Of a stretch of DNA of 51,716 bases, positions 1-51,716 are shown piece by piece. A program made the position numbers and the translations under genes. Source of the DNA: Candidatus Gastranaerophilales bacterium. GTDB lineage: Bacteria; Cyanobacteriota; Vampirovibrionia; Gastranaerophilales; Gastranaerophilaceae. Position 1 is the stretch's first letter; each line of letters starts with the position of its first letter. Below the pieces are notes generated by a model that did no database searches, was not told the origin of the DNA, and saw nothing but the letters and a program-made list of their open reading frames with translations. The stretch is taken from the NCBI GenBank assembly GCA_944326425.1, contig CALVDX010000015.1:1-51716 (forward strand), read 5' to 3'.

Positions 1-442
1 CAGCTGTCGGCTTTCCTTGCAGAACTTCCTTAGCAAGGGTCGGCCCTGAAAGGATTGCAAGTTTCTGATCAGGCAATACATCTTTTATAACTTCTGACAT
101 ACGCATAAGAGTATTTAATTCAATTCCCTTTGATGCGTTTACAAGAATTTGGGACGGTTTTATACCTGCCTCTTTAAGTTTTTCGCAAACATCTCTCATT
201 CCGGCAGTTGCAACGACTGCAAGAATAATGTTTGCCCCTTCAATTGATTCTTTAAGGTTTGATGAAATTTTGACTTTATCATCCAACTGAACTTCAAGAG
301 GCTTTGAGCAATGTTTATTCTTTACCAAATCCTCGTATAAGTCGGATTCCCTGCCCCAAACGGTTATTTCTTCAAAATTATTTGTTAATAGCCACGCAAG
401 AGTTAACCCCCAACAGCCGGGGCCGAGAACAGTCAGCTTCAT
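1..442 (-). CDS. gpsA: Glycerol-3-phosphate dehydrogenase [NAD(P)+], C-terminus off the window
   Basis: Reduces dihydroxyacetone phosphate to sn-glycerol-3-phosphate for phospholipid synthesis, in the cytoplasm. The minus strand is open from an ATG at 442 to the window edge, giving the first 147 residues. The N-terminus carries a Rossmann dinucleotide motif (GPGCWG, residues 8-13, matching the family GxGxWG). Near the edge is LSGPTLAKEV, the conserved substrate-region motif usually seen as LSGPNFAKEV. The start codon follows the murQ stop with no gap, so the two are translationally coupled in one operon with ribH. The remainder of the gene, including the catalytic lysine domain, lies to the left of the window. 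Family assignment is confident; cofactor preference cannot be judged. Confidence 0.92.
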   Translation of the reverse strand, partial: MKLTVLGPGCWGLTLAWLLTNNFEEITVWGRESDLYEDLVKNKHCSKPLEVQLDDKVKISSNLKESIEGANIILAVVATAGMRDVCEKLKEAGIKPSQILVNASKGIELNTLMRMSEVIKDVLPDQKLAILSGPTLAKEVLQGKPTA

Positions 443-1327
443 CTAAAAATCCCCCAATACTTTTCTTAGTACACCTCTGTGTTTTGCAAGTTCTTTTTCA
501 GCAGCGTCCTTATCAATATTAAGCTTTAAAGACACAATAGCGGTCTTAATATTCCACCCGCATTTTAAGAGAGTGGTAAACGCGACAGAATGCTGAACGT
601 CCGCAAGCTGTGACACAATCCTTATTGCTCGGTCTTTTAATTTTTCGTTATTAGCTTGCAGGTCAATCATAAAGTTTTTGTAAGTTTTTCCGATTTTAAT
701 CATTGAACCGGTTGAAAGCATATTTAAAATCATCTTTTGTGCCGTTCCTGCTTTAAGTCTGCTTGACCCTGCAATAACCTCCGGGCCTACTTCTACACAG
801 ATTACGTGTGCGGCTTCCTCAACAATTCTGCCTTTTGAATTACAGGTAAGGGCAATTGTTTTACACCCTATTTCATTAGCACGGGCAAGTACGCCCATAA
901 GGTAATTCGGGTTACCGCTTGCTGAAATTATTACTGCAACATCTTTGTCTGTCAGAACATTAGCATCTGCAACTCCTGCCGCATAATCGTCTTCTGCGCC
1001 TTCAACTGCGGAACGGAGTGCGTCATATCCGCCGGCGATAATTCCCTGCACCATATCAGGCGGAACATTAAATGTAGGTGTGCATTCAGATGCGTCTAAC
1101 ACTCCTAATCTGCCGGAGGTTCCTGCGCCGTAATAAAACAGGCGCCCGCCGAGTAAAAATTGTTTAGCAATCATATCAATCGCTTTTGCAATATTTTCGG
1201 CTTCGTATTCAACAGCTTTTGCGACGATTTTATCCTCGTCGTTCATTTTTTTTACCATATCAATTGTTGATACTAAATCAATATCAATGGTATTTTTGTT
1301 TACAAATTCTGTAATAACTTCAGTCAA
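443..1327 (-). CDS. murQ: N-acetylmuramic acid 6-phosphate etherase
   Basis: Cleaves the lactyl ether of MurNAc-6-phosphate to give GlcNAc-6-phosphate and D-lactate, recovering cell-wall sugar during peptidoglycan recycling. The 294-residue length is normal. It has the SIS sugar-phosphate-isomerase fold with the family signature GAGTSGRLGVLDASECTPTF (residues 68-87). E81 and E112 align with the catalytic/base glutamates described for E. coli MurQ (E83, E114). It sits between ribH and gpsA on the minus strand, its stop abutting the gpsA ATG. No MurNAc PTS transporter or anhydro-MurNAc kinase is visible nearby, so the source of the substrate is unknown from this window. Confidence 0.95.
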   Translation of the reverse strand: MTEVITEFVNKNTIDIDLVSTIDMVKKMNDEDKIVAKAVEYEAENIAKAIDMIAKQFLLGGRLFYYGAGTSGRLGVLDASECTPTFNVPPDMVQGIIAGGYDALRSAVEGAEDDYAAGVADANVLTDKDVAVIISASGNPNYLMGVLARANEIGCKTIALTCNSKGRIVEEAAHVICVEVGPEVIAGSSRLKAGTAQKMILNMLSTGSMIKIGKTYKNFMIDLQANNEKLKDRAIRIVSQLADVQHSVAFTTLLKCGWNIKTAIVSLKLNIDKDAAEKELAKHRGVLRKVLGDF

Positions 1328-1347
1328 CGGTAATCCTCCTTTACAGA

Positions 1348-1809
1348 CTATATCGACTTAATAAGGTTAGCGGTTTCAATAGCCGTGCGTGCGGCTTCCG
1401 AACCTTTGTTTCCGGCTTTTGTTCCGGCGCGTTCTATTGCTTGTTCGATATTTTCTGTTGTGAGAACCCCGAATATTACCGGAAGTCCTTCATCAAGCGC
1501 AACTTTTGCAATGCCTTTGGATATCTCTGCGCTTACGTAATCAAAATGGGCGGTTGCTCCTCTTATTACCGCACCCAGGGCAATGATAGCATCGTATTTT
1601 TTTGTTTTAGCACACTTTTGCGCAACCAGAGGAATTTCAAAAGACCCCGGAACCCATACTACATCAATTTCGTCTTCTTTAACTCCGTGGCGTCTTAATT
1701 CATCAAGCGCACCTGACAGAAGTTTTGATGTAATAAATTCGTTAAATCTTGCCGCTATAATACAGAAACGGCTGCCATTTGGTGTTAAAAATCCCTCGAT
1801 AGTTTTCAT
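1348..1809 (-). CDS. ribH: 6,7-dimethyl-8-ribityllumazine synthase
   Basis: Condenses 5-amino-6-ribitylaminouracil with 3,4-dihydroxy-2-butanone-4-phosphate to form lumazine, the penultimate step of riboflavin synthesis. The 153-residue length is typical. Conserved pieces are ARFNEF (F22 stacks on the substrate in the family), VPGSFEIP (residues 53-60), [14 protein letters not shown] with catalytic H88, and FGVLTTEN followed by the phosphate-binding region AGNKGSEAA. It begins the visible minus-strand run ribH-murQ-gpsA, 20 nt upstream of murQ. No other rib gene is adjacent, and I see no FMN-riboswitch signature in the 440 nt upstream. Confidence 0.96.
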
Positions 1810-2253
1810 AATACATTACTCCTTATATAGATTTTATAACACAAACAAACTTTTTACAAGTTTGTCAAACATTATATATATTATAAGGATTAAATAGTAG
1901 ACCGGAATACAAGTATTTGTTTCCGGTCTCCCATTAGTGTCTGATATCCAAATATCAAATAAACGTAACAAATTATATTGTACGTTGTTTAATTCTCGTT
2001 CTCTCTATTTTATTAATTAAGCTTATATTTGAAAAGCAGAACCCTGTTGTATGAAAGCTCGCTGTTTTATTTTGTAAAATGTGATGCTCTTTTTCTGTCT
2101 TTTTTATAATCGCTGAAACTAATCTTTATTTCTTTTTTAACCCTGTGCAGTCTCGATAAATCTAAATTATTTTACCCCGAGATTTATTTTGTCTGTATTT
2201 AATTGTATCTTGAAAAAAAGTTATAGATTGAAAACAAAAATTTATGGTCTTTA
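1810..2253. other. Intergenic region with inverted repeats, no gene seen
   Basis: This 444-nt AT-rich stretch separates the response regulator from ribH. It holds a 9-bp inverted repeat at 1899-1907/1921-1929 (AGACCGGAA/TTCCGGTCT), a 6-bp one at 1942-1957, and two mutually exclusive pairings around 2151-2187: TCTCG with CGAGA, or ATAAATCT with AGATTTAT. None is followed by a convincing T-run on either strand. The ribH promoter should lie here. I found no coding sequence with a good ribosome-binding site and no known riboswitch. Confidence 0.5.
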
Positions 2254-2265
2254 TTATACCAGACC
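2235..2265 (-). terminator. Weak terminator-like hairpin after the response regulator
   Basis: On the minus strand a 5-bp stem (GGTCT/AGACC) overlaps the stop codon of the regulator and is followed a few bases later by a run of five T. The stem is short, so termination may be partial. Confidence 0.35.
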
Positions 2266-2928
2266 TTCTTTGACGGCTTTAACCGCTGCTTGAACTCTGT
2301 CGTTTACACACATTTTTTGTAATATAGAACAAACGTGCGCTTTGGCAGTGTGAACGCTTACGATTAATTCTTTTGCTATTTCCGTGTTGCTCTTACCAGC
2401 AACAAGATGTTTTAGCACTTCGTATTCTCTTTCTGTCAGCGGAACACGGTTTTTGTCATTATTCTTATCCTGGAGAATTCCTGCTGTGTCCTGCTTTGGA
2501 AATGCGTTGAGAACTTTTGCCGCAATTTCAGGATCAAGCCAGCATACGCCTTGTGCCACATCTCTTATTACGTCTGCAAGTTTAATCGGATCGATGTCTT
2601 TCAGGCAGTATGCGATTGCTCCTGAACTCAGTGTTGCTATAACTTCTTCTTCTCTGTCATGTGAAGTTAAGGCAATAACTTTTATTTCCGGATTAAAAGC
2701 CTTTACCTGAATAGTTGCTTCGATACCGTTCATGCCGGCTAAGCCAAGATCCATAAGTACAACATCAGGATTAAGTCTTTTAATAAAGTTTAATCCGTCT
2801 GCTGCATTATCGCTTTCGGCTACTACTTCGATGTCCTCGTTGGCATTAAGCGCACATCGCAAGCCGACTCTTGTGAGTTTGAAATCTTCAATGATTACAA
2901 CTCTGATTACTTTTGATTTAACTGTCAT
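2254..2928 (-). CDS. NarL/LuxR-family response regulator
   Basis: A cytoplasmic DNA-binding regulator of 224 residues. The N-terminal receiver domain has all hallmark residues: acidic pair E14/D15, phosphoacceptor D60 (VVLMD), T88 and K110. The C-terminal half carries a LuxR-type helix-turn-helix beginning LTEREYEVLKHLVAGKSNTEIA, the standard NarL/FixJ signature. No sensor kinase gene is adjacent, so it is an orphan here. It is transcribed away from the flagellin gene, and the 237-nt region between them holds a 16-bp inverted repeat that fits a NarL-type operator. Control of flagellin and autoregulation are therefore reasonable guesses, not shown by the sequence. Confidence 0.93.
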   Translation of the reverse strand: MTVKSKVIRVVIIEDFKLTRVGLRCALNANEDIEVVAESDNAADGLNFIKRLNPDVVLMDLGLAGMNGIEATIQVKAFNPEIKVIALTSHDREEEVIATLSSGAIAYCLKDIDPIKLADVIRDVAQGVCWLDPEIAAKVLNAFPKQDTAGILQDKNNDKNRVPLTEREYEVLKHLVAGKSNTEIAKELIVSVHTAKAHVCSILQKMCVNDRVQAAVKAVKEGLV

Positions 2929-3165
2929 TTATTTTACTCCTCTCTGATAATATTAAATTATATTAATACCACGGAGTATATTACCCACCTGGGGGTATTT
3001 TCATGAAAAAAAATTTTTATTTAGAAAAATTTTACAACTAAAGTTATAGAAACTTCTAACTTAGTGGCAATACAACTTAAGCGAAAAAACATTTAACATA
3101 ACAGTGTGAGGGAGAAAGTCCTTCACAGTATTAATATATGAAAATAGCACAGGAGATTTAAAGAA
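2929..3165. promoter_or_regulatory. Divergent control region: regulator / flagellin
   Basis: Contains the candidate operator at 2982-2997, a TAAAGTTA at 3039-3046 that resembles a flagellar sigma-28 -35 element but lacks a good GCCGATAA partner at the right distance, and a 7-bp hairpin at 3106-3126 (GTGAGGG/CCTTCAC, one G-T pair) in the probable flagellin leader. A clear AGGAG ribosome-binding site (3151-3155) stands ten bases before the flagellin ATG. Confidence 0.5.
2982..2997. promoter_or_regulatory. Candidate NarL-type 7-2-7 operator
   Basis: The bases TACCCACCTGGGGGTA form an inverted pair of heptamers separated by 2 nt. They match the published NarL consensus TACYYMT-N2-AKRRGTA at all but the last base of the first heptamer and the first base of the second. 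The centre lies about 61 nt upstream of the regulator start and about 176 nt upstream of the flagellin start. Confidence 0.5.
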
Positions 3166-4035
3166 ATGGCACTTACTCTTAACACAAACATCATTTCGAT
3201 GAAGGTTAGAACAAACCTTCAATCCGCTACTGATGGTTTGAACACTGCCATTGAAAGAATGACAACCGGTTATAGAATTAATTCATCTATGGATGATGCG
3301 GCCGGATATTCAATTGCAGTTCAGATGGAAGCGGATTTGGGTTCTTACAATGTGGCATCTGACAACACTCAAATCGGGTCAGACATGTTAACAACGTTGG
3401 AAGGTAACTATGACTTGATTAACGATCACCTTCAACGTATCAGAGAATTAACAGAACAAGCATCAAACGATACTTACGGTGATGATTCAAGAGAAGCTAT
3501 TGAGGCTGAAATCAATGCCCGTTTGGATGAAATTACCCGTATTGCAAAATCTTGTAATTATAACGGTTTAAAACTTATGGATGGTTCTGTAAGAGCTGAA
3601 GGTTATAATATACAGGTTGGTATTGACGGTGATGAAACCAGCCGTATTAACCTCTCGCAAGATTTATTTGCTGATTGTACAAGTTCTACAATTTTTGCGG
3701 GATTAGGTGCAGGCACACCTGCAGAAGTTGCTGAAAAATGTGCCGGATTGAATGGTAACCTCGCTTATGAAATGCTTTCTGTGTTAGACGATGCAATGGC
3801 TGATGTTTCATCAAGAGTTACTCTTCTCGGGGCTGCTCAAAACAAGATTGAATCTGCTGCATCATCTATAGAAGTAGCAACTATTAACCAAACATCTTCA
3901 CTTTCTACAATAAGAGACGCGGACGTTGCAGAAGAATCAACAAACTATATCCAACAACAAATTATTCAGAGTGCCGCATCGACACTGTTGGCAACTGCTA
4001 ACCAAACTCCGTCGATAGCTCTCGATTTAATTTAA
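3166..4035 (+). CDS. fliC: Flagellin (filament subunit)
   Basis: Structural subunit of the flagellar filament, exported through the flagellar type III system. The 289 residues consist almost entirely of the conserved D0/D1 ends. The N-terminus starts ALTLNTNIISMKVRTNL, with ERMTTGYRINSSMDDAAGYS corresponding to the usual [20 protein letters not shown]. The C-terminus has NYIQQQIIQSAASTLLATAN before an SIALDLI tail. The central D2/D3 surface domain is short or missing, so the filament should be thin and plain. It is a single-gene transcript with AGGAG ribosome-binding site and its own terminator, convergent with the fliR end of the export operon. The symbol follows general usage (hag is equivalent). 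Confidence 0.94.
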   Translation: MALTLNTNIISMKVRTNLQSATDGLNTAIERMTTGYRINSSMDDAAGYSIAVQMEADLGSYNVASDNTQIGSDMLTTLEGNYDLINDHLQRIRELTEQASNDTYGDDSREAIEAEINARLDEITRIAKSCNYNGLKLMDGSVRAEGYNIQVGIDGDETSRINLSQDLFADCTSSTIFAGLGAGTPAEVAEKCAGLNGNLAYEMLSVLDDAMADVSSRVTLLGAAQNKIESAASSIEVATINQTSSLSTIRDADVAEESTNYIQQQIIQSAASTLLATANQTPSIALDLI

Positions 4036-4070
4036 CAATTAGGTTGAGAAACCGTTTTCATATATTAATA

Positions 4071-4097
4071 AGAGCCGGTGTAAGCCGGCTTTTTATT
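4071..4097 (+). terminator. Flagellin rho-independent terminator
   Basis: AGCCGG (4073-4078) pairs with CCGGCT (4085-4090) around a 6-nt loop, extended by two weaker outer pairs and followed by a T-rich tail. It lies 36 nt after the flagellin stop and ends 25 nt before the convergent fliR stop. Confidence 0.88.
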
Positions 4098-4121
4098 TGT
4101 TATTAAACAAATTTTCCGGTA

Positions 4122-4901
4122 TTAAAATATAGCTGCATGCGAATTAAAAAAGTCTGTAATTATATTTACAAGCATTGGTAAAATCCAAATCATTATCGCT
4201 GCGCCAAACACAGGTTTAAATAAGAAACTCAATTGGAAAACGTTTACCTGCGGCGCCGTTCTTGAAATAATACCCAGGATAATATCCTGCCCGAGTGTTG
4301 CAAGGAGGATTGGCGCCGCCAATTGCAGTCCGATATAAAGCACGTTTGAAGTCATTGTAATGAGATAGTCCATATTTATTATCTGGTCTAAAGGAATACT
4401 GTTTGCATATATCGGGAATATTTCAAAGCTTCGTATTAAAGCTTTAAACATCCAATATAATCCGCCTATATGGATAAATAAAATTGTACCGAATAGTGTT
4501 AAAATATTGCTCAATAAAGCAGTTTGGCTGTTTGTTGAAGGATCCATAACCATAGCGGAAGATAAACCCATCTGGGTATTAATCATATCCCCTGCCGATT
4601 CTATTGCAAGTATTAAAAGTCTTGCCGTATACCCGATTATTGCCCCGCAGGTTATATTAAGGATTACAAGCAGCATAAGCGATGTACCGCTTGGAACAGG
4701 CGGCGGGTTTAAAAGCGGGGTCAGCATCAGGGTAAATAAGAATACAAATCCTATTTTTACATAAGAAATTACGTCTGTTCTATGAAACACAGGTGCAAAG
4801 CGAATGAAGCCTATAAGACGCGCAAATACAACAACGCCGGCAAAGAAGTAAGCGTTAAACTGTGGAAATAATGTTGATATGCCGCTTATGATTTGTTCCA
4901 T
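4122..4901 (-). CDS. fliR: Flagellar export gate protein FliR
   Basis: Inner-membrane component of the flagellar type III export gate; in solved gates one FliR completes a ring with five FliP and four FliQ. At 259 residues it is of family length, with about six hydrophobic segments. Conserved stretches include FARLIGFIRFAPVF near the N-terminus, IGYTARLLILAIESAGDMI with the following QMGLSSAMVMDP (the family GExiGxQmGlsma-DP region), and LLATLGQDIILGIISRTAPQ near the C-terminus. It is the last gene of the operon; its ATG overlaps the stop of the preceding exported protein by one base (TAATG). FlhB and FlhA, which usually follow, are not present here. Confidence 0.95.
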   Translation of the reverse strand: MEQIISGISTLFPQFNAYFFAGVVVFARLIGFIRFAPVFHRTDVISYVKIGFVFLFTLMLTPLLNPPPVPSGTSLMLLVILNITCGAIIGYTARLLILAIESAGDMINTQMGLSSAMVMDPSTNSQTALLSNILTLFGTILFIHIGGLYWMFKALIRSFEIFPIYANSIPLDQIINMDYLITMTSNVLYIGLQLAAPILLATLGQDIILGIISRTAPQVNVFQLSFLFKPVFGAAIMIWILPMLVNIITDFFNSHAAIF

Positions 4902-5320
4902 TAATTTCCCTCATCTCCTATTTGTATTTCAATAGAGGTTAAACCTTTTGGGGTTACTCGTTTTTTGGCGGGAAGCACCGGCGGTTCGTCAAGTTCAAAT
5001 ACTCCGGGTGCTGTATCCAGTATATAGCAGGTATAGTTGCCGCTTGTTTTTAGTTCTGTTTTATTCTTTGTTATATTCATATCAAACTCGCTTTTTTTGC
5101 CGTTTGATGTTAAAGTAAATTTGCCTTTACCCTCTTTTTTGCATTCAACTATGATGGTGTTTTTCTCATTCATAATTGTTGTCATTTCATGAATTTCTAT
5201 AATATCCGGAGTGTTATTATCAATAGCTGTAATAGCGTTATCAGAAGTTATTACATAATTCTCAAATCCAAATGCTGCAGGTGCAATTGCAATACAGCAT
5301 AATATAATTAATTTTTTCAT
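4901..5320 (-). CDS. Small exported protein encoded between fliQ and fliR, function unknown
   Basis: A 139-residue protein with a clear signal peptide (MKKLIILCCIAIAPAAFGF, cleavage likely after AFG). I do not recognise a family. The mature part is one small beta-rich domain (roughly residues 20-95) in which a segment about disordered/decision residues (DNAITAIDNNTPDIIEIHE) is followed by NEKNTIIVECKKEGKGKFTL. This loosely recalls the N-terminal beta-domain of pilus/secretin proteins, which recognise a turn between two strands. The tail is proline- and lysine-rich. Its ATG abuts the fliQ stop and its stop overlaps the fliR ATG, so it is translated in lockstep with the export gate. A periplasmic partner of the gate or rod is an inference. 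Confidence 0.8.
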   Translation of the reverse strand: MKKLIILCCIAIAPAAFGFENYVITSDNAITAIDNNTPDIIEIHEMTTIMNEKNTIIVECKKEGKGKFTLTSNGKKSEFDMNITKNKTELKTSGNYTCYILDTAPGVFELDEPPVLPAKKRVTPKGLTSIEIQIGDEGN

Positions 5321-6166
5321 CTATTCCCACCCCATTATTTTGTTTGTTTCCACGAAATTAGGTTTTGGCATTGGCGGCATTCTGTTTGCATCATATTTTA
5401 TTTTTTGCTGACGGTCTATAAACGGCACTTTACCCGGATTTTTCATAATTTCATTTAATGTTGGTTTGTTTTTGAAAGAATCTGTCATTTCGTTTTCAAA
5501 AGGGGTTGTATACCTGTAGTAATCGGCAGGCAGGGCAAATGTTCCTTCTGCCGGTGCTACTTCAAACGCAAGTACGTACCCTTGTCTGAAAGTGTTTTCA
5601 AGGATTTTTATAAAACCGAAACCAAGCAGAATTATAACAAGGAATACCATAAATATTTTTGGCGCTGCAACAATTGTTTGTTCCTGAACCTGAGTGACTG
5701 CTTGTACAATACCTATAACTAACCCCACGGCAGCCGCGGTTATAACGGCCGGCATTGCAATTGCAAGCATTGACAATATTGCCCTTCCCATATATTCCAT
5801 CAAATGTCTTACATCAGGTAATGTTCGCTTTGAAACGTCGTTTACAAGCGTTAACGGCGGAGAATATTTGTGATAATCAGCAGGCAGCACGTATGTTTCA
5901 TTCTTTGGCAGAATATTGAAAGCAAGGTTTGCCCCCTCCTGAAAATTGTTTATAAGACTGTTAGCGAAAGTGTATCCGCCAATTAGTATAACCATAAATA
6001 CGAGTAAAATTTTAGGGGCTGCAACGATTGTTTGTTCCTGAATTTGTGTTACGGCTTGTAATACCCCGATAATCAAACCTACTGCGGCAGCGGTAAGCAC
6101 TATTGGCATTGATATAGAAAGCATTACCATAAAACCTTTAGCTAAAAAATTTGCAAGTATCTCCAT
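5321..6166 (-). CDS. fliQ: Tandem FliQ-FliQ fusion, flagellar export gate
   Basis: FliQ is normally about 89 residues with two membrane helices, and four copies pack around FliP/FliR. This 281-residue protein holds two full FliQ units, at about residues 2-76 and 123-196. The core AAAVGLIIGVLQAVTQIQEQ (26-45) recurs as AAAVGLVIGIVQAVTQVQEQ (144-163), an offset of 118 residues. Each unit is followed by the same extra motif, TYVLPADYHKYSPP (91-104) and TFALPADYYRYTTP (209-222), again 118 apart. The ancestral unit was therefore already extended before it doubled. A further 55-60 residue proline/asparagine-rich tail follows. There is no stop or frameshift between units. It sits in normal FliQ position, 9 nt after fliP. 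Confidence 0.95.
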   Translation of the reverse strand: MEILANFLAKGFMVMLSISMPIVLTAAAVGLIIGVLQAVTQIQEQTIVAAPKILLVFMVILIGGYTFANSLINNFQEGANLAFNILPKNETYVLPADYHKYSPPLTLVNDVSKRTLPDVRHLMEYMGRAILSMLAIAMPAVITAAAVGLVIGIVQAVTQVQEQTIVAAPKIFMVFLVIILLGFGFIKILENTFRQGYVLAFEVAPAEGTFALPADYYRYTTPFENEMTDSFKNKPTLNEIMKNPGKVPFIDRQQKIKYDANRMPPMPKPNFVETNKIMGWE

Positions 6167-6175
6167 AATGCCCCC

Positions 6176-6814
6176 TTAATTGTAACTTTGTACCAAGCCT
6201 TGAACAATTAGCGCCCATCCGTCTACTGCAATAAATATAAGAAGTTTAAACGGAAGTGAAATAATTGTGGGTGATAACATCATCATACCCAGTGCTAAGA
6301 GTATATTTGCAACAACAAGGTCAAGTACGATGAATGGAACGTAGATTATAAACCCGATTTCAAATGCTGTTTTTAATTCACTTAGTATATATGCAGGTGC
6401 TACTTCCCAAATTGTTATATCCTCGGGAGTTTTGGGAGGTTCTTTGCGTTTTAATTCTACAAAAAATGCTAAATCGCTTTCCCTTGTCTGTTTCATCATA
6501 AATTCTTTTAGCGGTTTTGAGCCTTCATTAATTGCCATAACAAGATTTTGATTTTTCTGGTATGGTACAGAACCCATTTCGTACATTTTTTGGAATACCC
6601 CGCCCATTGTATAGAATGTAAGAATTAAACATAATCCCACAGTTGCAAGTGCAGGCGGAACCTGAACGCCCATTGCTGATTTAAGAAGCGAAAAAACAAT
6701 GATAAATCTTAAAAATGATGTCATACAGCAGAAGATAAACGGCAGCAGCGAGAATGATGCCATTACGATTAAAAGTTGTATTACAGGACTTAAATCTTTT
6801 AGTACGTTATCCAT
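6176..6814 (-). CDS. fliP: Flagellar export gate protein FliP
   Basis: Core inner-membrane protein of the flagellar type III export gate, five copies of which form the pore with FliQ and FliR. The 212 residues have four hydrophobic segments. Diagnostic motifs are CCMTSFLRFIIVFSLLKSAM near the N-terminus, QVPPALATVGL, and in the C-terminal half AYILSELKTAFEIGFIIYVP and VVANILLALGMMMLSP. It is shorter than E. coli FliP because it lacks the cleaved signal peptide, a known variation in the family. It overlaps the end of fliO by 16 nt and precedes the fused fliQ by 9 nt. Confidence 0.96.
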   Translation of the reverse strand: MDNVLKDLSPVIQLLIVMASFSLLPFIFCCMTSFLRFIIVFSLLKSAMGVQVPPALATVGLCLILTFYTMGGVFQKMYEMGSVPYQKNQNLVMAINEGSKPLKEFMMKQTRESDLAFFVELKRKEPPKTPEDITIWEVAPAYILSELKTAFEIGFIIYVPFIVLDLVVANILLALGMMMLSPTIISLPFKLLIFIAVDGWALIVQGLVQSYN

Positions 6815-7200
6815 GAATCTTCTTCCTTCCGCTCCAGGCGTTCATTAATTTTTTGTAAAATCCTTTTGTTGGTTATATGAATATCTTCACTTTCAAAACT
6901 TTTTGACGGTGTTACCTGTGGTAAAATATTTGCTCCCTGCTGTTTTGACGGATTAAGTTTAGACAGCATAGTTGTACGTTCTGTGTCGCCTGCAACAAGA
7001 AAATATTCTTCTCCGGCTTTTACTACGTAAAGAGTTTTTCTGGGTGCAATTATTAATTTGTCCTGAACGCTCAGAAGCTTTCCGGCTTGTTTGTTTGCAG
7101 GCAGTCCGCATACTCTTTTATAAATGCTTACTGCGATAAGCATTACACCAGACATTGCAAATGCGTATACTATAAAATTTGTAAGATATCCGATATTCAT
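6799..7200 (-). CDS. fliO: FliO-like flagellar assembly protein
   Basis: FliO is a small membrane protein that assists assembly of the FliP ring. This 133-residue protein has one N-terminal membrane helix (about residues 8-28). A small beta-rich cytoplasmic domain follows with LSVQDKLIIAPRKTLYVVKA and GEEYFLVAG, matching the FliO pattern of a strand pair ending in Gly. A charged coiled tail (KINERLERKEED) completes it. Sequence conservation in this family is poor, so the call rests equally on position immediately upstream of fliP. Confidence 0.85.
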   Translation of the reverse strand: MNIGYLTNFIVYAFAMSGVMLIAVSIYKRVCGLPANKQAGKLLSVQDKLIIAPRKTLYVVKAGEEYFLVAGDTERTTMLSKLNPSKQQGANILPQVTPSKSFESEDIHITNKRILQKINERLERKEEDSWITY

Positions 7201-7233
7201 AATTATTATTTAACTCTCATTTCTTAAAAGTCA

Positions 7234-8337
7234 TTAACTATCCGGGTCAAAGTCGCTGTAATCAAACTCTTCTTTTCCGCTGTCTTCAGGAGAAGGAATT
7301 GCATCAGGATAGTTGTCCTGTGTATTTTCTGTGCTTCCTTCCGCTTGAGGATTTATTCCGTCGATTTTAACTCCGTAACGATCGTTTATGATTACTAAAT
7401 CTCCATACGCAACGGTTTTTCCTCCAACCTGCAGGTAAACCTTGTTGTCATAAACGGAACTTATATCTACAACGATGCCTTCTTCTATGTTTTTTAATTC
7501 ACCAAGCGGAATTTTAACTTTTTCAAACACTGCGGTCATATCTACCTGAATACTGTCCCAAAGGTTTGTATTATCTTCGCTCATTTCACTTCCTCCACTA
7601 TTTTCCAAGGGAACTACGAGTTTTTTGTCCGGTTTTATTTTTACGTCTTTAATAATTTTGTTGCCGACAATTAAATGCATATTATTTGCTTTGCTGTGGT
7701 CGCAAACAACTATATCTCCGGCATCAAGCCGTTTGATATCCGCAAGCGGAAATCTTGTGCTTCCGAGAATGAAATTGACTTCTACAAGCGCATTTGCAAG
7801 AAAATGTTCTTGTATTCTTCCCGGTTTTGCTTCTCTTTTGGGCGGGGTAAGGATATCACGCGGCAGGGATATTATAAATTTAGCCGCATCATCGGATAAT
7901 TCGTTTTTTACTAAAAATGTTAAATGCAAAATTTCAGAGTACTTTTTTTCTCTTTCAATCTTGAAATTCGGGGTTAGTTTTTCATATAAAAAATCGTTAA
8001 ATGCTGTTATGATTTTTGCCTCAAGTTCTGTAACTTCTGTCAGTTCAAAATTTTTGTTTGCACTGCCCAGAACTTTATCTAAAATAACATTAATCGTTTC
8101 TTGTGAAATTCTTATGAAAATGTCACTCTTTTTATTTATTTTAATTTTTGTTACAAAAAATGTTTCATTTTGGGAAAGGATATTCATGTTCTGACTGACA
8201 GAAATGAGTTTAAACCGGAGCCCTTCAAAGAAAAATTCATCGGAAGCAGACTGTACAACCGGTGCAAAGGTTGCTTCTATCCAACCATATTCTTCATATA
8301 GGTCATTAAATACACTGCTAAGTATTGAAGTACTCAT
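7234..8337 (-). CDS. Dual-SPOA flagellar switch protein (FliM/FliN-like)
   Basis: A component of the cytoplasmic C-ring, which sets rotation direction and feeds the export gate. The 367 residues contain an N-terminal region (about 1-165) with no recognised motif. Two SPOA (surface presentation of antigens) domains follow: the first near 183-236 (LGSTRFPLADIKRLDAGDIV), the second near 262-328 (FEKVKIPLGELKNIEEGIVV, then VGGKTVAYGDLVIINDRYGV). The acidic C-terminus is probably disordered. FliN has one SPOA domain and FliM one after a CheC-like domain, so a protein with two resembles a FliM-FliN or type III SctQ arrangement. First gene of the operon, 33 nt before fliO; no separate fliG, fliM or fliN is visible. 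Confidence 0.85.
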   Translation of the reverse strand: MSTSILSSVFNDLYEEYGWIEATFAPVVQSASDEFFFEGLRFKLISVSQNMNILSQNETFFVTKIKINKKSDIFIRISQETINVILDKVLGSANKNFELTEVTELEAKIITAFNDFLYEKLTPNFKIEREKKYSEILHLTFLVKNELSDDAAKFIISLPRDILTPPKREAKPGRIQEHFLANALVEVNFILGSTRFPLADIKRLDAGDIVVCDHSKANNMHLIVGNKIIKDVKIKPDKKLVVPLENSGGSEMSEDNTNLWDSIQVDMTAVFEKVKIPLGELKNIEEGIVVDISSVYDNKVYLQVGGKTVAYGDLVIINDRYGVKIDGINPQAEGSTENTQDNYPDAIPSPEDSGKEEFDYSDFDPDS

Positions 8338-8451
8338 ATTATCCCTTAATATCCCAACCCTATAATAGTATTATTTCTTCTCCGGAACATCAACTGTTTA
8401 CATGATTTTTTTCTCTCTTATAAATTCAAATGTGAAAAATAATAACTAATC

Positions 8452-8479
8452 TTTATAAATGATTTACAAATACTATAAT
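8452..8479 (+). promoter_or_regulatory. Possible promoter of the giant adhesin
   Basis: A perfect -10 hexamer TATAAT (8474-8479) lies about 60 nt before the start codon, with only a poor -35 candidate (TTTATA at 8452-8457, 16-nt spacer). The 200-nt gap 8338-8537 must also hold the promoter of the divergent flagellar operon; I could not place it. Confidence 0.35.
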
Positions 8480-8537
8480 ATTAAGCTACAATATACTTGT
8501 GTGTATTTAGAATACGGGAAGTAGTAGAACTTTACTG

Positions 8538-11500
8538 ATGAATAAGCCAAAAAAATTATTAATTGTTGCGGCTGTTGTTGCGGCTATATCATTGTCTGCG
8601 GCTTCTTATGCAGAGGATATAACTATAGATTCAGGAACCGCAACTCTTAATACTTCAAACGGCTCTATATCTTATAGCGGGGATACATATTCCTGGGGTG
8701 AGACGTCCGGAAACGTTTTGATACTAGACGGCGGCACTATTTCTATAGTGGCAAGAAGCAACGGTGCTATAACCGGTGTAATTCAGGCAATGACAGGCAG
8801 GCTTACCTGTACCGGCTCCGGAAATAATTCTAATCGTACGATATTAAATATTGGTGCAGGGTCCAGTATTGCTGAGGCTGTTAATATTGATCTTGGAACA
8901 TTTGCAATTTTAAATGTTAATAATGGCGGGGTATTAAATATAGACAGCAGCGATTCCTTAGGCTCGCGTTCTTATATAGGTTTGGGAGATGGCGGTATTT
9001 TGAACGCTAACGGCGGGTCTGTTATTATACAGGGAACCGGCGGTACTTTAAATATTACGGGAGGAACTCTGACTCTTAATACAGATACATACTCTCCCGG
9101 GTCTATTGCTGCTGATGTGGTTATTAACTCGGTGTCCGGCAGTATTCTGGATGTATCTGCAGGAGTCGTATATCTTAATTCTAATGATAACCTGCAGGGC
9201 GGGTTAACCCTTCGCGGATCGGGCATAATAAATATTCAGGGAACATCGTTGACTTCTAATGGGTACACACAATCTGCCGGTGACCTTAATATTTCTTCTT
9301 CTGAGTTTACCGTCGGGGAGGGGTCTTCTGTAACAGGCGGTAATATTACACTTAGTGATAGTTCTACTCTCAATGTTCAAAATGGTGCGGATTCAGATTT
9401 TTCTGCTTCTATTAATGCAGGAAGCGGTGATAGCATTAATGTCGATAATACTTCCACTGTTACATTGACCGGCGGAACAATCGATGCTAATACCGTTCTT
9501 AACGTTGCGGCGGGGTCCGGCATGAATGTTTCGGGAAGTTCTGCTGTTCTAAATATTAATAACAATGATAATTATTCAGGCTCTCTTTCTGTTGCTTCCG
9601 GTACTGCAAATATTTCAAATAAAGATTTTATAACCGACGGCACTGTTAACTTTAATATGACAGGCGGTACTGTTAACCTTGATTCTTCTGAAGTAGCTTT
9701 AAATACTGCAGGTTCACTTATAAATGGCGGAACTATTAACATGCAGAATAATTCCGGGGTGGCTCTTAATAATTCACAAACAAATATTGCTTCTATAACT
9801 ACCGATTCTACCTCTAATACTTTAGATATAACAGCCGATTCAACACTCGAAATGATTGGCGGGCAAATAGCAGAAGATACCGCAGTTAATATTGAAAATG
9901 GCTCGGGCCTTTTAGTAAACGCATCTGCAGCATCGGCTTCAATTGATGATAATGACGTTTGGGCAGGTCTTTTGGAAATATTGAACGGGACTTTAACAAT
10001 TAAAGATAAAATCGCTGAAGCCTCCTCAGGATCAATGTTTGTGCAAACAGGCGGAACGTCAAATATTAGTAATTCCGGTCTGGTGCTTGATACGGAAGAT
10101 GCTTATATAGCAGGCGGTACGCTTAATTTTACGGATAATTCTACTTTAAGTATTTCTAACGGTTTAGAAAACAGAGCTGCATTAAACATGACAGGAGTTA
10201 ATAATTTTAACATTAATAACTCATCTTCTTTTACCATGAGTGCAGGCAGTGTAGCAGAAGAAACAAATGTTAATCTGGCTTCCGGGGCAACATTAAATAT
10301 CAGTGAGGGCGCTGCTTTATCGCTTGATGATACTGATATCTGGGAAGGACTTCTTTCCTCTGACGGCAGTGTAAATATGGCTGATATGAATGTAAGTACG
10401 GATGAAAATCGTATTTATCAGCAGGCTGCAAATGACGGCGCTGCAGTTCTAAATCTTGATAATACATCTCTTACTATTAATGAAGGGTCATTTTCTGAAG
10501 GCGGAACGATTAATCTCTCTAATAGCAGTGATTTAACTTTTCAAAATAACAGAAATAATTATGCAAGTATTAATACAACAGCAGATACAAATGAAAATTT
10601 AACAGTTGCTGATAATACAATATTAACCCTTCAGGGCGGAACAATTACAGAAAATGCTGTTTTGGATATTGCGGGAAATTTGGACATAAGCGGGGCTACG
10701 GTTACATTAGATTCTGATACCGATACCCTGACCGGAGATTTGACGCTGCTGCGCGGAACACTTACATTAAAGGAAATTCAAAAACAATCCGGTTTCGCGC
10801 AAACGGGCGGTATTTTAAATGTAGATGCTTCAAACCTTGAATTAACCGGGGATACGGATGTCCTTGACGGGGGATCGTTAAATCTTACAAATAATTCATC
10901 ACTTACAATTTCTAACGGGGTGTCTAACAGTACAGATAGTATTTCTACTGATGAGTCGGTCAATAACATTGTAATAGAAAATTCTTCAAATTATACGGTA
11001 CGCGGCGGTTCAATTACACAGCCCGCGCATGTTACGATTGACAGCGGAGCAGGACTTACTGTTGCAGGGGCAGATGTCACTTTAGACAGTGCTACAGACA
11101 ATTGGAACGGTTCGTTGGCTCTTAGTTCCGGAACAACTTCTCTGCAAAATTTCAATGGCTCAGGGGCAGTAGTAACTGATTCGTCTAAGACTTTTAATCA
11201 GAGCGGCGGAACTCTTAATCTTAACAGCTCGGATATTACGCTTAATGAAGGATCTGCAATCACAAGCGGGCAGGTTAATTTAACAAATGCATCAGAACTT
11301 ATTTTTAATAACGGAGTTACAAATACAGCAAATATTACGACTAATGATATCTCTACAAATATTCTCCGGATAAGTAATAATTCTACTCTGACTTCTATAG
11401 GCGGAATTATTAATGAGGCCGCTAGTGTAACAATAGATTCAGGGGCTGCATTGAATATTAGCGGGGTAAATTCTGATATTACAATTAGTTCCGAAGATAC

Positions 11501-12758
11501 CTGGGATGGACAGGTTGCTATTTCTAACGGAACATTAAATATAAAAGACGGGATGCATGCCACAGATACATCTAAAACCTTTGTCCAAACCGGCGGGACT
11601 CTCAACCTGAACGGAACATCTCTTCAATTAAATACTGAAAATTCCTACGTTAATCAGGGTACTGTCAACTTAAGTAATAATTCAATGCTTACTTTTGATA
11701 ACGGTAGAACTGATAATACTGCGGTTATTAATACTTCTGATACTTCACTAAATAATTTAATAGTATATGAAAATTCCGGTTTAACGCTTACCGGCGGAAC
11801 AATTAATAAAGAAGCCTCCGTAACAATAGATTCCGGAGCGGATTTAACCATTAGAGGTGCAGGGGTTTCTTTAAATAACACTGATACGTGGTCCGGCGGT
11901 ATTACATTATCGAGCGGTTCTTTAACATTAACTGACGGATTAAATGCTGTTACAACTGCTAATAAAACTTATGTACAGAATGGCGGCAGTTTGTATGTTG
12001 ACAATGCATCTCTTACTCTGGATACTCCTGAATCTTATATTTCAACCGGTATCGGGTATTTGCAGAATGGCGGGAGTTTAACAATTGCTAACGGCTTGGA
12101 TTCTAACAGCATGTCACTGTATGCAAATGATAACAGCGCAAGTTCTCTGGATATTATTGAAAACTCTACGTTGACTTTGACAGAAGGAACAGTTGATACA
12201 GCTTCTCAGGTTAATATTGATGACGGTTCTATACTTAATACGACAGGGGCTACTGTTAATATTGACGGCGCTTCCGGAGATGTATGGAGCGGGGAAATAG
12301 ATATTAACGGCGGTACGCTTAATGTTTCCAATACTAATTTGGATAATGGGGTATTAAGAGGAGAAAGAGGAAGTATAACACTGGGTGCAAACTCAAAGCT
12401 GAATCTAGCTTCAGGGTCTATTATTACCGGAACTATGAGAACGGTAATTCAGGATACAGGAGAACTGCATATAACCGGTGGTACAACCGCAATAAATAAT
12501 GGTGATACATGGTCCGGCGATATATATCTTACCGACGGGAGTTTATCCTATACTTCGTTAATTGAAAACGGTAATATATATGCAGACGGCGGAAGCCTGA
12601 GTGTTTATAATACCAGCGGGCGCGGTACCCTTCATGTAGATGGTGATTCATATATTAATGCGGCAACAGATGTAAGCTTAACCGGAAGCGGAACATTTGC
12701 GATAACCGATGGTGATGTATATTTTAATGAAGGTGATACCTGGCTTCAAATACTTTAA
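8538..12758 (+). CDS. Giant autotransporter-type adhesin, N-terminal part (split by frameshift)
   Basis: The first 1,406 residues of what was evidently one protein with the next frame. It starts with a signal peptide (MNKPKKLLIVAAVVAAISLS..., cleavage after ASYA, residues 22-25). The rest is a beta-solenoid built of repeated units of about 100-150 residues, rich in Gly, Ser, Thr and Asn. Each unit passes through QTGGTLNL, SLTLN, GGTVNLSNNS, LTGGTI, VTIDSGA and a W-containing turn such as DTWSG. About a dozen W-turns occur here. It has no membrane barrel of its own. Translation ends at TAA 12756-12758, right after a W-turn (DTWLQ), while the continuation is open in the -1 frame. As it stands the product would be secreted to the periplasm without an anchor. 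Confidence 0.85.
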   Translation: MNKPKKLLIVAAVVAAISLSAASYAEDITIDSGTATLNTSNGSISYSGDTYSWGETSGNVLILDGGTISIVARSNGAITGVIQAMTGRLTCTGSGNNSNRTILNIGAGSSIAEAVNIDLGTFAILNVNNGGVLNIDSSDSLGSRSYIGLGDGGILNANGGSVIIQGTGGTLNITGGTLTLNTDTYSPGSIAADVVINSVSGSILDVSAGVVYLNSNDNLQGGLTLRGSGIINIQGTSLTSNGYTQSAGDLNISSSEFTVGEGSSVTGGNITLSDSSTLNVQNGADSDFSASINAGSGDSINVDNTSTVTLTGGTIDANTVLNVAAGSGMNVSGSSAVLNINNNDNYSGSLSVASGTANISNKDFITDGTVNFNMTGGTVNLDSSEVALNTAGSLINGGTINMQNNSGVALNNSQTNIASITTDSTSNTLDITADSTLEMIGGQIAEDTAVNIENGSGLLVNASAASASIDDNDVWAGLLEILNGTLTIKDKIAEASSGSMFVQTGGTSNISNSGLVLDTEDAYIAGGTLNFTDNSTLSISNGLENRAALNMTGVNNFNINNSSSFTMSAGSVAEETNVNLASGATLNISEGAALSLDDTDIWEGLLSSDGSVNMADMNVSTDENRIYQQAANDGAAVLNLDNTSLTINEGSFSEGGTINLSNSSDLTFQNNRNNYASINTTADTNENLTVADNTILTLQGGTITENAVLDIAGNLDISGATVTLDSDTDTLTGDLTLLRGTLTLKEIQKQSGFAQTGGILNVDASNLELTGDTDVLDGGSLNLTNNSSLTISNGVSNSTDSISTDESVNNIVIENSSNYTVRGGSITQPAHVTIDSGAGLTVAGADVTLDSATDNWNGSLALSSGTTSLQNFNGSGAVVTDSSKTFNQSGGTLNLNSSDITLNEGSAITSGQVNLTNASELIFNNGVTNTANITTNDISTNILRISNNSTLTSIGGIINEAASVTIDSGAALNISGVNSDITISSEDTWDGQVAISNGTLNIKDGMHATDTSKTFVQTGGTLNLNGTSLQLNTENSYVNQGTVNLSNNSMLTFDNGRTDNTAVINTSDTSLNNLIVYENSGLTLTGGTINKEASVTIDSGADLTIRGAGVSLNNTDTWSGGITLSSGSLTLTDGLNAVTTANKTYVQNGGSLYVDNASLTLDTPESYISTGIGYLQNGGSLTIANGLDSNSMSLYANDNSASSLDIIENSTLTLTEGTVDTASQVNIDDGSILNTTGATVNIDGASGDVWSGEIDINGGTLNVSNTNLDNGVLRGERGSITLGANSKLNLASGSIITGTMRTVIQDTGELHITGGTTAINNGDTWSGDIYLTDGSLSYTSLIENGNIYADGGSLSVYNTSGRGTLHVDGDSYINAATDVSLTGSGTFAITDGDVYFNEGDTWLQIL
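12747..12758 (+). other. Single-base frameshift junction in the giant adhesin
   Basis: After ACC TGG CTT CAA the frame reads ATA CTT TAA. One extra A in the AAA run at 12748-12750 would give CAA AAT ACT TTA ATA ACC CTT and join seamlessly to the downstream repeat region. The downstream frame is open from here through 12815. The site is not a canonical X-XXY-YYZ slippery heptamer. Confidence 0.85.
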
Positions 12759-12814
12759 TAACCCTTGATGGTGACGGCTTATTTGATTACAGCGACCTTA
12801 CTTCCGGTGGAAGG

Positions 12815-15800
12815 TTGCAGGCCTCTTCCGGTAATGTTGATATTCATTCGGGGATTCTTAATTTTACTATTAATACGGCATATATTTCAGAGGATGTTGA
12901 ACTAACGTTAGATGAAGGCGGTAAGATATTCATATCAAATACCAGCGGTGTTACAATCAACAACGGCGGTGCTGAAGGTACAAATGATACTTGGAACGGA
13001 GATATTGAATTAACCGGAGGGACTCTTAATATATCCGGTTATGAAAAGACTACTTCTGATACTTCTACATACACACAATCAGGGGGGACACTTAATTTAA
13101 GTGATGGTACAAATCTTACATTGAATGAAGGATCTCAGATTACCGGAAGCTCTACTACTATTAATTTTGCGTCATCAGGCGATACATCATCCCTGACATT
13201 GGCAAACGGGGCAGAAAACAGTGCAATTCTTTCGACTTCCGGCCGCGGAGACAGTTTTTCTCTTTCTGATAATTCAGAATTTACACATGTCAGGGGAACA
13301 ATAGAGGAAGCAGATACTGTTAATATTGGCGCAGGGTCTACGTTTAATCTTGCAGGCACAGCTTCCAGCAGGTTATCAACACTTTATTTAAACGAAGATG
13401 ACAACTATTCCGGAAATATTGATCTTTCATCAGGTTATGGACGTCTTTATCTTAATGGTGTAACAAAGGCTGAAACGGGAACTCTTGTTCAATCTTCTTC
13501 TAATGCTGTTACAACTATTACCGGTGACAATTTTGTCTTTAATAATGCGGGTGATAATGTTTCGGGCGGAACACTTAATATCGGTACGAGCAGTGATAAT
13601 GCCAGTGTTGGTGTTTCTGCAGGAACTATTGATGCCGGAGCGGGTATTAATATTAATGACGGATCTACGCTTAATATTTCAGGCGGCTCTGTTACTGTTA
13701 ATGCCGGCGATACCTGGGCAGGTGATATAAATCAGACCTCGGGTACTTTAATTTATGATGGTTTAACTTCTAATGGCGGATTAAATTCAACAGGCGGAGA
13801 TTTTAATTTAGTAGGAAATGCTATTTTAAAACTCGGGGAAACTTCAAATATATCCTCTGCGACAAATGTATCTATAGGAGCTAATGCGGAGATAGATATA
13901 ATAGACGGAACAAGCTTATCTTTGGACGCACAGGATGAGTGGCTGGGGCTGGTTCATAATACAAATGGAATATTAAATGCTGATAGTGTAAATAAAGCAG
14001 AAGGATCTTCATATATACAGGAAGGTGCAGATTCTGTTTTAAATGTCACAGGAACAGGTTTCAACCTTTCAGGAGAGAGCGATGAAATATCCGAAGGCCG
14101 TTTAAATGTCGGGGATGAGAACGGTACGCTTTCTGATTTCACTATTTCAAATGGAACAGTTGCGGATGCTGTTACTGTTAATGTTTTTGAAAATGCAGCA
14201 CTTATAATCGATGGCGGTGAATTAACTCTTTCAGATACTGATACGGTCAATGGCACACTTGAATTAAGAGACGGCTTATTAACCTTAGAAGACTGGATTT
14301 TAAATGCCGGATATGTACAAACAGGAGGACTTCTTGATATGTATGGCTCCGAACTTCATATTTCGGATGCAGGTTCTTCTGTAAGCGGGGCTGTTCATTT
14401 AAATGATAATTCACTTTTAGATTTAAGTGCAGCATCTGATAGTGAACTTGAAATCCAAACAGACGGTACTGCAAATAGTATTAACATAGGTGCCGGCAAT
14501 GTGACAGTTAATAATCAGACTTCTATTGATAATAATGCAAGTGTAAATATTTCTAACGGTGCCGGTTTTAATATTGCGTCGGGAACTGTTAATTTAAATT
14601 CCGGTGATACCTGGGCTGGAGAAATTAATAATAGTGCAAATTTAAATATAGATAATCTTTCTAAGACAGGCATATTTACCCAGACAGATAGTGGTGCCGT
14701 TACAAACATAACCGGTTCCGGCTTTGATTTAGGGGCTGTCGGTGATGAGGTTAGTGCAGGACAGTTAAATGTGGGGAATGTTTCTCAGTCCGGAGAACTT
14801 GCAATTTCAATAGGTACAGTTGGTGAAAATACGGCTGTTAATTTAGCGGATGGCTCTTCTATTAATATATCTGGCGGTAGTTTGACGCTAAATGACAATG
14901 ATATTTGGGACGGTGATATTGGGGCAAGTGCCGGAACTCTTAATATACTTTCTCCAATTGAAAGAGAAGGTTCTTTGACTTTAAATGGTGCTACTGCCAA
15001 TATTTATTCCTCATTTGTGATTGACGGTAATGATTCACTAACAAGCGGTATTCTTAATGCTTATGGAGATCTCGCTCTTGAAAATAACGCAGAGATTGCT
15101 TCGGATGTTGCTCTGACAATATCCAGAAATACAACAGTTGATATAGATAATACCTCAACTTTAACTGTCGGCAGGGATGATTACTGGTATGGAAGTATTA
15201 ATAATAACGGGACTTTAAATTTGTCATCAGATAAGATTACTGATGCGGGGTCTGCTTACGTTCAGTCCGAAGGGGTTTTAAATATATCTGATGCAGCTAA
15301 TTTAACACTTACGGAAGGAAGTTCTATAACTAATAACGGTACAGTTAATCTGTCAGAGGCTTCAGGGATAACATTTAATAACCAAAATGCAAATAGTGCT
15401 GTTATTAATACAACGGATAGTACAGCAAATAGTATTGCGGTCTCTGAAGGTTCTTCACTTTCACTTGAAAATGGTACTAATATTAATGCAGATGCAGGGG
15501 TTAATTTCTCAGGTGACGTATCAATTGCCGGCGGTAATCTTGTATTAAATACCGGAGATATTTTAGCAGGTAATTTGACTAATACCGGTGCATCGGTTGT
15601 TTTTGACGGACTTACTAAATCAGGTGTGTATACTCAAAATGATGAAGATGCGCTGCTCAGTATTCTTTCTGATTTAACGCTTGGTAGTACTGACTCCATT
15701 ACTGCCGGCGGCTTGAATATTGACGGGGCTAATTTGACATTAGACGGCTTATCAATAACTGATAATATAGACGTGACTATTGACTCTGACGGGCTGCTTA

Positions 15801-18800
15801 CAATTTCTTCAGGGAGCTCTGCTTACTTATCATCTGATGATACAATTAACGGGTCGATTGATAATTCAGGGAGTTTAACAGTAAAAGATATTACGCTCGG
15901 AAATTCATATTCTCATAATAATGCTGAATTAATTATGGATAATTCAAGGTTCAATGCCCAAACCGGAGTTGTAGACGGCGGAAGTATTACATTAAACAAC
16001 AATTCGGTATTAAATATTTCTAACGGTGTAAGTAATTCATTTGGTGTAAATACAGACTCTACAAATAACCGGCTGGGTATTGCCAATAATTCAACTGTTA
16101 CATTGGAGAGCGGCAACATACTGGAAGATACTATTTTAAATCTCTCAGAAGGTTCTAAATTAACAATAGGGGATGCTTCGGTTTCAATTAATGATAAAGG
16201 TGTATCTGCCGATATTTGGGAGGGTACTATAGAACTAAACAGTGCTAATAGCACATTAGAACTTGTAGATTTTACATCGCATGTCGGGGAATTAATTGCG
16301 GAACAGGGAAATTTAAGATTGTCCGGAAATACTGTTATATCGTTGACCGATGGTTCTATAGCCGAAGCAGTGGCATTGGACATAGGAACTGATGCTGCAT
16401 TATACTTATCAGGGGCCTCATTAAACCTTGATTCTGCCGATAATTGGGGCGGAACAATTATTATGAATAATGCTTCATCTTCTTTAACCTTACAAGATAT
16501 GGTTACGGATGACGCTTCAAATTTGGTAGCTGAAAGCGGAAATTTAACCCTTACAAACTCTACTTTGAATTTGACCGGAACATCACAAATTAGTTCTGAT
16601 GTTAACGTTAATATCGAATCGGGTTCTACTGTTAATATAACCGGCGGAAACGTGACCTTAGACGGCTTAACGGATGTTTGGGACGGGAAATTAACAATAA
16701 GCAACGGGAATTTAACGTTGAATGATATGGAGAAATCAGAGAGCGGAGTATTCCAGCAAACGGGGGGAACAACAACGATACTGGGAACGAGCTTTGATAT
16801 GAATAATAGCGAAGACTATGTACAGTCCGGCACATTGATAGTAGGAGATGGTTTAAATGAGGCATTGTTAACGGTATCAGAAGGAAAGATATATGATGAT
16901 GCAACGCTTGTAATACGTGATAAAGGTGAAGTAAATATAATAAATAATGGAACAGGCGGCGAAAGCGGAAGCGGAAGCGGGGGATTAGACTGGGCCGGAC
17001 ATGTACAGGTAGACGGCGGTAGATTAACAATAGATGATACGGAAAAGACGGGAACGTTAACGCAGACTGGCGGAGAAATAATAGTAAGCGGTGACTTTGA
17101 CTTAAATAACACCGGAGACCGTATAAGCGGCGGGAGTATGACAGTAGACGGGAATTTAGGAGTAAGTTCCGGCGTAATAGAAGCAGGAAACAGCCTGAAT
17201 ATAACGGAGTCGGGTGAAATCACAATAAACGGCGGAAGCGTAACGGTAAACGGCGGAGATATCTGGAACGGTTTGGTTTCGCTTACGGATGGAATTTTAA
17301 ACGTAGATGGCTTAAGCGGACAATTCGGGTATTCCCAATCCGGCGGTGTTCTTTCGCTGTCAAATTCTTCTGATTTTACTATTGACGGCGGCTCTGTAAT
17401 AACTGGCGGCGAAATTAATATTGATAATAGTTCTCTTACTTCTTCCTTAGGATCAGAAATTAACAACGCGTCTGTTAATTTAACAAATAGTTCTGATTTA
17501 ACAATTTCTAACGGGGCACAAAACTCTATTGGTTTTAGTTCCGATTCCTCTTCAAATACGGTGACTCTTACTGATAGTTCAAGCTTAACTCTTAACTCAG
17601 GAACGCTCAGAGAAGAAACAGTCCTTGATATTCAGTCAGGAACAAGTCTTGATATAGCAAATAATTCTTCTGTTATACTGGATTCAAACTCCGGTACTGC
17701 TGATAACTGGAATGGAGAAATTACACTTGTAAATGATGATAGTACTTTAATATTAAAAGATTACACAAAAGAGGGAACAAGCCAGTTGAATGCTGAGCGC
17801 GGTAATTTTGTTCTCGATGGAACTACTCTTTTGACTCTGACTGATGGAACGATTGCTCAGGAAGTAAAGCTTTCAATCAACGAAGATGCAAGACTTAACC
17901 TCTCCGGCGCTTCTTTAACTCTTGATAATGCTGATACGTGGCTTGGTACTATTGGTATGGATAATGCAGGAAGTACTTTGACCCTCGAAGGAATGGAAAT
18001 AGATGATAACGCCAATTTAATAGCATCCGAAGGAAATCTTGTTCTTGATAATACTGTTTTAACTATTGGCGGGTCATCAAATATTAGTAATGATGTAAAC
18101 CTGAATATTGATGAAAATTCAGTTGTCAACTTTACCGGCGGCAGTTTAAATATAAACGACGGAGATACATGGAACGGGCAGGTTAATAATCTTGGCGGAG
18201 CCTTAACAATTGATAAAAATACTACTAATAAAACAGGTTCTTTAGTGCAAAATTCAAATAGCGCTGCTACAACGGTGCTTGGAAGCTCTTTTGACTTGAA
18301 TAATGCATTAGATAGTATATCGGCAGGCAGGCTGACGGTTGGTAACGGGGTTGATAACGCATTATTAACTGTTTCTCAGGGGAGTATCGGTGCCGATACA
18401 GTATTAGATATAACCATGAATTCGGATATTTCTATTACAGGCGGAAATGTTACATTAAATGACAACGATATTTATCTTGGTGATGTGACTGTAAGTAATG
18501 GAAATTTAACTTTAGACGGTACAAATAAAACCGGCAGTTTAGTCCAAAACGGCGGCAGTATTACGATAGCTTCTGATTTTACTCTTAACAATATTTCTGA
18601 TAGTTTAACAGGCGGAAGTTTGAGTATTGCGCAGGATGCGGGGCTGACTATTGAGAACGGAAGTATAGGCAGCGGCTCTGCTATTTCTATGGGGCAAAAT
18701 TCTGAAATTAATGTTACCGGCGGGGAATTAACATTAAATGATAATGATATTTGGAGTTCGGAAATTAATGTTGATGGCGGAACTCTAAATATTTACGACC

Positions 18801-21800
18801 CTCAAAAAACCGGCAGTTTGGTGCAAACATCAGGGGTTACAAATATTTTGCAGGACTTTACACTTAATAATGCAGCAGATAGTATTACAGGCGGCAGACT
18901 CTCAATTGCGGACGGAGCAGATTTAACTATTGCAAATGGTGAAATTACATCAGATGCCGCAGTAGAGATGGCGGCTGATAGTGAATTAAGTGTCACCGGC
19001 GGAAGTGTGGTACTAAATAGAGATAATGATACCTGGAGCGGCTTAGTTACCCAGAATGGCGGAAGTTTAACCGTTTCCGGTTATGATAATACAAACCGAA
19101 ACGGGGGAATTCAATCTTCAAACGGAAGTTTGAATATTCAGGACGGTTATTTAACAATTGCCGGCGGCTCATCTGTTGGTAATAATACGGCTTTAGATAT
19201 AAATTCGGGCACAACGCTTGATATAACCGGCGGTACGGTTAGCATGAACGGTAATGATACGTGGAATGGCGATGTTGCTTTATCAAACGGCAGTTTAACT
19301 CTGTCCGGAGTAGATAAAACAACCGGCAGCGGGTCTAGCTTTACACAAACAGGCGGAAGTCTTGAATTAAATGACAGCAGTCTTGCTTTAAATGATGCTA
19401 ATTCAGGAATTTCTAACGGTGATGTTGGTTTGATCGGGTCTGATTTGACCGTAAATAATGGTAATGTTACAAATAGTGATATTACAATGGAGAATTCATC
19501 CGGATTAACTATTTCAAACGGAACATCTAACAGTGCAAATATTTCTACTGACGATACTTCTAATGATATTTCAATTTCAGGAAACGGAACAGAACTTGAT
19601 ATTACGGGCGGCACAATTTCACAGAGTGCAAATGTAAACCTCGGGGCAGGTACGACTGTAAATATTATCGGAGATGGAGCAAACGTCACCTTAGATGGCT
19701 TAACGGATGTTTGGGACGGGAAATTAACGATAAGCAGCGGGAACTTAACGTTGAATGATATGGAGAAATCCGGGAGCGGGATATTCCAACAAACCGGTGG
19801 AACAACAACGATACTTGGAACGAGCTTTGATATGAATAATAGCGAGGACTATGTACAATCAGGCACGTTGATAGTGGGAGACGGAATAAATGAAGCATTG
19901 TTAACGGTATCAGAAGGAAAGATATATGATGATGCAACGCTTGTAATACGTGATAAAGGTGAAGTAAATATAATAAATAATGGAACAGGCGGCGAAAGCG
20001 GAAGCGGAAGCGGGGGATTAGACTGGGCCGGACATGTACAGGTAGACGGCGGTAGATTAACAATAGATGATACGGAAAAGACGGGAACGTTAACGCAGAC
20101 TGGCGGAGAAATAATAGTAAGCGGTGACTTTGACTTAAATAACACCGGAGACCGTATAAGCGGCGGGAGTATGACAGTAGACGGGAATTTAGGAGTAAGT
20201 TCCGGTGTAATAGAAGCAGGAAACAGCCTGAATATAACGGAGTCGGGTGAAATTACAATAAACGGCGGGAGTGTGACCGTAAACGGCGGAGATATCTGGA
20301 ACGGCTTGGTAGAAGTTACAGATGGTGACTTGATTGTTGATACAGGCGCTAATAAAAACGGTATTTTAACTCAAACCGGCGGTAGTACTGTTATTATGGA
20401 TGATTTTGATTTGAATCACTCATCAGATTTAATTTCCGGCGGTGAATTGGAAATTCAGAACGGGACATTAACAATATCTCAGGGAACAGTTACCGCTGAT
20501 ACCGATGTAAATATTAATAACAATGGCGGAATTGATTTGACAGGCGGAAATCTTTCCTTGAATGCGGATGATATTTGGAATGGTGATGTTAGTGTTACCG
20601 GCGGTAATCTCGTAATTTCCGAAATTAATGACAAAACCGGAACACTTACCCAAACAGCAGGTGATATAACTATTACAGGAGATTTTAATTTAAATAATGC
20701 AAATGACTTAATTTCCGGCGGCAATATTACTATCAGTAATAATTCTGATTTAACGGTGTCTGGCGGAAATATAACATCAGATGCAAATATAGATATTAAT
20801 ACGGGATCCGGTTTGACTGTTGCCGGCGGGACGGTTCAAATAGATGCGGGAGATATCTGGAACGGGGATGTTGCTTTGTCAGATGGAAATTTGGTATTGT
20901 CTGCTGATAAAGAAACATCATCAGGTTCTGGTTTTGCGCAGAACGGCGGAACGCTCGATTTAAATTCAAGTTTGACATTAAATGAAGGAAGTTCAATAAC
21001 AGGAGATAGTATTGTTAATGTCACAGGCGGAAATCTTGTGTTTAACAACAATACACAAAATCAGGGGAATATAACTGCAGATGCAGGTTCAACAATTGGT
21101 ATAAATTCAGGTTCATCACTTAACTTGACCGGCGGAACTATTGCGGATACTTCTATTATTGATTTCTCCGGTGATTTATCTATATCGGGGTCTGAAACAA
21201 TTGTAAATATAGGTGCTGATGATAATTGGGCAGGAAATTTAACACTAGCAGGCGGAAATTTAAATCTTGCGGTTGATAAAACTACTTCAGCAAATTCTGC
21301 ATATAATCAAACCGGCGGGAATCTTAACATAACCGGCAGCGGGTTAACATTAAACAGCGGTTCTTCTATTACAGGCGGAAATGTTGACCTTGATAATTCG
21401 TCGCTTACAGCTTCAGGTGACAGCAGTATTTCTTCTGCAAATGTAAATCTTGGGAATTCCTCGTCGCTGGTTTTAGATAATGGTAAAAATAATACAATCT
21501 CTATATCTGCGGATACAACGGCCAATACAATAGATATTAATGAAGGCAGCGGTTTAACTCTTGTCGGCGGTGAGATTATATCAGAAACCGAACTGGGTAT
21601 TTACGGGGATTTAAACATAAATAACGATGCGATTGTTACCGTTGACGGTTTGGATAGCTGGGAAGGCAAGATATCTCTGAACAACGGGACTTTGATTCTC
21701 GATAATGTTACTGATGCGGGGGATTTTGAGGCGCAATCCGGAACATTGAAAATTCTTGGCTCTGAAACAACACTCGGGGATAACCTGGCTGTAAATAAAG

Positions 21801-23908
21801 GTGTAACGACTATAGTTGATGAGTCCTCTACATTAAATATATCCGGCGGAAATGTAACTTTTGACGCTAATACCGGTTCTTCTGACGATTGGTCCGGCGA
21901 TATTACAATGAGTTCAGGAAATTTCGTATTAACTGATAATTTTGTTCATCGTACGGAAAACGGCAGTTCTTATATTCAAACCGGCGGTACGCTGCAAATA
22001 AATAACGGCGGCGGGCTTACTTTAAATGATGAATTGAGTTCTATAACCGGAAATTCCTTTGTAGAATTGGGTAATAGCGGAACATTAACTATAGCAAACG
22101 GACTTGATAATAGTGCGGAGTTAAAAACTAACGGTAATTCAATATTTAATCTTTCTGACGGTTCTGTATTCACAACTACCGGTGAGTCAAATGTAGCGGC
22201 ATCAACTACTGTTAATCTTGCTTCCGGTACAGAGTTTAATATAGCTTCCGGCAATGTTACATTAAATAATATAGGAACAGAGTCACCTTCCGATCAATGG
22301 GGCGGAAAAGTTAATCTTTCTGATACAGGTAAATTAGTTATTGCAGATTCACAGATTACTGCAGGCAGCGGCGGCAATCTTGCCGCTGATAAATTGGAAG
22401 TCTCCGGCGGGACGCTATCCCTTGCAAATACGGTACTTACTTTGTATGAGGATACAAATGATATTTTAAAATCAGGAACGGTTGAAATTGATAATCGTTC
22501 AAGAGTAAATTTAGGCTCTGCATGGGGAAATGAAAATATTAACCTCAAATCGGCAGGTTTGATAAGCTCAATCAATAATGCTGCTGAAGTAAATTCATTA
22601 GGCGGGTTTATTGTTGATAATGTTAACGGCAGGGCTGATTTTACAATTGATATTTATGAAGATGCTATTAACGGAACTTATACCGCTGATACTTTTGATT
22701 TTTCATCAATAGCTTCTGTTGACGGTTCTCAGGATGCTATAATTAATATTTCAGATTTTAACCTTGTTCAAAGTAATCCGGATGCTACAGTGCCTTCTCA
22801 GACAGTTGATTTAGGGCATATTTTTGATGCTGATGAAATTGCTGATAATGTTAAATTTACAACAACAGCTGATGAAGTGGTTACACCTGTTAATACTTAT
22901 AGATTATCTGCTTCTGATGCAAATGACGGGACTTATTTCCTTAATGTTGCAGGGTATAATAAACAATCTTTCCGCGGTCAGGTTGTTTCTGTTTCGCAAA
23001 TGATGAATCAGCTGGTTGTAAATGATATTTTATTTGACAGATTAACACTTACCCCGCAGACACTTGCAAAAACAGCAATAGCAAATCGTACGGCTATTGA
23101 AGATACAAAAACTTTGCCCGGATATGAATATACCAGACGTGATTCCGGTATATGGGTAAAAACTTATGGTAACTTTGAAACCCTTAGAATGAAAGAGGAT
23201 TTAGATGTAGAAAATAGTGCTTATGGTTCTCTTGTAGGGGTTGACATGGGTACATTTGATATTGGCAAGGGCTGGAGCTGGATACCTACAGTTTATATGG
23301 GATATATCGGAGGCCACCAATCATTTGAAGGTGTAAGTGCCTATGAGAATGGCGGACAGGTTGGTGCTATGGGTACATTCTTTAATAAAGACTGGATTGC
23401 TTCAATCTTAGGATACGCAAGTTTGTATAATGTGGATATGAGTGTTCGCGGAAATACGGATCAGGATATTAATTATTATGCGGGTACCGCAGTCAAGGCG
23501 GCCTATAATTGGCGTATAAAAGATCATTTAATTATTCAGCCTTCAGCAACTGTGTCCTATAATTTCTTTGGCGGGCATAGCTGGCAGTCAAATTACGGAC
23601 AAATAGGTATGACTACAGGTACTCTTAATGGTTTGAATGTTGCGCCGGGGGTTAATTTTATATGGCAGCAGGAATCCTGGAATTTATTTGCAACAGTTGC
23701 TTATGTATATAACTGTATAGGCGGTGTAAATGGTACTGCAGGCGGTGTGTCGCTGCCTGAAATGTGGATGGACAGAGGATATCTGCAATACGGATTTGGT
23801 GTAAGTAAGGAGCTTACAGACAGATTGTCTTTATTCGGGCAGGTTATTATACGAAATGTCGGCAGAACGGGTATCGGTTTCCAGGGTGAACTTGAATACA
23901 GATTTTAA
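12815..23908 (+). CDS. Giant autotransporter-type adhesin, C-terminal part with outer-membrane barrel
   Basis: Continues the solenoid in the -1 frame for about 3,440 residues and ends in an autotransporter barrel. About thirty W-turn units are visible (DTWNG, DIWNG, DVWDG, DNWSG variants). The last about 253 residues, from GIWVKTYGNFETL near 23146, have the alternating aromatic strands of a type V secretion beta-domain. They finish in FQGELEYRF, whose terminal Phe fits the BAM insertion signal. The given start is a nominal TTG; the frame is open back to the junction at 12752, and no signal peptide is present, so this part is not a functional gene alone. It contains the duplicated blocks at 16648 and 19681. 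Surface adhesion or self-association is the usual role of such proteins; the ligand is unknown. Confidence 0.88.
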   Translation: MQASSGNVDIHSGILNFTINTAYISEDVELTLDEGGKIFISNTSGVTINNGGAEGTNDTWNGDIELTGGTLNISGYEKTTSDTSTYTQSGGTLNLSDGTNLTLNEGSQITGSSTTINFASSGDTSSLTLANGAENSAILSTSGRGDSFSLSDNSEFTHVRGTIEEADTVNIGAGSTFNLAGTASSRLSTLYLNEDDNYSGNIDLSSGYGRLYLNGVTKAETGTLVQSSSNAVTTITGDNFVFNNAGDNVSGGTLNIGTSSDNASVGVSAGTIDAGAGININDGSTLNISGGSVTVNAGDTWAGDINQTSGTLIYDGLTSNGGLNSTGGDFNLVGNAILKLGETSNISSATNVSIGANAEIDIIDGTSLSLDAQDEWLGLVHNTNGILNADSVNKAEGSSYIQEGADSVLNVTGTGFNLSGESDEISEGRLNVGDENGTLSDFTISNGTVADAVTVNVFENAALIIDGGELTLSDTDTVNGTLELRDGLLTLEDWILNAGYVQTGGLLDMYGSELHISDAGSSVSGAVHLNDNSLLDLSAASDSELEIQTDGTANSINIGAGNVTVNNQTSIDNNASVNISNGAGFNIASGTVNLNSGDTWAGEINNSANLNIDNLSKTGIFTQTDSGAVTNITGSGFDLGAVGDEVSAGQLNVGNVSQSGELAISIGTVGENTAVNLADGSSINISGGSLTLNDNDIWDGDIGASAGTLNILSPIEREGSLTLNGATANIYSSFVIDGNDSLTSGILNAYGDLALENNAEIASDVALTISRNTTVDIDNTSTLTVGRDDYWYGSINNNGTLNLSSDKITDAGSAYVQSEGVLNISDAANLTLTEGSSITNNGTVNLSEASGITFNNQNANSAVINTTDSTANSIAVSEGSSLSLENGTNINADAGVNFSGDVSIAGGNLVLNTGDILAGNLTNTGASVVFDGLTKSGVYTQNDEDALLSILSDLTLGSTDSITAGGLNIDGANLTLDGLSITDNIDVTIDSDGLLTISSGSSAYLSSDDTINGSIDNSGSLTVKDITLGNSYSHNNAELIMDNSRFNAQTGVVDGGSITLNNNSVLNISNGVSNSFGVNTDSTNNRLGIANNSTVTLESGNILEDTILNLSEGSKLTIGDASVSINDKGVSADIWEGTIELNSANSTLELVDFTSHVGELIAEQGNLRLSGNTVISLTDGSIAEAVALDIGTDAALYLSGASLNLDSADNWGGTIIMNNASSSLTLQDMVTDDASNLVAESGNLTLTNSTLNLTGTSQISSDVNVNIESGSTVNITGGNVTLDGLTDVWDGKLTISNGNLTLNDMEKSESGVFQQTGGTTTILGTSFDMNNSEDYVQSGTLIVGDGLNEALLTVSEGKIYDDATLVIRDKGEVNIINNGTGGESGSGSGGLDWAGHVQVDGGRLTIDDTEKTGTLTQTGGEIIVSGDFDLNNTGDRISGGSMTVDGNLGVSSGVIEAGNSLNITESGEITINGGSVTVNGGDIWNGLVSLTDGILNVDGLSGQFGYSQSGGVLSLSNSSDFTIDGGSVITGGEINIDNSSLTSSLGSEINNASVNLTNSSDLTISNGAQNSIGFSSDSSSNTVTLTDSSSLTLNSGTLREETVLDIQSGTSLDIANNSSVILDSNSGTADNWNGEITLVNDDSTLILKDYTKEGTSQLNAERGNFVLDGTTLLTLTDGTIAQEVKLSINEDARLNLSGASLTLDNADTWLGTIGMDNAGSTLTLEGMEIDDNANLIASEGNLVLDNTVLTIGGSSNISNDVNLNIDENSVVNFTGGSLNINDGDTWNGQVNNLGGALTIDKNTTNKTGSLVQNSNSAATTVLGSSFDLNNALDSISAGRLTVGNGVDNALLTVSQGSIGADTVLDITMNSDISITGGNVTLNDNDIYLGDVTVSNGNLTLDGTNKTGSLVQNGGSITIASDFTLNNISDSLTGGSLSIAQDAGLTIENGSIGSGSAISMGQNSEINVTGGELTLNDNDIWSSEINVDGGTLNIYDPQKTGSLVQTSGVTNILQDFTLNNAADSITGGRLSIADGADLTIANGEITSDAAVEMAADSELSVTGGSVVLNRDNDTWSGLVTQNGGSLTVSGYDNTNRNGGIQSSNGSLNIQDGYLTIAGGSSVGNNTALDINSGTTLDITGGTVSMNGNDTWNGDVALSNGSLTLSGVDKTTGSGSSFTQTGGSLELNDSSLALNDANSGISNGDVGLIGSDLTVNNGNVTNSDITMENSSGLTISNGTSNSANISTDDTSNDISISGNGTELDITGGTISQSANVNLGAGTTVNIIGDGANVTLDGLTDVWDGKLTISSGNLTLNDMEKSGSGIFQQTGGTTTILGTSFDMNNSEDYVQSGTLIVGDGINEALLTVSEGKIYDDATLVIRDKGEVNIINNGTGGESGSGSGGLDWAGHVQVDGGRLTIDDTEKTGTLTQTGGEIIVSGDFDLNNTGDRISGGSMTVDGNLGVSSGVIEAGNSLNITESGEITINGGSVTVNGGDIWNGLVEVTDGDLIVDTGANKNGILTQTGGSTVIMDDFDLNHSSDLISGGELEIQNGTLTISQGTVTADTDVNINNNGGIDLTGGNLSLNADDIWNGDVSVTGGNLVISEINDKTGTLTQTAGDITITGDFNLNNANDLISGGNITISNNSDLTVSGGNITSDANIDINTGSGLTVAGGTVQIDAGDIWNGDVALSDGNLVLSADKETSSGSGFAQNGGTLDLNSSLTLNEGSSITGDSIVNVTGGNLVFNNNTQNQGNITADAGSTIGINSGSSLNLTGGTIADTSIIDFSGDLSISGSETIVNIGADDNWAGNLTLAGGNLNLAVDKTTSANSAYNQTGGNLNITGSGLTLNSGSSITGGNVDLDNSSLTASGDSSISSANVNLGNSSSLVLDNGKNNTISISADTTANTIDINEGSGLTLVGGEIISETELGIYGDLNINNDAIVTVDGLDSWEGKISLNNGTLILDNVTDAGDFEAQSGTLKILGSETTLGDNLAVNKGVTTIVDESSTLNISGGNVTFDANTGSSDDWSGDITMSSGNFVLTDNFVHRTENGSSYIQTGGTLQINNGGGLTLNDELSSITGNSFVELGNSGTLTIANGLDNSAELKTNGNSIFNLSDGSVFTTTGESNVAASTTVNLASGTEFNIASGNVTLNNIGTESPSDQWGGKVNLSDTGKLVIADSQITAGSGGNLAADKLEVSGGTLSLANTVLTLYEDTNDILKSGTVEIDNRSRVNLGSAWGNENINLKSAGLISSINNAAEVNSLGGFIVDNVNGRADFTIDIYEDAINGTYTADTFDFSSIASVDGSQDAIINISDFNLVQSNPDATVPSQTVDLGHIFDADEIADNVKFTTTADEVVTPVNTYRLSASDANDGTYFLNVAGYNKQSFRGQVVSVSQMMNQLVVNDILFDRLTLTPQTLAKTAIANRTAIEDTKTLPGYEYTRRDSGIWVKTYGNFETLRMKEDLDVENSAYGSLVGVDMGTFDIGKGWSWIPTVYMGYIGGHQSFEGVSAYENGGQVGAMGTFFNKDWIASILGYASLYNVDMSVRGNTDQDINYYAGTAVKAAYNWRIKDHLIIQPSATVSYNFFGGHSWQSNYGQIGMTTGTLNGLNVAPGVNFIWQQESWNLFATVAYVYNCIGGVNGTAGGVSLPEMWMDRGYLQYGFGVSKELTDRLSLFGQVIIRNVGRTGIGFQGELEYRF
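16648..17277 (+). repeat. Internal direct repeat, copy 1 (codon-shifted)
   Basis: Near-identical to 19681-20310 at a fixed offset of 3,033 nt (1,011 codons). By eye, about 16862-17173 is identical between copies, with scattered third-base differences at both ends. It encodes the segment from TLDGLTDVWDGKLT through a Gly/Ser linker (GESGSGSGGLDW) to GDIWNGLV. Within it Val is nearly always GTA, Ile ATA and Ser AGC, unlike the flanking GTT/ATT/TCT. Confidence 0.95.
19681..20310 (+). repeat. Internal direct repeat, copy 2 (codon-shifted)
   Basis: Second copy of the 16648-17277 block, in the same frame. After the repeat the two copies diverge abruptly (VSLTDGILN versus VEVTDGDLI), which marks the right edge of homogenisation or duplication. 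Less similar homologous repeat units lie before both copies. Confidence 0.95.
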
Positions 23909-23938
23909 TTAATGCTGTTGCGTTGGCTATCTTTATAC

Positions 23939-23960
23939 TATAATATTGATTGATATTATA
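23939..23960 (+). promoter_or_regulatory. murC operon promoter overlapping a perfect inverted repeat
   Basis: TATAATAT and ATATTATA form an 8-bp inverted repeat with a 6-nt spacer just before the murC ribosome-binding site (GAGG, 23961-23964). The left arm contains a consensus -10 TATAAT; TTGCGT at 23918-23923 is a possible -35 with a short 15-nt spacer. It could be a repressor operator or an mRNA hairpin. It also argues against the TTG at 23946 as the murC start. Confidence 0.45.
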
Positions 23961-23969
23961 GAGGTAAAT

Positions 23970-25331
23970 GTGGATAAGAATTATCATTTTATAGCAGTTG
24001 GCGGTATAGGGATGAGCGGACTTGCAAAGTATCTGCTTGAGTCCGGCTGCAAGGTTTCAGGGTCTGATATTTGTGATAGTAAATATATAACAAAGCTTAT
24101 TGATATGGGAGCAGATATTCATATCGGTCATCGTGAAGAAAATTTGCCGCCTGATTCTATTGTTGTGGTAAGTTCTGCAATAAAGGAAAACAATCCGGAA
24201 CTTGTTAAAGCAAAACGTGAAGGGATGGTTATTCTGCATCGTTCTGATTTGCTTGAACAACTGTCGCATGTAAAAGGTAAATTTATTGGTTTTTCTGGAA
24301 CCCACGGCAAAACTACTACAAGCGGGTTGGCTGCTTATGTACTGGAAAAAGCCGGGTTACATCCGTCTTATGTCGTGGGGGGTATCGTTCCTGAACAGGC
24401 TACAAATGCTCACCATGAAGCTGAGGACTTTTTTGTTGCCGAGCTTGATGAAAGTGATGGTACAATTGTTAAATATTCACCTGATATTTTGGTTATAAAT
24501 AATCTGGAGGCAGACCACCTTGACTATTACAAAGAGGGGTTAAATTCTCTTGTTGCGACTTTTAATTCTTACCTTAAAAAACTTAAAAATACAATTGTGG
24601 TAGCAAATGCCGACGATGCGGGTGTGAACAGTTTGGAGTTTATTAATTCTGTCGCAACTTTCGGATTAAATAACAATGCTGATTTCATGGCAAAAAATAT
24701 TAAGTTTTACGATACACATTCTGCTTTTGATGTTTATCATAACGGTGAATTTATGTATTCCGTAAAGCTTAGTGTTCCCGGAGTGCATAATATTTATAAT
24801 GCGCTTTCTGTAATAACCGCACTTACTGCTGCAGAGGTTGATGTTAAATCTCTTATTCCATATTTTGAAGAGTTTTCAGGTATGGGCAGGCGCTTGCAGA
24901 AAGTATGTGAAATTAACGGTGTAACGGTTTATGATGATTACGCTCACCATCCTACAGAAATAAAAGCTGCACTGAGCGCGCTCAGAACTGCAAATCCTGA
25001 TAAAAATATTGTTGCTGTTTTTCAGCCGCACCGTTATACCAGATTGAAAGCTTTTTGGAAAGAATTTAAACAGTCTTTTCCTTCTGCATCAAGAATTGTA
25101 GTGACAGATGTTTATGCTGCCTCTGAAGATGTAATTGACGGGATAAATTCATCGGAGTTTGTAAAAGGGTTTGATAATGCGGAAAATTACCCGGGTACAA
25201 TCGCTGATGTTGCTAAAAAGCTGCTTCCGACATTAAAACCGGGTGATATAGTTGTCGGGCTAGGGGCAGGTACTATTACTAATTTAGGTAAAGAACTTTT
25301 GAATGCAAGCGGGGAGATAGCATGGAGGTAA
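23970..25331 (+). CDS. murC: UDP-N-acetylmuramate--L-alanine ligase
   Basis: ATP-dependent addition of L-alanine to UDP-MurNAc, the first amino-acid step of the peptidoglycan stem, in the cytoplasm. With the GTG start chosen here the protein is 453 residues. GAGG stands five bases upstream of that GTG, whereas the in-frame TTG 24 nt earlier falls inside an inverted repeat. The N-terminal UDP-binding domain has FIAVGGIGMSGLA. The ATP site has SGTHGKTTTSG. The central domain shows ELDESDGTI and NLEADHLDYY, and the C-terminal domain VYDDYAHHPTEIKAAL and FQPHRYTR, all typical of MurC. First gene of a tightly overlapped operon with murB, ddl and ftsQ. Confidence 0.97.
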   Translation: MDKNYHFIAVGGIGMSGLAKYLLESGCKVSGSDICDSKYITKLIDMGADIHIGHREENLPPDSIVVVSSAIKENNPELVKAKREGMVILHRSDLLEQLSHVKGKFIGFSGTHGKTTTSGLAAYVLEKAGLHPSYVVGGIVPEQATNAHHEAEDFFVAELDESDGTIVKYSPDILVINNLEADHLDYYKEGLNSLVATFNSYLKKLKNTIVVANADDAGVNSLEFINSVATFGLNNNADFMAKNIKFYDTHSAFDVYHNGEFMYSVKLSVPGVHNIYNALSVITALTAAEVDVKSLIPYFEEFSGMGRRLQKVCEINGVTVYDDYAHHPTEIKAALSALRTANPDKNIVAVFQPHRYTRLKAFWKEFKQSFPSASRIVVTDVYAASEDVIDGINSSEFVKGFDNAENYPGTIADVAKKLLPTLKPGDIVVGLGAGTITNLGKELLNASGEIAWR

Positions 25332-26230
25332 AAGAGGATTTTGAACTTAGCAGGGTTACAACTCTAAGAATCGGCGGGCCTTGTGAGAAAATATTTTTTC
25401 CGGAAACGGCTGACGAATTTATTGAACTTCTGAATGGCAATCCTGATTTGTTTGTCATTGGTTCGGGGTCAAATCTTCTTATATCCTCAAAGGGGCTAAA
25501 GGGCGGGGTTGTATGTACAAAGCAGCTTAAAAAGGTTTCCCTGGACGGAAATAGGATAATCGCAGAATGTGGTGTTCCGGGGCCGTTTCTCTCGCAGTTT
25601 GCTGCAAAGGAAAATTTAAGCGGATTTGAGTTTTTTATTGCATTTCCAGGCAGTATCGGCGGAAATGTTTATATGAATGCTTCCGCGCATAATCAGTTTA
25701 CTTCTGATTGCTTTGTTTCTGCGCGTTGTTATGACAGAGAGACAAAATCTATAGTTATTTTGAATAAACAGGATATGAATTTTGCGTATAAGCAGTCAGT
25801 ATTACAAACCGGCCGATATGTTTTGATTGATGCTGTATTTGAATTGGAAAAAGCGGCACCTGATAAAATAGAAGAACTGATGTCGCGAAATCTTACCGGA
25901 AGAAAGCAGACACAGCCTTCTATGGCTTATCCTAATGCAGGATGTGCTTTTAAAAATCCGCCAAATGATAGTGCCGGAAGGCTGCTTGATAAGGCCGGCA
26001 TGAAAGGATACGATGACGGAAACGTAAAAGTGTGGGATACTCATGCCAATTTTATAATTAACAAAGGTAATGCAACCAGTACTGATGTTCTTGAATTAAT
26101 GCTGAAAATGTATAATAAAGTTAAAGAAAACTATAATATAGAACTTGCGCCGGAAGTGATTTATGCCGGAGAAATGACTAAAAGAGAGGAAGAAATATGC
26201 AGAGTGCTTTATCAAAAAAATCAAAAATAG
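25322..26230 (+). CDS. murB: UDP-N-acetylenolpyruvoylglucosamine reductase
   Basis: FAD/NADPH enzyme that reduces enolpyruvyl-UDP-GlcNAc to UDP-MurNAc, directly upstream of the MurC reaction. At 302 residues it is a type II MurB. FAD-binding stretches are VIGSGSNLLIS and AFPGSIGGNVYMNA. The loop that normally reads GS-x-FKNP with the proton-donating serine is NAGCAFKNP here, giving Cys at that position; Ser or Cys can serve in the family. It overlaps murC by 10 nt and ddl by 34 nt, so all three are translationally coupled. Confidence 0.96.
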   Translation: MEVKEDFELSRVTTLRIGGPCEKIFFPETADEFIELLNGNPDLFVIGSGSNLLISSKGLKGGVVCTKQLKKVSLDGNRIIAECGVPGPFLSQFAAKENLSGFEFFIAFPGSIGGNVYMNASAHNQFTSDCFVSARCYDRETKSIVILNKQDMNFAYKQSVLQTGRYVLIDAVFELEKAAPDKIEELMSRNLTGRKQTQPSMAYPNAGCAFKNPPNDSAGRLLDKAGMKGYDDGNVKVWDTHANFIINKGNATSTDVLELMLKMYNKVKENYNIELAPEVIYAGEMTKREEEICRVLYQKNQK

Positions 26231-27129
26231 CTGTTTTATGCGGCGGGATGTCTACAGAGCGGGAAGTATCTTTGCGTTCGGGAAAAAATTGTTATGAAGC
26301 TTTAAAACGCCTTGGATACGAGCATGCACAGCTTGTTGTTGTTGATAGTAATATTGCACAGATATTAAAAGGTTATGACTTTGCTTACAATGCGCTTCAT
26401 GGAAAATATGGCGAGGATGGCTGTATTCAGGGGCTGCTGGAGATTATGAAAATACCTTATACAGGCTGCGGAGTAATGTCAAGTGCTCTTTGTATGAATA
26501 AAGAGTTTACTAAGCGTATGCTTAAGAATTTTGATATTCCGCTTATTAAATCCGTATTTATTAAAAAGGATGATGATGCTCAAGCTTCCGTGTCAAACCT
26601 TGACTATCCTTTGATGGTAAAACCTGTATGTGAAGGTTCAAGTTTTGGTATGAATAAAGTTAATAATCCGTCAGAACTTGTTGCTGCTGTTGAGGATGCA
26701 AGAAAGTATAATCCGGATATTCTTATAGAGGAGTATAAAGAAGGTATAAGTGCGACGGTTGGTGTACTTGAAAAAGATGGTGAAATCTTTGCAACAGAAA
26801 TTTTAGAATTCAGGCCAAAAAATGAGTGGTATGATTATGAAGCAAAATATACCGAAGGGATGACAGAATTTATTCTTCCCGCGCAAATCAGTCCTGAACT
26901 GACAAAGCAGGTTAAAGAAATCACAATAAAAGCTTTTAAGGCTTGTGCCTGCAGCGGGGTTGCAAGGGTAGACTTTTTAATATCAGATGGTGTACCATAC
27001 GTATTAGAGGTCAATACAAGCCCCGGCATGACTGATACCAGTGATTTGCCGGCACAGGCGGCAGCGGGTGGAATAGGCTTTGACGAACTTGTGGAACTCA
27101 TTTTGAAAAGTGCAGGTCTTGATAAATAA
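26197..27129 (+). CDS. ddl: D-alanine--D-alanine ligase
   Basis: ATP-grasp enzyme joining two D-alanines for the peptidoglycan stem terminus. The 310 residues begin with VLCGGMSTEREVSLRSG. They continue with the substrate loop NALHGKYGEDGCIQGLLE, the ATP-grasp region VKPVCEGSSFGMNKV, and the C-terminal metal/phosphate residues LEVNTSPGMTDTSDLP. The start has AGAGGAAG seven to eight bases upstream and lies inside the end of murB. Nothing in the sequence by eye suggests D-lactate specificity, but that was not tested. Confidence 0.96.
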   Translation: MQSALSKKSKIAVLCGGMSTEREVSLRSGKNCYEALKRLGYEHAQLVVVDSNIAQILKGYDFAYNALHGKYGEDGCIQGLLEIMKIPYTGCGVMSSALCMNKEFTKRMLKNFDIPLIKSVFIKKDDDAQASVSNLDYPLMVKPVCEGSSFGMNKVNNPSELVAAVEDARKYNPDILIEEYKEGISATVGVLEKDGEIFATEILEFRPKNEWYDYEAKYTEGMTEFILPAQISPELTKQVKEITIKAFKACACSGVARVDFLISDGVPYVLEVNTSPGMTDTSDLPAQAAAGGIGFDELVELILKSAGLDK

Positions 27130-27989
27130 TGGCAAACGGGGATGAATTTCAGATAACTAAAGAAAATCAGTTAAGACGTTTAAAACAAGCACAAATGCAG
27201 CGTAAGGTGAAATATCAAAAGAAACGTCTTAAGAGGATGCGTTCTTTTTTGAAATTTATTATTGTTATTCTCATGATTGGATTATGTTATGGGATTGTAA
27301 AGCTTCCACAGTGGCGCTTGAGCCCTCATGCCTTTGATAAAGTTGATAACCCGTCCTTAGAAATAATAAATAACAAAATAGTTCCTTCTTATAAAATTCT
27401 GGCGGCATTAAGATGTAATCCTGTTCCATCTGAACCGATTTTTATGGTTAAGACGGATAATCTTAAGGAGAGTATAATGCATCTGGAACCTGTTCAGGAT
27501 GTTTATATCAGGCGTTTCTGGTTTCCTGCAAGGCTTCAGATTATTATAATAGAGCGTACGCCGGTGCTTACCATTTCCCCTGAGGTGGATGTTCCGCCGA
27601 TAGCATTCTTCTCTGTTGACGGTACACTTATAGGAAGAGATTATATGCCCCTTGATCCTGCTTATAAAACCTGGCTGATTTTGACGTATGGTACTAAAGA
27701 TGATTACCGCTCCTGGGATGAAGCAAAGGTAAGAACTTTCAGAACTATTGCGCAATCTATTGAAGATCTATCCGGAGAACATGTTGAATATATTGATTAC
27801 AAAGACCCGGATGATATTTATATTAAAATCCCCACGGTTAATATAAGACTGGGTAAAATTTCTACTACTACCATGAATCGTATTGCTAGGCTGCCATCAC
27901 TCTTGCCTCAAGTCAAAATGCTGAATAAAAAAGTTAAGTATATTGACCTGAGATGGGAAGAAACAAATTATATAAAACTGGATGAATAA
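27129..27989 (+). CDS. ftsQ: Cell-division protein FtsQ/DivIB
   Basis: Bitopic divisome protein linking early and late division components. The 286 residues have a highly basic cytoplasmic N-terminus (residues 12-38), one membrane helix (about 39-57) and an extracytoplasmic POTRA-like domain with VKTDNLKESIMHLEPVQDVY and RRFWFPARLQIIIIERTPVL. A beta-domain ending in YIDLRWEETNYIKL follows. Its ATG overlaps the ddl stop (TAATG). In cyanobacterial relatives ftsZ commonly follows; here the operon ends and a metallophosphoesterase remnant comes next. Confidence 0.93.
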   Translation: MANGDEFQITKENQLRRLKQAQMQRKVKYQKKRLKRMRSFLKFIIVILMIGLCYGIVKLPQWRLSPHAFDKVDNPSLEIINNKIVPSYKILAALRCNPVPSEPIFMVKTDNLKESIMHLEPVQDVYIRRFWFPARLQIIIIERTPVLTISPEVDVPPIAFFSVDGTLIGRDYMPLDPAYKTWLILTYGTKDDYRSWDEAKVRTFRTIAQSIEDLSGEHVEYIDYKDPDDIYIKIPTVNIRLGKISTTTMNRIARLPSLLPQVKMLNKKVKYIDLRWEETNYIKLDE

Positions 27990-28054
27990 CTAACGTTTTT
28001 TTAACTTCTTTTTAACCTGTGATTAATTTTCATTAACTATTATTTTTGATAGTT

Positions 28055-28384
28055 ATGAAAAAGTTAGTTTTATTATTTATATTTTTTTGTTTTAGTTTGA
28101 CCGGTGCTTATGCCCAAAATTTAAGGTTTATACAGGTAACGGATGTTCATATCTCCGGAGGTAATGTACGGGAATTAAAAGAAGAAGAGTATTTAAGAGT
28201 TTTGAACAAACATCTTAATGTAATTGCTATTGTATCCGGTCATTATCATTCAAATATTGAAAAAATAGAGGAGGGGGTTTATCAAATAGTCACACCAAGT
28301 TTCAGACATAATAGATCTTATAAAGTTATAGATATTGATACTGAAACAGGCGAAGTTTATACGATGCTTCTTGAAGATAAATAA
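28055..28384 (+). pseudogene. Exported metallophosphoesterase with internal deletion
   Basis: A 109-residue frame, starting at ATG 28055 rather than an upstream TTG. It has a signal peptide (KKLVLLFIFFCFSLTGAYA). The mature part keeps only the first calcineurin-like metal motif (FIQVTDVHIS) and the last (VSGHYHSN, then GVYQIVTPSF). The intervening GDxxD, GNHE and H motifs, normally more than 100 residues, are missing. The middle joins RELKEEEYLRVLNKHLN directly to VIAIVSG. An in-frame deletion that destroyed the dimetal active site is the simplest reading, so catalysis is unlikely. The frame and terminator remain intact, so a short exported product may still be made. Confidence 0.75.
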
Positions 28385-28413
28385 AACCCCGGAATATTTA
28401 TTCCGGGGTTTTA
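28383..28413. terminator. Bidirectional terminator between metallophosphoesterase remnant and rpmA
   Basis: A 10-bp perfect stem AACCCCGGAA/TTCCGGGGTT (28385-28394/28401-28410) with a 6-nt loop, T-rich on the plus side and A-rich on the left flank. It can therefore end transcription from both convergent genes. Confidence 0.92.
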
Positions 28414-28430
28414 TTTGAATTTTAAATAAT

Positions 28431-28685
28431 TTATGCGCTGTATACGCTAACCTGTTTTCTATCACGTCTGTGAGTTTCAAACTTCACCTGCCCGTCAATT
28501 AATGCGTATAAAGTGTCATCGCTCCCGATGCCTACATTATTACCGGGATGGAATTTGGTACCTCTTTGACGAACAATAATATTACCTGCTTTAACGAGTT
28601 CACCGCCGAACTTTTTGACCCCTAGACGCTTGGCTTCGGAATCTCTTCCGTTTCGGGTGGAACCCATACCTTTTTTATGTGCCAT
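28431..28685 (-). CDS. rpmA: 50S ribosomal protein L27
   Basis: Large-subunit protein whose N-terminus reaches the peptidyl-transferase centre. The 84 residues open with [20 protein letters not shown] and contain [20 protein letters not shown], close to the family consensus. There is no Firmicutes-type N-terminal pro-extension, so no processing protease is required. It lies 24 nt downstream of rplU on the minus strand, the usual L21-L27 order. Confidence 0.98.
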
Positions 28686-28709
28686 TGTTATATTCTCCTA
28701 TACTTTTAA

Positions 28710-29069
28710 CTATGCTTCTGCAGATTCTGCCGCTTCTGCTGATTTAGATTTTTGTGCGGTTGTTCTGATTTTGTTAATCATAACTCTGCAAAAACCTTGT
28801 CTGTGACCTTGTTTTCTTCTGTAACCTTTTTTCGGTCTTTGTTTGAAAACAATAATTTTCTTAGCACGGTCATTTTTTAGTACAACCCCTTCAACAGAGG
28901 CATTAGCTACATAAGGTTGACCAACCTTTGATTTTTTGCCGTTAACGAGCATAACGACTTTATCAAACACTATTTTAGCATCTTTATCAGCACCGAGAAG
29001 TTCTACGTCAACGTAGCGGCCTTCTTCTACTTTGTACTGTTTTCCGCCTGTTTCGACTATTGCGTACAT
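28710..29069 (-). CDS. rplU: 50S ribosomal protein L21
   Basis: Large-subunit protein that binds 23S rRNA. The 119 residues begin [20 protein letters not shown]. The basic RNA-binding segment [18 protein letters not shown] is the family hallmark. The C-terminus has a low-complexity extension of repeated Ala/Glu/Ser (about the last 12 residues). It is cotranscribed with rpmA. A hairpin-rich leader upstream (29092-29122) may mediate control. Confidence 0.98.
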
Positions 29070-29091
29070 AATAATTTCCTTTCTTTTGAGG

Positions 29092-29122
29092 AATCGTATC
29101 CTTTATGGATTTAAAAACGATT
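29092..29122 (-). promoter_or_regulatory. Structured leader of rplU (possible L21 autoregulatory site)
   Basis: On the minus strand AATCGT pairs with ACGATT and an inner ATCC pairs with GGAT around ATAAA, leaving TTTTAA as an asymmetric bulge. It lies 22 nt before the start, next to the AAAGGAAA ribosome-binding site. L21 leaders are known in other phyla; whether this is one is inference. Confidence 0.4.
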
Positions 29123-29270
29123 TACCTATCTACAATACTATTCATTATAATTATGTGCGGCTGAAAGTTTACTGTCAAGTATAAACGCATTTTGGGCAAA
29201 TTTTTGTTAATAAATGAAGAAGATTTATCCTATGCTCTAATTCCTATTTCTTCCTTATGGCTTTTTTAAG

Positions 29271-29325
29271 CCCCTCCCCCATTAATTTCATTTACCCCTT
29301 CATTTACCCCTCATTTACCCCCCCC
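29271..29325 (-). repeat. G-tract array, potential G-quadruplex on the minus strand
   Basis: Five C-tracts of four or more (29271-74, 29276-80, 29295-98, 29307-10, 29318-25) read as G-tracts on the minus strand. The last three are spaced by the repeated unit ATTTA and its neighbours. The region is non-coding, between a terminator and the rplU promoter. Confidence 0.55.
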
Positions 29326-29327
29326 AT

Positions 29328-29353
29328 AAAAAAAGCCCCCAGTCCAGGGGCTT
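29328..29353 (-). terminator. Terminator of the 43-residue gene
   Basis: A 7-bp stem AAGCCCC/GGGGCTT (29333-29339/29347-29353) with a loop of seven, followed on the minus strand by seven T. It lies 34 nt after the small gene's stop. Confidence 0.9.
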
Positions 29354-29386
29354 AGATTCCGAGAGTTATTTAATTTTTATCGCCGG

Positions 29387-29518
29387 TTAGAGCGACAAAC
29401 TCTTCTCAATTTCGTATATTTTGTATAAAAGGCTGTCGATTTGGTCTTTCATCCAGAGAGTGTAAAGCTTAATGTTTTCTTGGAAACTGTATGTTCCCGG
29501 CCAATAATATCTGCACAT
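29387..29518 (-). CDS. Small 43-residue protein, unknown function
   Basis: A minus-strand gene starting ATG at 29518 and ending TAA at 29387. It encodes MCRYYWPGTYSFQENIKLYT followed by an amphipathic, coiled-coil-like helix (MKDQIDSLLYKIYEIEKSL). GGAG stands about ten bases before the ATG, a -10-like TATACT lies at 29550-29545, and a strong terminator follows. Promoter, ribosome site, frame and terminator together make a transcript of about 210 nt. I know of no matching family. The N-terminus is aromatic and rich in Tyr/Trp. It could be a regulatory small protein, an antitoxin-like peptide or a coding small RNA. Confidence 0.6.
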   Translation of the reverse strand: MCRYYWPGTYSFQENIKLYTLWMKDQIDSLLYKIYEIEKSLSL

Positions 29519-29623
29519 AATTTCTATACTCCAAAAATATCAACAGTATAGTTAACGGCAGATTTTTGAAAAACTTTAATATTTTTCGATAAATCTTTAC
29601 AAAAATTTACATAATGCCAAATT

Positions 29624-30850
29624 TTATATTATCATTCCCATGACATTTGGCAAAAGTCTATGATATTTATCGATGATTGGGTGAAATCTTGTTTCAAAAG
29701 TAACATGATCGTTATCAACCGTTATCCACTCAGATTTTTTTACTCCATAATGGTAATCGTTCATATTCTTTATGCGCTGCTGCGTATTATCAAGAATAAA
29801 GAAATTGTTATATCCAACTGTATCATTGTATTTCATATTTAAATCAATAAAGTCCGGAATGTTTTCTTTAATGTTTTTAAGGCTAATTTCTTTTGTAACT
29901 TTCTGATGCTCAATAAAATCATATATTGATGCGTTTAAGTTGTGGTTGTAGTATCTGAACGGCGCGGAATTTCTACAGTGATTTCGGGTAAGATAAGTAT
30001 CAATTTTACATAGTGTGCCTAAAGCAAAAGGCATATCCAGACTCTTTGATTCACGAGGCGCAAGTTTTATGATAAATTTTTCTCCGTGGTTACCCCAAAT
30101 ACCAAAGACGTTTTTATCTGATTTGCCTTCAGTAAAGTATTTGAAATTAAATCTACTTCCCATTATTTCAAGCGCCGGAATTTCTTTAGGGGCTTTATAT
30201 CCTATATCACAGAATTGCTGAAGATAAGCGGTTACCTGTTCAAACTTGCCGTGGTTTATTTCATCAGGAACATGTCCGAGTTCAAAATCATCATTATGAT
30301 AAATTTCTCTGTGTTTTGCCAGTAAGACTTCTTCCTTCCAGTCCGGTCTGATTTCAAGTAATTCAGAGATTGATTTTGCATTTTCAAATCTTTTATCAAT
30401 GTACTTTGTATACGCTTGTTTGTAGATATTGTTGGGGATAAATGACAGAAATATGTCGCTGCCGACAGGGAGTTTTTCATCAAAATCTCTCATAAAGTAC
30501 TTCATGTTGCGCGGTTGTTTTATTATGCTGTCTATTAATTCATAACTTAGTTCGTCATTTTTTAAAATTGTATTTAAAAGAGTGCCGAATGCTTCTTTGC
30601 TTGTTTGGATTTTGAGCAGTGAATTTATAGCAGGAACCCCGTCGTGATTGATAAACCATTTGTATTCTTTAAGCATTTTATCAATACTGCCGGTATTAAT
30701 ATTACATCCAAAGTGAACTGCGCTTAAACCTTTCGGAAGCAGTGTATTATTGGACATAGTACTATTTTTTAAATTTTGCCGATTTTCTTTAGTGTTTTTA
30801 TGCCGGGTAACGGCATTATTAATTTTACTGCTTACTGCTTGTACTTTCAT
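29624..30850 (-). CDS. Uncharacterised protein with possible kinase-like C-terminal region
   Basis: A 408-residue protein with no signal peptide or membrane segment; I do not recognise it. The N-terminus (about 1-40) is polar and low-complexity, then KGLSAVHFGCN. From about residue 230 the order of motifs recalls a protein- or aminoglycoside-kinase fold. There is a short strand pair with a candidate ATP lysine (EKFIIKLAP, K262), a hinge-like YDFIEH (310-315), DTVGYNNFFILDN (343-355) where a catalytic loop would lie, and ITVDND (376-381) where a metal-binding Asp would lie. This reading is tentative; HxD and DFG are not present in textbook form. It is monocistronic, between the small gene and trkH. 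Confidence 0.7.
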   Translation of the reverse strand: MKVQAVSSKINNAVTRHKNTKENRQNLKNSTMSNNTLLPKGLSAVHFGCNINTGSIDKMLKEYKWFINHDGVPAINSLLKIQTSKEAFGTLLNTILKNDELSYELIDSIIKQPRNMKYFMRDFDEKLPVGSDIFLSFIPNNIYKQAYTKYIDKRFENAKSISELLEIRPDWKEEVLLAKHREIYHNDDFELGHVPDEINHGKFEQVTAYLQQFCDIGYKAPKEIPALEIMGSRFNFKYFTEGKSDKNVFGIWGNHGEKFIIKLAPRESKSLDMPFALGTLCKIDTYLTRNHCRNSAPFRYYNHNLNASIYDFIEHQKVTKEISLKNIKENIPDFIDLNMKYNDTVGYNNFFILDNTQQRIKNMNDYHYGVKKSEWITVDNDHVTFETRFHPIIDKYHRLLPNVMGMII

Positions 30851-30983
30851 AATAGTCTCCGCAGGTATTAAGTTTGGTAAATTTTATAAATTGCCAGTCT
30901 AATTCCTTAATTGTTACAAAAGTTAATTATAATCAAAAAAACTTTTAAAACAATTCCCTTTCTGTGCAATATATTGAGTATAT

Positions 30984-32417
30984 TTATTTTCTAAATTCCC
31001 AAAATTCGGGTTGAAGAAGTACAAGGAAAGGGATGATTTCCAGACGGCCTATTAACATATCAAATATTAGTATCAGTTTTGTTACAGGATTAAATGTACT
31101 CATTTCATCCGGTGTAAAGCCGATGTTTCCGATTGCATTTAGAGCGCTAAGGGTTCCGGTTTCTGCGTTATGCTCAATAAGGGTGATTATAATAGCAGAG
31201 AATATAAAAATCAGAAAATAAAAGAACATAAAAATAAGTACCTGACCTATTACATCTTTGGGAACTATTTGATTATTTGACTTTACGTTTATAACAGCGT
31301 TGGGATGAAAAATTCTTGTAATTTCGGTTTTCAAAAATTTAAATACAATTACCCATCTGATAATTTTTATGCCGCCGCTGGTTGAACTTGCGCTTGCGCC
31401 GGTAAACATTGCCAGAAATAAAAATACCTGGGCGCCCAGTCCCCAGCTTGTGTAACTGTCGATAGCAAACCCGTTTGAAGTCATAATCGATATTACGCTG
31501 AAGGCTCCGTCCCTGACGATTTCACTAACAGGATGATGCATGTAAAAATAGCCATATACTGCAACAGCGGCAGTAAGCACTAAAAAGACATAGATATATA
31601 CTTTAAATTCTTCATTAGTTATTAACGCTTTTATATTACGTTTTGTGTAGCACTTCCAGAGTTGGTTGAAGTTTGTTCCGCTTATAATCATAAATAGTGT
31701 AATTATCCATAAAGTCAGGCTTGTGCTCCTGGTAAACAGATTCCCATCTACAACAAACCCTCCGCAGGATAATGTTGACATTGATGTACAGAGGCTTTCA
31801 AACCAGCTCATTCCGGTAAATTTTAGAAGGCAGGTTAATATTAAAGTAAGGATAAAATAAATTTTATACATTGCGCTTGCTGTAGAACGAATGCGCGGAG
31901 TCAGCATTTCTTCTCCCGGCCCAGGGGTTTCTGCAAAAAACATTTGCCGTCCGGCAACTGCGAATTGCGGCAATATTGCTATGAAGATAACCAGAATTCC
32001 GATACCGCCCATCCATTGGGTAAGTGCACGCCAAAACAGCATTGAATGCGGATAATTATAATGTGTAAGTATTGTTGCGCCTGTGGTTGTTATTCCTGAT
32101 GTCCCTTCAAATAGCGCATCTATCGGGGATATTCCGAAAAACAGAAATGGTACTGATAATATAATAGTAGAGGCTATCCAGCTTGTTACTACAATCCCGA
32201 AACAATTTGTTTTTCTTATATCATTAAGGTTTTGTATGTTGCTGCCGGTCTTATTTAACAGGAAGTTTATCAAAATAGCAATCAAGCCGGTATAAGCAAA
32301 CGGCATGATAGAGGGATACTCTTTGTAGTATACGGCTGTTAATATTGGTAATATTAGTACAATTATGAAAAGTTTAAGAATTTTTTTTAAGACAAAAGCT
32401 AAATAATCAAATCTCAT
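30984..32417 (-). CDS. trkH: Trk-type potassium uptake, membrane subunit
   Basis: Inner-membrane K+ transporter of the Trk/Ktr/HKT family. The 477 residues have about ten hydrophobic segments arranged as repeated helix-pore-helix units. Filter-like stretches include GTSGITTTGATIL, STLSCGGFVVDG, SNGFAIDSYTSWG and NAIGNIGFTPDE, where the conserved glycines of each of the four pore loops can be seen. The conserved WMGGIGILV also occurs. It is 3 nt downstream of trkA, so channel and regulatory subunit are made together. Confidence 0.94.
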   Translation of the reverse strand: MRFDYLAFVLKKILKLFIIVLILPILTAVYYKEYPSIMPFAYTGLIAILINFLLNKTGSNIQNLNDIRKTNCFGIVVTSWIASTIILSVPFLFFGISPIDALFEGTSGITTTGATILTHYNYPHSMLFWRALTQWMGGIGILVIFIAILPQFAVAGRQMFFAETPGPGEEMLTPRIRSTASAMYKIYFILTLILTCLLKFTGMSWFESLCTSMSTLSCGGFVVDGNLFTRSTSLTLWIITLFMIISGTNFNQLWKCYTKRNIKALITNEEFKVYIYVFLVLTAAVAVYGYFYMHHPVSEIVRDGAFSVISIMTSNGFAIDSYTSWGLGAQVFLFLAMFTGASASSTSGGIKIIRWVIVFKFLKTEITRIFHPNAVINVKSNNQIVPKDVIGQVLIFMFFYFLIFIFSAIIITLIEHNAETGTLSALNAIGNIGFTPDEMSTFNPVTKLILIFDMLIGRLEIIPFLVLLQPEFWEFRK

Positions 32418-32420
32418 ACA

Positions 32421-33758
32421 TTATACCTTGAAAAATTTTTTTAATTCCTGTGAATTGCTTCTTGTTGTGAATATTATAAGTGAATCCCCGCACATAACAA
32501 GAGTATTGCCTTTTGGGATGAGAATTTTATTTTTTCTTTGTATAATTCCTATAATTGCCCCTGTTGGCAGTTTTAAATCCATTATCTTTTTCCCGTGAAA
32601 TTTTTCAGGGGCATCAAGTTCCAGTACTTCCCCTTTCCCTTGTTCTACCGTTGCAAGAATATCTACGTCGTTTTCGTTAAGGTCATTTCTAATTTCTTTT
32701 ATAACAGCAATATTAGAAGATATAGCAACATCTATGCCGACTTTTTCAAACAACTGGACATTAGTATTTGTTGATACTCTTGTAACCACACGTTTGACTC
32801 CGGCTTGTTTAGCAAGAAGCGAGCATAAAAGATTTTTTTCATCATTGTTCGTAACGCTTATTACCACATCAAAATCCTCAATGCCTTCTTCGTTTAATAG
32901 TTGTATATTTGTGCCGTCTCCGTTGATTATTAGTGTATGCTGCAATTCTGAAGCAAGAAATTCGCAGCGTTTTTCGCTTTTTTCAAAAATCTTTGTTTTT
33001 ATTTTTAATTTTTCAAGATTTTTTGCAAGCATCATTCCTACTGTTCCGCCGCCTATAATCGCTGCATTTCTAACCAGTTCTTTTTCATGAAAAAATCTTC
33101 CTGCAAGGATATCAAGAGAGGACGGGGTTCCCATACAAATAACTTTATCATCTTTTTGAAGAATGGTATCACCGTTTGGTATAAATAACTCACTTTGGCG
33201 GGTAATTCCGACAAGCAGCGAGTCATCCGGGAAATTACACTCTCTGACTTTTTTATTTTCGAGCAGGGAGTTTTCCTGAATTTTGTATTCCAGAAGTCTT
33301 GCTTTACCATCTGCGAAGTGTTCAGCATCAAGCGCCTTAGCAACGGTTACAATTCTGAAAATTTCCTGCATTAAAAGTTCTTCCGGCCAGATTATATAGT
33401 CTAAATCAAGATCGCAAAAGTATTCTGCATCCTTTTTACAGCCTATTGATGTGTGGTATTCTTCTTTTGATATAAAGCAGATTGTTTTTACATCGCTTAT
33501 TTTTTTTGCTGTGAGACAGGCAACGATGTTTGCTTCATCATAGTCAGTGCAGGCAATAAAAACATCTGCATCATCAATCTGTGCCTTTTTTAAAGTCGGC
33601 AGGCATGAGCCGTTACCGGCAACAAAACCTATATCAAGTTTGTTAAATGCATCTGTTCTGTTTTTTTCCTGATCAATCATTATTATGTCGTGATCTTCAA
33701 AAAACTCTGCTGCAATTATACATCCGATTTCATTTGCACCATAAATTATGATTTTCAT
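32421..33758 (-). CDS. trkA: Trk system K+ uptake regulatory subunit
   Basis: Cytoplasmic nucleotide-binding subunit that gates TrkH. The 445 residues from ATG 33758 (a TTG six codons earlier is less likely) contain two RCK units. The first Rossmann motif is IIIYGANEIGCIIA, with Gly-to-Ala/Asn changes in GxGxxG. The second is AAIIGGGTVGMMLAKNLEK, intact. Each is followed by a TrkA-C domain, with LPTGAIIGIIQRKNKILIP and GDSLIIFTT at the end. The weakened first motif suggests only the second binds NAD(H) or ATP strongly; that is inference. Confidence 0.93.
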   Translation of the reverse strand: MKIIIYGANEIGCIIAAEFFEDHDIIMIDQEKNRTDAFNKLDIGFVAGNGSCLPTLKKAQIDDADVFIACTDYDEANIVACLTAKKISDVKTICFISKEEYHTSIGCKKDAEYFCDLDLDYIIWPEELLMQEIFRIVTVAKALDAEHFADGKARLLEYKIQENSLLENKKVRECNFPDDSLLVGITRQSELFIPNGDTILQKDDKVICMGTPSSLDILAGRFFHEKELVRNAAIIGGGTVGMMLAKNLEKLKIKTKIFEKSEKRCEFLASELQHTLIINGDGTNIQLLNEEGIEDFDVVISVTNNDEKNLLCSLLAKQAGVKRVVTRVSTNTNVQLFEKVGIDVAISSNIAVIKEIRNDLNENDVDILATVEQGKGEVLELDAPEKFHGKKIMDLKLPTGAIIGIIQRKNKILIPKGNTLVMCGDSLIIFTTRSNSQELKKFFKV

Positions 33759-33858
33759 TCCTAAATTATTCCGCAAGGTGATAAATATGTCAAATATCTT
33801 GCTAAATTATGTATTAAAGAGGACAAATCAGAAGTTGTGCGCTAATTTGTAAAGCCGT

Positions 33859-34764
33859 CTATGCATGCGGATGTGCTTTATCGTATACTTCTTTTAAGTG
33901 TTTTGTTGATACGTGGGTATAAATTTGTGTGTTGGAAATGCCGGCATGGCCTAAAAGTTCTTGTACGACTCTTAAATCTGCACCATTTTCTATAAGCCTT
34001 GTTGCAAAACTATGCCTGAAAACGTGCGGGGTAACTTTTTTTTGTAATTCAAGTTCTTTTACTGTTTCATTTATGGCATTTCTTATACTTTTATTTTGCA
34101 GCCTGTAACCTGTATTATTTATAAAAATAGGGGCATCTTCATCATTTGTTACATTAAACCCCGGGGCAATAAGGTTTCTTGCGGTGTTAAGGTATTGTAC
34201 CAGATAGTTCTTTGCGCGGTCAGAGATTAGCACAATCCGTTCCTTTGCGCCTTTACCCATTACTTTTATTTCGTTATTTTCTATATTCAGGTCGCCAAAG
34301 TTCAGACCGCTTAATTCTGATACCCGCATTCCAGTGGCCCAGAGTAGTTCCAGTATTACTCTGTTTCTAAATCCGGCAGGTGTATCAATTTTTACGTGGT
34401 TTAAAATATTCTCTATTTCATCAGTTGTCAGAAATTTGGGAAGCGGTTTCGGACGTTTAGGCGCGTTAAGCGAAATTGCGGGATTTGTGTCTACTATTCT
34501 TTCTCTGTACAGGTATTTGTAAAAAGTCCTTATTGCCGCTATCTTTCTTGCTAAAGTTGTCTTTTGGTATTCAAACCTTTGTATGAAGTAAATATATTCT
34601 CTTAGTTTGTTAAAATCAGCCTCCTGGGGCGGGATAGTATCAAGCCATACAAGGAAGCTCAAAATATCCGATACATAAGCCCGTGTTGTATGTTCGGAAA
34701 AATTGCGTTCTACGTCAAGGTATGTTTTAAAATCATCAAGTAATTCTTTTGAACTGTTAAGCAT
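33859..34764 (-). CDS. xerC: Tyrosine recombinase XerC/XerD type
   Basis: Site-specific recombinase resolving chromosome dimers at dif. The 301 residues have the N-terminal SAM-like core-binding domain and the catalytic domain. All catalytic residues are present: R147 (ATGMRVSELSGL), K171 (GKGAKER), H247 and R250 (HVFRHSFATRL), H273 (LLGH) and nucleophile Y282. It lies alone between trkA and a divergent TPR gene, not next to phage genes, so it looks like the host enzyme. XerC and XerD cannot be told apart reliably by eye, hence the symbol is provisional. Confidence 0.9.
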   Translation of the reverse strand: MLNSSKELLDDFKTYLDVERNFSEHTTRAYVSDILSFLVWLDTIPPQEADFNKLREYIYFIQRFEYQKTTLARKIAAIRTFYKYLYRERIVDTNPAISLNAPKRPKPLPKFLTTDEIENILNHVKIDTPAGFRNRVILELLWATGMRVSELSGLNFGDLNIENNEIKVMGKGAKERIVLISDRAKNYLVQYLNTARNLIAPGFNVTNDEDAPIFINNTGYRLQNKSIRNAINETVKELELQKKVTPHVFRHSFATRLIENGADLRVVQELLGHAGISNTQIYTHVSTKHLKEVYDKAHPHA

Positions 34765-34902
34765 TGTAAAAGTTACTTTCTTCTTTAATATTACGCTATA
34801 CAGGTATTTTGTTCAATATTTTTAACTAATGTAAATTTCTGTTTTTTGCAATTTTAAAAAGTATATACTAAAATGAACTTATTAAAATGTGGAGTATATT
34901 TA

Positions 34903-36780
34903 ATGGATAAAAGAATATGGGCAGCATTGCTGCTGCTTTTCCTGGCCGGAGGAGTAATTACTGCCGCTCCGTCAAAGAAACAGATTAAGTTAACTAAAAA
35001 TGTTGCAGTACAACAGAAAAAATCCGACAAAATCACTAATAAAAAAGAATTGGCCGCTTACCTTCTGGAAAATCTGAGGTATAAAGAAGCCCAGCCCGTT
35101 ATAGAGGAACTTCTTGCGGCAAATATAAATGATTTGGATACTAACATATATTACAATGCATTTTTGATTAATGCTTCCAGATTAAATGAGGCACAGGATA
35201 ATCTTGATGAACTCTTGCAGAAAAACCCTAATAACTCGGATTTGCATTTTTTACAAGGACTTATTTATCTTAAACGTCCTGATACTTCTGATATGAATTA
35301 CAGAAAGAATTCTGAATACTATTACGAAAACGGGGTCGAAGAGCTTAAAAAATCTATAGAATTAAATAAAAATAATTATAAAGCATATAACGCTCTTGGG
35401 GTAGCACTTTTATCCGCGGATAATTATGAACCGGCCGAAGAGTATTTTAAAGAAGCTATAAAACTAAACACAAATTATGCTACTGCCTATGATAATTTAG
35501 GGACTCTCTATTATCAGCAGGGCAATTATGAGGTTGCTGAAAATCGTTTTAATGAAGCAGTTGCAAGAAATCCCTATTGTTATACGGCTTACTATCATCT
35601 TGCAAGGTTAAATGCAAAAAACGGCGAGTATACCACAGCTCTTGACTTATTGGAAAAATCGCTGCTTATCAATCCTTCTTTTGCTTATGCTTACAATCTT
35701 GCCGGTGAAATTTACGCAAGGCAGCAGAATGAGGCGGCTGCGATTGTTAATTATAAGAAAGCGATTGAATTGCTGCCGGAGTTCACCACACCATACCTGA
35801 ATCTTGCAAAACTCTATGAAAATAGAGCAGACAATGAATTTGCGCTGGAAAGTCTTAAAACAATTGCAGGTATGGATAAGAATGCAGAAGCTATATGCTT
35901 GAAGATAGGCGATATAGAACTTGCAAAAGGCAGTTATGCGCAGGCGGAGAAATATTATTCGCTTATCAGTAAAGAATCAACTTATTATCCGGAAGCCTTA
36001 AAGGGGCTTGCGGATACTTATTGGGCGGAAGCGAAAGAAATCATTTCCAATAGTTCTGTTATTTCCTCTGAAAAATTGTATCAGGCGCGCGAAAAACTGG
36101 GCGCGGCTATAGAACTTAATCCCTCTGATGTTGAACTGCGTCTTGCTAAACTTAAACTCGACAAGATTATAGGTATAGAGCGCAGCGATAAGGAGTTACA
36201 GGCAATTGTTGAATCAGAGCCTCAAAATGTTGCCGAGTATATTGTTAAGGGTGAAGCTCTGTCCGTTGAAGGAGAGTATGTTCTGGCCAAAGAAGAATAT
36301 AAGAAGGCTTTAGAACAAGCTTCTAGTATTGATGAATATAAATATTTGGCAGAATTCTTTACGTTTAATAAAAATTATGACTATGCTCTTGATGCTCTGA
36401 ATAAAGCTGAACTGCTTAATCCGGTTGACAGACAGGTTCTTGATAACAGGATTTATGTAAACAAAAAAATTGCTAAATCTGAGGAGTATTATAAGGATGC
36501 TGTATACTTCAAAAAAGAAGGGGATAAATTTTTCTCAAATAAATACCTTAAGCGAGCAGTAGAAGAAAATCCTTCTAATATTGAGGCCAATAAATTACTT
36601 GCAAAGTATTACAGAAAGAATAAAAATTTAAAAGCAGAATGTGCCTGCTATAAACAAATTTTAGCCGCATCTATAGAAGAACGCGATATTAAAAAATACA
36701 CCAAAAAAGTTGCAAAGCTTGAAAAGAAAATTAAACGAATGGAGAATAAAGAGAGTTTTTGGTCGCGTTTGTTCGGATAG
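34903..36780 (+). CDS. Exported tetratricopeptide-repeat protein
   Basis: A 625-residue protein starting at ATG 34903, which has GGAG eight bases upstream; an in-frame ATG 30 nt earlier lacks one. An N-terminal signal peptide or anchor (RIWAALLLLFLAGGVITAA) is followed by at least ten TPR-type helix pairs. Clear examples are YNALGVALLSADNYEPAEEY, YDNLGTLYYQQGNYEVAENR and YNLAGEIYARQQNEAAAIVN. The C-terminus is lysine-rich (ending KESFWSRLFG). TPR arrays scaffold protein complexes; the partner is unknown. Downstream genes follow closely, suggesting an operon with the next small gene and engB. Confidence 0.88.
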   Translation: MDKRIWAALLLLFLAGGVITAAPSKKQIKLTKNVAVQQKKSDKITNKKELAAYLLENLRYKEAQPVIEELLAANINDLDTNIYYNAFLINASRLNEAQDNLDELLQKNPNNSDLHFLQGLIYLKRPDTSDMNYRKNSEYYYENGVEELKKSIELNKNNYKAYNALGVALLSADNYEPAEEYFKEAIKLNTNYATAYDNLGTLYYQQGNYEVAENRFNEAVARNPYCYTAYYHLARLNAKNGEYTTALDLLEKSLLINPSFAYAYNLAGEIYARQQNEAAAIVNYKKAIELLPEFTTPYLNLAKLYENRADNEFALESLKTIAGMDKNAEAICLKIGDIELAKGSYAQAEKYYSLISKESTYYPEALKGLADTYWAEAKEIISNSSVISSEKLYQAREKLGAAIELNPSDVELRLAKLKLDKIIGIERSDKELQAIVESEPQNVAEYIVKGEALSVEGEYVLAKEEYKKALEQASSIDEYKYLAEFFTFNKNYDYALDALNKAELLNPVDRQVLDNRIYVNKKIAKSEEYYKDAVYFKKEGDKFFSNKYLKRAVEENPSNIEANKLLAKYYRKNKNLKAECACYKQILAASIEERDIKKYTKKVAKLEKKIKRMENKESFWSRLFG

Positions 36781-36787
36781 AGGTTTT

Positions 36788-37084
36788 ATGAATATATTTG
36801 AGTCTTTTGAAGTTTTTTTTAGAGAACCTTTAAGTATCCTAAAGTCTGGTTTAATCCAGATTGTTGGTGTTGAAGTCGAGAATTTTTTTACAAAGGACTC
36901 ATCAGTGCAGGTTAACTTTACTAAAAATAAAACACAAATTACGGTTTTTAATAATATAAAATTATTTAATCTTTTAAGTATGGCAACTGCACGAAACGAA
37001 AAACGTGTTGAACAGCGGAGTATAAAAAATAAAAAACCGGAATTCTTGCAGCTTTCAATGAGTGTGAGGAAACAGCATGGTTAA
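36788..37084 (+). CDS. 98-residue protein of unknown function upstream of engB
   Basis: Start at ATG 36788, with GAGG five bases upstream, seven bases after the TPR gene's stop. It contains FESFEVFFREPLSILKSGLI, then a beta-rich segment (VQVNFTKNKTQITVFNNIKL), and a basic tail. It overlaps engB by 8 nt, so it is translated. I do not recognise a family; there is no signal peptide or membrane helix. Confidence 0.7.
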   Translation: MNIFESFEVFFREPLSILKSGLIQIVGVEVENFFTKDSSVQVNFTKNKTQITVFNNIKLFNLLSMATARNEKRVEQRSIKNKKPEFLQLSMSVRKQHG

Positions 37085-37655
37085 TTTTATCTCCGGTAAA
37101 TTTGTTGTAAGTGCTGAAAAACTTTCTCAATGTCCGGTATTTAATTTGCCGGAGTTTGCTTTAATCGGCCGCTCAAACGTCGGAAAATCAAGCTTTATTA
37201 ATAAACTGGCAAATAATAAAAAACTGGCAAAAACTTCCAATACCCCCGGAAAAACAAGATTGATTAATTTTTTTAATATGTCAGACAAGTTTATTATTGC
37301 GGACTTGCCCGGGTACGGCTATGCTAAAGTTTCGCGCGCAGCACAGGAGGCCTGGCAGAAAAATCTTGAAGAATACCTGCTTAAACGTACTGAAATTAAG
37401 TCTTTAATTCAATTTATCGATGCAAGACACGATATACAAAAGAATGATATTCAAATGCGGGAATGGATTAATGCGCATGCCCTGCCGGTTTTTACTGTAA
37501 TAACCAAAACGGATTATATCAGCAGATCAGATGTTAATAAAAAAATACAGAGTATAAAAAAAGAATTTGGCGGCGAAGTTCTGCCTTTTAGTTCTGATAA
37601 TAGCTATTATGTTGATATTGTAACAGATTTTATTTTCCGGTTGTGCGGTTTTTAG
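37077..37655 (+). CDS. engB: Ribosome-biogenesis GTPase EngB/YsxC
   Basis: GTPase required for assembly of the large ribosomal subunit (also called YihA/YsxC). The 192 residues carry G1 GRSNVGKSSFINKL, a G2-region threonine in SNTPGKTRLINFF, G3 DLPGYGYAKVS and G4 TKTD, the family signature with its characteristic GYGYAKV. GAGGAAAC precedes the ATG. It is the last gene of the TPR-led group. Confidence 0.96.
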   Translation: MVNFISGKFVVSAEKLSQCPVFNLPEFALIGRSNVGKSSFINKLANNKKLAKTSNTPGKTRLINFFNMSDKFIIADLPGYGYAKVSRAAQEAWQKNLEEYLLKRTEIKSLIQFIDARHDIQKNDIQMREWINAHALPVFTVITKTDYISRSDVNKKIQSIKKEFGGEVLPFSSDNSYYVDIVTDFIFRLCGF

Positions 37656-37698
37656 TTTTTTATGGTATATTAGAAAATAGATGGCAAGGGAGAATAAT

Positions 37699-38622
37699 AT
37701 GTACACTTTTCAAACGAAAGCTGAAGTGACTCAAATATCGTTGACCGGAGCAAGGCTGATAGTTATTCTGGGAGCCTTAATGGTTGCGCCCCGTGATTTA
37801 GAGGAAATGAATGCTCTTATTAATGAATGCGGTCTGGTGGATAAGAATTATTCAAATGATACAATAAGAATTGCAATTTCTACCCTGAAAGCTGCAGGGT
37901 GTACTATTTCAAGGCCGTGTAAAGCTACAGGGTTTAAATACAAACTATTATCTCATCCGTTTGCTCTTGTCATATCCGATGAGGAAATTGCAGCACTTAA
38001 AATGCTTTATGCAAATATGACCCGCGGATCTGATTATAAAATAGCAGTAAAGTTTAATGAATTATTTAATATTCTTGCCGAACATACATTCGATACAAAG
38101 GTTGCGGCAGAGCTGAGAGGTATAACCTCTTTTTGTAAAATAGATCCGGAAGTTTATGATAAGATTCTTGCTGAGGATGGAAAAAATAATATACTTACAA
38201 TTTCTTACGCTAATCCTGCTAAAAAATTAAGTGATAAGACATTTGTATTTGGCAGGATATTTTTAAAGAGTAATAAGCTTTATGTTGAAGGTTACGATCC
38301 GGAAACTAAAAAAACGGTATGTTATAATATGTCAAGAATTCGCGGGGTTATATCCTCTAAACCAGGTGAAATTGAGTATAAACCGGAGATTTATAAAGTT
38401 AAATATCTGTTGAAGAATTTTGACCATCACTCTGTTTCTTCTGATGTGCATGTAGAGAAAGTTGAACATAATACTGCAACTATTGATGTTGAGTTTACTA
38501 ATAAATTCTTTGCTGTGCAGCATATTTTATCTTTGGGGTCTGATTGTACAATTTTAGAACCGGAAGATATCAGAAATGAAGTTATAGCTAAATTAATGGA
38601 GTTGAGAAAGATTTATGCTTAA
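37699..38622 (+). CDS. WYL-domain transcriptional regulator, first of a pair
   Basis: A 307-residue protein starting at ATG 37699 (GGGAG upstream; an ATG 18 nt earlier lies inside that ribosome site). The N-terminal part looks like a winged helix (about residues 1-80, SNDTIRIAISTLKAAGCTIS). A WYL-type ligand-sensing domain follows (ISYANPAKKLSDKTFVFGRI and YVEGYDPETKKTVCYNMSRI), then a C-terminal WCX-like extension with the pattern HILSLGSDCTILEPEDIRNE. WYL proteins sense nucleic-acid or nucleotide signals in DNA-damage and phage responses. Overlaps the paralogous next gene by 8 nt. Confidence 0.8.
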   Translation: MYTFQTKAEVTQISLTGARLIVILGALMVAPRDLEEMNALINECGLVDKNYSNDTIRIAISTLKAAGCTISRPCKATGFKYKLLSHPFALVISDEEIAALKMLYANMTRGSDYKIAVKFNELFNILAEHTFDTKVAAELRGITSFCKIDPEVYDKILAEDGKNNILTISYANPAKKLSDKTFVFGRIFLKSNKLYVEGYDPETKKTVCYNMSRIRGVISSKPGEIEYKPEIYKVKYLLKNFDHHSVSSDVHVEKVEHNTATIDVEFTNKFFAVQHILSLGSDCTILEPEDIRNEVIAKLMELRKIYA

Positions 38623-39472
38623 AGTTAATATATCGTCTTTGCGCGTTTTGCAGATGCTTCAGTTATTATTTGAAAAAAATTATACAATGAATGATTTAAT
38701 GGCGGCTCTTAGTAAAGTTTCCAATGAGCGTTGTTCAAATTTCCTTGTAAGTAAGTATATTAATACCTGTAGATTTTGCGGTATTGATATTCAGAAAATA
38801 GACGGCAAATATACTCTGTTAAAACTTCCTTTTGGTATAGACTTCTCTGATGATGTTTTAAACTTGTTTGACGAGATAAAAGAATATTCGTCTAATATGC
38901 GGCTCGGGAAAAATATAAGGGCATATAATTCCCTTCTTTCCAAGATAAATAAACGTTCGGACAGATATTATGCAAAGATAGAACCGCCTGAGGATGATAA
39001 GAATATTCAAGCTTTTGAATTTGCAATGGATAACGGCAGGAAAGTAAATATTAATTTTAAGTCTGACGGCAGGGATAATTTGATTTTGTGTGAACCGTTA
39101 GAGTTATCATGTGATGGAGATAAGCTAGTTGTAATTGTTAATAATAACGGGGAAAGAACAAAAATATTATATGAAGACATTACAGATATAAATGTTTCTG
39201 ATGTAAAGTCCTCCGGTAATATTTTATCAACCTCTGTTATTTTTAAATTGCATAATGTTCTTGCAAGAAGATATACATTGCGCCCTGATGAGAAGGTTGT
39301 CGGTATTGATGATGACGGAGCCATTACAGTTCTTAATAAAACGGAAGATAAACAGTCCCTTCTAAACAGGCTGCTTAAATATGGTTCTATGTGCGAAATA
39401 GTATCTCCGCGTAATTATAAAAAGGAGATGAAAAATCTGATAGATAATACTCTTGCAAATTATGGCAAATAG
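38615..39472 (+). CDS. WYL-domain transcriptional regulator, second of a pair
   Basis: A 285-residue paralog of the preceding gene with the same order: a possible N-terminal helix-turn-helix (SSLRVLQMLQLLFEKNYTMN), a WYL-like core (INFKSDGRDNLILCEPLELS, VIVNNNGERTKILYEDITDI), and the ending LLKYGSMCEIVSPRNYKKEM. The Trp-Tyr-Leu core is only loosely kept. The overlapping pair recalls the PafB/PafC arrangement of actinobacteria, in which the two act as a heterodimer; homology to PafBC is inferred from layout and domain type. Confidence 0.75.
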   Translation: MLKVNISSLRVLQMLQLLFEKNYTMNDLMAALSKVSNERCSNFLVSKYINTCRFCGIDIQKIDGKYTLLKLPFGIDFSDDVLNLFDEIKEYSSNMRLGKNIRAYNSLLSKINKRSDRYYAKIEPPEDDKNIQAFEFAMDNGRKVNINFKSDGRDNLILCEPLELSCDGDKLVVIVNNNGERTKILYEDITDINVSDVKSSGNILSTSVIFKLHNVLARRYTLRPDEKVVGIDDDGAITVLNKTEDKQSLLNRLLKYGSMCEIVSPRNYKKEMKNLIDNTLANYGK

Positions 39473-39496
39473 TTTTTAATTTGAACTTGCTTGTAG

Positions 39497-39502
39497 TATA
39501 AT
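39497..39502 (+). promoter_or_regulatory. Probable -10 of the oxoacid oxidoreductase operon
   Basis: A consensus TATAAT 27 nt before the korD start; a matching -35 at the normal spacing is not evident. A GGAG ribosome-binding site follows at 39514-39517. Confidence 0.4.
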
Positions 39503-39523
39503 ATCGGTTATATGGAGTAAATT

Positions 39524-39733
39524 ATGGCTCATATAGTTATTGATGAAAACAGATGTAAGTCTTGTTATTTGTGTATAGCAGCTTGTCCTAAGGGATTAAT
39601 AAAGAAAAGTTCACATGTTAATAACCTTGGAGAGTATGCAGTAGAATTTTGTGATAACAATAATGAATGTATCGGGTGTGCAATGTGTGCAGTACGCTGC
39701 CCTGATTTAGCTATAACAGAGGTGCATAAGTAA
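39524..39733 (+). CDS. korD: 2-oxoacid:ferredoxin oxidoreductase, delta (ferredoxin) subunit
   Basis: A 69-residue 2[4Fe-4S] ferredoxin-like subunit that passes electrons from the oxoacid oxidoreductase to ferredoxin. Two CxxCxxCxxxCP motifs are complete: C11/C14/C17/C21 and C49/C52/C55/C59. It is followed after one base by korA. The four-gene order delta-alpha-beta-gamma is that of bacterial Kor/Vor enzymes and supports an oxygen-sensitive, anaerobic central metabolism. Confidence 0.93.
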   Translation: MAHIVIDENRCKSCYLCIAACPKGLIKKSSHVNNLGEYAVEFCDNNNECIGCAMCAVRCPDLAITEVHK

Positions 39734-39734
39734 T

Positions 39735-40805
39735 ATGGCAAAAGAATTAATCAAAGGTAATTATGCAATTGCTCAGGCTGCATTAAATGCAGGATGCGAG
39801 TGCTATTTCGGTTACCCGATTACTCCCCAGACAGAAATTGGCGAGTATTTGAGTTTAAAGATGCCTGAAGCCGGGCTTGCTTATGTGAGTGCAGAGAGCG
39901 AAGTTGCGGCAATTAATATGGTTCTAGGTGCTTGTTCTACCGGCGCAAGGGCTATGACTACTTCTTCCTCCTGTGCGGTTTCCCTTATGCAGGAGGCTCT
40001 TTCCTATGCTGCCTCTGATGAACTTCCTGTAGTTCTTGTTAATGTTATGCGTGCCGGCCCTGGATTGGGATCTATATATCCTGCGCAGGGGGATTATTAT
40101 CAGTCTGTTTACGGGGGCGGAAACGGTGATTACAGGATGGTTGTTTATGCCCCTTCTAATGTACAGGAATGCATTGAACTTACGTATAAAACTTTTTATA
40201 CTGCTCATAAGTACAGAACACCGGTAATACTTCTTGCAGACGGAGTTTTGGGACAAATGATGGAACCTGCCGAGTTTACACCGTATCCTTATCCTCCGGT
40301 TGATAATTCAAGCTGGGCGTTAAGCGGAGCTAATGGCAGAGCCGGTAAAAAGATTTGTTCTTACGGACCGGATGAAGCAAAACATATACAACATGTTAAA
40401 GACTTATTTGAAAAATATAAACTGATATCAGAACGTGAAGTTATGTATGAAGAATATATGACGGAGGATGCTGATTTTCTGCTGGTTGGTTTCGGCAGCC
40501 TTGCAAGACATTTAAAAGCCTCGGTAAAAGTGTTGCGCGCAAAAGGTATTAAAGCAGGCATGTTTCGTCCTATTACATTGTTTCCGTTCCCTGAAAAAAG
40601 GCTTAATGAACTTGCAGAACAATGCAATGAAGTTATGACTGTAGAAATGAATATGGGACAAATGTATACAGATGTTCGTTTGGCTGTTAATGGTAAAACA
40701 AAAACAACGCTTCTTAATCTCCGTCCTGCGGGTGAATGGATGAGTGTTGATGAAATTACCGAGGCGGTAGAAAAATCTACGGAGAAGGTTTATGCTGGTA
40801 TTTGA
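39735..40805 (+). CDS. korA: 2-oxoacid:ferredoxin oxidoreductase, alpha subunit
   Basis: Catalytic alpha subunit of a thiamine-pyrophosphate enzyme that oxidatively decarboxylates a 2-oxoacid to its acyl-CoA with reduction of ferredoxin. The 356 residues start with KGNYAIAQAALNAGCECYFG, and include YPITPQTEIGEYLS, VSAESEVAAINMVLGAC and the conserved GLGSIYPAQGDYYQS. The gamma domain is a separate gene, as in Kor/Vor rather than fused PFOR enzymes. Substrate (2-oxoglutarate versus branched-chain oxoacid) cannot be fixed by eye. Overlaps korB by 14 nt. Confidence 0.92.
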   Translation: MAKELIKGNYAIAQAALNAGCECYFGYPITPQTEIGEYLSLKMPEAGLAYVSAESEVAAINMVLGACSTGARAMTTSSSCAVSLMQEALSYAASDELPVVLVNVMRAGPGLGSIYPAQGDYYQSVYGGGNGDYRMVVYAPSNVQECIELTYKTFYTAHKYRTPVILLADGVLGQMMEPAEFTPYPYPPVDNSSWALSGANGRAGKKICSYGPDEAKHIQHVKDLFEKYKLISEREVMYEEYMTEDADFLLVGFGSLARHLKASVKVLRAKGIKAGMFRPITLFPFPEKRLNELAEQCNEVMTVEMNMGQMYTDVRLAVNGKTKTTLLNLRPAGEWMSVDEITEAVEKSTEKVYAGI

Positions 40806-41535
40806 AACACCTAAATCATTTAAAAAAGATTTTAAATATTCATTTTGCAAAGGCTGCGACCATGGGGTAGCAATCAGGCTCGTTGCGGAATTAATAGATG
40901 AGTTGGGATTAAAGGGTAGTACTATTCTTACAACATCAATTGGCTGCTCGGTTACAATGTATGATTTTCTGGATTTGGATTGTATTGAAGCCCCGCATGG
41001 GCGTGCAATGGCAGTTGCAACAGGTGTTAAACGTGCAAAACCCGATAAGTTTGTATTTACTTATCAGGGGGATGGCGACTTCGCTTCTATCGGGCTTGCC
41101 GAGTCTATGCATGCCGCGCTTCGCGGAGAATGTATAAGCGCTATTTGTATTAATAATACTACTTATGGTATGACCGGTGGACAGCTTGGGCCTACTACGC
41201 TTATGGGACAGGTAACAACGACTTCGCCGCTTGGCAGAAACCGTGAATATTACGGTTATCCGATAAGAATAGCAGAGCAAATAGCTTTATGCGATGGTGC
41301 TGCTTACAGTGCAAGAGTTGCTTTAGATACTGTACCAAATATCCGCAAGGCTAAGGCGGCAATTAAAAAAGCTTTTGAAGTTCAATTAAAAGGGCTTGGT
41401 ACCGGTTTCGTTGAAATACTTTCAACCTGTCCTACCAACTGGAATATGACACCGGAGGAAGCTCACGAGCGTGTGAGAAATGAGATGATGAAGGTTTTCC
41501 CGTTAGGGGTATATAAAGATGTTACAGAGGAATAA
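40792..41535 (+). CDS. korB: 2-oxoacid:ferredoxin oxidoreductase, beta (TPP-binding) subunit
   Basis: Carries the thiamine-pyrophosphate/Mg2+ site. The 247 residues show CKGCDHGVAIRLVAELIDEL, TTSIGCSVTMYDFLDLDCIE, the TPP motif QGDGDFASIGLAESMHAA (GDGx signature) and INNTTYGMTGGQLGPTTLMG, a typical beta-subunit sequence. Start ATG lies inside the end of korA. Confidence 0.95.
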   Translation: MLVFETPKSFKKDFKYSFCKGCDHGVAIRLVAELIDELGLKGSTILTTSIGCSVTMYDFLDLDCIEAPHGRAMAVATGVKRAKPDKFVFTYQGDGDFASIGLAESMHAALRGECISAICINNTTYGMTGGQLGPTTLMGQVTTTSPLGRNREYYGYPIRIAEQIALCDGAAYSARVALDTVPNIRKAKAAIKKAFEVQLKGLGTGFVEILSTCPTNWNMTPEEAHERVRNEMMKVFPLGVYKDVTEE

Positions 41536-41541
41536 AGAATA

Positions 41542-42087
41542 ATGGAAGAAAATTTTATATTTGCAGGTTTTGGCGGACAAGGTGTGCTGTTGGCAGGTAA
41601 AATTCTTGCAAATGCATTTATGCTGGAGGGTAAAAATGTTACATGGTATCCGTGTTATGGCGCAGAAATGCGCGGCGGAACCGTTAATTGTGAAATTGTT
41701 GTAAGCAATGATGAAGTAAGTTCTGTTCACAAAAAAGAAACAGATTTTGCTATTGTACTGAATCAGCTTTCATTTGATAAATTTATATCAAGGGTAAAGG
41801 CAGGCGGAACTATCATTGCAAATTCTTCGCTTGTAAAAATTTTAAAACCGCGCAGTGATATTAAGTATATTTTTGCGCCAATAACAGAAATGGCGCAAAA
41901 GCTTGGAGAAATTAAAACTGCAAATATTATTGCATTAGGAGTACTGGCATCTGCGTGCCACCAACTAACAACTGAAAGTATTTATAAAGCGTTAGAGTAT
42001 GTATTGCCGGCACACAGGAAGCATTTGCTCCAATTGAATCTTGAAGCTTTAAAAACAGGCTTTGATGTTCTTGCTGCTGCAGGTTAG
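41542..42087 (+). CDS. korC: 2-oxoacid:ferredoxin oxidoreductase, gamma subunit
   Basis: Small subunit completing the oxidoreductase. The 181 residues begin ENFIFAGFGGQGVLLAGKIL (family GxGGQG), followed by WYPCYGAEMRGGTVNCEIVV, where the conserved YGxExRGG motif appears as YGAEMRGG. It ends the operon, 22 nt before a strong terminator. Confidence 0.95.
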   Translation: MEENFIFAGFGGQGVLLAGKILANAFMLEGKNVTWYPCYGAEMRGGTVNCEIVVSNDEVSSVHKKETDFAIVLNQLSFDKFISRVKAGGTIIANSSLVKILKPRSDIKYIFAPITEMAQKLGEIKTANIIALGVLASACHQLTTESIYKALEYVLPAHRKHLLQLNLEALKTGFDVLAAAG

Positions 42088-42109
42088 TTTAGCTTTTTAT
42101 TTGTAAAAG

Positions 42110-42148
42110 ATGTCCTTAAGAAAATACTTCTTGAGGACATTTTTTTTT
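42110..42148 (+). terminator. Terminator of the kor operon
   Basis: An 11-bp stem ATGTCCTTAAG/CTTGAGGACAT (42110-42120/42130-42140, one G-T pair) with a 9-nt loop and eight T. It is a clean right end for the host block. Confidence 0.95.
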
Positions 42149-42463
42149 ATAAAAATTGTATTTTACATCATGTAATTATTGAAAAATAATACTGTTTTTT
42201 TTTAATTTTTAAAATTACCCGTTTTTGAAAAATCTTGAATTTTTTCAAAAAATCAGTAAATTAATATTGAATTTGAATACATAAATTAGAAATAAAAAGG
42301 TTGAAAAATCAAAAATTTACCCGTGTAAATCTTTTAAAATAATTTATACGGCGATTTGAATTAAATTTGAGCGGAATATATCTTGAATAGAGGCAAATTT
42401 TGGGGCATCAAATGCCCTTGCTGAACGGGTCCTAGATAAGATGTAAAGTTTTTGTAATATTTC

Positions 42464-42493
42464 TTGGGTTTTTTCTTGAAAAAAGTGTAATAT
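42464..42493 (+). promoter_or_regulatory. Possible promoter upstream of the RNA element
   Basis: TTGGGT (42464-42469) and TAATAT (42488-42493) with an 18-nt spacer would start transcription near 42500, just before the structured element. Confidence 0.35.
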
Positions 42494-42510
42494 AAAACAG
42501 TACTTAAATT

Positions 42511-42576
42511 TGTTTGGTCGTTGTTGGACTAAACACCACCCCCCTATTGAAGTACAGGGATAGTATGACCTTTTTT
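42511..42576 (+). ncRNA. Candidate switch-like RNA or attenuator
   Basis: TGTTTGGTC (42511-42519) can form a 9-bp hairpin with GACTAAACA (42527-42535). Alternatively GGTCGT (42516-42521) pairs with ATGACC (42565-42570), which is followed directly by six T and so resembles a terminator. The two pairings share GGTC and exclude each other. CCCT/AGGG (42542-42545/42556-42559) may form a minor inner stem. No known family was recognised. Confidence 0.45.
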
Positions 42577-42759
42577 AAAGAGGAGATATTGTTGTGCGTA
42601 TTTTCAGAAAAGTGAATAAATAGTAAAAATGATATTATTTGTGCGCTCTTATCTATATTGTAGTGGTTATTTGGAGAACATTTACCCCGGCTTTTCTTTA
42701 AAAATGGAAGAACGAATTGTAAATAATAAATAACACAGGAATGCTAAAGGATAAAAATC

Positions 42760-43068
42760 GTGACCCGGAAAACAAAAAAAGAAAAAATTAAATCAGGTGT
42801 TAATGAACGCCATATAAAAATTTACGACAAGCTGCTGGATAACATAGAGTATCTTTTGGAAGGTTTTTCCAGGGGGATTACAAATGTTGAATATGAGCTT
42901 ACAGAAGTCCCCAAATCTGCAATTTCAACTCTGGATTTTCTGGTAGCTTCGGTCGTAAAAATTCAAAAAGGTCATCGTATAGCGCTGGGGCTTGATGATG
43001 ATCAGCCTGAAGAAGGTAATGAACCTAAAATCTCATTTATACAGGGTGTAGATTTTAAAAAGATTTAA
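42760..43068 (+). CDS. Small phage protein, possibly a packaging or terminase-small-like subunit
   Basis: A 102-residue protein starting GTG 42760, with AAAGGA about eight bases upstream. It has a basic N-terminus (TRKTKKEKIKSG), a helical middle, and the segment STLDFLVASVVKIQKGHRIALGLDDD. It ends ISFIQGVDFKKI. Its place just before the portal gene suits a small terminase subunit or another pre-portal virion gene; the sequence alone does not decide. Confidence 0.5.
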   Translation: MTRKTKKEKIKSGVNERHIKIYDKLLDNIEYLLEGFSRGITNVEYELTEVPKSAISTLDFLVASVVKIQKGHRIALGLDDDQPEEGNEPKISFIQGVDFKKI

Positions 43069-43137
43069 TCCCCTACATTTCTGAACCCTTAAAAAGGGTT
43101 CTTTCCCTAAGACAAATAAAGAAAGGAAAAATAAACT

Positions 43138-45096
43138 ATGACACAAGATTACATTATTCAAACCGAAAATGAAAGGATTAAGTTAACCGAATCGGAAAAA
43201 TCTGCAATTATTAACAAGATAGCAGATACGTTTTGTACTTACAATGATGCGCGTTCATCTAATCTTGCGAAATCCGATGCCTTAATCAACGAAATTTTCT
43301 TTAAAAATGACTATTCAACGGAGGGCGATAAGCATAAAAAGTGGAAGTCTAAGGTTAAAATGTGTAAACTTTTTATGTTTTATCAGACACTAAAAGCTTT
43401 TATCTGGAAAAATATTTATTCAAACGTCAATTCAATGTTTGATGTGTCAGGGGAAAACCATGAGAGCGATAACTTTGCCAACCGTCAGAAGGCAATACTT
43501 GTAGATATTTTTGAAAAAATGGATTATCAGAAAACCTGTGACACTATTCTTGATAATGCACTTTTGTATGGCGAAATAATATCGTTTACAGCCTGGAAAA
43601 AACATTATGAAGAGTACAGACGCCCGATAAAGTTTTTTAAAAATATTTTCAAAAATGATGTGGCAAAATTACCGCTTCTTCTTGATGCTCTGTCAAAAGG
43701 GCAGAACTTCTGGACTGAAACAAGAAAAGTGTATGACAATCCGTACGTTTATCCTGTTAATCCGGCAGATTTGGTGTTTGACGTAACCCAGCTTTCTAAC
43801 TGGGATGATTGTCCTAAAATATATAAGAGTTTCAGGACTCCGTATGACATAATAAACAACAAGCTTTATACCCTCTCAAAAGAGGAGGTGGAAGAGCTTA
43901 AACAGTTGGTTAATCCGCCCTCAACAACAGATTTTTCAAACCAGTCAAAACGCAGGTTATATCGTGAAGTCGTTAATGGCTCAACAGTTGAAGTGCTTGA
44001 ACACTGGGGCGATTTTAGAATGCCTGACGGCACCCTGCTAAAAAACTGGCATGCGGTTGTAGTTGCAAGAAAATATCTTGTTAAATTTTCCAAAAACGAA
44101 CGTATAATAAATCCGTTTACATACGGTGCGTTTGTTGTGGATCCTGAAACAAGACGCGGTATAAGTCCTCTTTATTCAATACTTAACCTTGCACTTGTTC
44201 AGGAAAATCTTTTAAACAGAACCTGCGATATGCAGTCTCTTGCCGAAAACCCGCCTATACTGGCGCCGGAAGGTTTCTTTGATAAGGAAGAAATTGAACT
44301 CTACCCGGGGAAAATTATTGAATACGGAGACAGTATTTCACCAAATAATCTGTTTAAACAGTTGGATTTTAATGTAAATGTATTTTTGAATGATATTTCT
44401 TTTATAGATGACCTGATGTCAGAAGTAAGCGGTATTTACCCGAACATGGTCGGCAATAACGAAGAAACAACAAAAACGGCAACCGAGATTACAACAAAAA
44501 CGCAAGGACAGTTAACGAGATTGTCTATGATGCTGGATATTATTAACCAGTACTTAATAATCCCTGATGTGAAAAATGTTGCAAAACTCTGTGCGGATTT
44601 TAAAACCGGAACGGAAAAGGTTTATCTTAATAACAATAATCAGAGAGATGTTATTTTGATTGATGACCAAATCCGTCAGGGTGACTACCGTTATACTTAT
44701 TCAGACCGTTCGGGGATTGTTGAAAAATCACAGCGTGCGGATATGGTGGTAAGCGTAATCGAACGATTTGCACAATCAATCCCGCTTGATATAAGAGAGA
44801 TATTTACCTGGTATTTTGAACAAAAAGGAGTTGAAAATCCGGAACGTTTTCTTGCCAAGGAGCAGCCGCAGCAAAATCAGGCAGCCGCTGTTCTGCAAAG
44901 CCTTATGAATAATCCTCAGGTTATGAAACAGCTCAATGAACAAATTCAAAAGCTAGTAGAACAGACTGTTAAAAATCCTGCAGCTAATCAGGTTATTAAA
45001 CCGACTAAAAATACTGCTCCGAAAACGGCAAAAGAAACGTATTCCGTAAAGGCTCCTGAAAAATCAGGAGGTGATGGCACCGCAAATAATAAGTAA
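43138..45096 (+). CDS. Phage portal (head-tail connector) protein
   Basis: Twelve copies of a portal form the channel through which DNA enters and leaves the head. The 652 residues are in the size range of podovirus portals. Features are an N-terminal helical region, a central beta-rich part (YREVVNGSTVEVLEHWGDFR), an LNLALVQENLLNRTCDM segment like the family's loop-helix region, and TATEITTKTQGQLTRLSMML. A Gln/Ala-rich coiled C-terminus (QNQAAAVLQSLMNNPQVMKQ) is followed by a basic tail. AAAGGAAAA precedes the ATG. The scaffold and capsid genes follow directly. Confidence 0.82.
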   Translation: MTQDYIIQTENERIKLTESEKSAIINKIADTFCTYNDARSSNLAKSDALINEIFFKNDYSTEGDKHKKWKSKVKMCKLFMFYQTLKAFIWKNIYSNVNSMFDVSGENHESDNFANRQKAILVDIFEKMDYQKTCDTILDNALLYGEIISFTAWKKHYEEYRRPIKFFKNIFKNDVAKLPLLLDALSKGQNFWTETRKVYDNPYVYPVNPADLVFDVTQLSNWDDCPKIYKSFRTPYDIINNKLYTLSKEEVEELKQLVNPPSTTDFSNQSKRRLYREVVNGSTVEVLEHWGDFRMPDGTLLKNWHAVVVARKYLVKFSKNERIINPFTYGAFVVDPETRRGISPLYSILNLALVQENLLNRTCDMQSLAENPPILAPEGFFDKEEIELYPGKIIEYGDSISPNNLFKQLDFNVNVFLNDISFIDDLMSEVSGIYPNMVGNNEETTKTATEITTKTQGQLTRLSMMLDIINQYLIIPDVKNVAKLCADFKTGTEKVYLNNNNQRDVILIDDQIRQGDYRYTYSDRSGIVEKSQRADMVVSVIERFAQSIPLDIREIFTWYFEQKGVENPERFLAKEQPQQNQAAAVLQSLMNNPQVMKQLNEQIQKLVEQTVKNPAANQVIKPTKNTAPKTAKETYSVKAPEKSGGDGTANNK

Positions 45097-45145
45097 TTTT
45101 TATAACCGAATTGTAAAAAAAAGAAATTTTAGAAAGGAGATTTTT

Positions 45146-45787
45146 ATGTTTAAAAAAAACAAAATTGTAACAGACAATCCGGAAATTATGGCAGATGAAG
45201 AACCTTTATACTACGGAGATAATTCATATTCTGCCGGATACGGATCTGAAACTGCGCCGGCGGATGAAAGAGTTCCGCACCCTCTGGATAGAAATTCTAT
45301 CCTCGGAAAATTCAAATCAGTAGAAGATTTATCAAAGGCTTACCTTGAACTTCAAAAAAAGTTCGGGCAGCTGTCAAGAGAAACGGGAGAACTTCGTAAA
45401 ATAGCGCAGGAATATGAAGCCCACATGGCACGTTGCGAGGCCGGAAGAAAACAGTTAGAGGATTTCAAAAGGCTGGTTGACGGGATGGGCAGTAAATACA
45501 ATACGGAAGCTTATCTTCAAAACCGCGAGTTTAGAGATCTGTTAAAAGCTGCTTATGATGGATATGGTAACAGTCTGGATGTAGATTCTATGGTAAAACT
45601 TGTTGACAATTACCTCAATTCAAGAATGGCACAGATGCAAAGAGCGGATGCTCTGAAATCTGAGTCAGATAAGGCTACAGATATGCTTGCATACACTAAT
45701 AACCAGTCTAAGTTTAAAACTTCAGGGAAAAAACTTACAGATATGACTCCGGCTGAACTTGATAAAGCGCTTGATGAATTAATGTAG
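45146..45787 (+). CDS. Phage capsid scaffolding protein
   Basis: A 213-residue, highly charged helical protein, located between portal and capsid as scaffolds usually are. The start is ATG 45146 behind AAAGGAGA, not an upstream frame opening. An acidic, Tyr-rich N-terminus is followed by coiled-coil segments (LSKAYLELQKKFGQLSRETG, ELRKIAQEYEAHMARCEAGR). A C-terminal helix (LTDMTPAELDKALDELM) could be the coat-binding hook. There is no enzymatic motif. The call depends on composition and position. Confidence 0.75.
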   Translation: MFKKNKIVTDNPEIMADEEPLYYGDNSYSAGYGSETAPADERVPHPLDRNSILGKFKSVEDLSKAYLELQKKFGQLSRETGELRKIAQEYEAHMARCEAGRKQLEDFKRLVDGMGSKYNTEAYLQNREFRDLLKAAYDGYGNSLDVDSMVKLVDNYLNSRMAQMQRADALKSESDKATDMLAYTNNQSKFKTSGKKLTDMTPAELDKALDELM

Positions 45788-45796
45788 TTAGTATTT
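45785..45796 (+). repeat. 12-nt intergenic repeat before the capsid gene
   Basis: TAGTTAGTATTT covers the scaffold stop codon and recurs exactly at 46709-46720 over the capsid stop codon, so the capsid gene is bracketed by the same sequence. Each copy precedes a purine-rich ribosome-binding site. Confidence 0.6.
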
Positions 45797-45814
45797 TAAA
45801 GAAAGGAATTAAAA

Positions 45815-46711
45815 ATGTCAGTTCAACAAATTATTCAATCTATTTTTAACAAATCAATTGAAAAGTATTTTTACAATGAATTAGTAATCGGCAGACTTGC
45901 ACACACCGAAACAAGAGCAAATGTACGCAGAGGTGATGAAATCGATATTATTATGCCGGCTTCTGTAGCAATGTTTGATTACGATGGCGGAGATTTAAAA
46001 GATGCTGAAGAAGCAGGGCTTTCTATTACAAAAGTAAAACTTGATAAGGGTAAAGCTTTTCACTTTGAATTATCTGCTGTTGAAGAAAAGCAAATTGAAG
46101 AAACTGAAACAAAAGACGGACAGTTAAGTTTAGCACGTACATACTGCGAAGATGCGGTTAAACAATTTGCTGCTGCTGTTGATACAGCGTTTGGTAATCT
46201 TTACACAAGGGCCGGACATTATCTGGATGATAATGGTTCCGCTATCACTCTGACTGCACAGTATGCAAAAGAAATTCTTGCAATAATGCAGGCTAAATTT
46301 CAAAGAGGAGACGGAAAAGGTCATACAAACTGGGTTGACGGAGCTATGATTTGTATTGTGCCGCCTGAGTTTCAATTCTATTTAGGTCAGTTAGAAGATT
46401 TAAAATATGTTGAATCAGGTCACAAAAAAATGGAAAAAGGCCACATTGGTAAATTATGCGGGTGGGATATTTATACTTCTAATAATATTGCGCAGCCGGA
46501 GGACGGTGTATTTTATCCGATGTTTGGTATTGCAGGAAAGACACTGGCAGGCGGTATTTCGGCAGATATGTCCACACAGTTCTATATCCCTGAAAAGAAT
46601 TTTAATTCTACTTACAAAGGGTATGGTTTATATGGTGTAGGCGCACCGAGAGCAGACTTCTTAGGCACAGTAAAAGTAAAAGCACCGTTATCACTTTCTG
46701 CGGCAGCATAG
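45815..46711 (+). CDS. Phage major capsid protein
   Basis: The 298-residue head shell protein. It follows the scaffold gene, with AAAGGAA upstream. Its layout fits a podovirus coat with HK97-like fold: an N-terminal helix, VIGRLAHTETRANVRRGDEI, then an extended beta segment (IDIIMPASVAMFDYDGGDLK), a spine-helix region (EDAVKQFAAAVDTAFGNLYT), and a P-domain-like second half (VDGAMICIVPPEFQFYLGQL). The closing segment YGLYGVGAPRADFLGTVKVK is typical of coats that end in a beta strand. No protease gene is nearby, so maturation is probably non-proteolytic. Confidence 0.8.
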   Translation: MSVQQIIQSIFNKSIEKYFYNELVIGRLAHTETRANVRRGDEIDIIMPASVAMFDYDGGDLKDAEEAGLSITKVKLDKGKAFHFELSAVEEKQIEETETKDGQLSLARTYCEDAVKQFAAAVDTAFGNLYTRAGHYLDDNGSAITLTAQYAKEILAIMQAKFQRGDGKGHTNWVDGAMICIVPPEFQFYLGQLEDLKYVESGHKKMEKGHIGKLCGWDIYTSNNIAQPEDGVFYPMFGIAGKTLAGGISADMSTQFYIPEKNFNSTYKGYGLYGVGAPRADFLGTVKVKAPLSLSAAA

Positions 46712-46720
46712 TTAGTATTT
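46709..46720 (+). repeat. 12-nt intergenic repeat after the capsid gene
   Basis: Exact second copy of the 45785-45796 sequence, spanning the capsid stop codon. Confidence 0.6.
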
Positions 46721-46741
46721 AGAAAAAGGAGAATTTAAGAA

Positions 46742-47134
46742 ATGGCTAGAGATGTTATTAGTGTAATTTTACCGGAAGTAGAAGCTTCCCAGTCGGTTGC
46801 AACCGAAACAGTTACAGCAAAAACTGTTACTGTTGCAAACGGTATTCAAATAAAAGAAGCTGCAAAAAATAAAAATAATTCGTTGGCAATTGTTATACAA
46901 AATACTGCAGAAACAGCATCAAGTGTAACATTTGCAGCAGGTGATACTTATCCTAACTCTATGTTAGGTGACTTAGATATCCCTGTTGACGCCTCAACGA
47001 CAATTGTTTGTCAAATCCAGGATTTATCAAGGTTTGAAAATCGTGACGGCTCAATCAATATTGATTTTGCTGCCGGATTTACAGGCAATATTTATGCAGT
47101 TGCAAAACGTGCGGGGGTTGCTCCTGTAGAATAG
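46742..47134 (+). CDS. Small phage virion protein, possible head decoration protein
   Basis: A 130-residue Ala/Val/Thr-rich beta-protein encoded right after the capsid, followed by a strong terminator. Repeated strands (ETVTAKTVTVANGIQIKEAA, TASSVTFAAGDTYPNS) suggest an immunoglobulin- or decoration-type surface protein. No family signature was recognised. GGAGAA upstream. Confidence 0.65.
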   Translation: MARDVISVILPEVEASQSVATETVTAKTVTVANGIQIKEAAKNKNNSLAIVIQNTAETASSVTFAAGDTYPNSMLGDLDIPVDASTTIVCQIQDLSRFENRDGSINIDFAAGFTGNIYAVAKRAGVAPVE

Positions 47135-47147
47135 TTTATATTATCTT

Positions 47148-47207
47148 GCGGAACGGGTCTTGTTACTCTCTTCTCTTAATACCTTTTCCCCGTTCCGCTT
47201 TTTTTTT
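47148..47207 (+). terminator. Strong terminator inside the phage late operon
   Basis: A perfect 10-bp stem GCGGAACGGG/CCCGTTCCGC (47148-47157/47189-47198) with a long 31-nt pyrimidine-rich loop and nine T. It would lower expression of all downstream tail genes relative to capsid genes, unless read through. Confidence 0.9.
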
Positions 47208-47221
47208 AAGGAGGTTTTTAC

Positions 47222-47512
47222 ATGGTTAAATTTAAAAATATTTTAACAAAACACATATTTACCCTTCCGGAGGATAAAGCAATAGAAATTATTACTCAAT
47301 CGCCTGAGGTCTATGAAATTATTTCCGGTCTGGATAAAGATTTTATATCGTCAAATATTAAACAGGATCTGTCAGAAATTAAAGACATCTACACCATTGT
47401 TGTAGAGGATGATGACACGGAGTATTATAGCTCACAGGAGAAAACCCCTGAAACCGAAATAAAAACAAGAAAAACAAGAAAAAACGCATCTAAAAGAAAG
47501 GAGAAAAAATAA
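47222..47512 (+). CDS. Small acidic-then-basic phage protein, unknown
   Basis: A 96-residue protein with AAGGAGG upstream. The middle is acidic (IVVEDDDTEYYSSQEK) and the C-terminus is very basic (KTRKTRKNASKRKEKK), as in small phage head-tail or DNA-associated proteins. No family recognised. The next gene starts within its stop codon (TAATG). Confidence 0.65.
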   Translation: MVKFKNILTKHIFTLPEDKAIEIITQSPEVYEIISGLDKDFISSNIKQDLSEIKDIYTIVVEDDDTEYYSSQEKTPETEIKTRKTRKNASKRKEKK

Positions 47513-48180
47513 TGACTCTTACCCTTTTAGATATATACAACAGTGTTGCATCTCAGGCATGGTCTATGTTTGATGATGAAGTTGATACCGCGGCAGAGTT
47601 TGAAAATGTTCTTATTTCCTCTATTAACAAGGCTCTTTCTGACTTGTGGTGTTCTACTGATTTCCCTTTCAGGCGTAAAACGGAAGATTTACTTTTGATG
47701 GAAGGTGAGCAAGGGTATCCGCTGCCGGATGGAAATCTGGTAGAGCGGAATGTTGATGGTAAAAAAGGGTATTGTGTATCTATCAATGGCAAATATCTTG
47801 AGTATGTGGAAGGAATCCCGAATATTTCTGAAGAAAAAGGTACCCCGGAGTACTTTAGGATTGATAATCAGAATATTTATTTTTACCCTGTTCCGGATAA
47901 GTTTTATGAGGTTTATACAGAATATTATACGCTTGCAATCGGAACGGATGAAACAGGAAAATCATTGTATTCCTTAAAAAATGATACGGATACAATCGAT
48001 ATCCCTGAAAAACTTGAAGAGTTGTTTAAAAACGCTTTAATAACTAAGACAATGCTTTATGCTATAGCATCTGAGCATGATGAAAATTATTCAAGTTATA
48101 AAAAACAATTTGAGACGGCCTATAAACTTCTGCTTAAGTATACAACCGGCATAAACCCGGAACGTAAAGTAATTTTTTAG
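47512..48180 (+). CDS. Phage head-tail adaptor / tail tubular protein A-like
   Basis: A 222-residue protein at the position of the T7 gp11-type adaptor that joins portal to tail. The N-terminal helices (YNSVASQAWSMFDDEVDTAA, SINKALSDLWCSTDFPFRRK) and the beta segment EGEQGYPLPDGN to YFRIDNQNIYFYPVPDKFYE follow the tail tubular A pattern. LEELFKNALITKTMLYAIAS forms the C-terminal helix. Assignment rests on that pattern and on gene order. Confidence 0.72.
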   Translation: MTLTLLDIYNSVASQAWSMFDDEVDTAAEFENVLISSINKALSDLWCSTDFPFRRKTEDLLLMEGEQGYPLPDGNLVERNVDGKKGYCVSINGKYLEYVEGIPNISEEKGTPEYFRIDNQNIYFYPVPDKFYEVYTEYYTLAIGTDETGKSLYSLKNDTDTIDIPEKLEELFKNALITKTMLYAIASEHDENYSSYKKQFETAYKLLLKYTTGINPERKVIF

Positions 48181-48195
48181 AAAAAGGAGCAAAAC

Positions 48196-48666
48196 ATGGA
48201 AGATAAAAAATTTAAAAAAGCTCTTGATTTTGTTCTTTTAATGGAGGGCGGGTATGTAAATCATCCTGATGATTCCGGCGGAGAAACAAATTTTGGAATT
48301 ACAAAATCCGTTTATGACATGTATCGCAAATCAAAAAATCTGCCTGCCCGTTCTGTTAAGAACATAACATCAGATGAGGTTGAAGAAATTTATTATAAAA
48401 AATATTATAAAGCGTCCGGAGCGGACAGGCTGGACGAAGTTCTCGGACTTATTCATTTTGATACGGCTGTTAATATGGGTGTTTCAAGAGCCGGAAGTTT
48501 TCTAACTTTGTCTCAGGGAAATAAGGATAAATACCTGAAACTCAGAAGAGATAAATATATTGAGTTTTCTCAGGTAAATCCGGGTCAAAAAGTTTTTCTT
48601 AAAGGCTGGCTTAACAGGCTTGCGCGGCTGGAGAATTATATCAAGCAAAATTATGAGGTTAGTTAG
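48196..48666 (+). CDS. Endolysin, GH108-type peptidoglycan hydrolase
   Basis: Lytic enzyme of 156 residues cutting peptidoglycan for phage release. The N-terminal motif LLMEGGYVNHPDDSGGETNF has the family's E-GGY catalytic glutamate (E17) followed by the GGxTxxGIT element seen as GGETNFGIT. The C-terminal part has LIHFDTAVNMGVSRAGSFLT and a KGWLNRLARL ending, a GH108/PG-binding-3 layout. There is no signal peptide, so release needs a holin; the small membrane protein at 51296 is a candidate. Its position among structural genes is unusual but tolerated. Confidence 0.88.
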   Translation: MEDKKFKKALDFVLLMEGGYVNHPDDSGGETNFGITKSVYDMYRKSKNLPARSVKNITSDEVEEIYYKKYYKASGADRLDEVLGLIHFDTAVNMGVSRAGSFLTLSQGNKDKYLKLRRDKYIEFSQVNPGQKVFLKGWLNRLARLENYIKQNYEVS

Positions 48667-48667
48667 T

Positions 48668-50212
48668 ATGAATTACACATCTCTTATATGTAATACATTT
48701 AGCGGAATAAAACGGCAGGAATCTGTTTTTTCATCAAAAATGATTACTGCAACGGATATGCAGAATGTTGAATTGTTTAGTACTAATTCAAATTCAGGGG
48801 TTGGTATTAGAACTGTAAAAGGTAATATTTCTGTATGCGGGCTTATACCGGCAGGTGAAGTTGTAATAAATATTTTTGACAGTGTACAAGGCGGAACTCA
48901 TAATTTCTTTGTTCATACTGAAAATTCAACAGAAGGAAAATTATATTTATTTAATGTTTCGGCACAAACGCTTACCTTGAAAAAATCAGGTTTAACCGTA
49001 ACCGGAAAATCCTGCGGGTGTGATTTTGCGCAAGGCTGGTCGGATTTATTTGTATTTTCTAACTCGGAAGAAATGTTTACTGTAGAGTTAGGGAAAACAG
49101 ATGATGACGGGATTTTGGACGAAGTTACAATGATGGAACTTAAAGACCGTGATAATCGTTCAATAGCCGGTATGGGGCTTGTGAACTTTGACGGACGGCT
49201 CTGGGTATTTAATGAAAAAGTACTCTGGTATTCTGTTCAGGAAAATATTTATGATTTTTCTACCGCGGATGCTGAAGTTGTAACTTCTGCAGGGTATATT
49301 GAATTTGTAAAACCAATTACTGCAATATACCCGTATCTGGGCTCTCTTGCTGTATTTCATTCTGATAGCTCTGTACTTGTAAGCGTTGCTGCGGATTATG
49401 GTTTTTCAATGACAGAAGAATCTCCGGGCGGATGTGCAAGTGATAAGTCGCTTGTATTTCATGGTGTAAAGCTTTATTTCTACGACCATAATAAAAAATC
49501 AGTGTATACATTTAATCAGGAAATGGCAGGAAATAAAATTATCGGAAAGAATATTGCACTGGAAATTCAGGAAGAACTTGTGTCCATACCTCTTGCAAAA
49601 ACCTCGCAATGCAGAATGGAATCAGTAGTAACAATGGATAGAAATGAAATATGGTTTCTAACTCCGACTAATGATGATACGTATTCTATAATAATGATTT
49701 ATGATTGTTTAAGAGAAGCATGGGTTAAGCGAAAATCCCAGAAAATTAATTGTTTTGCAACAATTAATGATGTCTTATATTCAGCCGGTGAAGATATTTT
49801 TGAAGAATACAGCGGACCTGATTTTAACGGCGAATTTATACAGTCGTATTATTACTGTTCACCTATTAATCTCGGGTCTGATAATACAGTGAAAATATTT
49901 TACTATCCGCCGCGGGTTACTTTGGATTTAGAGTATGACAACAGGTTTTATGTAAAATATCAAAAGAATTATGATACTTTAAAACCGGCAAAGGTAAGAT
50001 ATATAGCTGCTGATGGTATTAAAAATGTTCTTTATTGGGATATAGGGCATTGGGATGTGGCACATTATCCGCCCAAGGTTTTAAATTCAATTGTAAAGCT
50101 GCCGCCGGCTATGTTTAATACAATGGAAATTTCGTTTTTTAATCAGCAGTCGGGCGAAGAATTCTGTATCAAAACCCTTGAATGCTCAAGAATAAAGGTT
50201 AAGCAAAGATAA
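48668..50212 (+). CDS. Phage tail stabilisation / tail tubular protein B-like
   Basis: A 514-residue beta-rich protein starting ATG 48668, one base after the endolysin stop. Repeated strand blades occur (DGRLWVFNEKVLWYSV, LGSLAVFHSDSSVLVS, NEIWFLTPTNDDTYSIIMIY), suggesting a beta-propeller like the nozzle proteins of T7 (gp12) or P22 (gp10). Gene order after the tail A-like adaptor fits. No enzymatic motif seen. Confidence 0.68.
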   Translation: MNYTSLICNTFSGIKRQESVFSSKMITATDMQNVELFSTNSNSGVGIRTVKGNISVCGLIPAGEVVINIFDSVQGGTHNFFVHTENSTEGKLYLFNVSAQTLTLKKSGLTVTGKSCGCDFAQGWSDLFVFSNSEEMFTVELGKTDDDGILDEVTMMELKDRDNRSIAGMGLVNFDGRLWVFNEKVLWYSVQENIYDFSTADAEVVTSAGYIEFVKPITAIYPYLGSLAVFHSDSSVLVSVAADYGFSMTEESPGGCASDKSLVFHGVKLYFYDHNKKSVYTFNQEMAGNKIIGKNIALEIQEELVSIPLAKTSQCRMESVVTMDRNEIWFLTPTNDDTYSIIMIYDCLREAWVKRKSQKINCFATINDVLYSAGEDIFEEYSGPDFNGEFIQSYYYCSPINLGSDNTVKIFYYPPRVTLDLEYDNRFYVKYQKNYDTLKPAKVRYIAADGIKNVLYWDIGHWDVAHYPPKVLNSIVKLPPAMFNTMEISFFNQQSGEEFCIKTLECSRIKVKQR

Positions 50213-50213
50213 A

Positions 50214-50594
50214 ATGAAAGTTTTAATTCCGCTTAACAGGGATTTTAATTATTTTGAGTGTAAAAATCTCTATACAAAATATCAAAGGCTAATAGGCGAC
50301 ATAGAAGATTTTGACAAAATATTAATTTCCACGTTGTTTTATTCATTTATCTCTGATGAAGGTAAATTTATAGGTTGTCTGTATTTTTACAAATCGGGTG
50401 ACAGACTTTTTGTAAACGGCTTTTCAAACAGAAATTGCCATCTTCAAAATATTGAGTGTCTTAATATGGCTGAAGAATGGTTTGATTGCGATATCTGGGC
50501 GAAAACAAAACACATGACAGCGAAATTCTGCCTCAAAAGGGCAGGATTTAAACAAGTTGATAGTGAACTCTATGTAAAAAAGAAAGGAGAATAA
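50214..50594 (+). CDS. GNAT-like acetyltransferase encoded in the phage
   Basis: A 126-residue protein starting one base after the preceding stop. FIGCLYFYKSGDRLFVNGFS forms the central GNAT strands, and DIWAKTKHMTAKFCLKRAGF with VDSELYVKKKGE has the usual tail of a GNAT fold (two helices, then a strand ending in a large residue). The acetyl-CoA loop is not obvious. Similar proteins recur beside tail genes of short-tailed phages; substrate unknown. Confidence 0.6.
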   Translation: MKVLIPLNRDFNYFECKNLYTKYQRLIGDIEDFDKILISTLFYSFISDEGKFIGCLYFYKSGDRLFVNGFSNRNCHLQNIECLNMAEEWFDCDIWAKTKHMTAKFCLKRAGFKQVDSELYVKKKGE

Positions 50595-50595
50595 C

Positions 50596-51285
50596 ATGGG
50601 AGGCAAATCATCATCTTCAACAGCAACAACACAAACAAAAACAAACACAACTTTAGGTAACACAACGACTTCAAACCCGTACGTTACCTCAACAACCACT
50701 AATGACGGAACATCAACCGCATTTGCCCAGGGCAGTGCATTTGATACTCTTAATAATTTCGTCAATGATAATATTACCGGACTTTTGCAAAATTATTTAA
50801 ATCCGTCAATAGAGGATACGACAAGTCAGGCGAAACTCAGCAGCTTCACAAAAAATTTAAATGAAGATGCTGAAAAAAGTTTTGAAAATAACATAATTAA
50901 TCCGCTCTCAGCACGGAATATGATACGTTCAAGTCAGGCGACGGATATGTACAATCAAATGCAGGAAAATATTAATGACAGTATTTCTGATTATACAACA
51001 GAGCTGCTGGCTTCTTCTCAGGAAAATGCCGCAGCAATTCTTTCTAACTTAATGGGCTTGTACCTGAACGGTTATAATGTTATTTCAAACAATCAGGCCC
51101 AGTCATTGAGTACGAGTAATGCAAATGCTCAGAGAGACAGTTACGGAACAGCGACTACGACTTCAAAGCAAAATGCAAACGCTATGGATTATCTAAATAT
51201 GGCTCAGGGGGTAGTTAATCTCGCTCAAAGTGCAATTACCGGCGGGTTGTTAGGTAATAATAAGAATACTACCCAGTCAACATAA
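50596..51285 (+). CDS. Phage internal virion/ejection-type protein
   Basis: A 229-residue protein rich in Ser, Thr, Asn and Gln. It opens MGGKSSSSTATTQTKTNTTL, a low-complexity start common in podovirus internal proteins such as those related to T7 gp14. The middle (SFTKNLNEDAEKSFENNIIN, MQENINDSISDYTTELLASS) is helical, and the end is Gly-rich (MAQGVVNLAQSAITGGLLG), possibly membrane-active. AAAGGAGA precedes the ATG. Function inferred from composition and place. Confidence 0.55.
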   Translation: MGGKSSSSTATTQTKTNTTLGNTTTSNPYVTSTTTNDGTSTAFAQGSAFDTLNNFVNDNITGLLQNYLNPSIEDTTSQAKLSSFTKNLNEDAEKSFENNIINPLSARNMIRSSQATDMYNQMQENINDSISDYTTELLASSQENAAAILSNLMGLYLNGYNVISNNQAQSLSTSNANAQRDSYGTATTTSKQNANAMDYLNMAQGVVNLAQSAITGGLLGNNKNTTQST

Positions 51286-51295
51286 ATGAGGGCTT

Positions 51296-51532
51296 ATGGA
51301 AGAAAAAATTATTGAGTATGCTCCGATAATTGTTTGCGCGGTCATATTCCTAATACAGCAGCATTTGCTGGTTTCTCCTGAACAGTTAGAAAAGAAACAT
51401 CGGGAAATATTAGAAAGTATCGAGCGAAAGTATGTAACATGGAGTTCCTTCAGGGATTTGAAAGCACAATTTACGGATATTCAATCTAAAATTGACAAAA
51501 TATACGATGTAATAATGAGCGGCAGAGAATAA
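51296..51532 (+). CDS. Small membrane protein, possible holin
   Basis: A 78-residue protein with one hydrophobic segment near the N-terminus (YAPIIVCAVIFLIQQHLLV) and a charged coiled-coil C-terminus (EKKHREILESIERK, FTDIQSKIDKIYDVIMS). One-membrane-helix phage proteins of this size can act as holins, or as spanin-like anchors. The separately encoded endolysin lacks a signal peptide and needs such a partner. Confidence 0.5.
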   Translation: MEEKIIEYAPIIVCAVIFLIQQHLLVSPEQLEKKHREILESIERKYVTWSSFRDLKAQFTDIQSKIDKIYDVIMSGRE

Positions 51533-51558
51533 ATCTGCCGCGGAAAGGAAATAATATT

Positions 51559-51716
51559 ATGGCATTAACAAATATAGAATACGGTTCAGTGGCCTCTTCT
51601 GAGGTTGTAAACAACAATTTTCAATATCTGGATGACAAAATCTCATCTGTTTCACAGAGCTTAAGTACAAATGCAACGGCTCTATCAGGAAGTATTTCTT
51701 CTTTGTCGTCGGTTGT
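51559..51716 (+). CDS. Phage tail-fibre-type protein, C-terminus off the window
   Basis: Starts ATG 51559 behind AAAGGAA and runs open to the edge (52 residues). It begins MALTNIEYGSVASSEVVNNN and continues with Ser/Asn-rich heptad-like sequence (DDKISSVSQSLSTNATALSG), as in trimeric fibre shafts. Family is not determinable from this fragment. Confidence 0.6.
   Translation, partial: MALTNIEYGSVASSEVVNNNFQYLDDKISSVSQSLSTNATALSGSISSLSSV

What the first reader, a model, noticed from the sequence alone, without database searches (positions are those of the whole stretch)
5321..6166. FliQ tandem fusion: two export-gate subunits in one chain
Two complete FliQ units repeat at an exact offset of 118 residues, including an extra LPADY(H/Y)(K/R)Y motif after each. 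Known gates hold four separate FliQ chains; two fused chains would give the same four, fixing subunit pairing. The extension motif suggests a lineage-specific contact in the loop between units. The fusion fits known helical-hairpin topology only if the 45-residue linker can return to the starting side.
Basis: partly seen in the sequence, partly recalled or inferred. Interest (0 to 1): 0.8.

Follow-up and report, generated by a model that had tools for sequence, protein, structure and literature searches.

The report
Export-gate FliQ duplicated into one chain
In one genus of gut relatives of cyanobacteria, a small pore protein normally made as four separate copies per secretion gate is encoded as two copies fused in one chain, and the gate it belongs to is probably not the swimming flagellum's but a second, motor-less relative of it.

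Summary
Window 5321-6166 (-) is one 281-aa ORF with two complete FliQ units at an exact offset of 118 residues (53% identical, E 2e-39). The same fusion, in the same operon (fliN-like, fliO, fliP, fliQQ, X, fliR), is in 6 of 7 sequenced species of the genus, in independent assemblies 84-98% identical. Across 383 genomes of the family no other genome showed it among the listed matches; the others carry a single FliQ of about 160-190 aa with the same C-terminal extension. So it is a genuine, lineage-specific internal duplication, not an error. Both units are under strong purifying selection, and both keep the conserved FliQ loop and salt-bridge residues. The most likely working state is two fused chains per gate, giving the usual four FliQ; this is inferred, not shown.

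The LPADY motif belongs to the single FliQ of the whole family, not to the fusion. And the gate is probably not the motility flagellum's: this genome has a second, canonical FliP-FliQ-FliR-FlhB-FlhA set plus FliG, while seventeen family genomes without FliG or flagellin keep this FliQ type with its FlhA and FliF. It serves a FliG-less, flagellum-derived type III system. New variant of a known kind.

The parts
5321..6166 (-). fliQQ: one ORF of 281 aa with two FliQ units
5813..6166 (-). N-terminal FliQ unit, residues 1-118 (hairpin about 2-82, then linker about 83-118 with LPADYHKY)
   Evidence: Bac_export_3 hit at 5948-6151; helices H2-41, H50-82 in a low-confidence model
5321..5812 (-). C-terminal FliQ unit plus tail, residues 119-281 (hairpin about 119-201, tail with LPADYYRY and IMKNPGKVPFID)
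   Evidence: Bac_export_3 hit at 5609-5803; helices H119-159, H164-201; tail shared with single FliQ
6176..6814 (-). fliP (212 aa), intact, with the Met loop (GMMML)
   Evidence: Pfam FliP 1e-65; TIGR01103 over cut-off
6799..7200 (-). fliO (133 aa)
   Evidence: Pfam FliO 4e-8
7234..8337 (-). fliN/sctQ-like C-ring protein (367 aa, two SpoA-type stretches)
   Evidence: Pfam FliMN_C 1e-21, two stretches; TIGR02480 fliN and TIGR02551 SctQ, both below cut-off
4901..5320 (-). X: secreted 139-aa beta-domain protein between fliQQ and fliR
   Evidence: hydrophobic N-terminus in the sequence; beta-rich model, pLDDT 77; homologues in the same place in relatives
4122..4901 (-). fliR (259 aa), intact
   Evidence: Pfam Bac_export_1 5e-53

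Best explanation
The gene is a tandem FliQ, born by internal duplication of the family's extended single FliQ (hairpin plus periplasmic tail of about 80 residues) in the ancestor of one Gastranaerophilales genus. The first copy lost most of its tail, whose first part became the linker; the second copy kept the tail. The protein forms two helical hairpins with both ends of each on the periplasmic side. Two chains would fill the four FliQ places of a FliP5-Q4-R1 type gate as neighbour pairs. By pairing subunits the fusion would make FliQ loading go 0-2-4, help keep the weakly held outer FliQ copies in place, and disfavour a fifth FliQ that would block the FlhB site. The gate serves a second, FliG-less flagellum-type secretion system, not the cell's motility flagellum. 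Shown: fusion, conservation, selection on both units, operon, co-occurrence pattern. Inferred: stoichiometry, pairing, effect on assembly, what is secreted.
For: Two full units, E 2e-39. Same fusion and operon in 6 of 7 genus members; no other genome in the listed matches of 383 family genomes. Both units under purifying selection: pooled pN/pS 0.047 (N unit), 0.099 (C unit), against 0.30 in the linker. Each unit forms its own clade across species, so both predate the species and were kept. Shared derived residues in both units (C22 lost, V33I, A48V) and non-rejection of one N+C clade (AU p 0.40) fit one internal duplication. The salt-bridge residues of FliQ-FliQ contacts (Salmonella E46-K54, PMC6863770) are E44/K52 and E162/K170, invariant in all six. 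FliQ units diverged faster than single FliQ while FliP did not speed up and FliR barely did. Strong ribosome site at the start, only weak ones at conserved internal starts. Gate with FlhB has four FliQ, and a fifth blocks FlhB (PMC7064499); outer SctS copies are lost easily (PMC6593402). FliG, flagellin and canonical FliQ co-occur, while this FliQ type, FlhA-B and FliF-B persist without them in 17 genomes.
Against: No complex was modelled; the AlphaFold model of the chain is poor (pLDDT 45), so only its secondary structure is used. Nothing shows that both hairpins enter the same gate, or that the chain is not cut in the linker. FliF-B and FlhA-B are missing from this assembly, though FliF-B is present in all six sister species and FlhA-B complete in four; the seventh species shows no hit for this gate's FliQ. 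Relaxed or shifted selection, not gain of function, could also explain the faster change of both units.
Confidence: 0.62

Rival explanations
1. The fusion is selectively neutral: a chance tandem duplication lost its stop, the gate works as before with four FliQ units, and the link has no effect on assembly.
For: Restricted to one genus; linker evolves fast (pN/pS 0.30); FliP and FliR show little extra change.
Against: Kept in six diverged species (synonymous sites near saturation) although a deletion could undo it; both units changed together away from the single-copy state.
Confidence: 0.25
2. The chain is processed: a protease cuts the linker, or an internal start makes a second protein, so mature FliQ units are separate.
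For: Linker is poorly conserved; M123 is conserved in all six and could start a second protein. Proteolytic separation has been proposed for the natural FliR-FlhB fusion of Clostridium (PMC7064499).
Against: Ribosome-site energies at M123 (-1.4 to -4.2) are well below those at M1 (-7.3 to -12.6); no cleavage motif was looked for.
Confidence: 0.15
3. Only one unit per chain sits in the gate; the other has a new role, for example holding FlhB or the ring.
For: The C unit lost more of the family's helix-1 residues than the N unit.
Against: Both keep the FlhB-contacting loop (QAVTQ(I/V)QEQTIVAAPK) and the FliQ-FliQ salt-bridge residues unchanged; both under purifying selection.
Confidence: 0.1
4. 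Assembly or sequencing error joined two genes.
Against: Six species from separate assemblies share the same 280-281-aa frame with synonymous divergence; no relative read here has two adjacent fliQ genes.
Confidence: 0.01

Closest known systems
FliQ / SctS (Pfam PF01313 Bac_export_3; TIGR01402)
   Same: Each unit is a full FliQ hairpin with the conserved loop and salt-bridge residues; lies between fliP and fliR.
   Different: Two units in one chain plus a periplasmic tail; every FliQ/SctS chain matched in the PDB is 86-89 aa with one hairpin.
FliR (structural fusion of a FliP-like and a FliQ-like part)
   Same: Shows that a FliQ unit can work inside a longer chain of the gate (PMC7064499, PMC8239009); the FliR C-terminus gives a weak FliQ-profile hit.
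   Different: P+Q type fusion, universal; here Q+Q, in one genus.
Natural FliR-FlhB fusion of Clostridium (NCBIfam NF009411)
   Same: Natural fusion of two export-gate subunits; NCBI has a model for it.
   Different: Joins different subunits present once each; here it joins two copies of the repeated subunit and so would constrain copy number.
Non-flagellar T3SS without secretin of Myxococcales (PMC3459982)
   Same: FliG-less export system derived from the flagellum, like the system-B reading.
   Different: System B keeps FliE, which the Myxococcales systems lack, and has a FliO hit; no secretin was sought.

Membership tests
FliQ (Bac_export_3) | Match to the curated family profile above cut-off | tested here: met
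   Both units 64.8 and 67.4 bits against a cut-off of 25; TIGR01402 fliQ 108.7 for the whole chain against 88.9
FliQ (Bac_export_3) | One hairpin of about 86-92 aa per chain | tested here: not met
   281 aa, two units; hence filed as a variant
FliQ (Bac_export_3) | fliP upstream and fliR downstream | tested here: met
   (one extra gene, X, between fliQQ and fliR)
FliQ (Bac_export_3) | Inter-subunit salt bridge residues (Salmonella E46, K54) | tested here: met
   E44/K52 and E162/K170, invariant in six species
FliQ (Bac_export_3) | Four copies around FliP5R1 | not testable with these tools
   needs cryo-EM or native mass spectrometry
Motility flagellum export gate | Occurs together with FliG and flagellin | tested here: not met
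   17 family genomes have this FliQ type, FlhA-B and FliF-B but no FliG_C and no Flagellin_N
Motility flagellum export gate | FliO present | tested here: met
   Pfam FliO 4e-8
Motility flagellum export gate | FliE and FliF present | tested here: met
   FliE 1e-17 and FliF 5e-34 side by side in sister species G006; not found in the window's own assembly
Non-flagellar T3SS (injectisome) | Lacks the flagellar rod protein FliE | tested here: not met
   FliE is present next to FliF-B
Non-flagellar T3SS (injectisome) | Secretin SctC and needle protein SctF | not tested
   no search made
Non-flagellar T3SS (injectisome) | No FliG in the gene set | tested here: met
   The 343-aa gene in the FliG place has no convincing Pfam or NCBIfam hit; FliG_C occurs once per genome, beside the other FliF

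The most novel reading that the evidence does not exclude
The gate of a FliG-less, flagellum-derived secretion system is built from two covalently paired FliQ dimers whose N and C units have specialised for alternating positions of the FliQ spiral, so copy number four is hard-wired and the FlhB site is kept free.
Probability: 0.35. Interest if true: 0.68.

Novelty: new variant of a known kind. Interest (0 to 1): 0.5.

Why it matters
How many FliQ copies a working gate holds (four or five), and how they load, was a live question in the structural papers. A natural tandem FliQ allows only even numbers if both units are used, so it is a ready-made tool to test this and to steady the subunit that detergents strip off. 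The context matters as much: a published survey noted that most Gastranaerophilales genomes then known had only a partial set of flagellar genes (PMC4040986). The pattern here suggests that part of this set is a separate, conserved secretion system found in nearly every family genome searched.

Tried and rejected
AlphaFold of the whole chain with 25 rows gave pLDDT 45 and pTM 0.24, so no fold search was run on it. Capture of a second FliQ (from the canonical set) as the source of one unit was rejected: both units match the extended family type and share derived residues, while the canonical FliQ is far away on the tree. Tree placement of the C unit is unresolved (long stem); one clade of both units is not rejected. 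X139 was checked as a secretin N-domain (PF13629, E 0.001 in one homologue, below cut-off) and by fold search; no significant match. Literature searches for tandem or linked FliQ found none; only open-licence papers are held, so this is weak evidence of novelty. The phylum-wide search found no further tandem FliQ in its listed matches, but about half of those genomes have no hit at all, rows were cut off, and other bacterial phyla were not searched as such (the genome-contig scan, based on two peptide patterns of the alignment, returned only relatives of this family type).

Full report
What is there. Window 5321-6166 (-) is a single ORF of 281 aa. Pfam Bac_export_3 (FliQ) matches twice, far above cut-off. 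The halves align at an exact offset of 118 residues (53% identity over 101 aa, E 2e-39; 54/104 identities against a best of 22 in 20,000 shuffles). The gene lies in the order fliN-like, fliO, fliP, fliQQ, X, fliR, all on the minus strand.

Is it real. The window's genome belongs to Candidatus Gastranaerophilales (record titles of the close relatives). In six of seven species of the genus the same 280-281-aa fused gene sits in the same operon, at 84-98% identity and with near-saturated synonymous sites. Five of these are separate public assemblies. A FliQ profile finds two units in one frame only in these six; about 90 other family-type loci have one unit in a frame of about 157-189 aa, and none has two adjacent fliQ genes. 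Of 383 family genomes in 41 genera, only these six appear with the fusion among the listed matches; the phylum-level search added none. The seventh species (94% complete) has no hit for this gate's FliQ, yet has FliF-B and FlhA-B, so a gap or a loss.

How it arose. The other family members have a single FliQ with a C-terminal extension: VLPADYYKYT..., then IMKNPGKVPFID..., then a P-N-(F/L)-(V/I)-E end. The C unit of the fusion keeps this whole tail; the N unit keeps it up to about PD(I/V), where the second unit begins. So LPADY is ancestral, and the linker is a cut-down tail. Both units share residues not typical of the single proteins (loss of C22, V33I, A48V), as expected from one internal duplication. 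N units and C units each form a clade; one clade of both is not rejected (AU p 0.40).

Are both units used. Pooled pN/pS is 0.047 for the N hairpin, 0.099 for the C hairpin, 0.30 for the linker and 0.092 for the tail. The cytoplasmic loop that touches FlhB is intact in both (QAVTQ(I/V)QEQTIVAAPK). The FliQ-FliQ salt-bridge residues named in PMC6863770 (Glu46-Lys54 in Salmonella) map to E44/K52 and E162/K170 by the alignment, invariant in all six. Compared with distant relatives, FliP is as conserved in this genus as elsewhere (0.74 against 0.73) and FliR nearly so (0.53 against 0.56), while the FliQ units fell from 0.75 to 0.64 (N) and 0.57 (C). The change is therefore specific to FliQ: either specialisation of the two units or altered constraint.

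How it could work. In solved gates FliQ/SctS is a hairpin with both termini on the periplasmic side (PMC6863770), and the C-terminus of FliR is periplasmic as well (PMC7064499). A linker of about 36 residues (helices end near 82 and restart near 119 in the low-confidence model) thus never has to cross the membrane. Gates with FlhB hold four FliQ, and a fifth would occupy the FlhB site (PMC7064499); SctS copies are loaded one after another and the last are easily lost (PMC6593402). Two fused chains would supply four units in two steps. This is inference; no complex could be modelled.

Which machine it belongs to. The genome has a second set: canonical fliP-fliQ (92 aa)-fliR-flhB-flhA on contig C2 and fliF, fliG, a gene in the fliH place and fliI at the end of the same contig. 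Among 36 family genomes, FliG, flagellin and a canonical-length FliQ hit occur together (one 85%-complete genome lacks FliG). Seventeen (G007-9, 12, 13, 15, 16, 18-20, 23, 24, 26-28, 32, 33) have no FliG_C, no Flagellin_N and no listed canonical-length FliQ, yet have the extended FliQ, FlhA-B and FliF-B. In sister species G006 the B cluster reads FliE, FliF-B, a 343-aa gene with no convincing family hit in the FliG place, FliH, FlhA-B. The C-ring gene in the window matches both FliN and SctQ models below their cut-offs. So the fused FliQ most likely belongs to system B, a FliG-less export system of flagellar descent (it keeps FliE and a FliO). The flagellin gene beside it in this genus (3166-4035) is only weak evidence otherwise, as the genome has eight flagellin-domain matches in all. 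What system B exports is unknown; secretion of envelope or surface proteins is a guess.

Known or new. FliQ, FliR as a P+Q fusion, and FliR-FlhB fusions are known. No tandem FliQ was found in the PDB or in the open literature searched. I file it as a new variant of FliQ. System B is a lead of its own: earlier work described partial flagellar gene sets in this order as non-functional flagella (PMC4040986).

Noticed in passing
G000 contigs C2, C5, C15; sister species G006 contig C15 (L153, L163): Two export-gate sets per genome in this genus: a canonical flagellar set with FliG, and a FliG-less set (system B) kept in nearly all family genomes searched, including 17 without FliG or flagellin.
   Followed up: partly
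window 4901-5320 (-); homologues in L050, L073, L101-L118: Secreted beta-domain protein between fliQ and fliR, present in several genera of the family, absent in others; no significant known fold.
   Followed up: partly
G000:C1:111507-112520 (L006:1072-2541): A 489-aa protein with only the cytoplasmic C-domain of FlhA behind a soluble N-terminal part, found in nearly all order genomes searched as an additional FlhA-like gene.
   Followed up: no
G000 whole assembly: FliF-B and FlhA-B are missing from this 40-contig assembly although it is rated 99.99% complete and sister species have them; probably an assembly gap.
   Followed up: partly
window 8538-12758 and 12815-23908 (+): Two very long repetitive beta-rich ORFs (1406 and 3697 aa), the second ending like an autotransporter barrel, separated by 56 bases; perhaps one giant surface protein gene interrupted by a stop.
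   Followed up: no
window about 43138-51285 (+): Genes that look like a short-tailed phage or prophage (portal-like, scaffold-like, capsid-like, tail-like, lysozyme-like), judged from the translations only.
   Followed up: no
G000:C28:16893, G000:C7:109, G006:C6:28183, G030:C16:11447: Flagellin N-domains inside open frames of 1010-2085 aa, far longer than usual flagellins.
   Followed up: no
L053 2975-3982, L054 570-1349, L055 3981-4766: More distant class members have FliQ with tails of about 170-250 residues, low in complexity and rich in Pro, Ser and Asn.
   Followed up: no
L115 (CAMZGT010000002.1): Record labelled uncultured Acinetobacter carries a Gastranaerophilales-type fliQ operon; the label looks wrong.
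   Followed up: no
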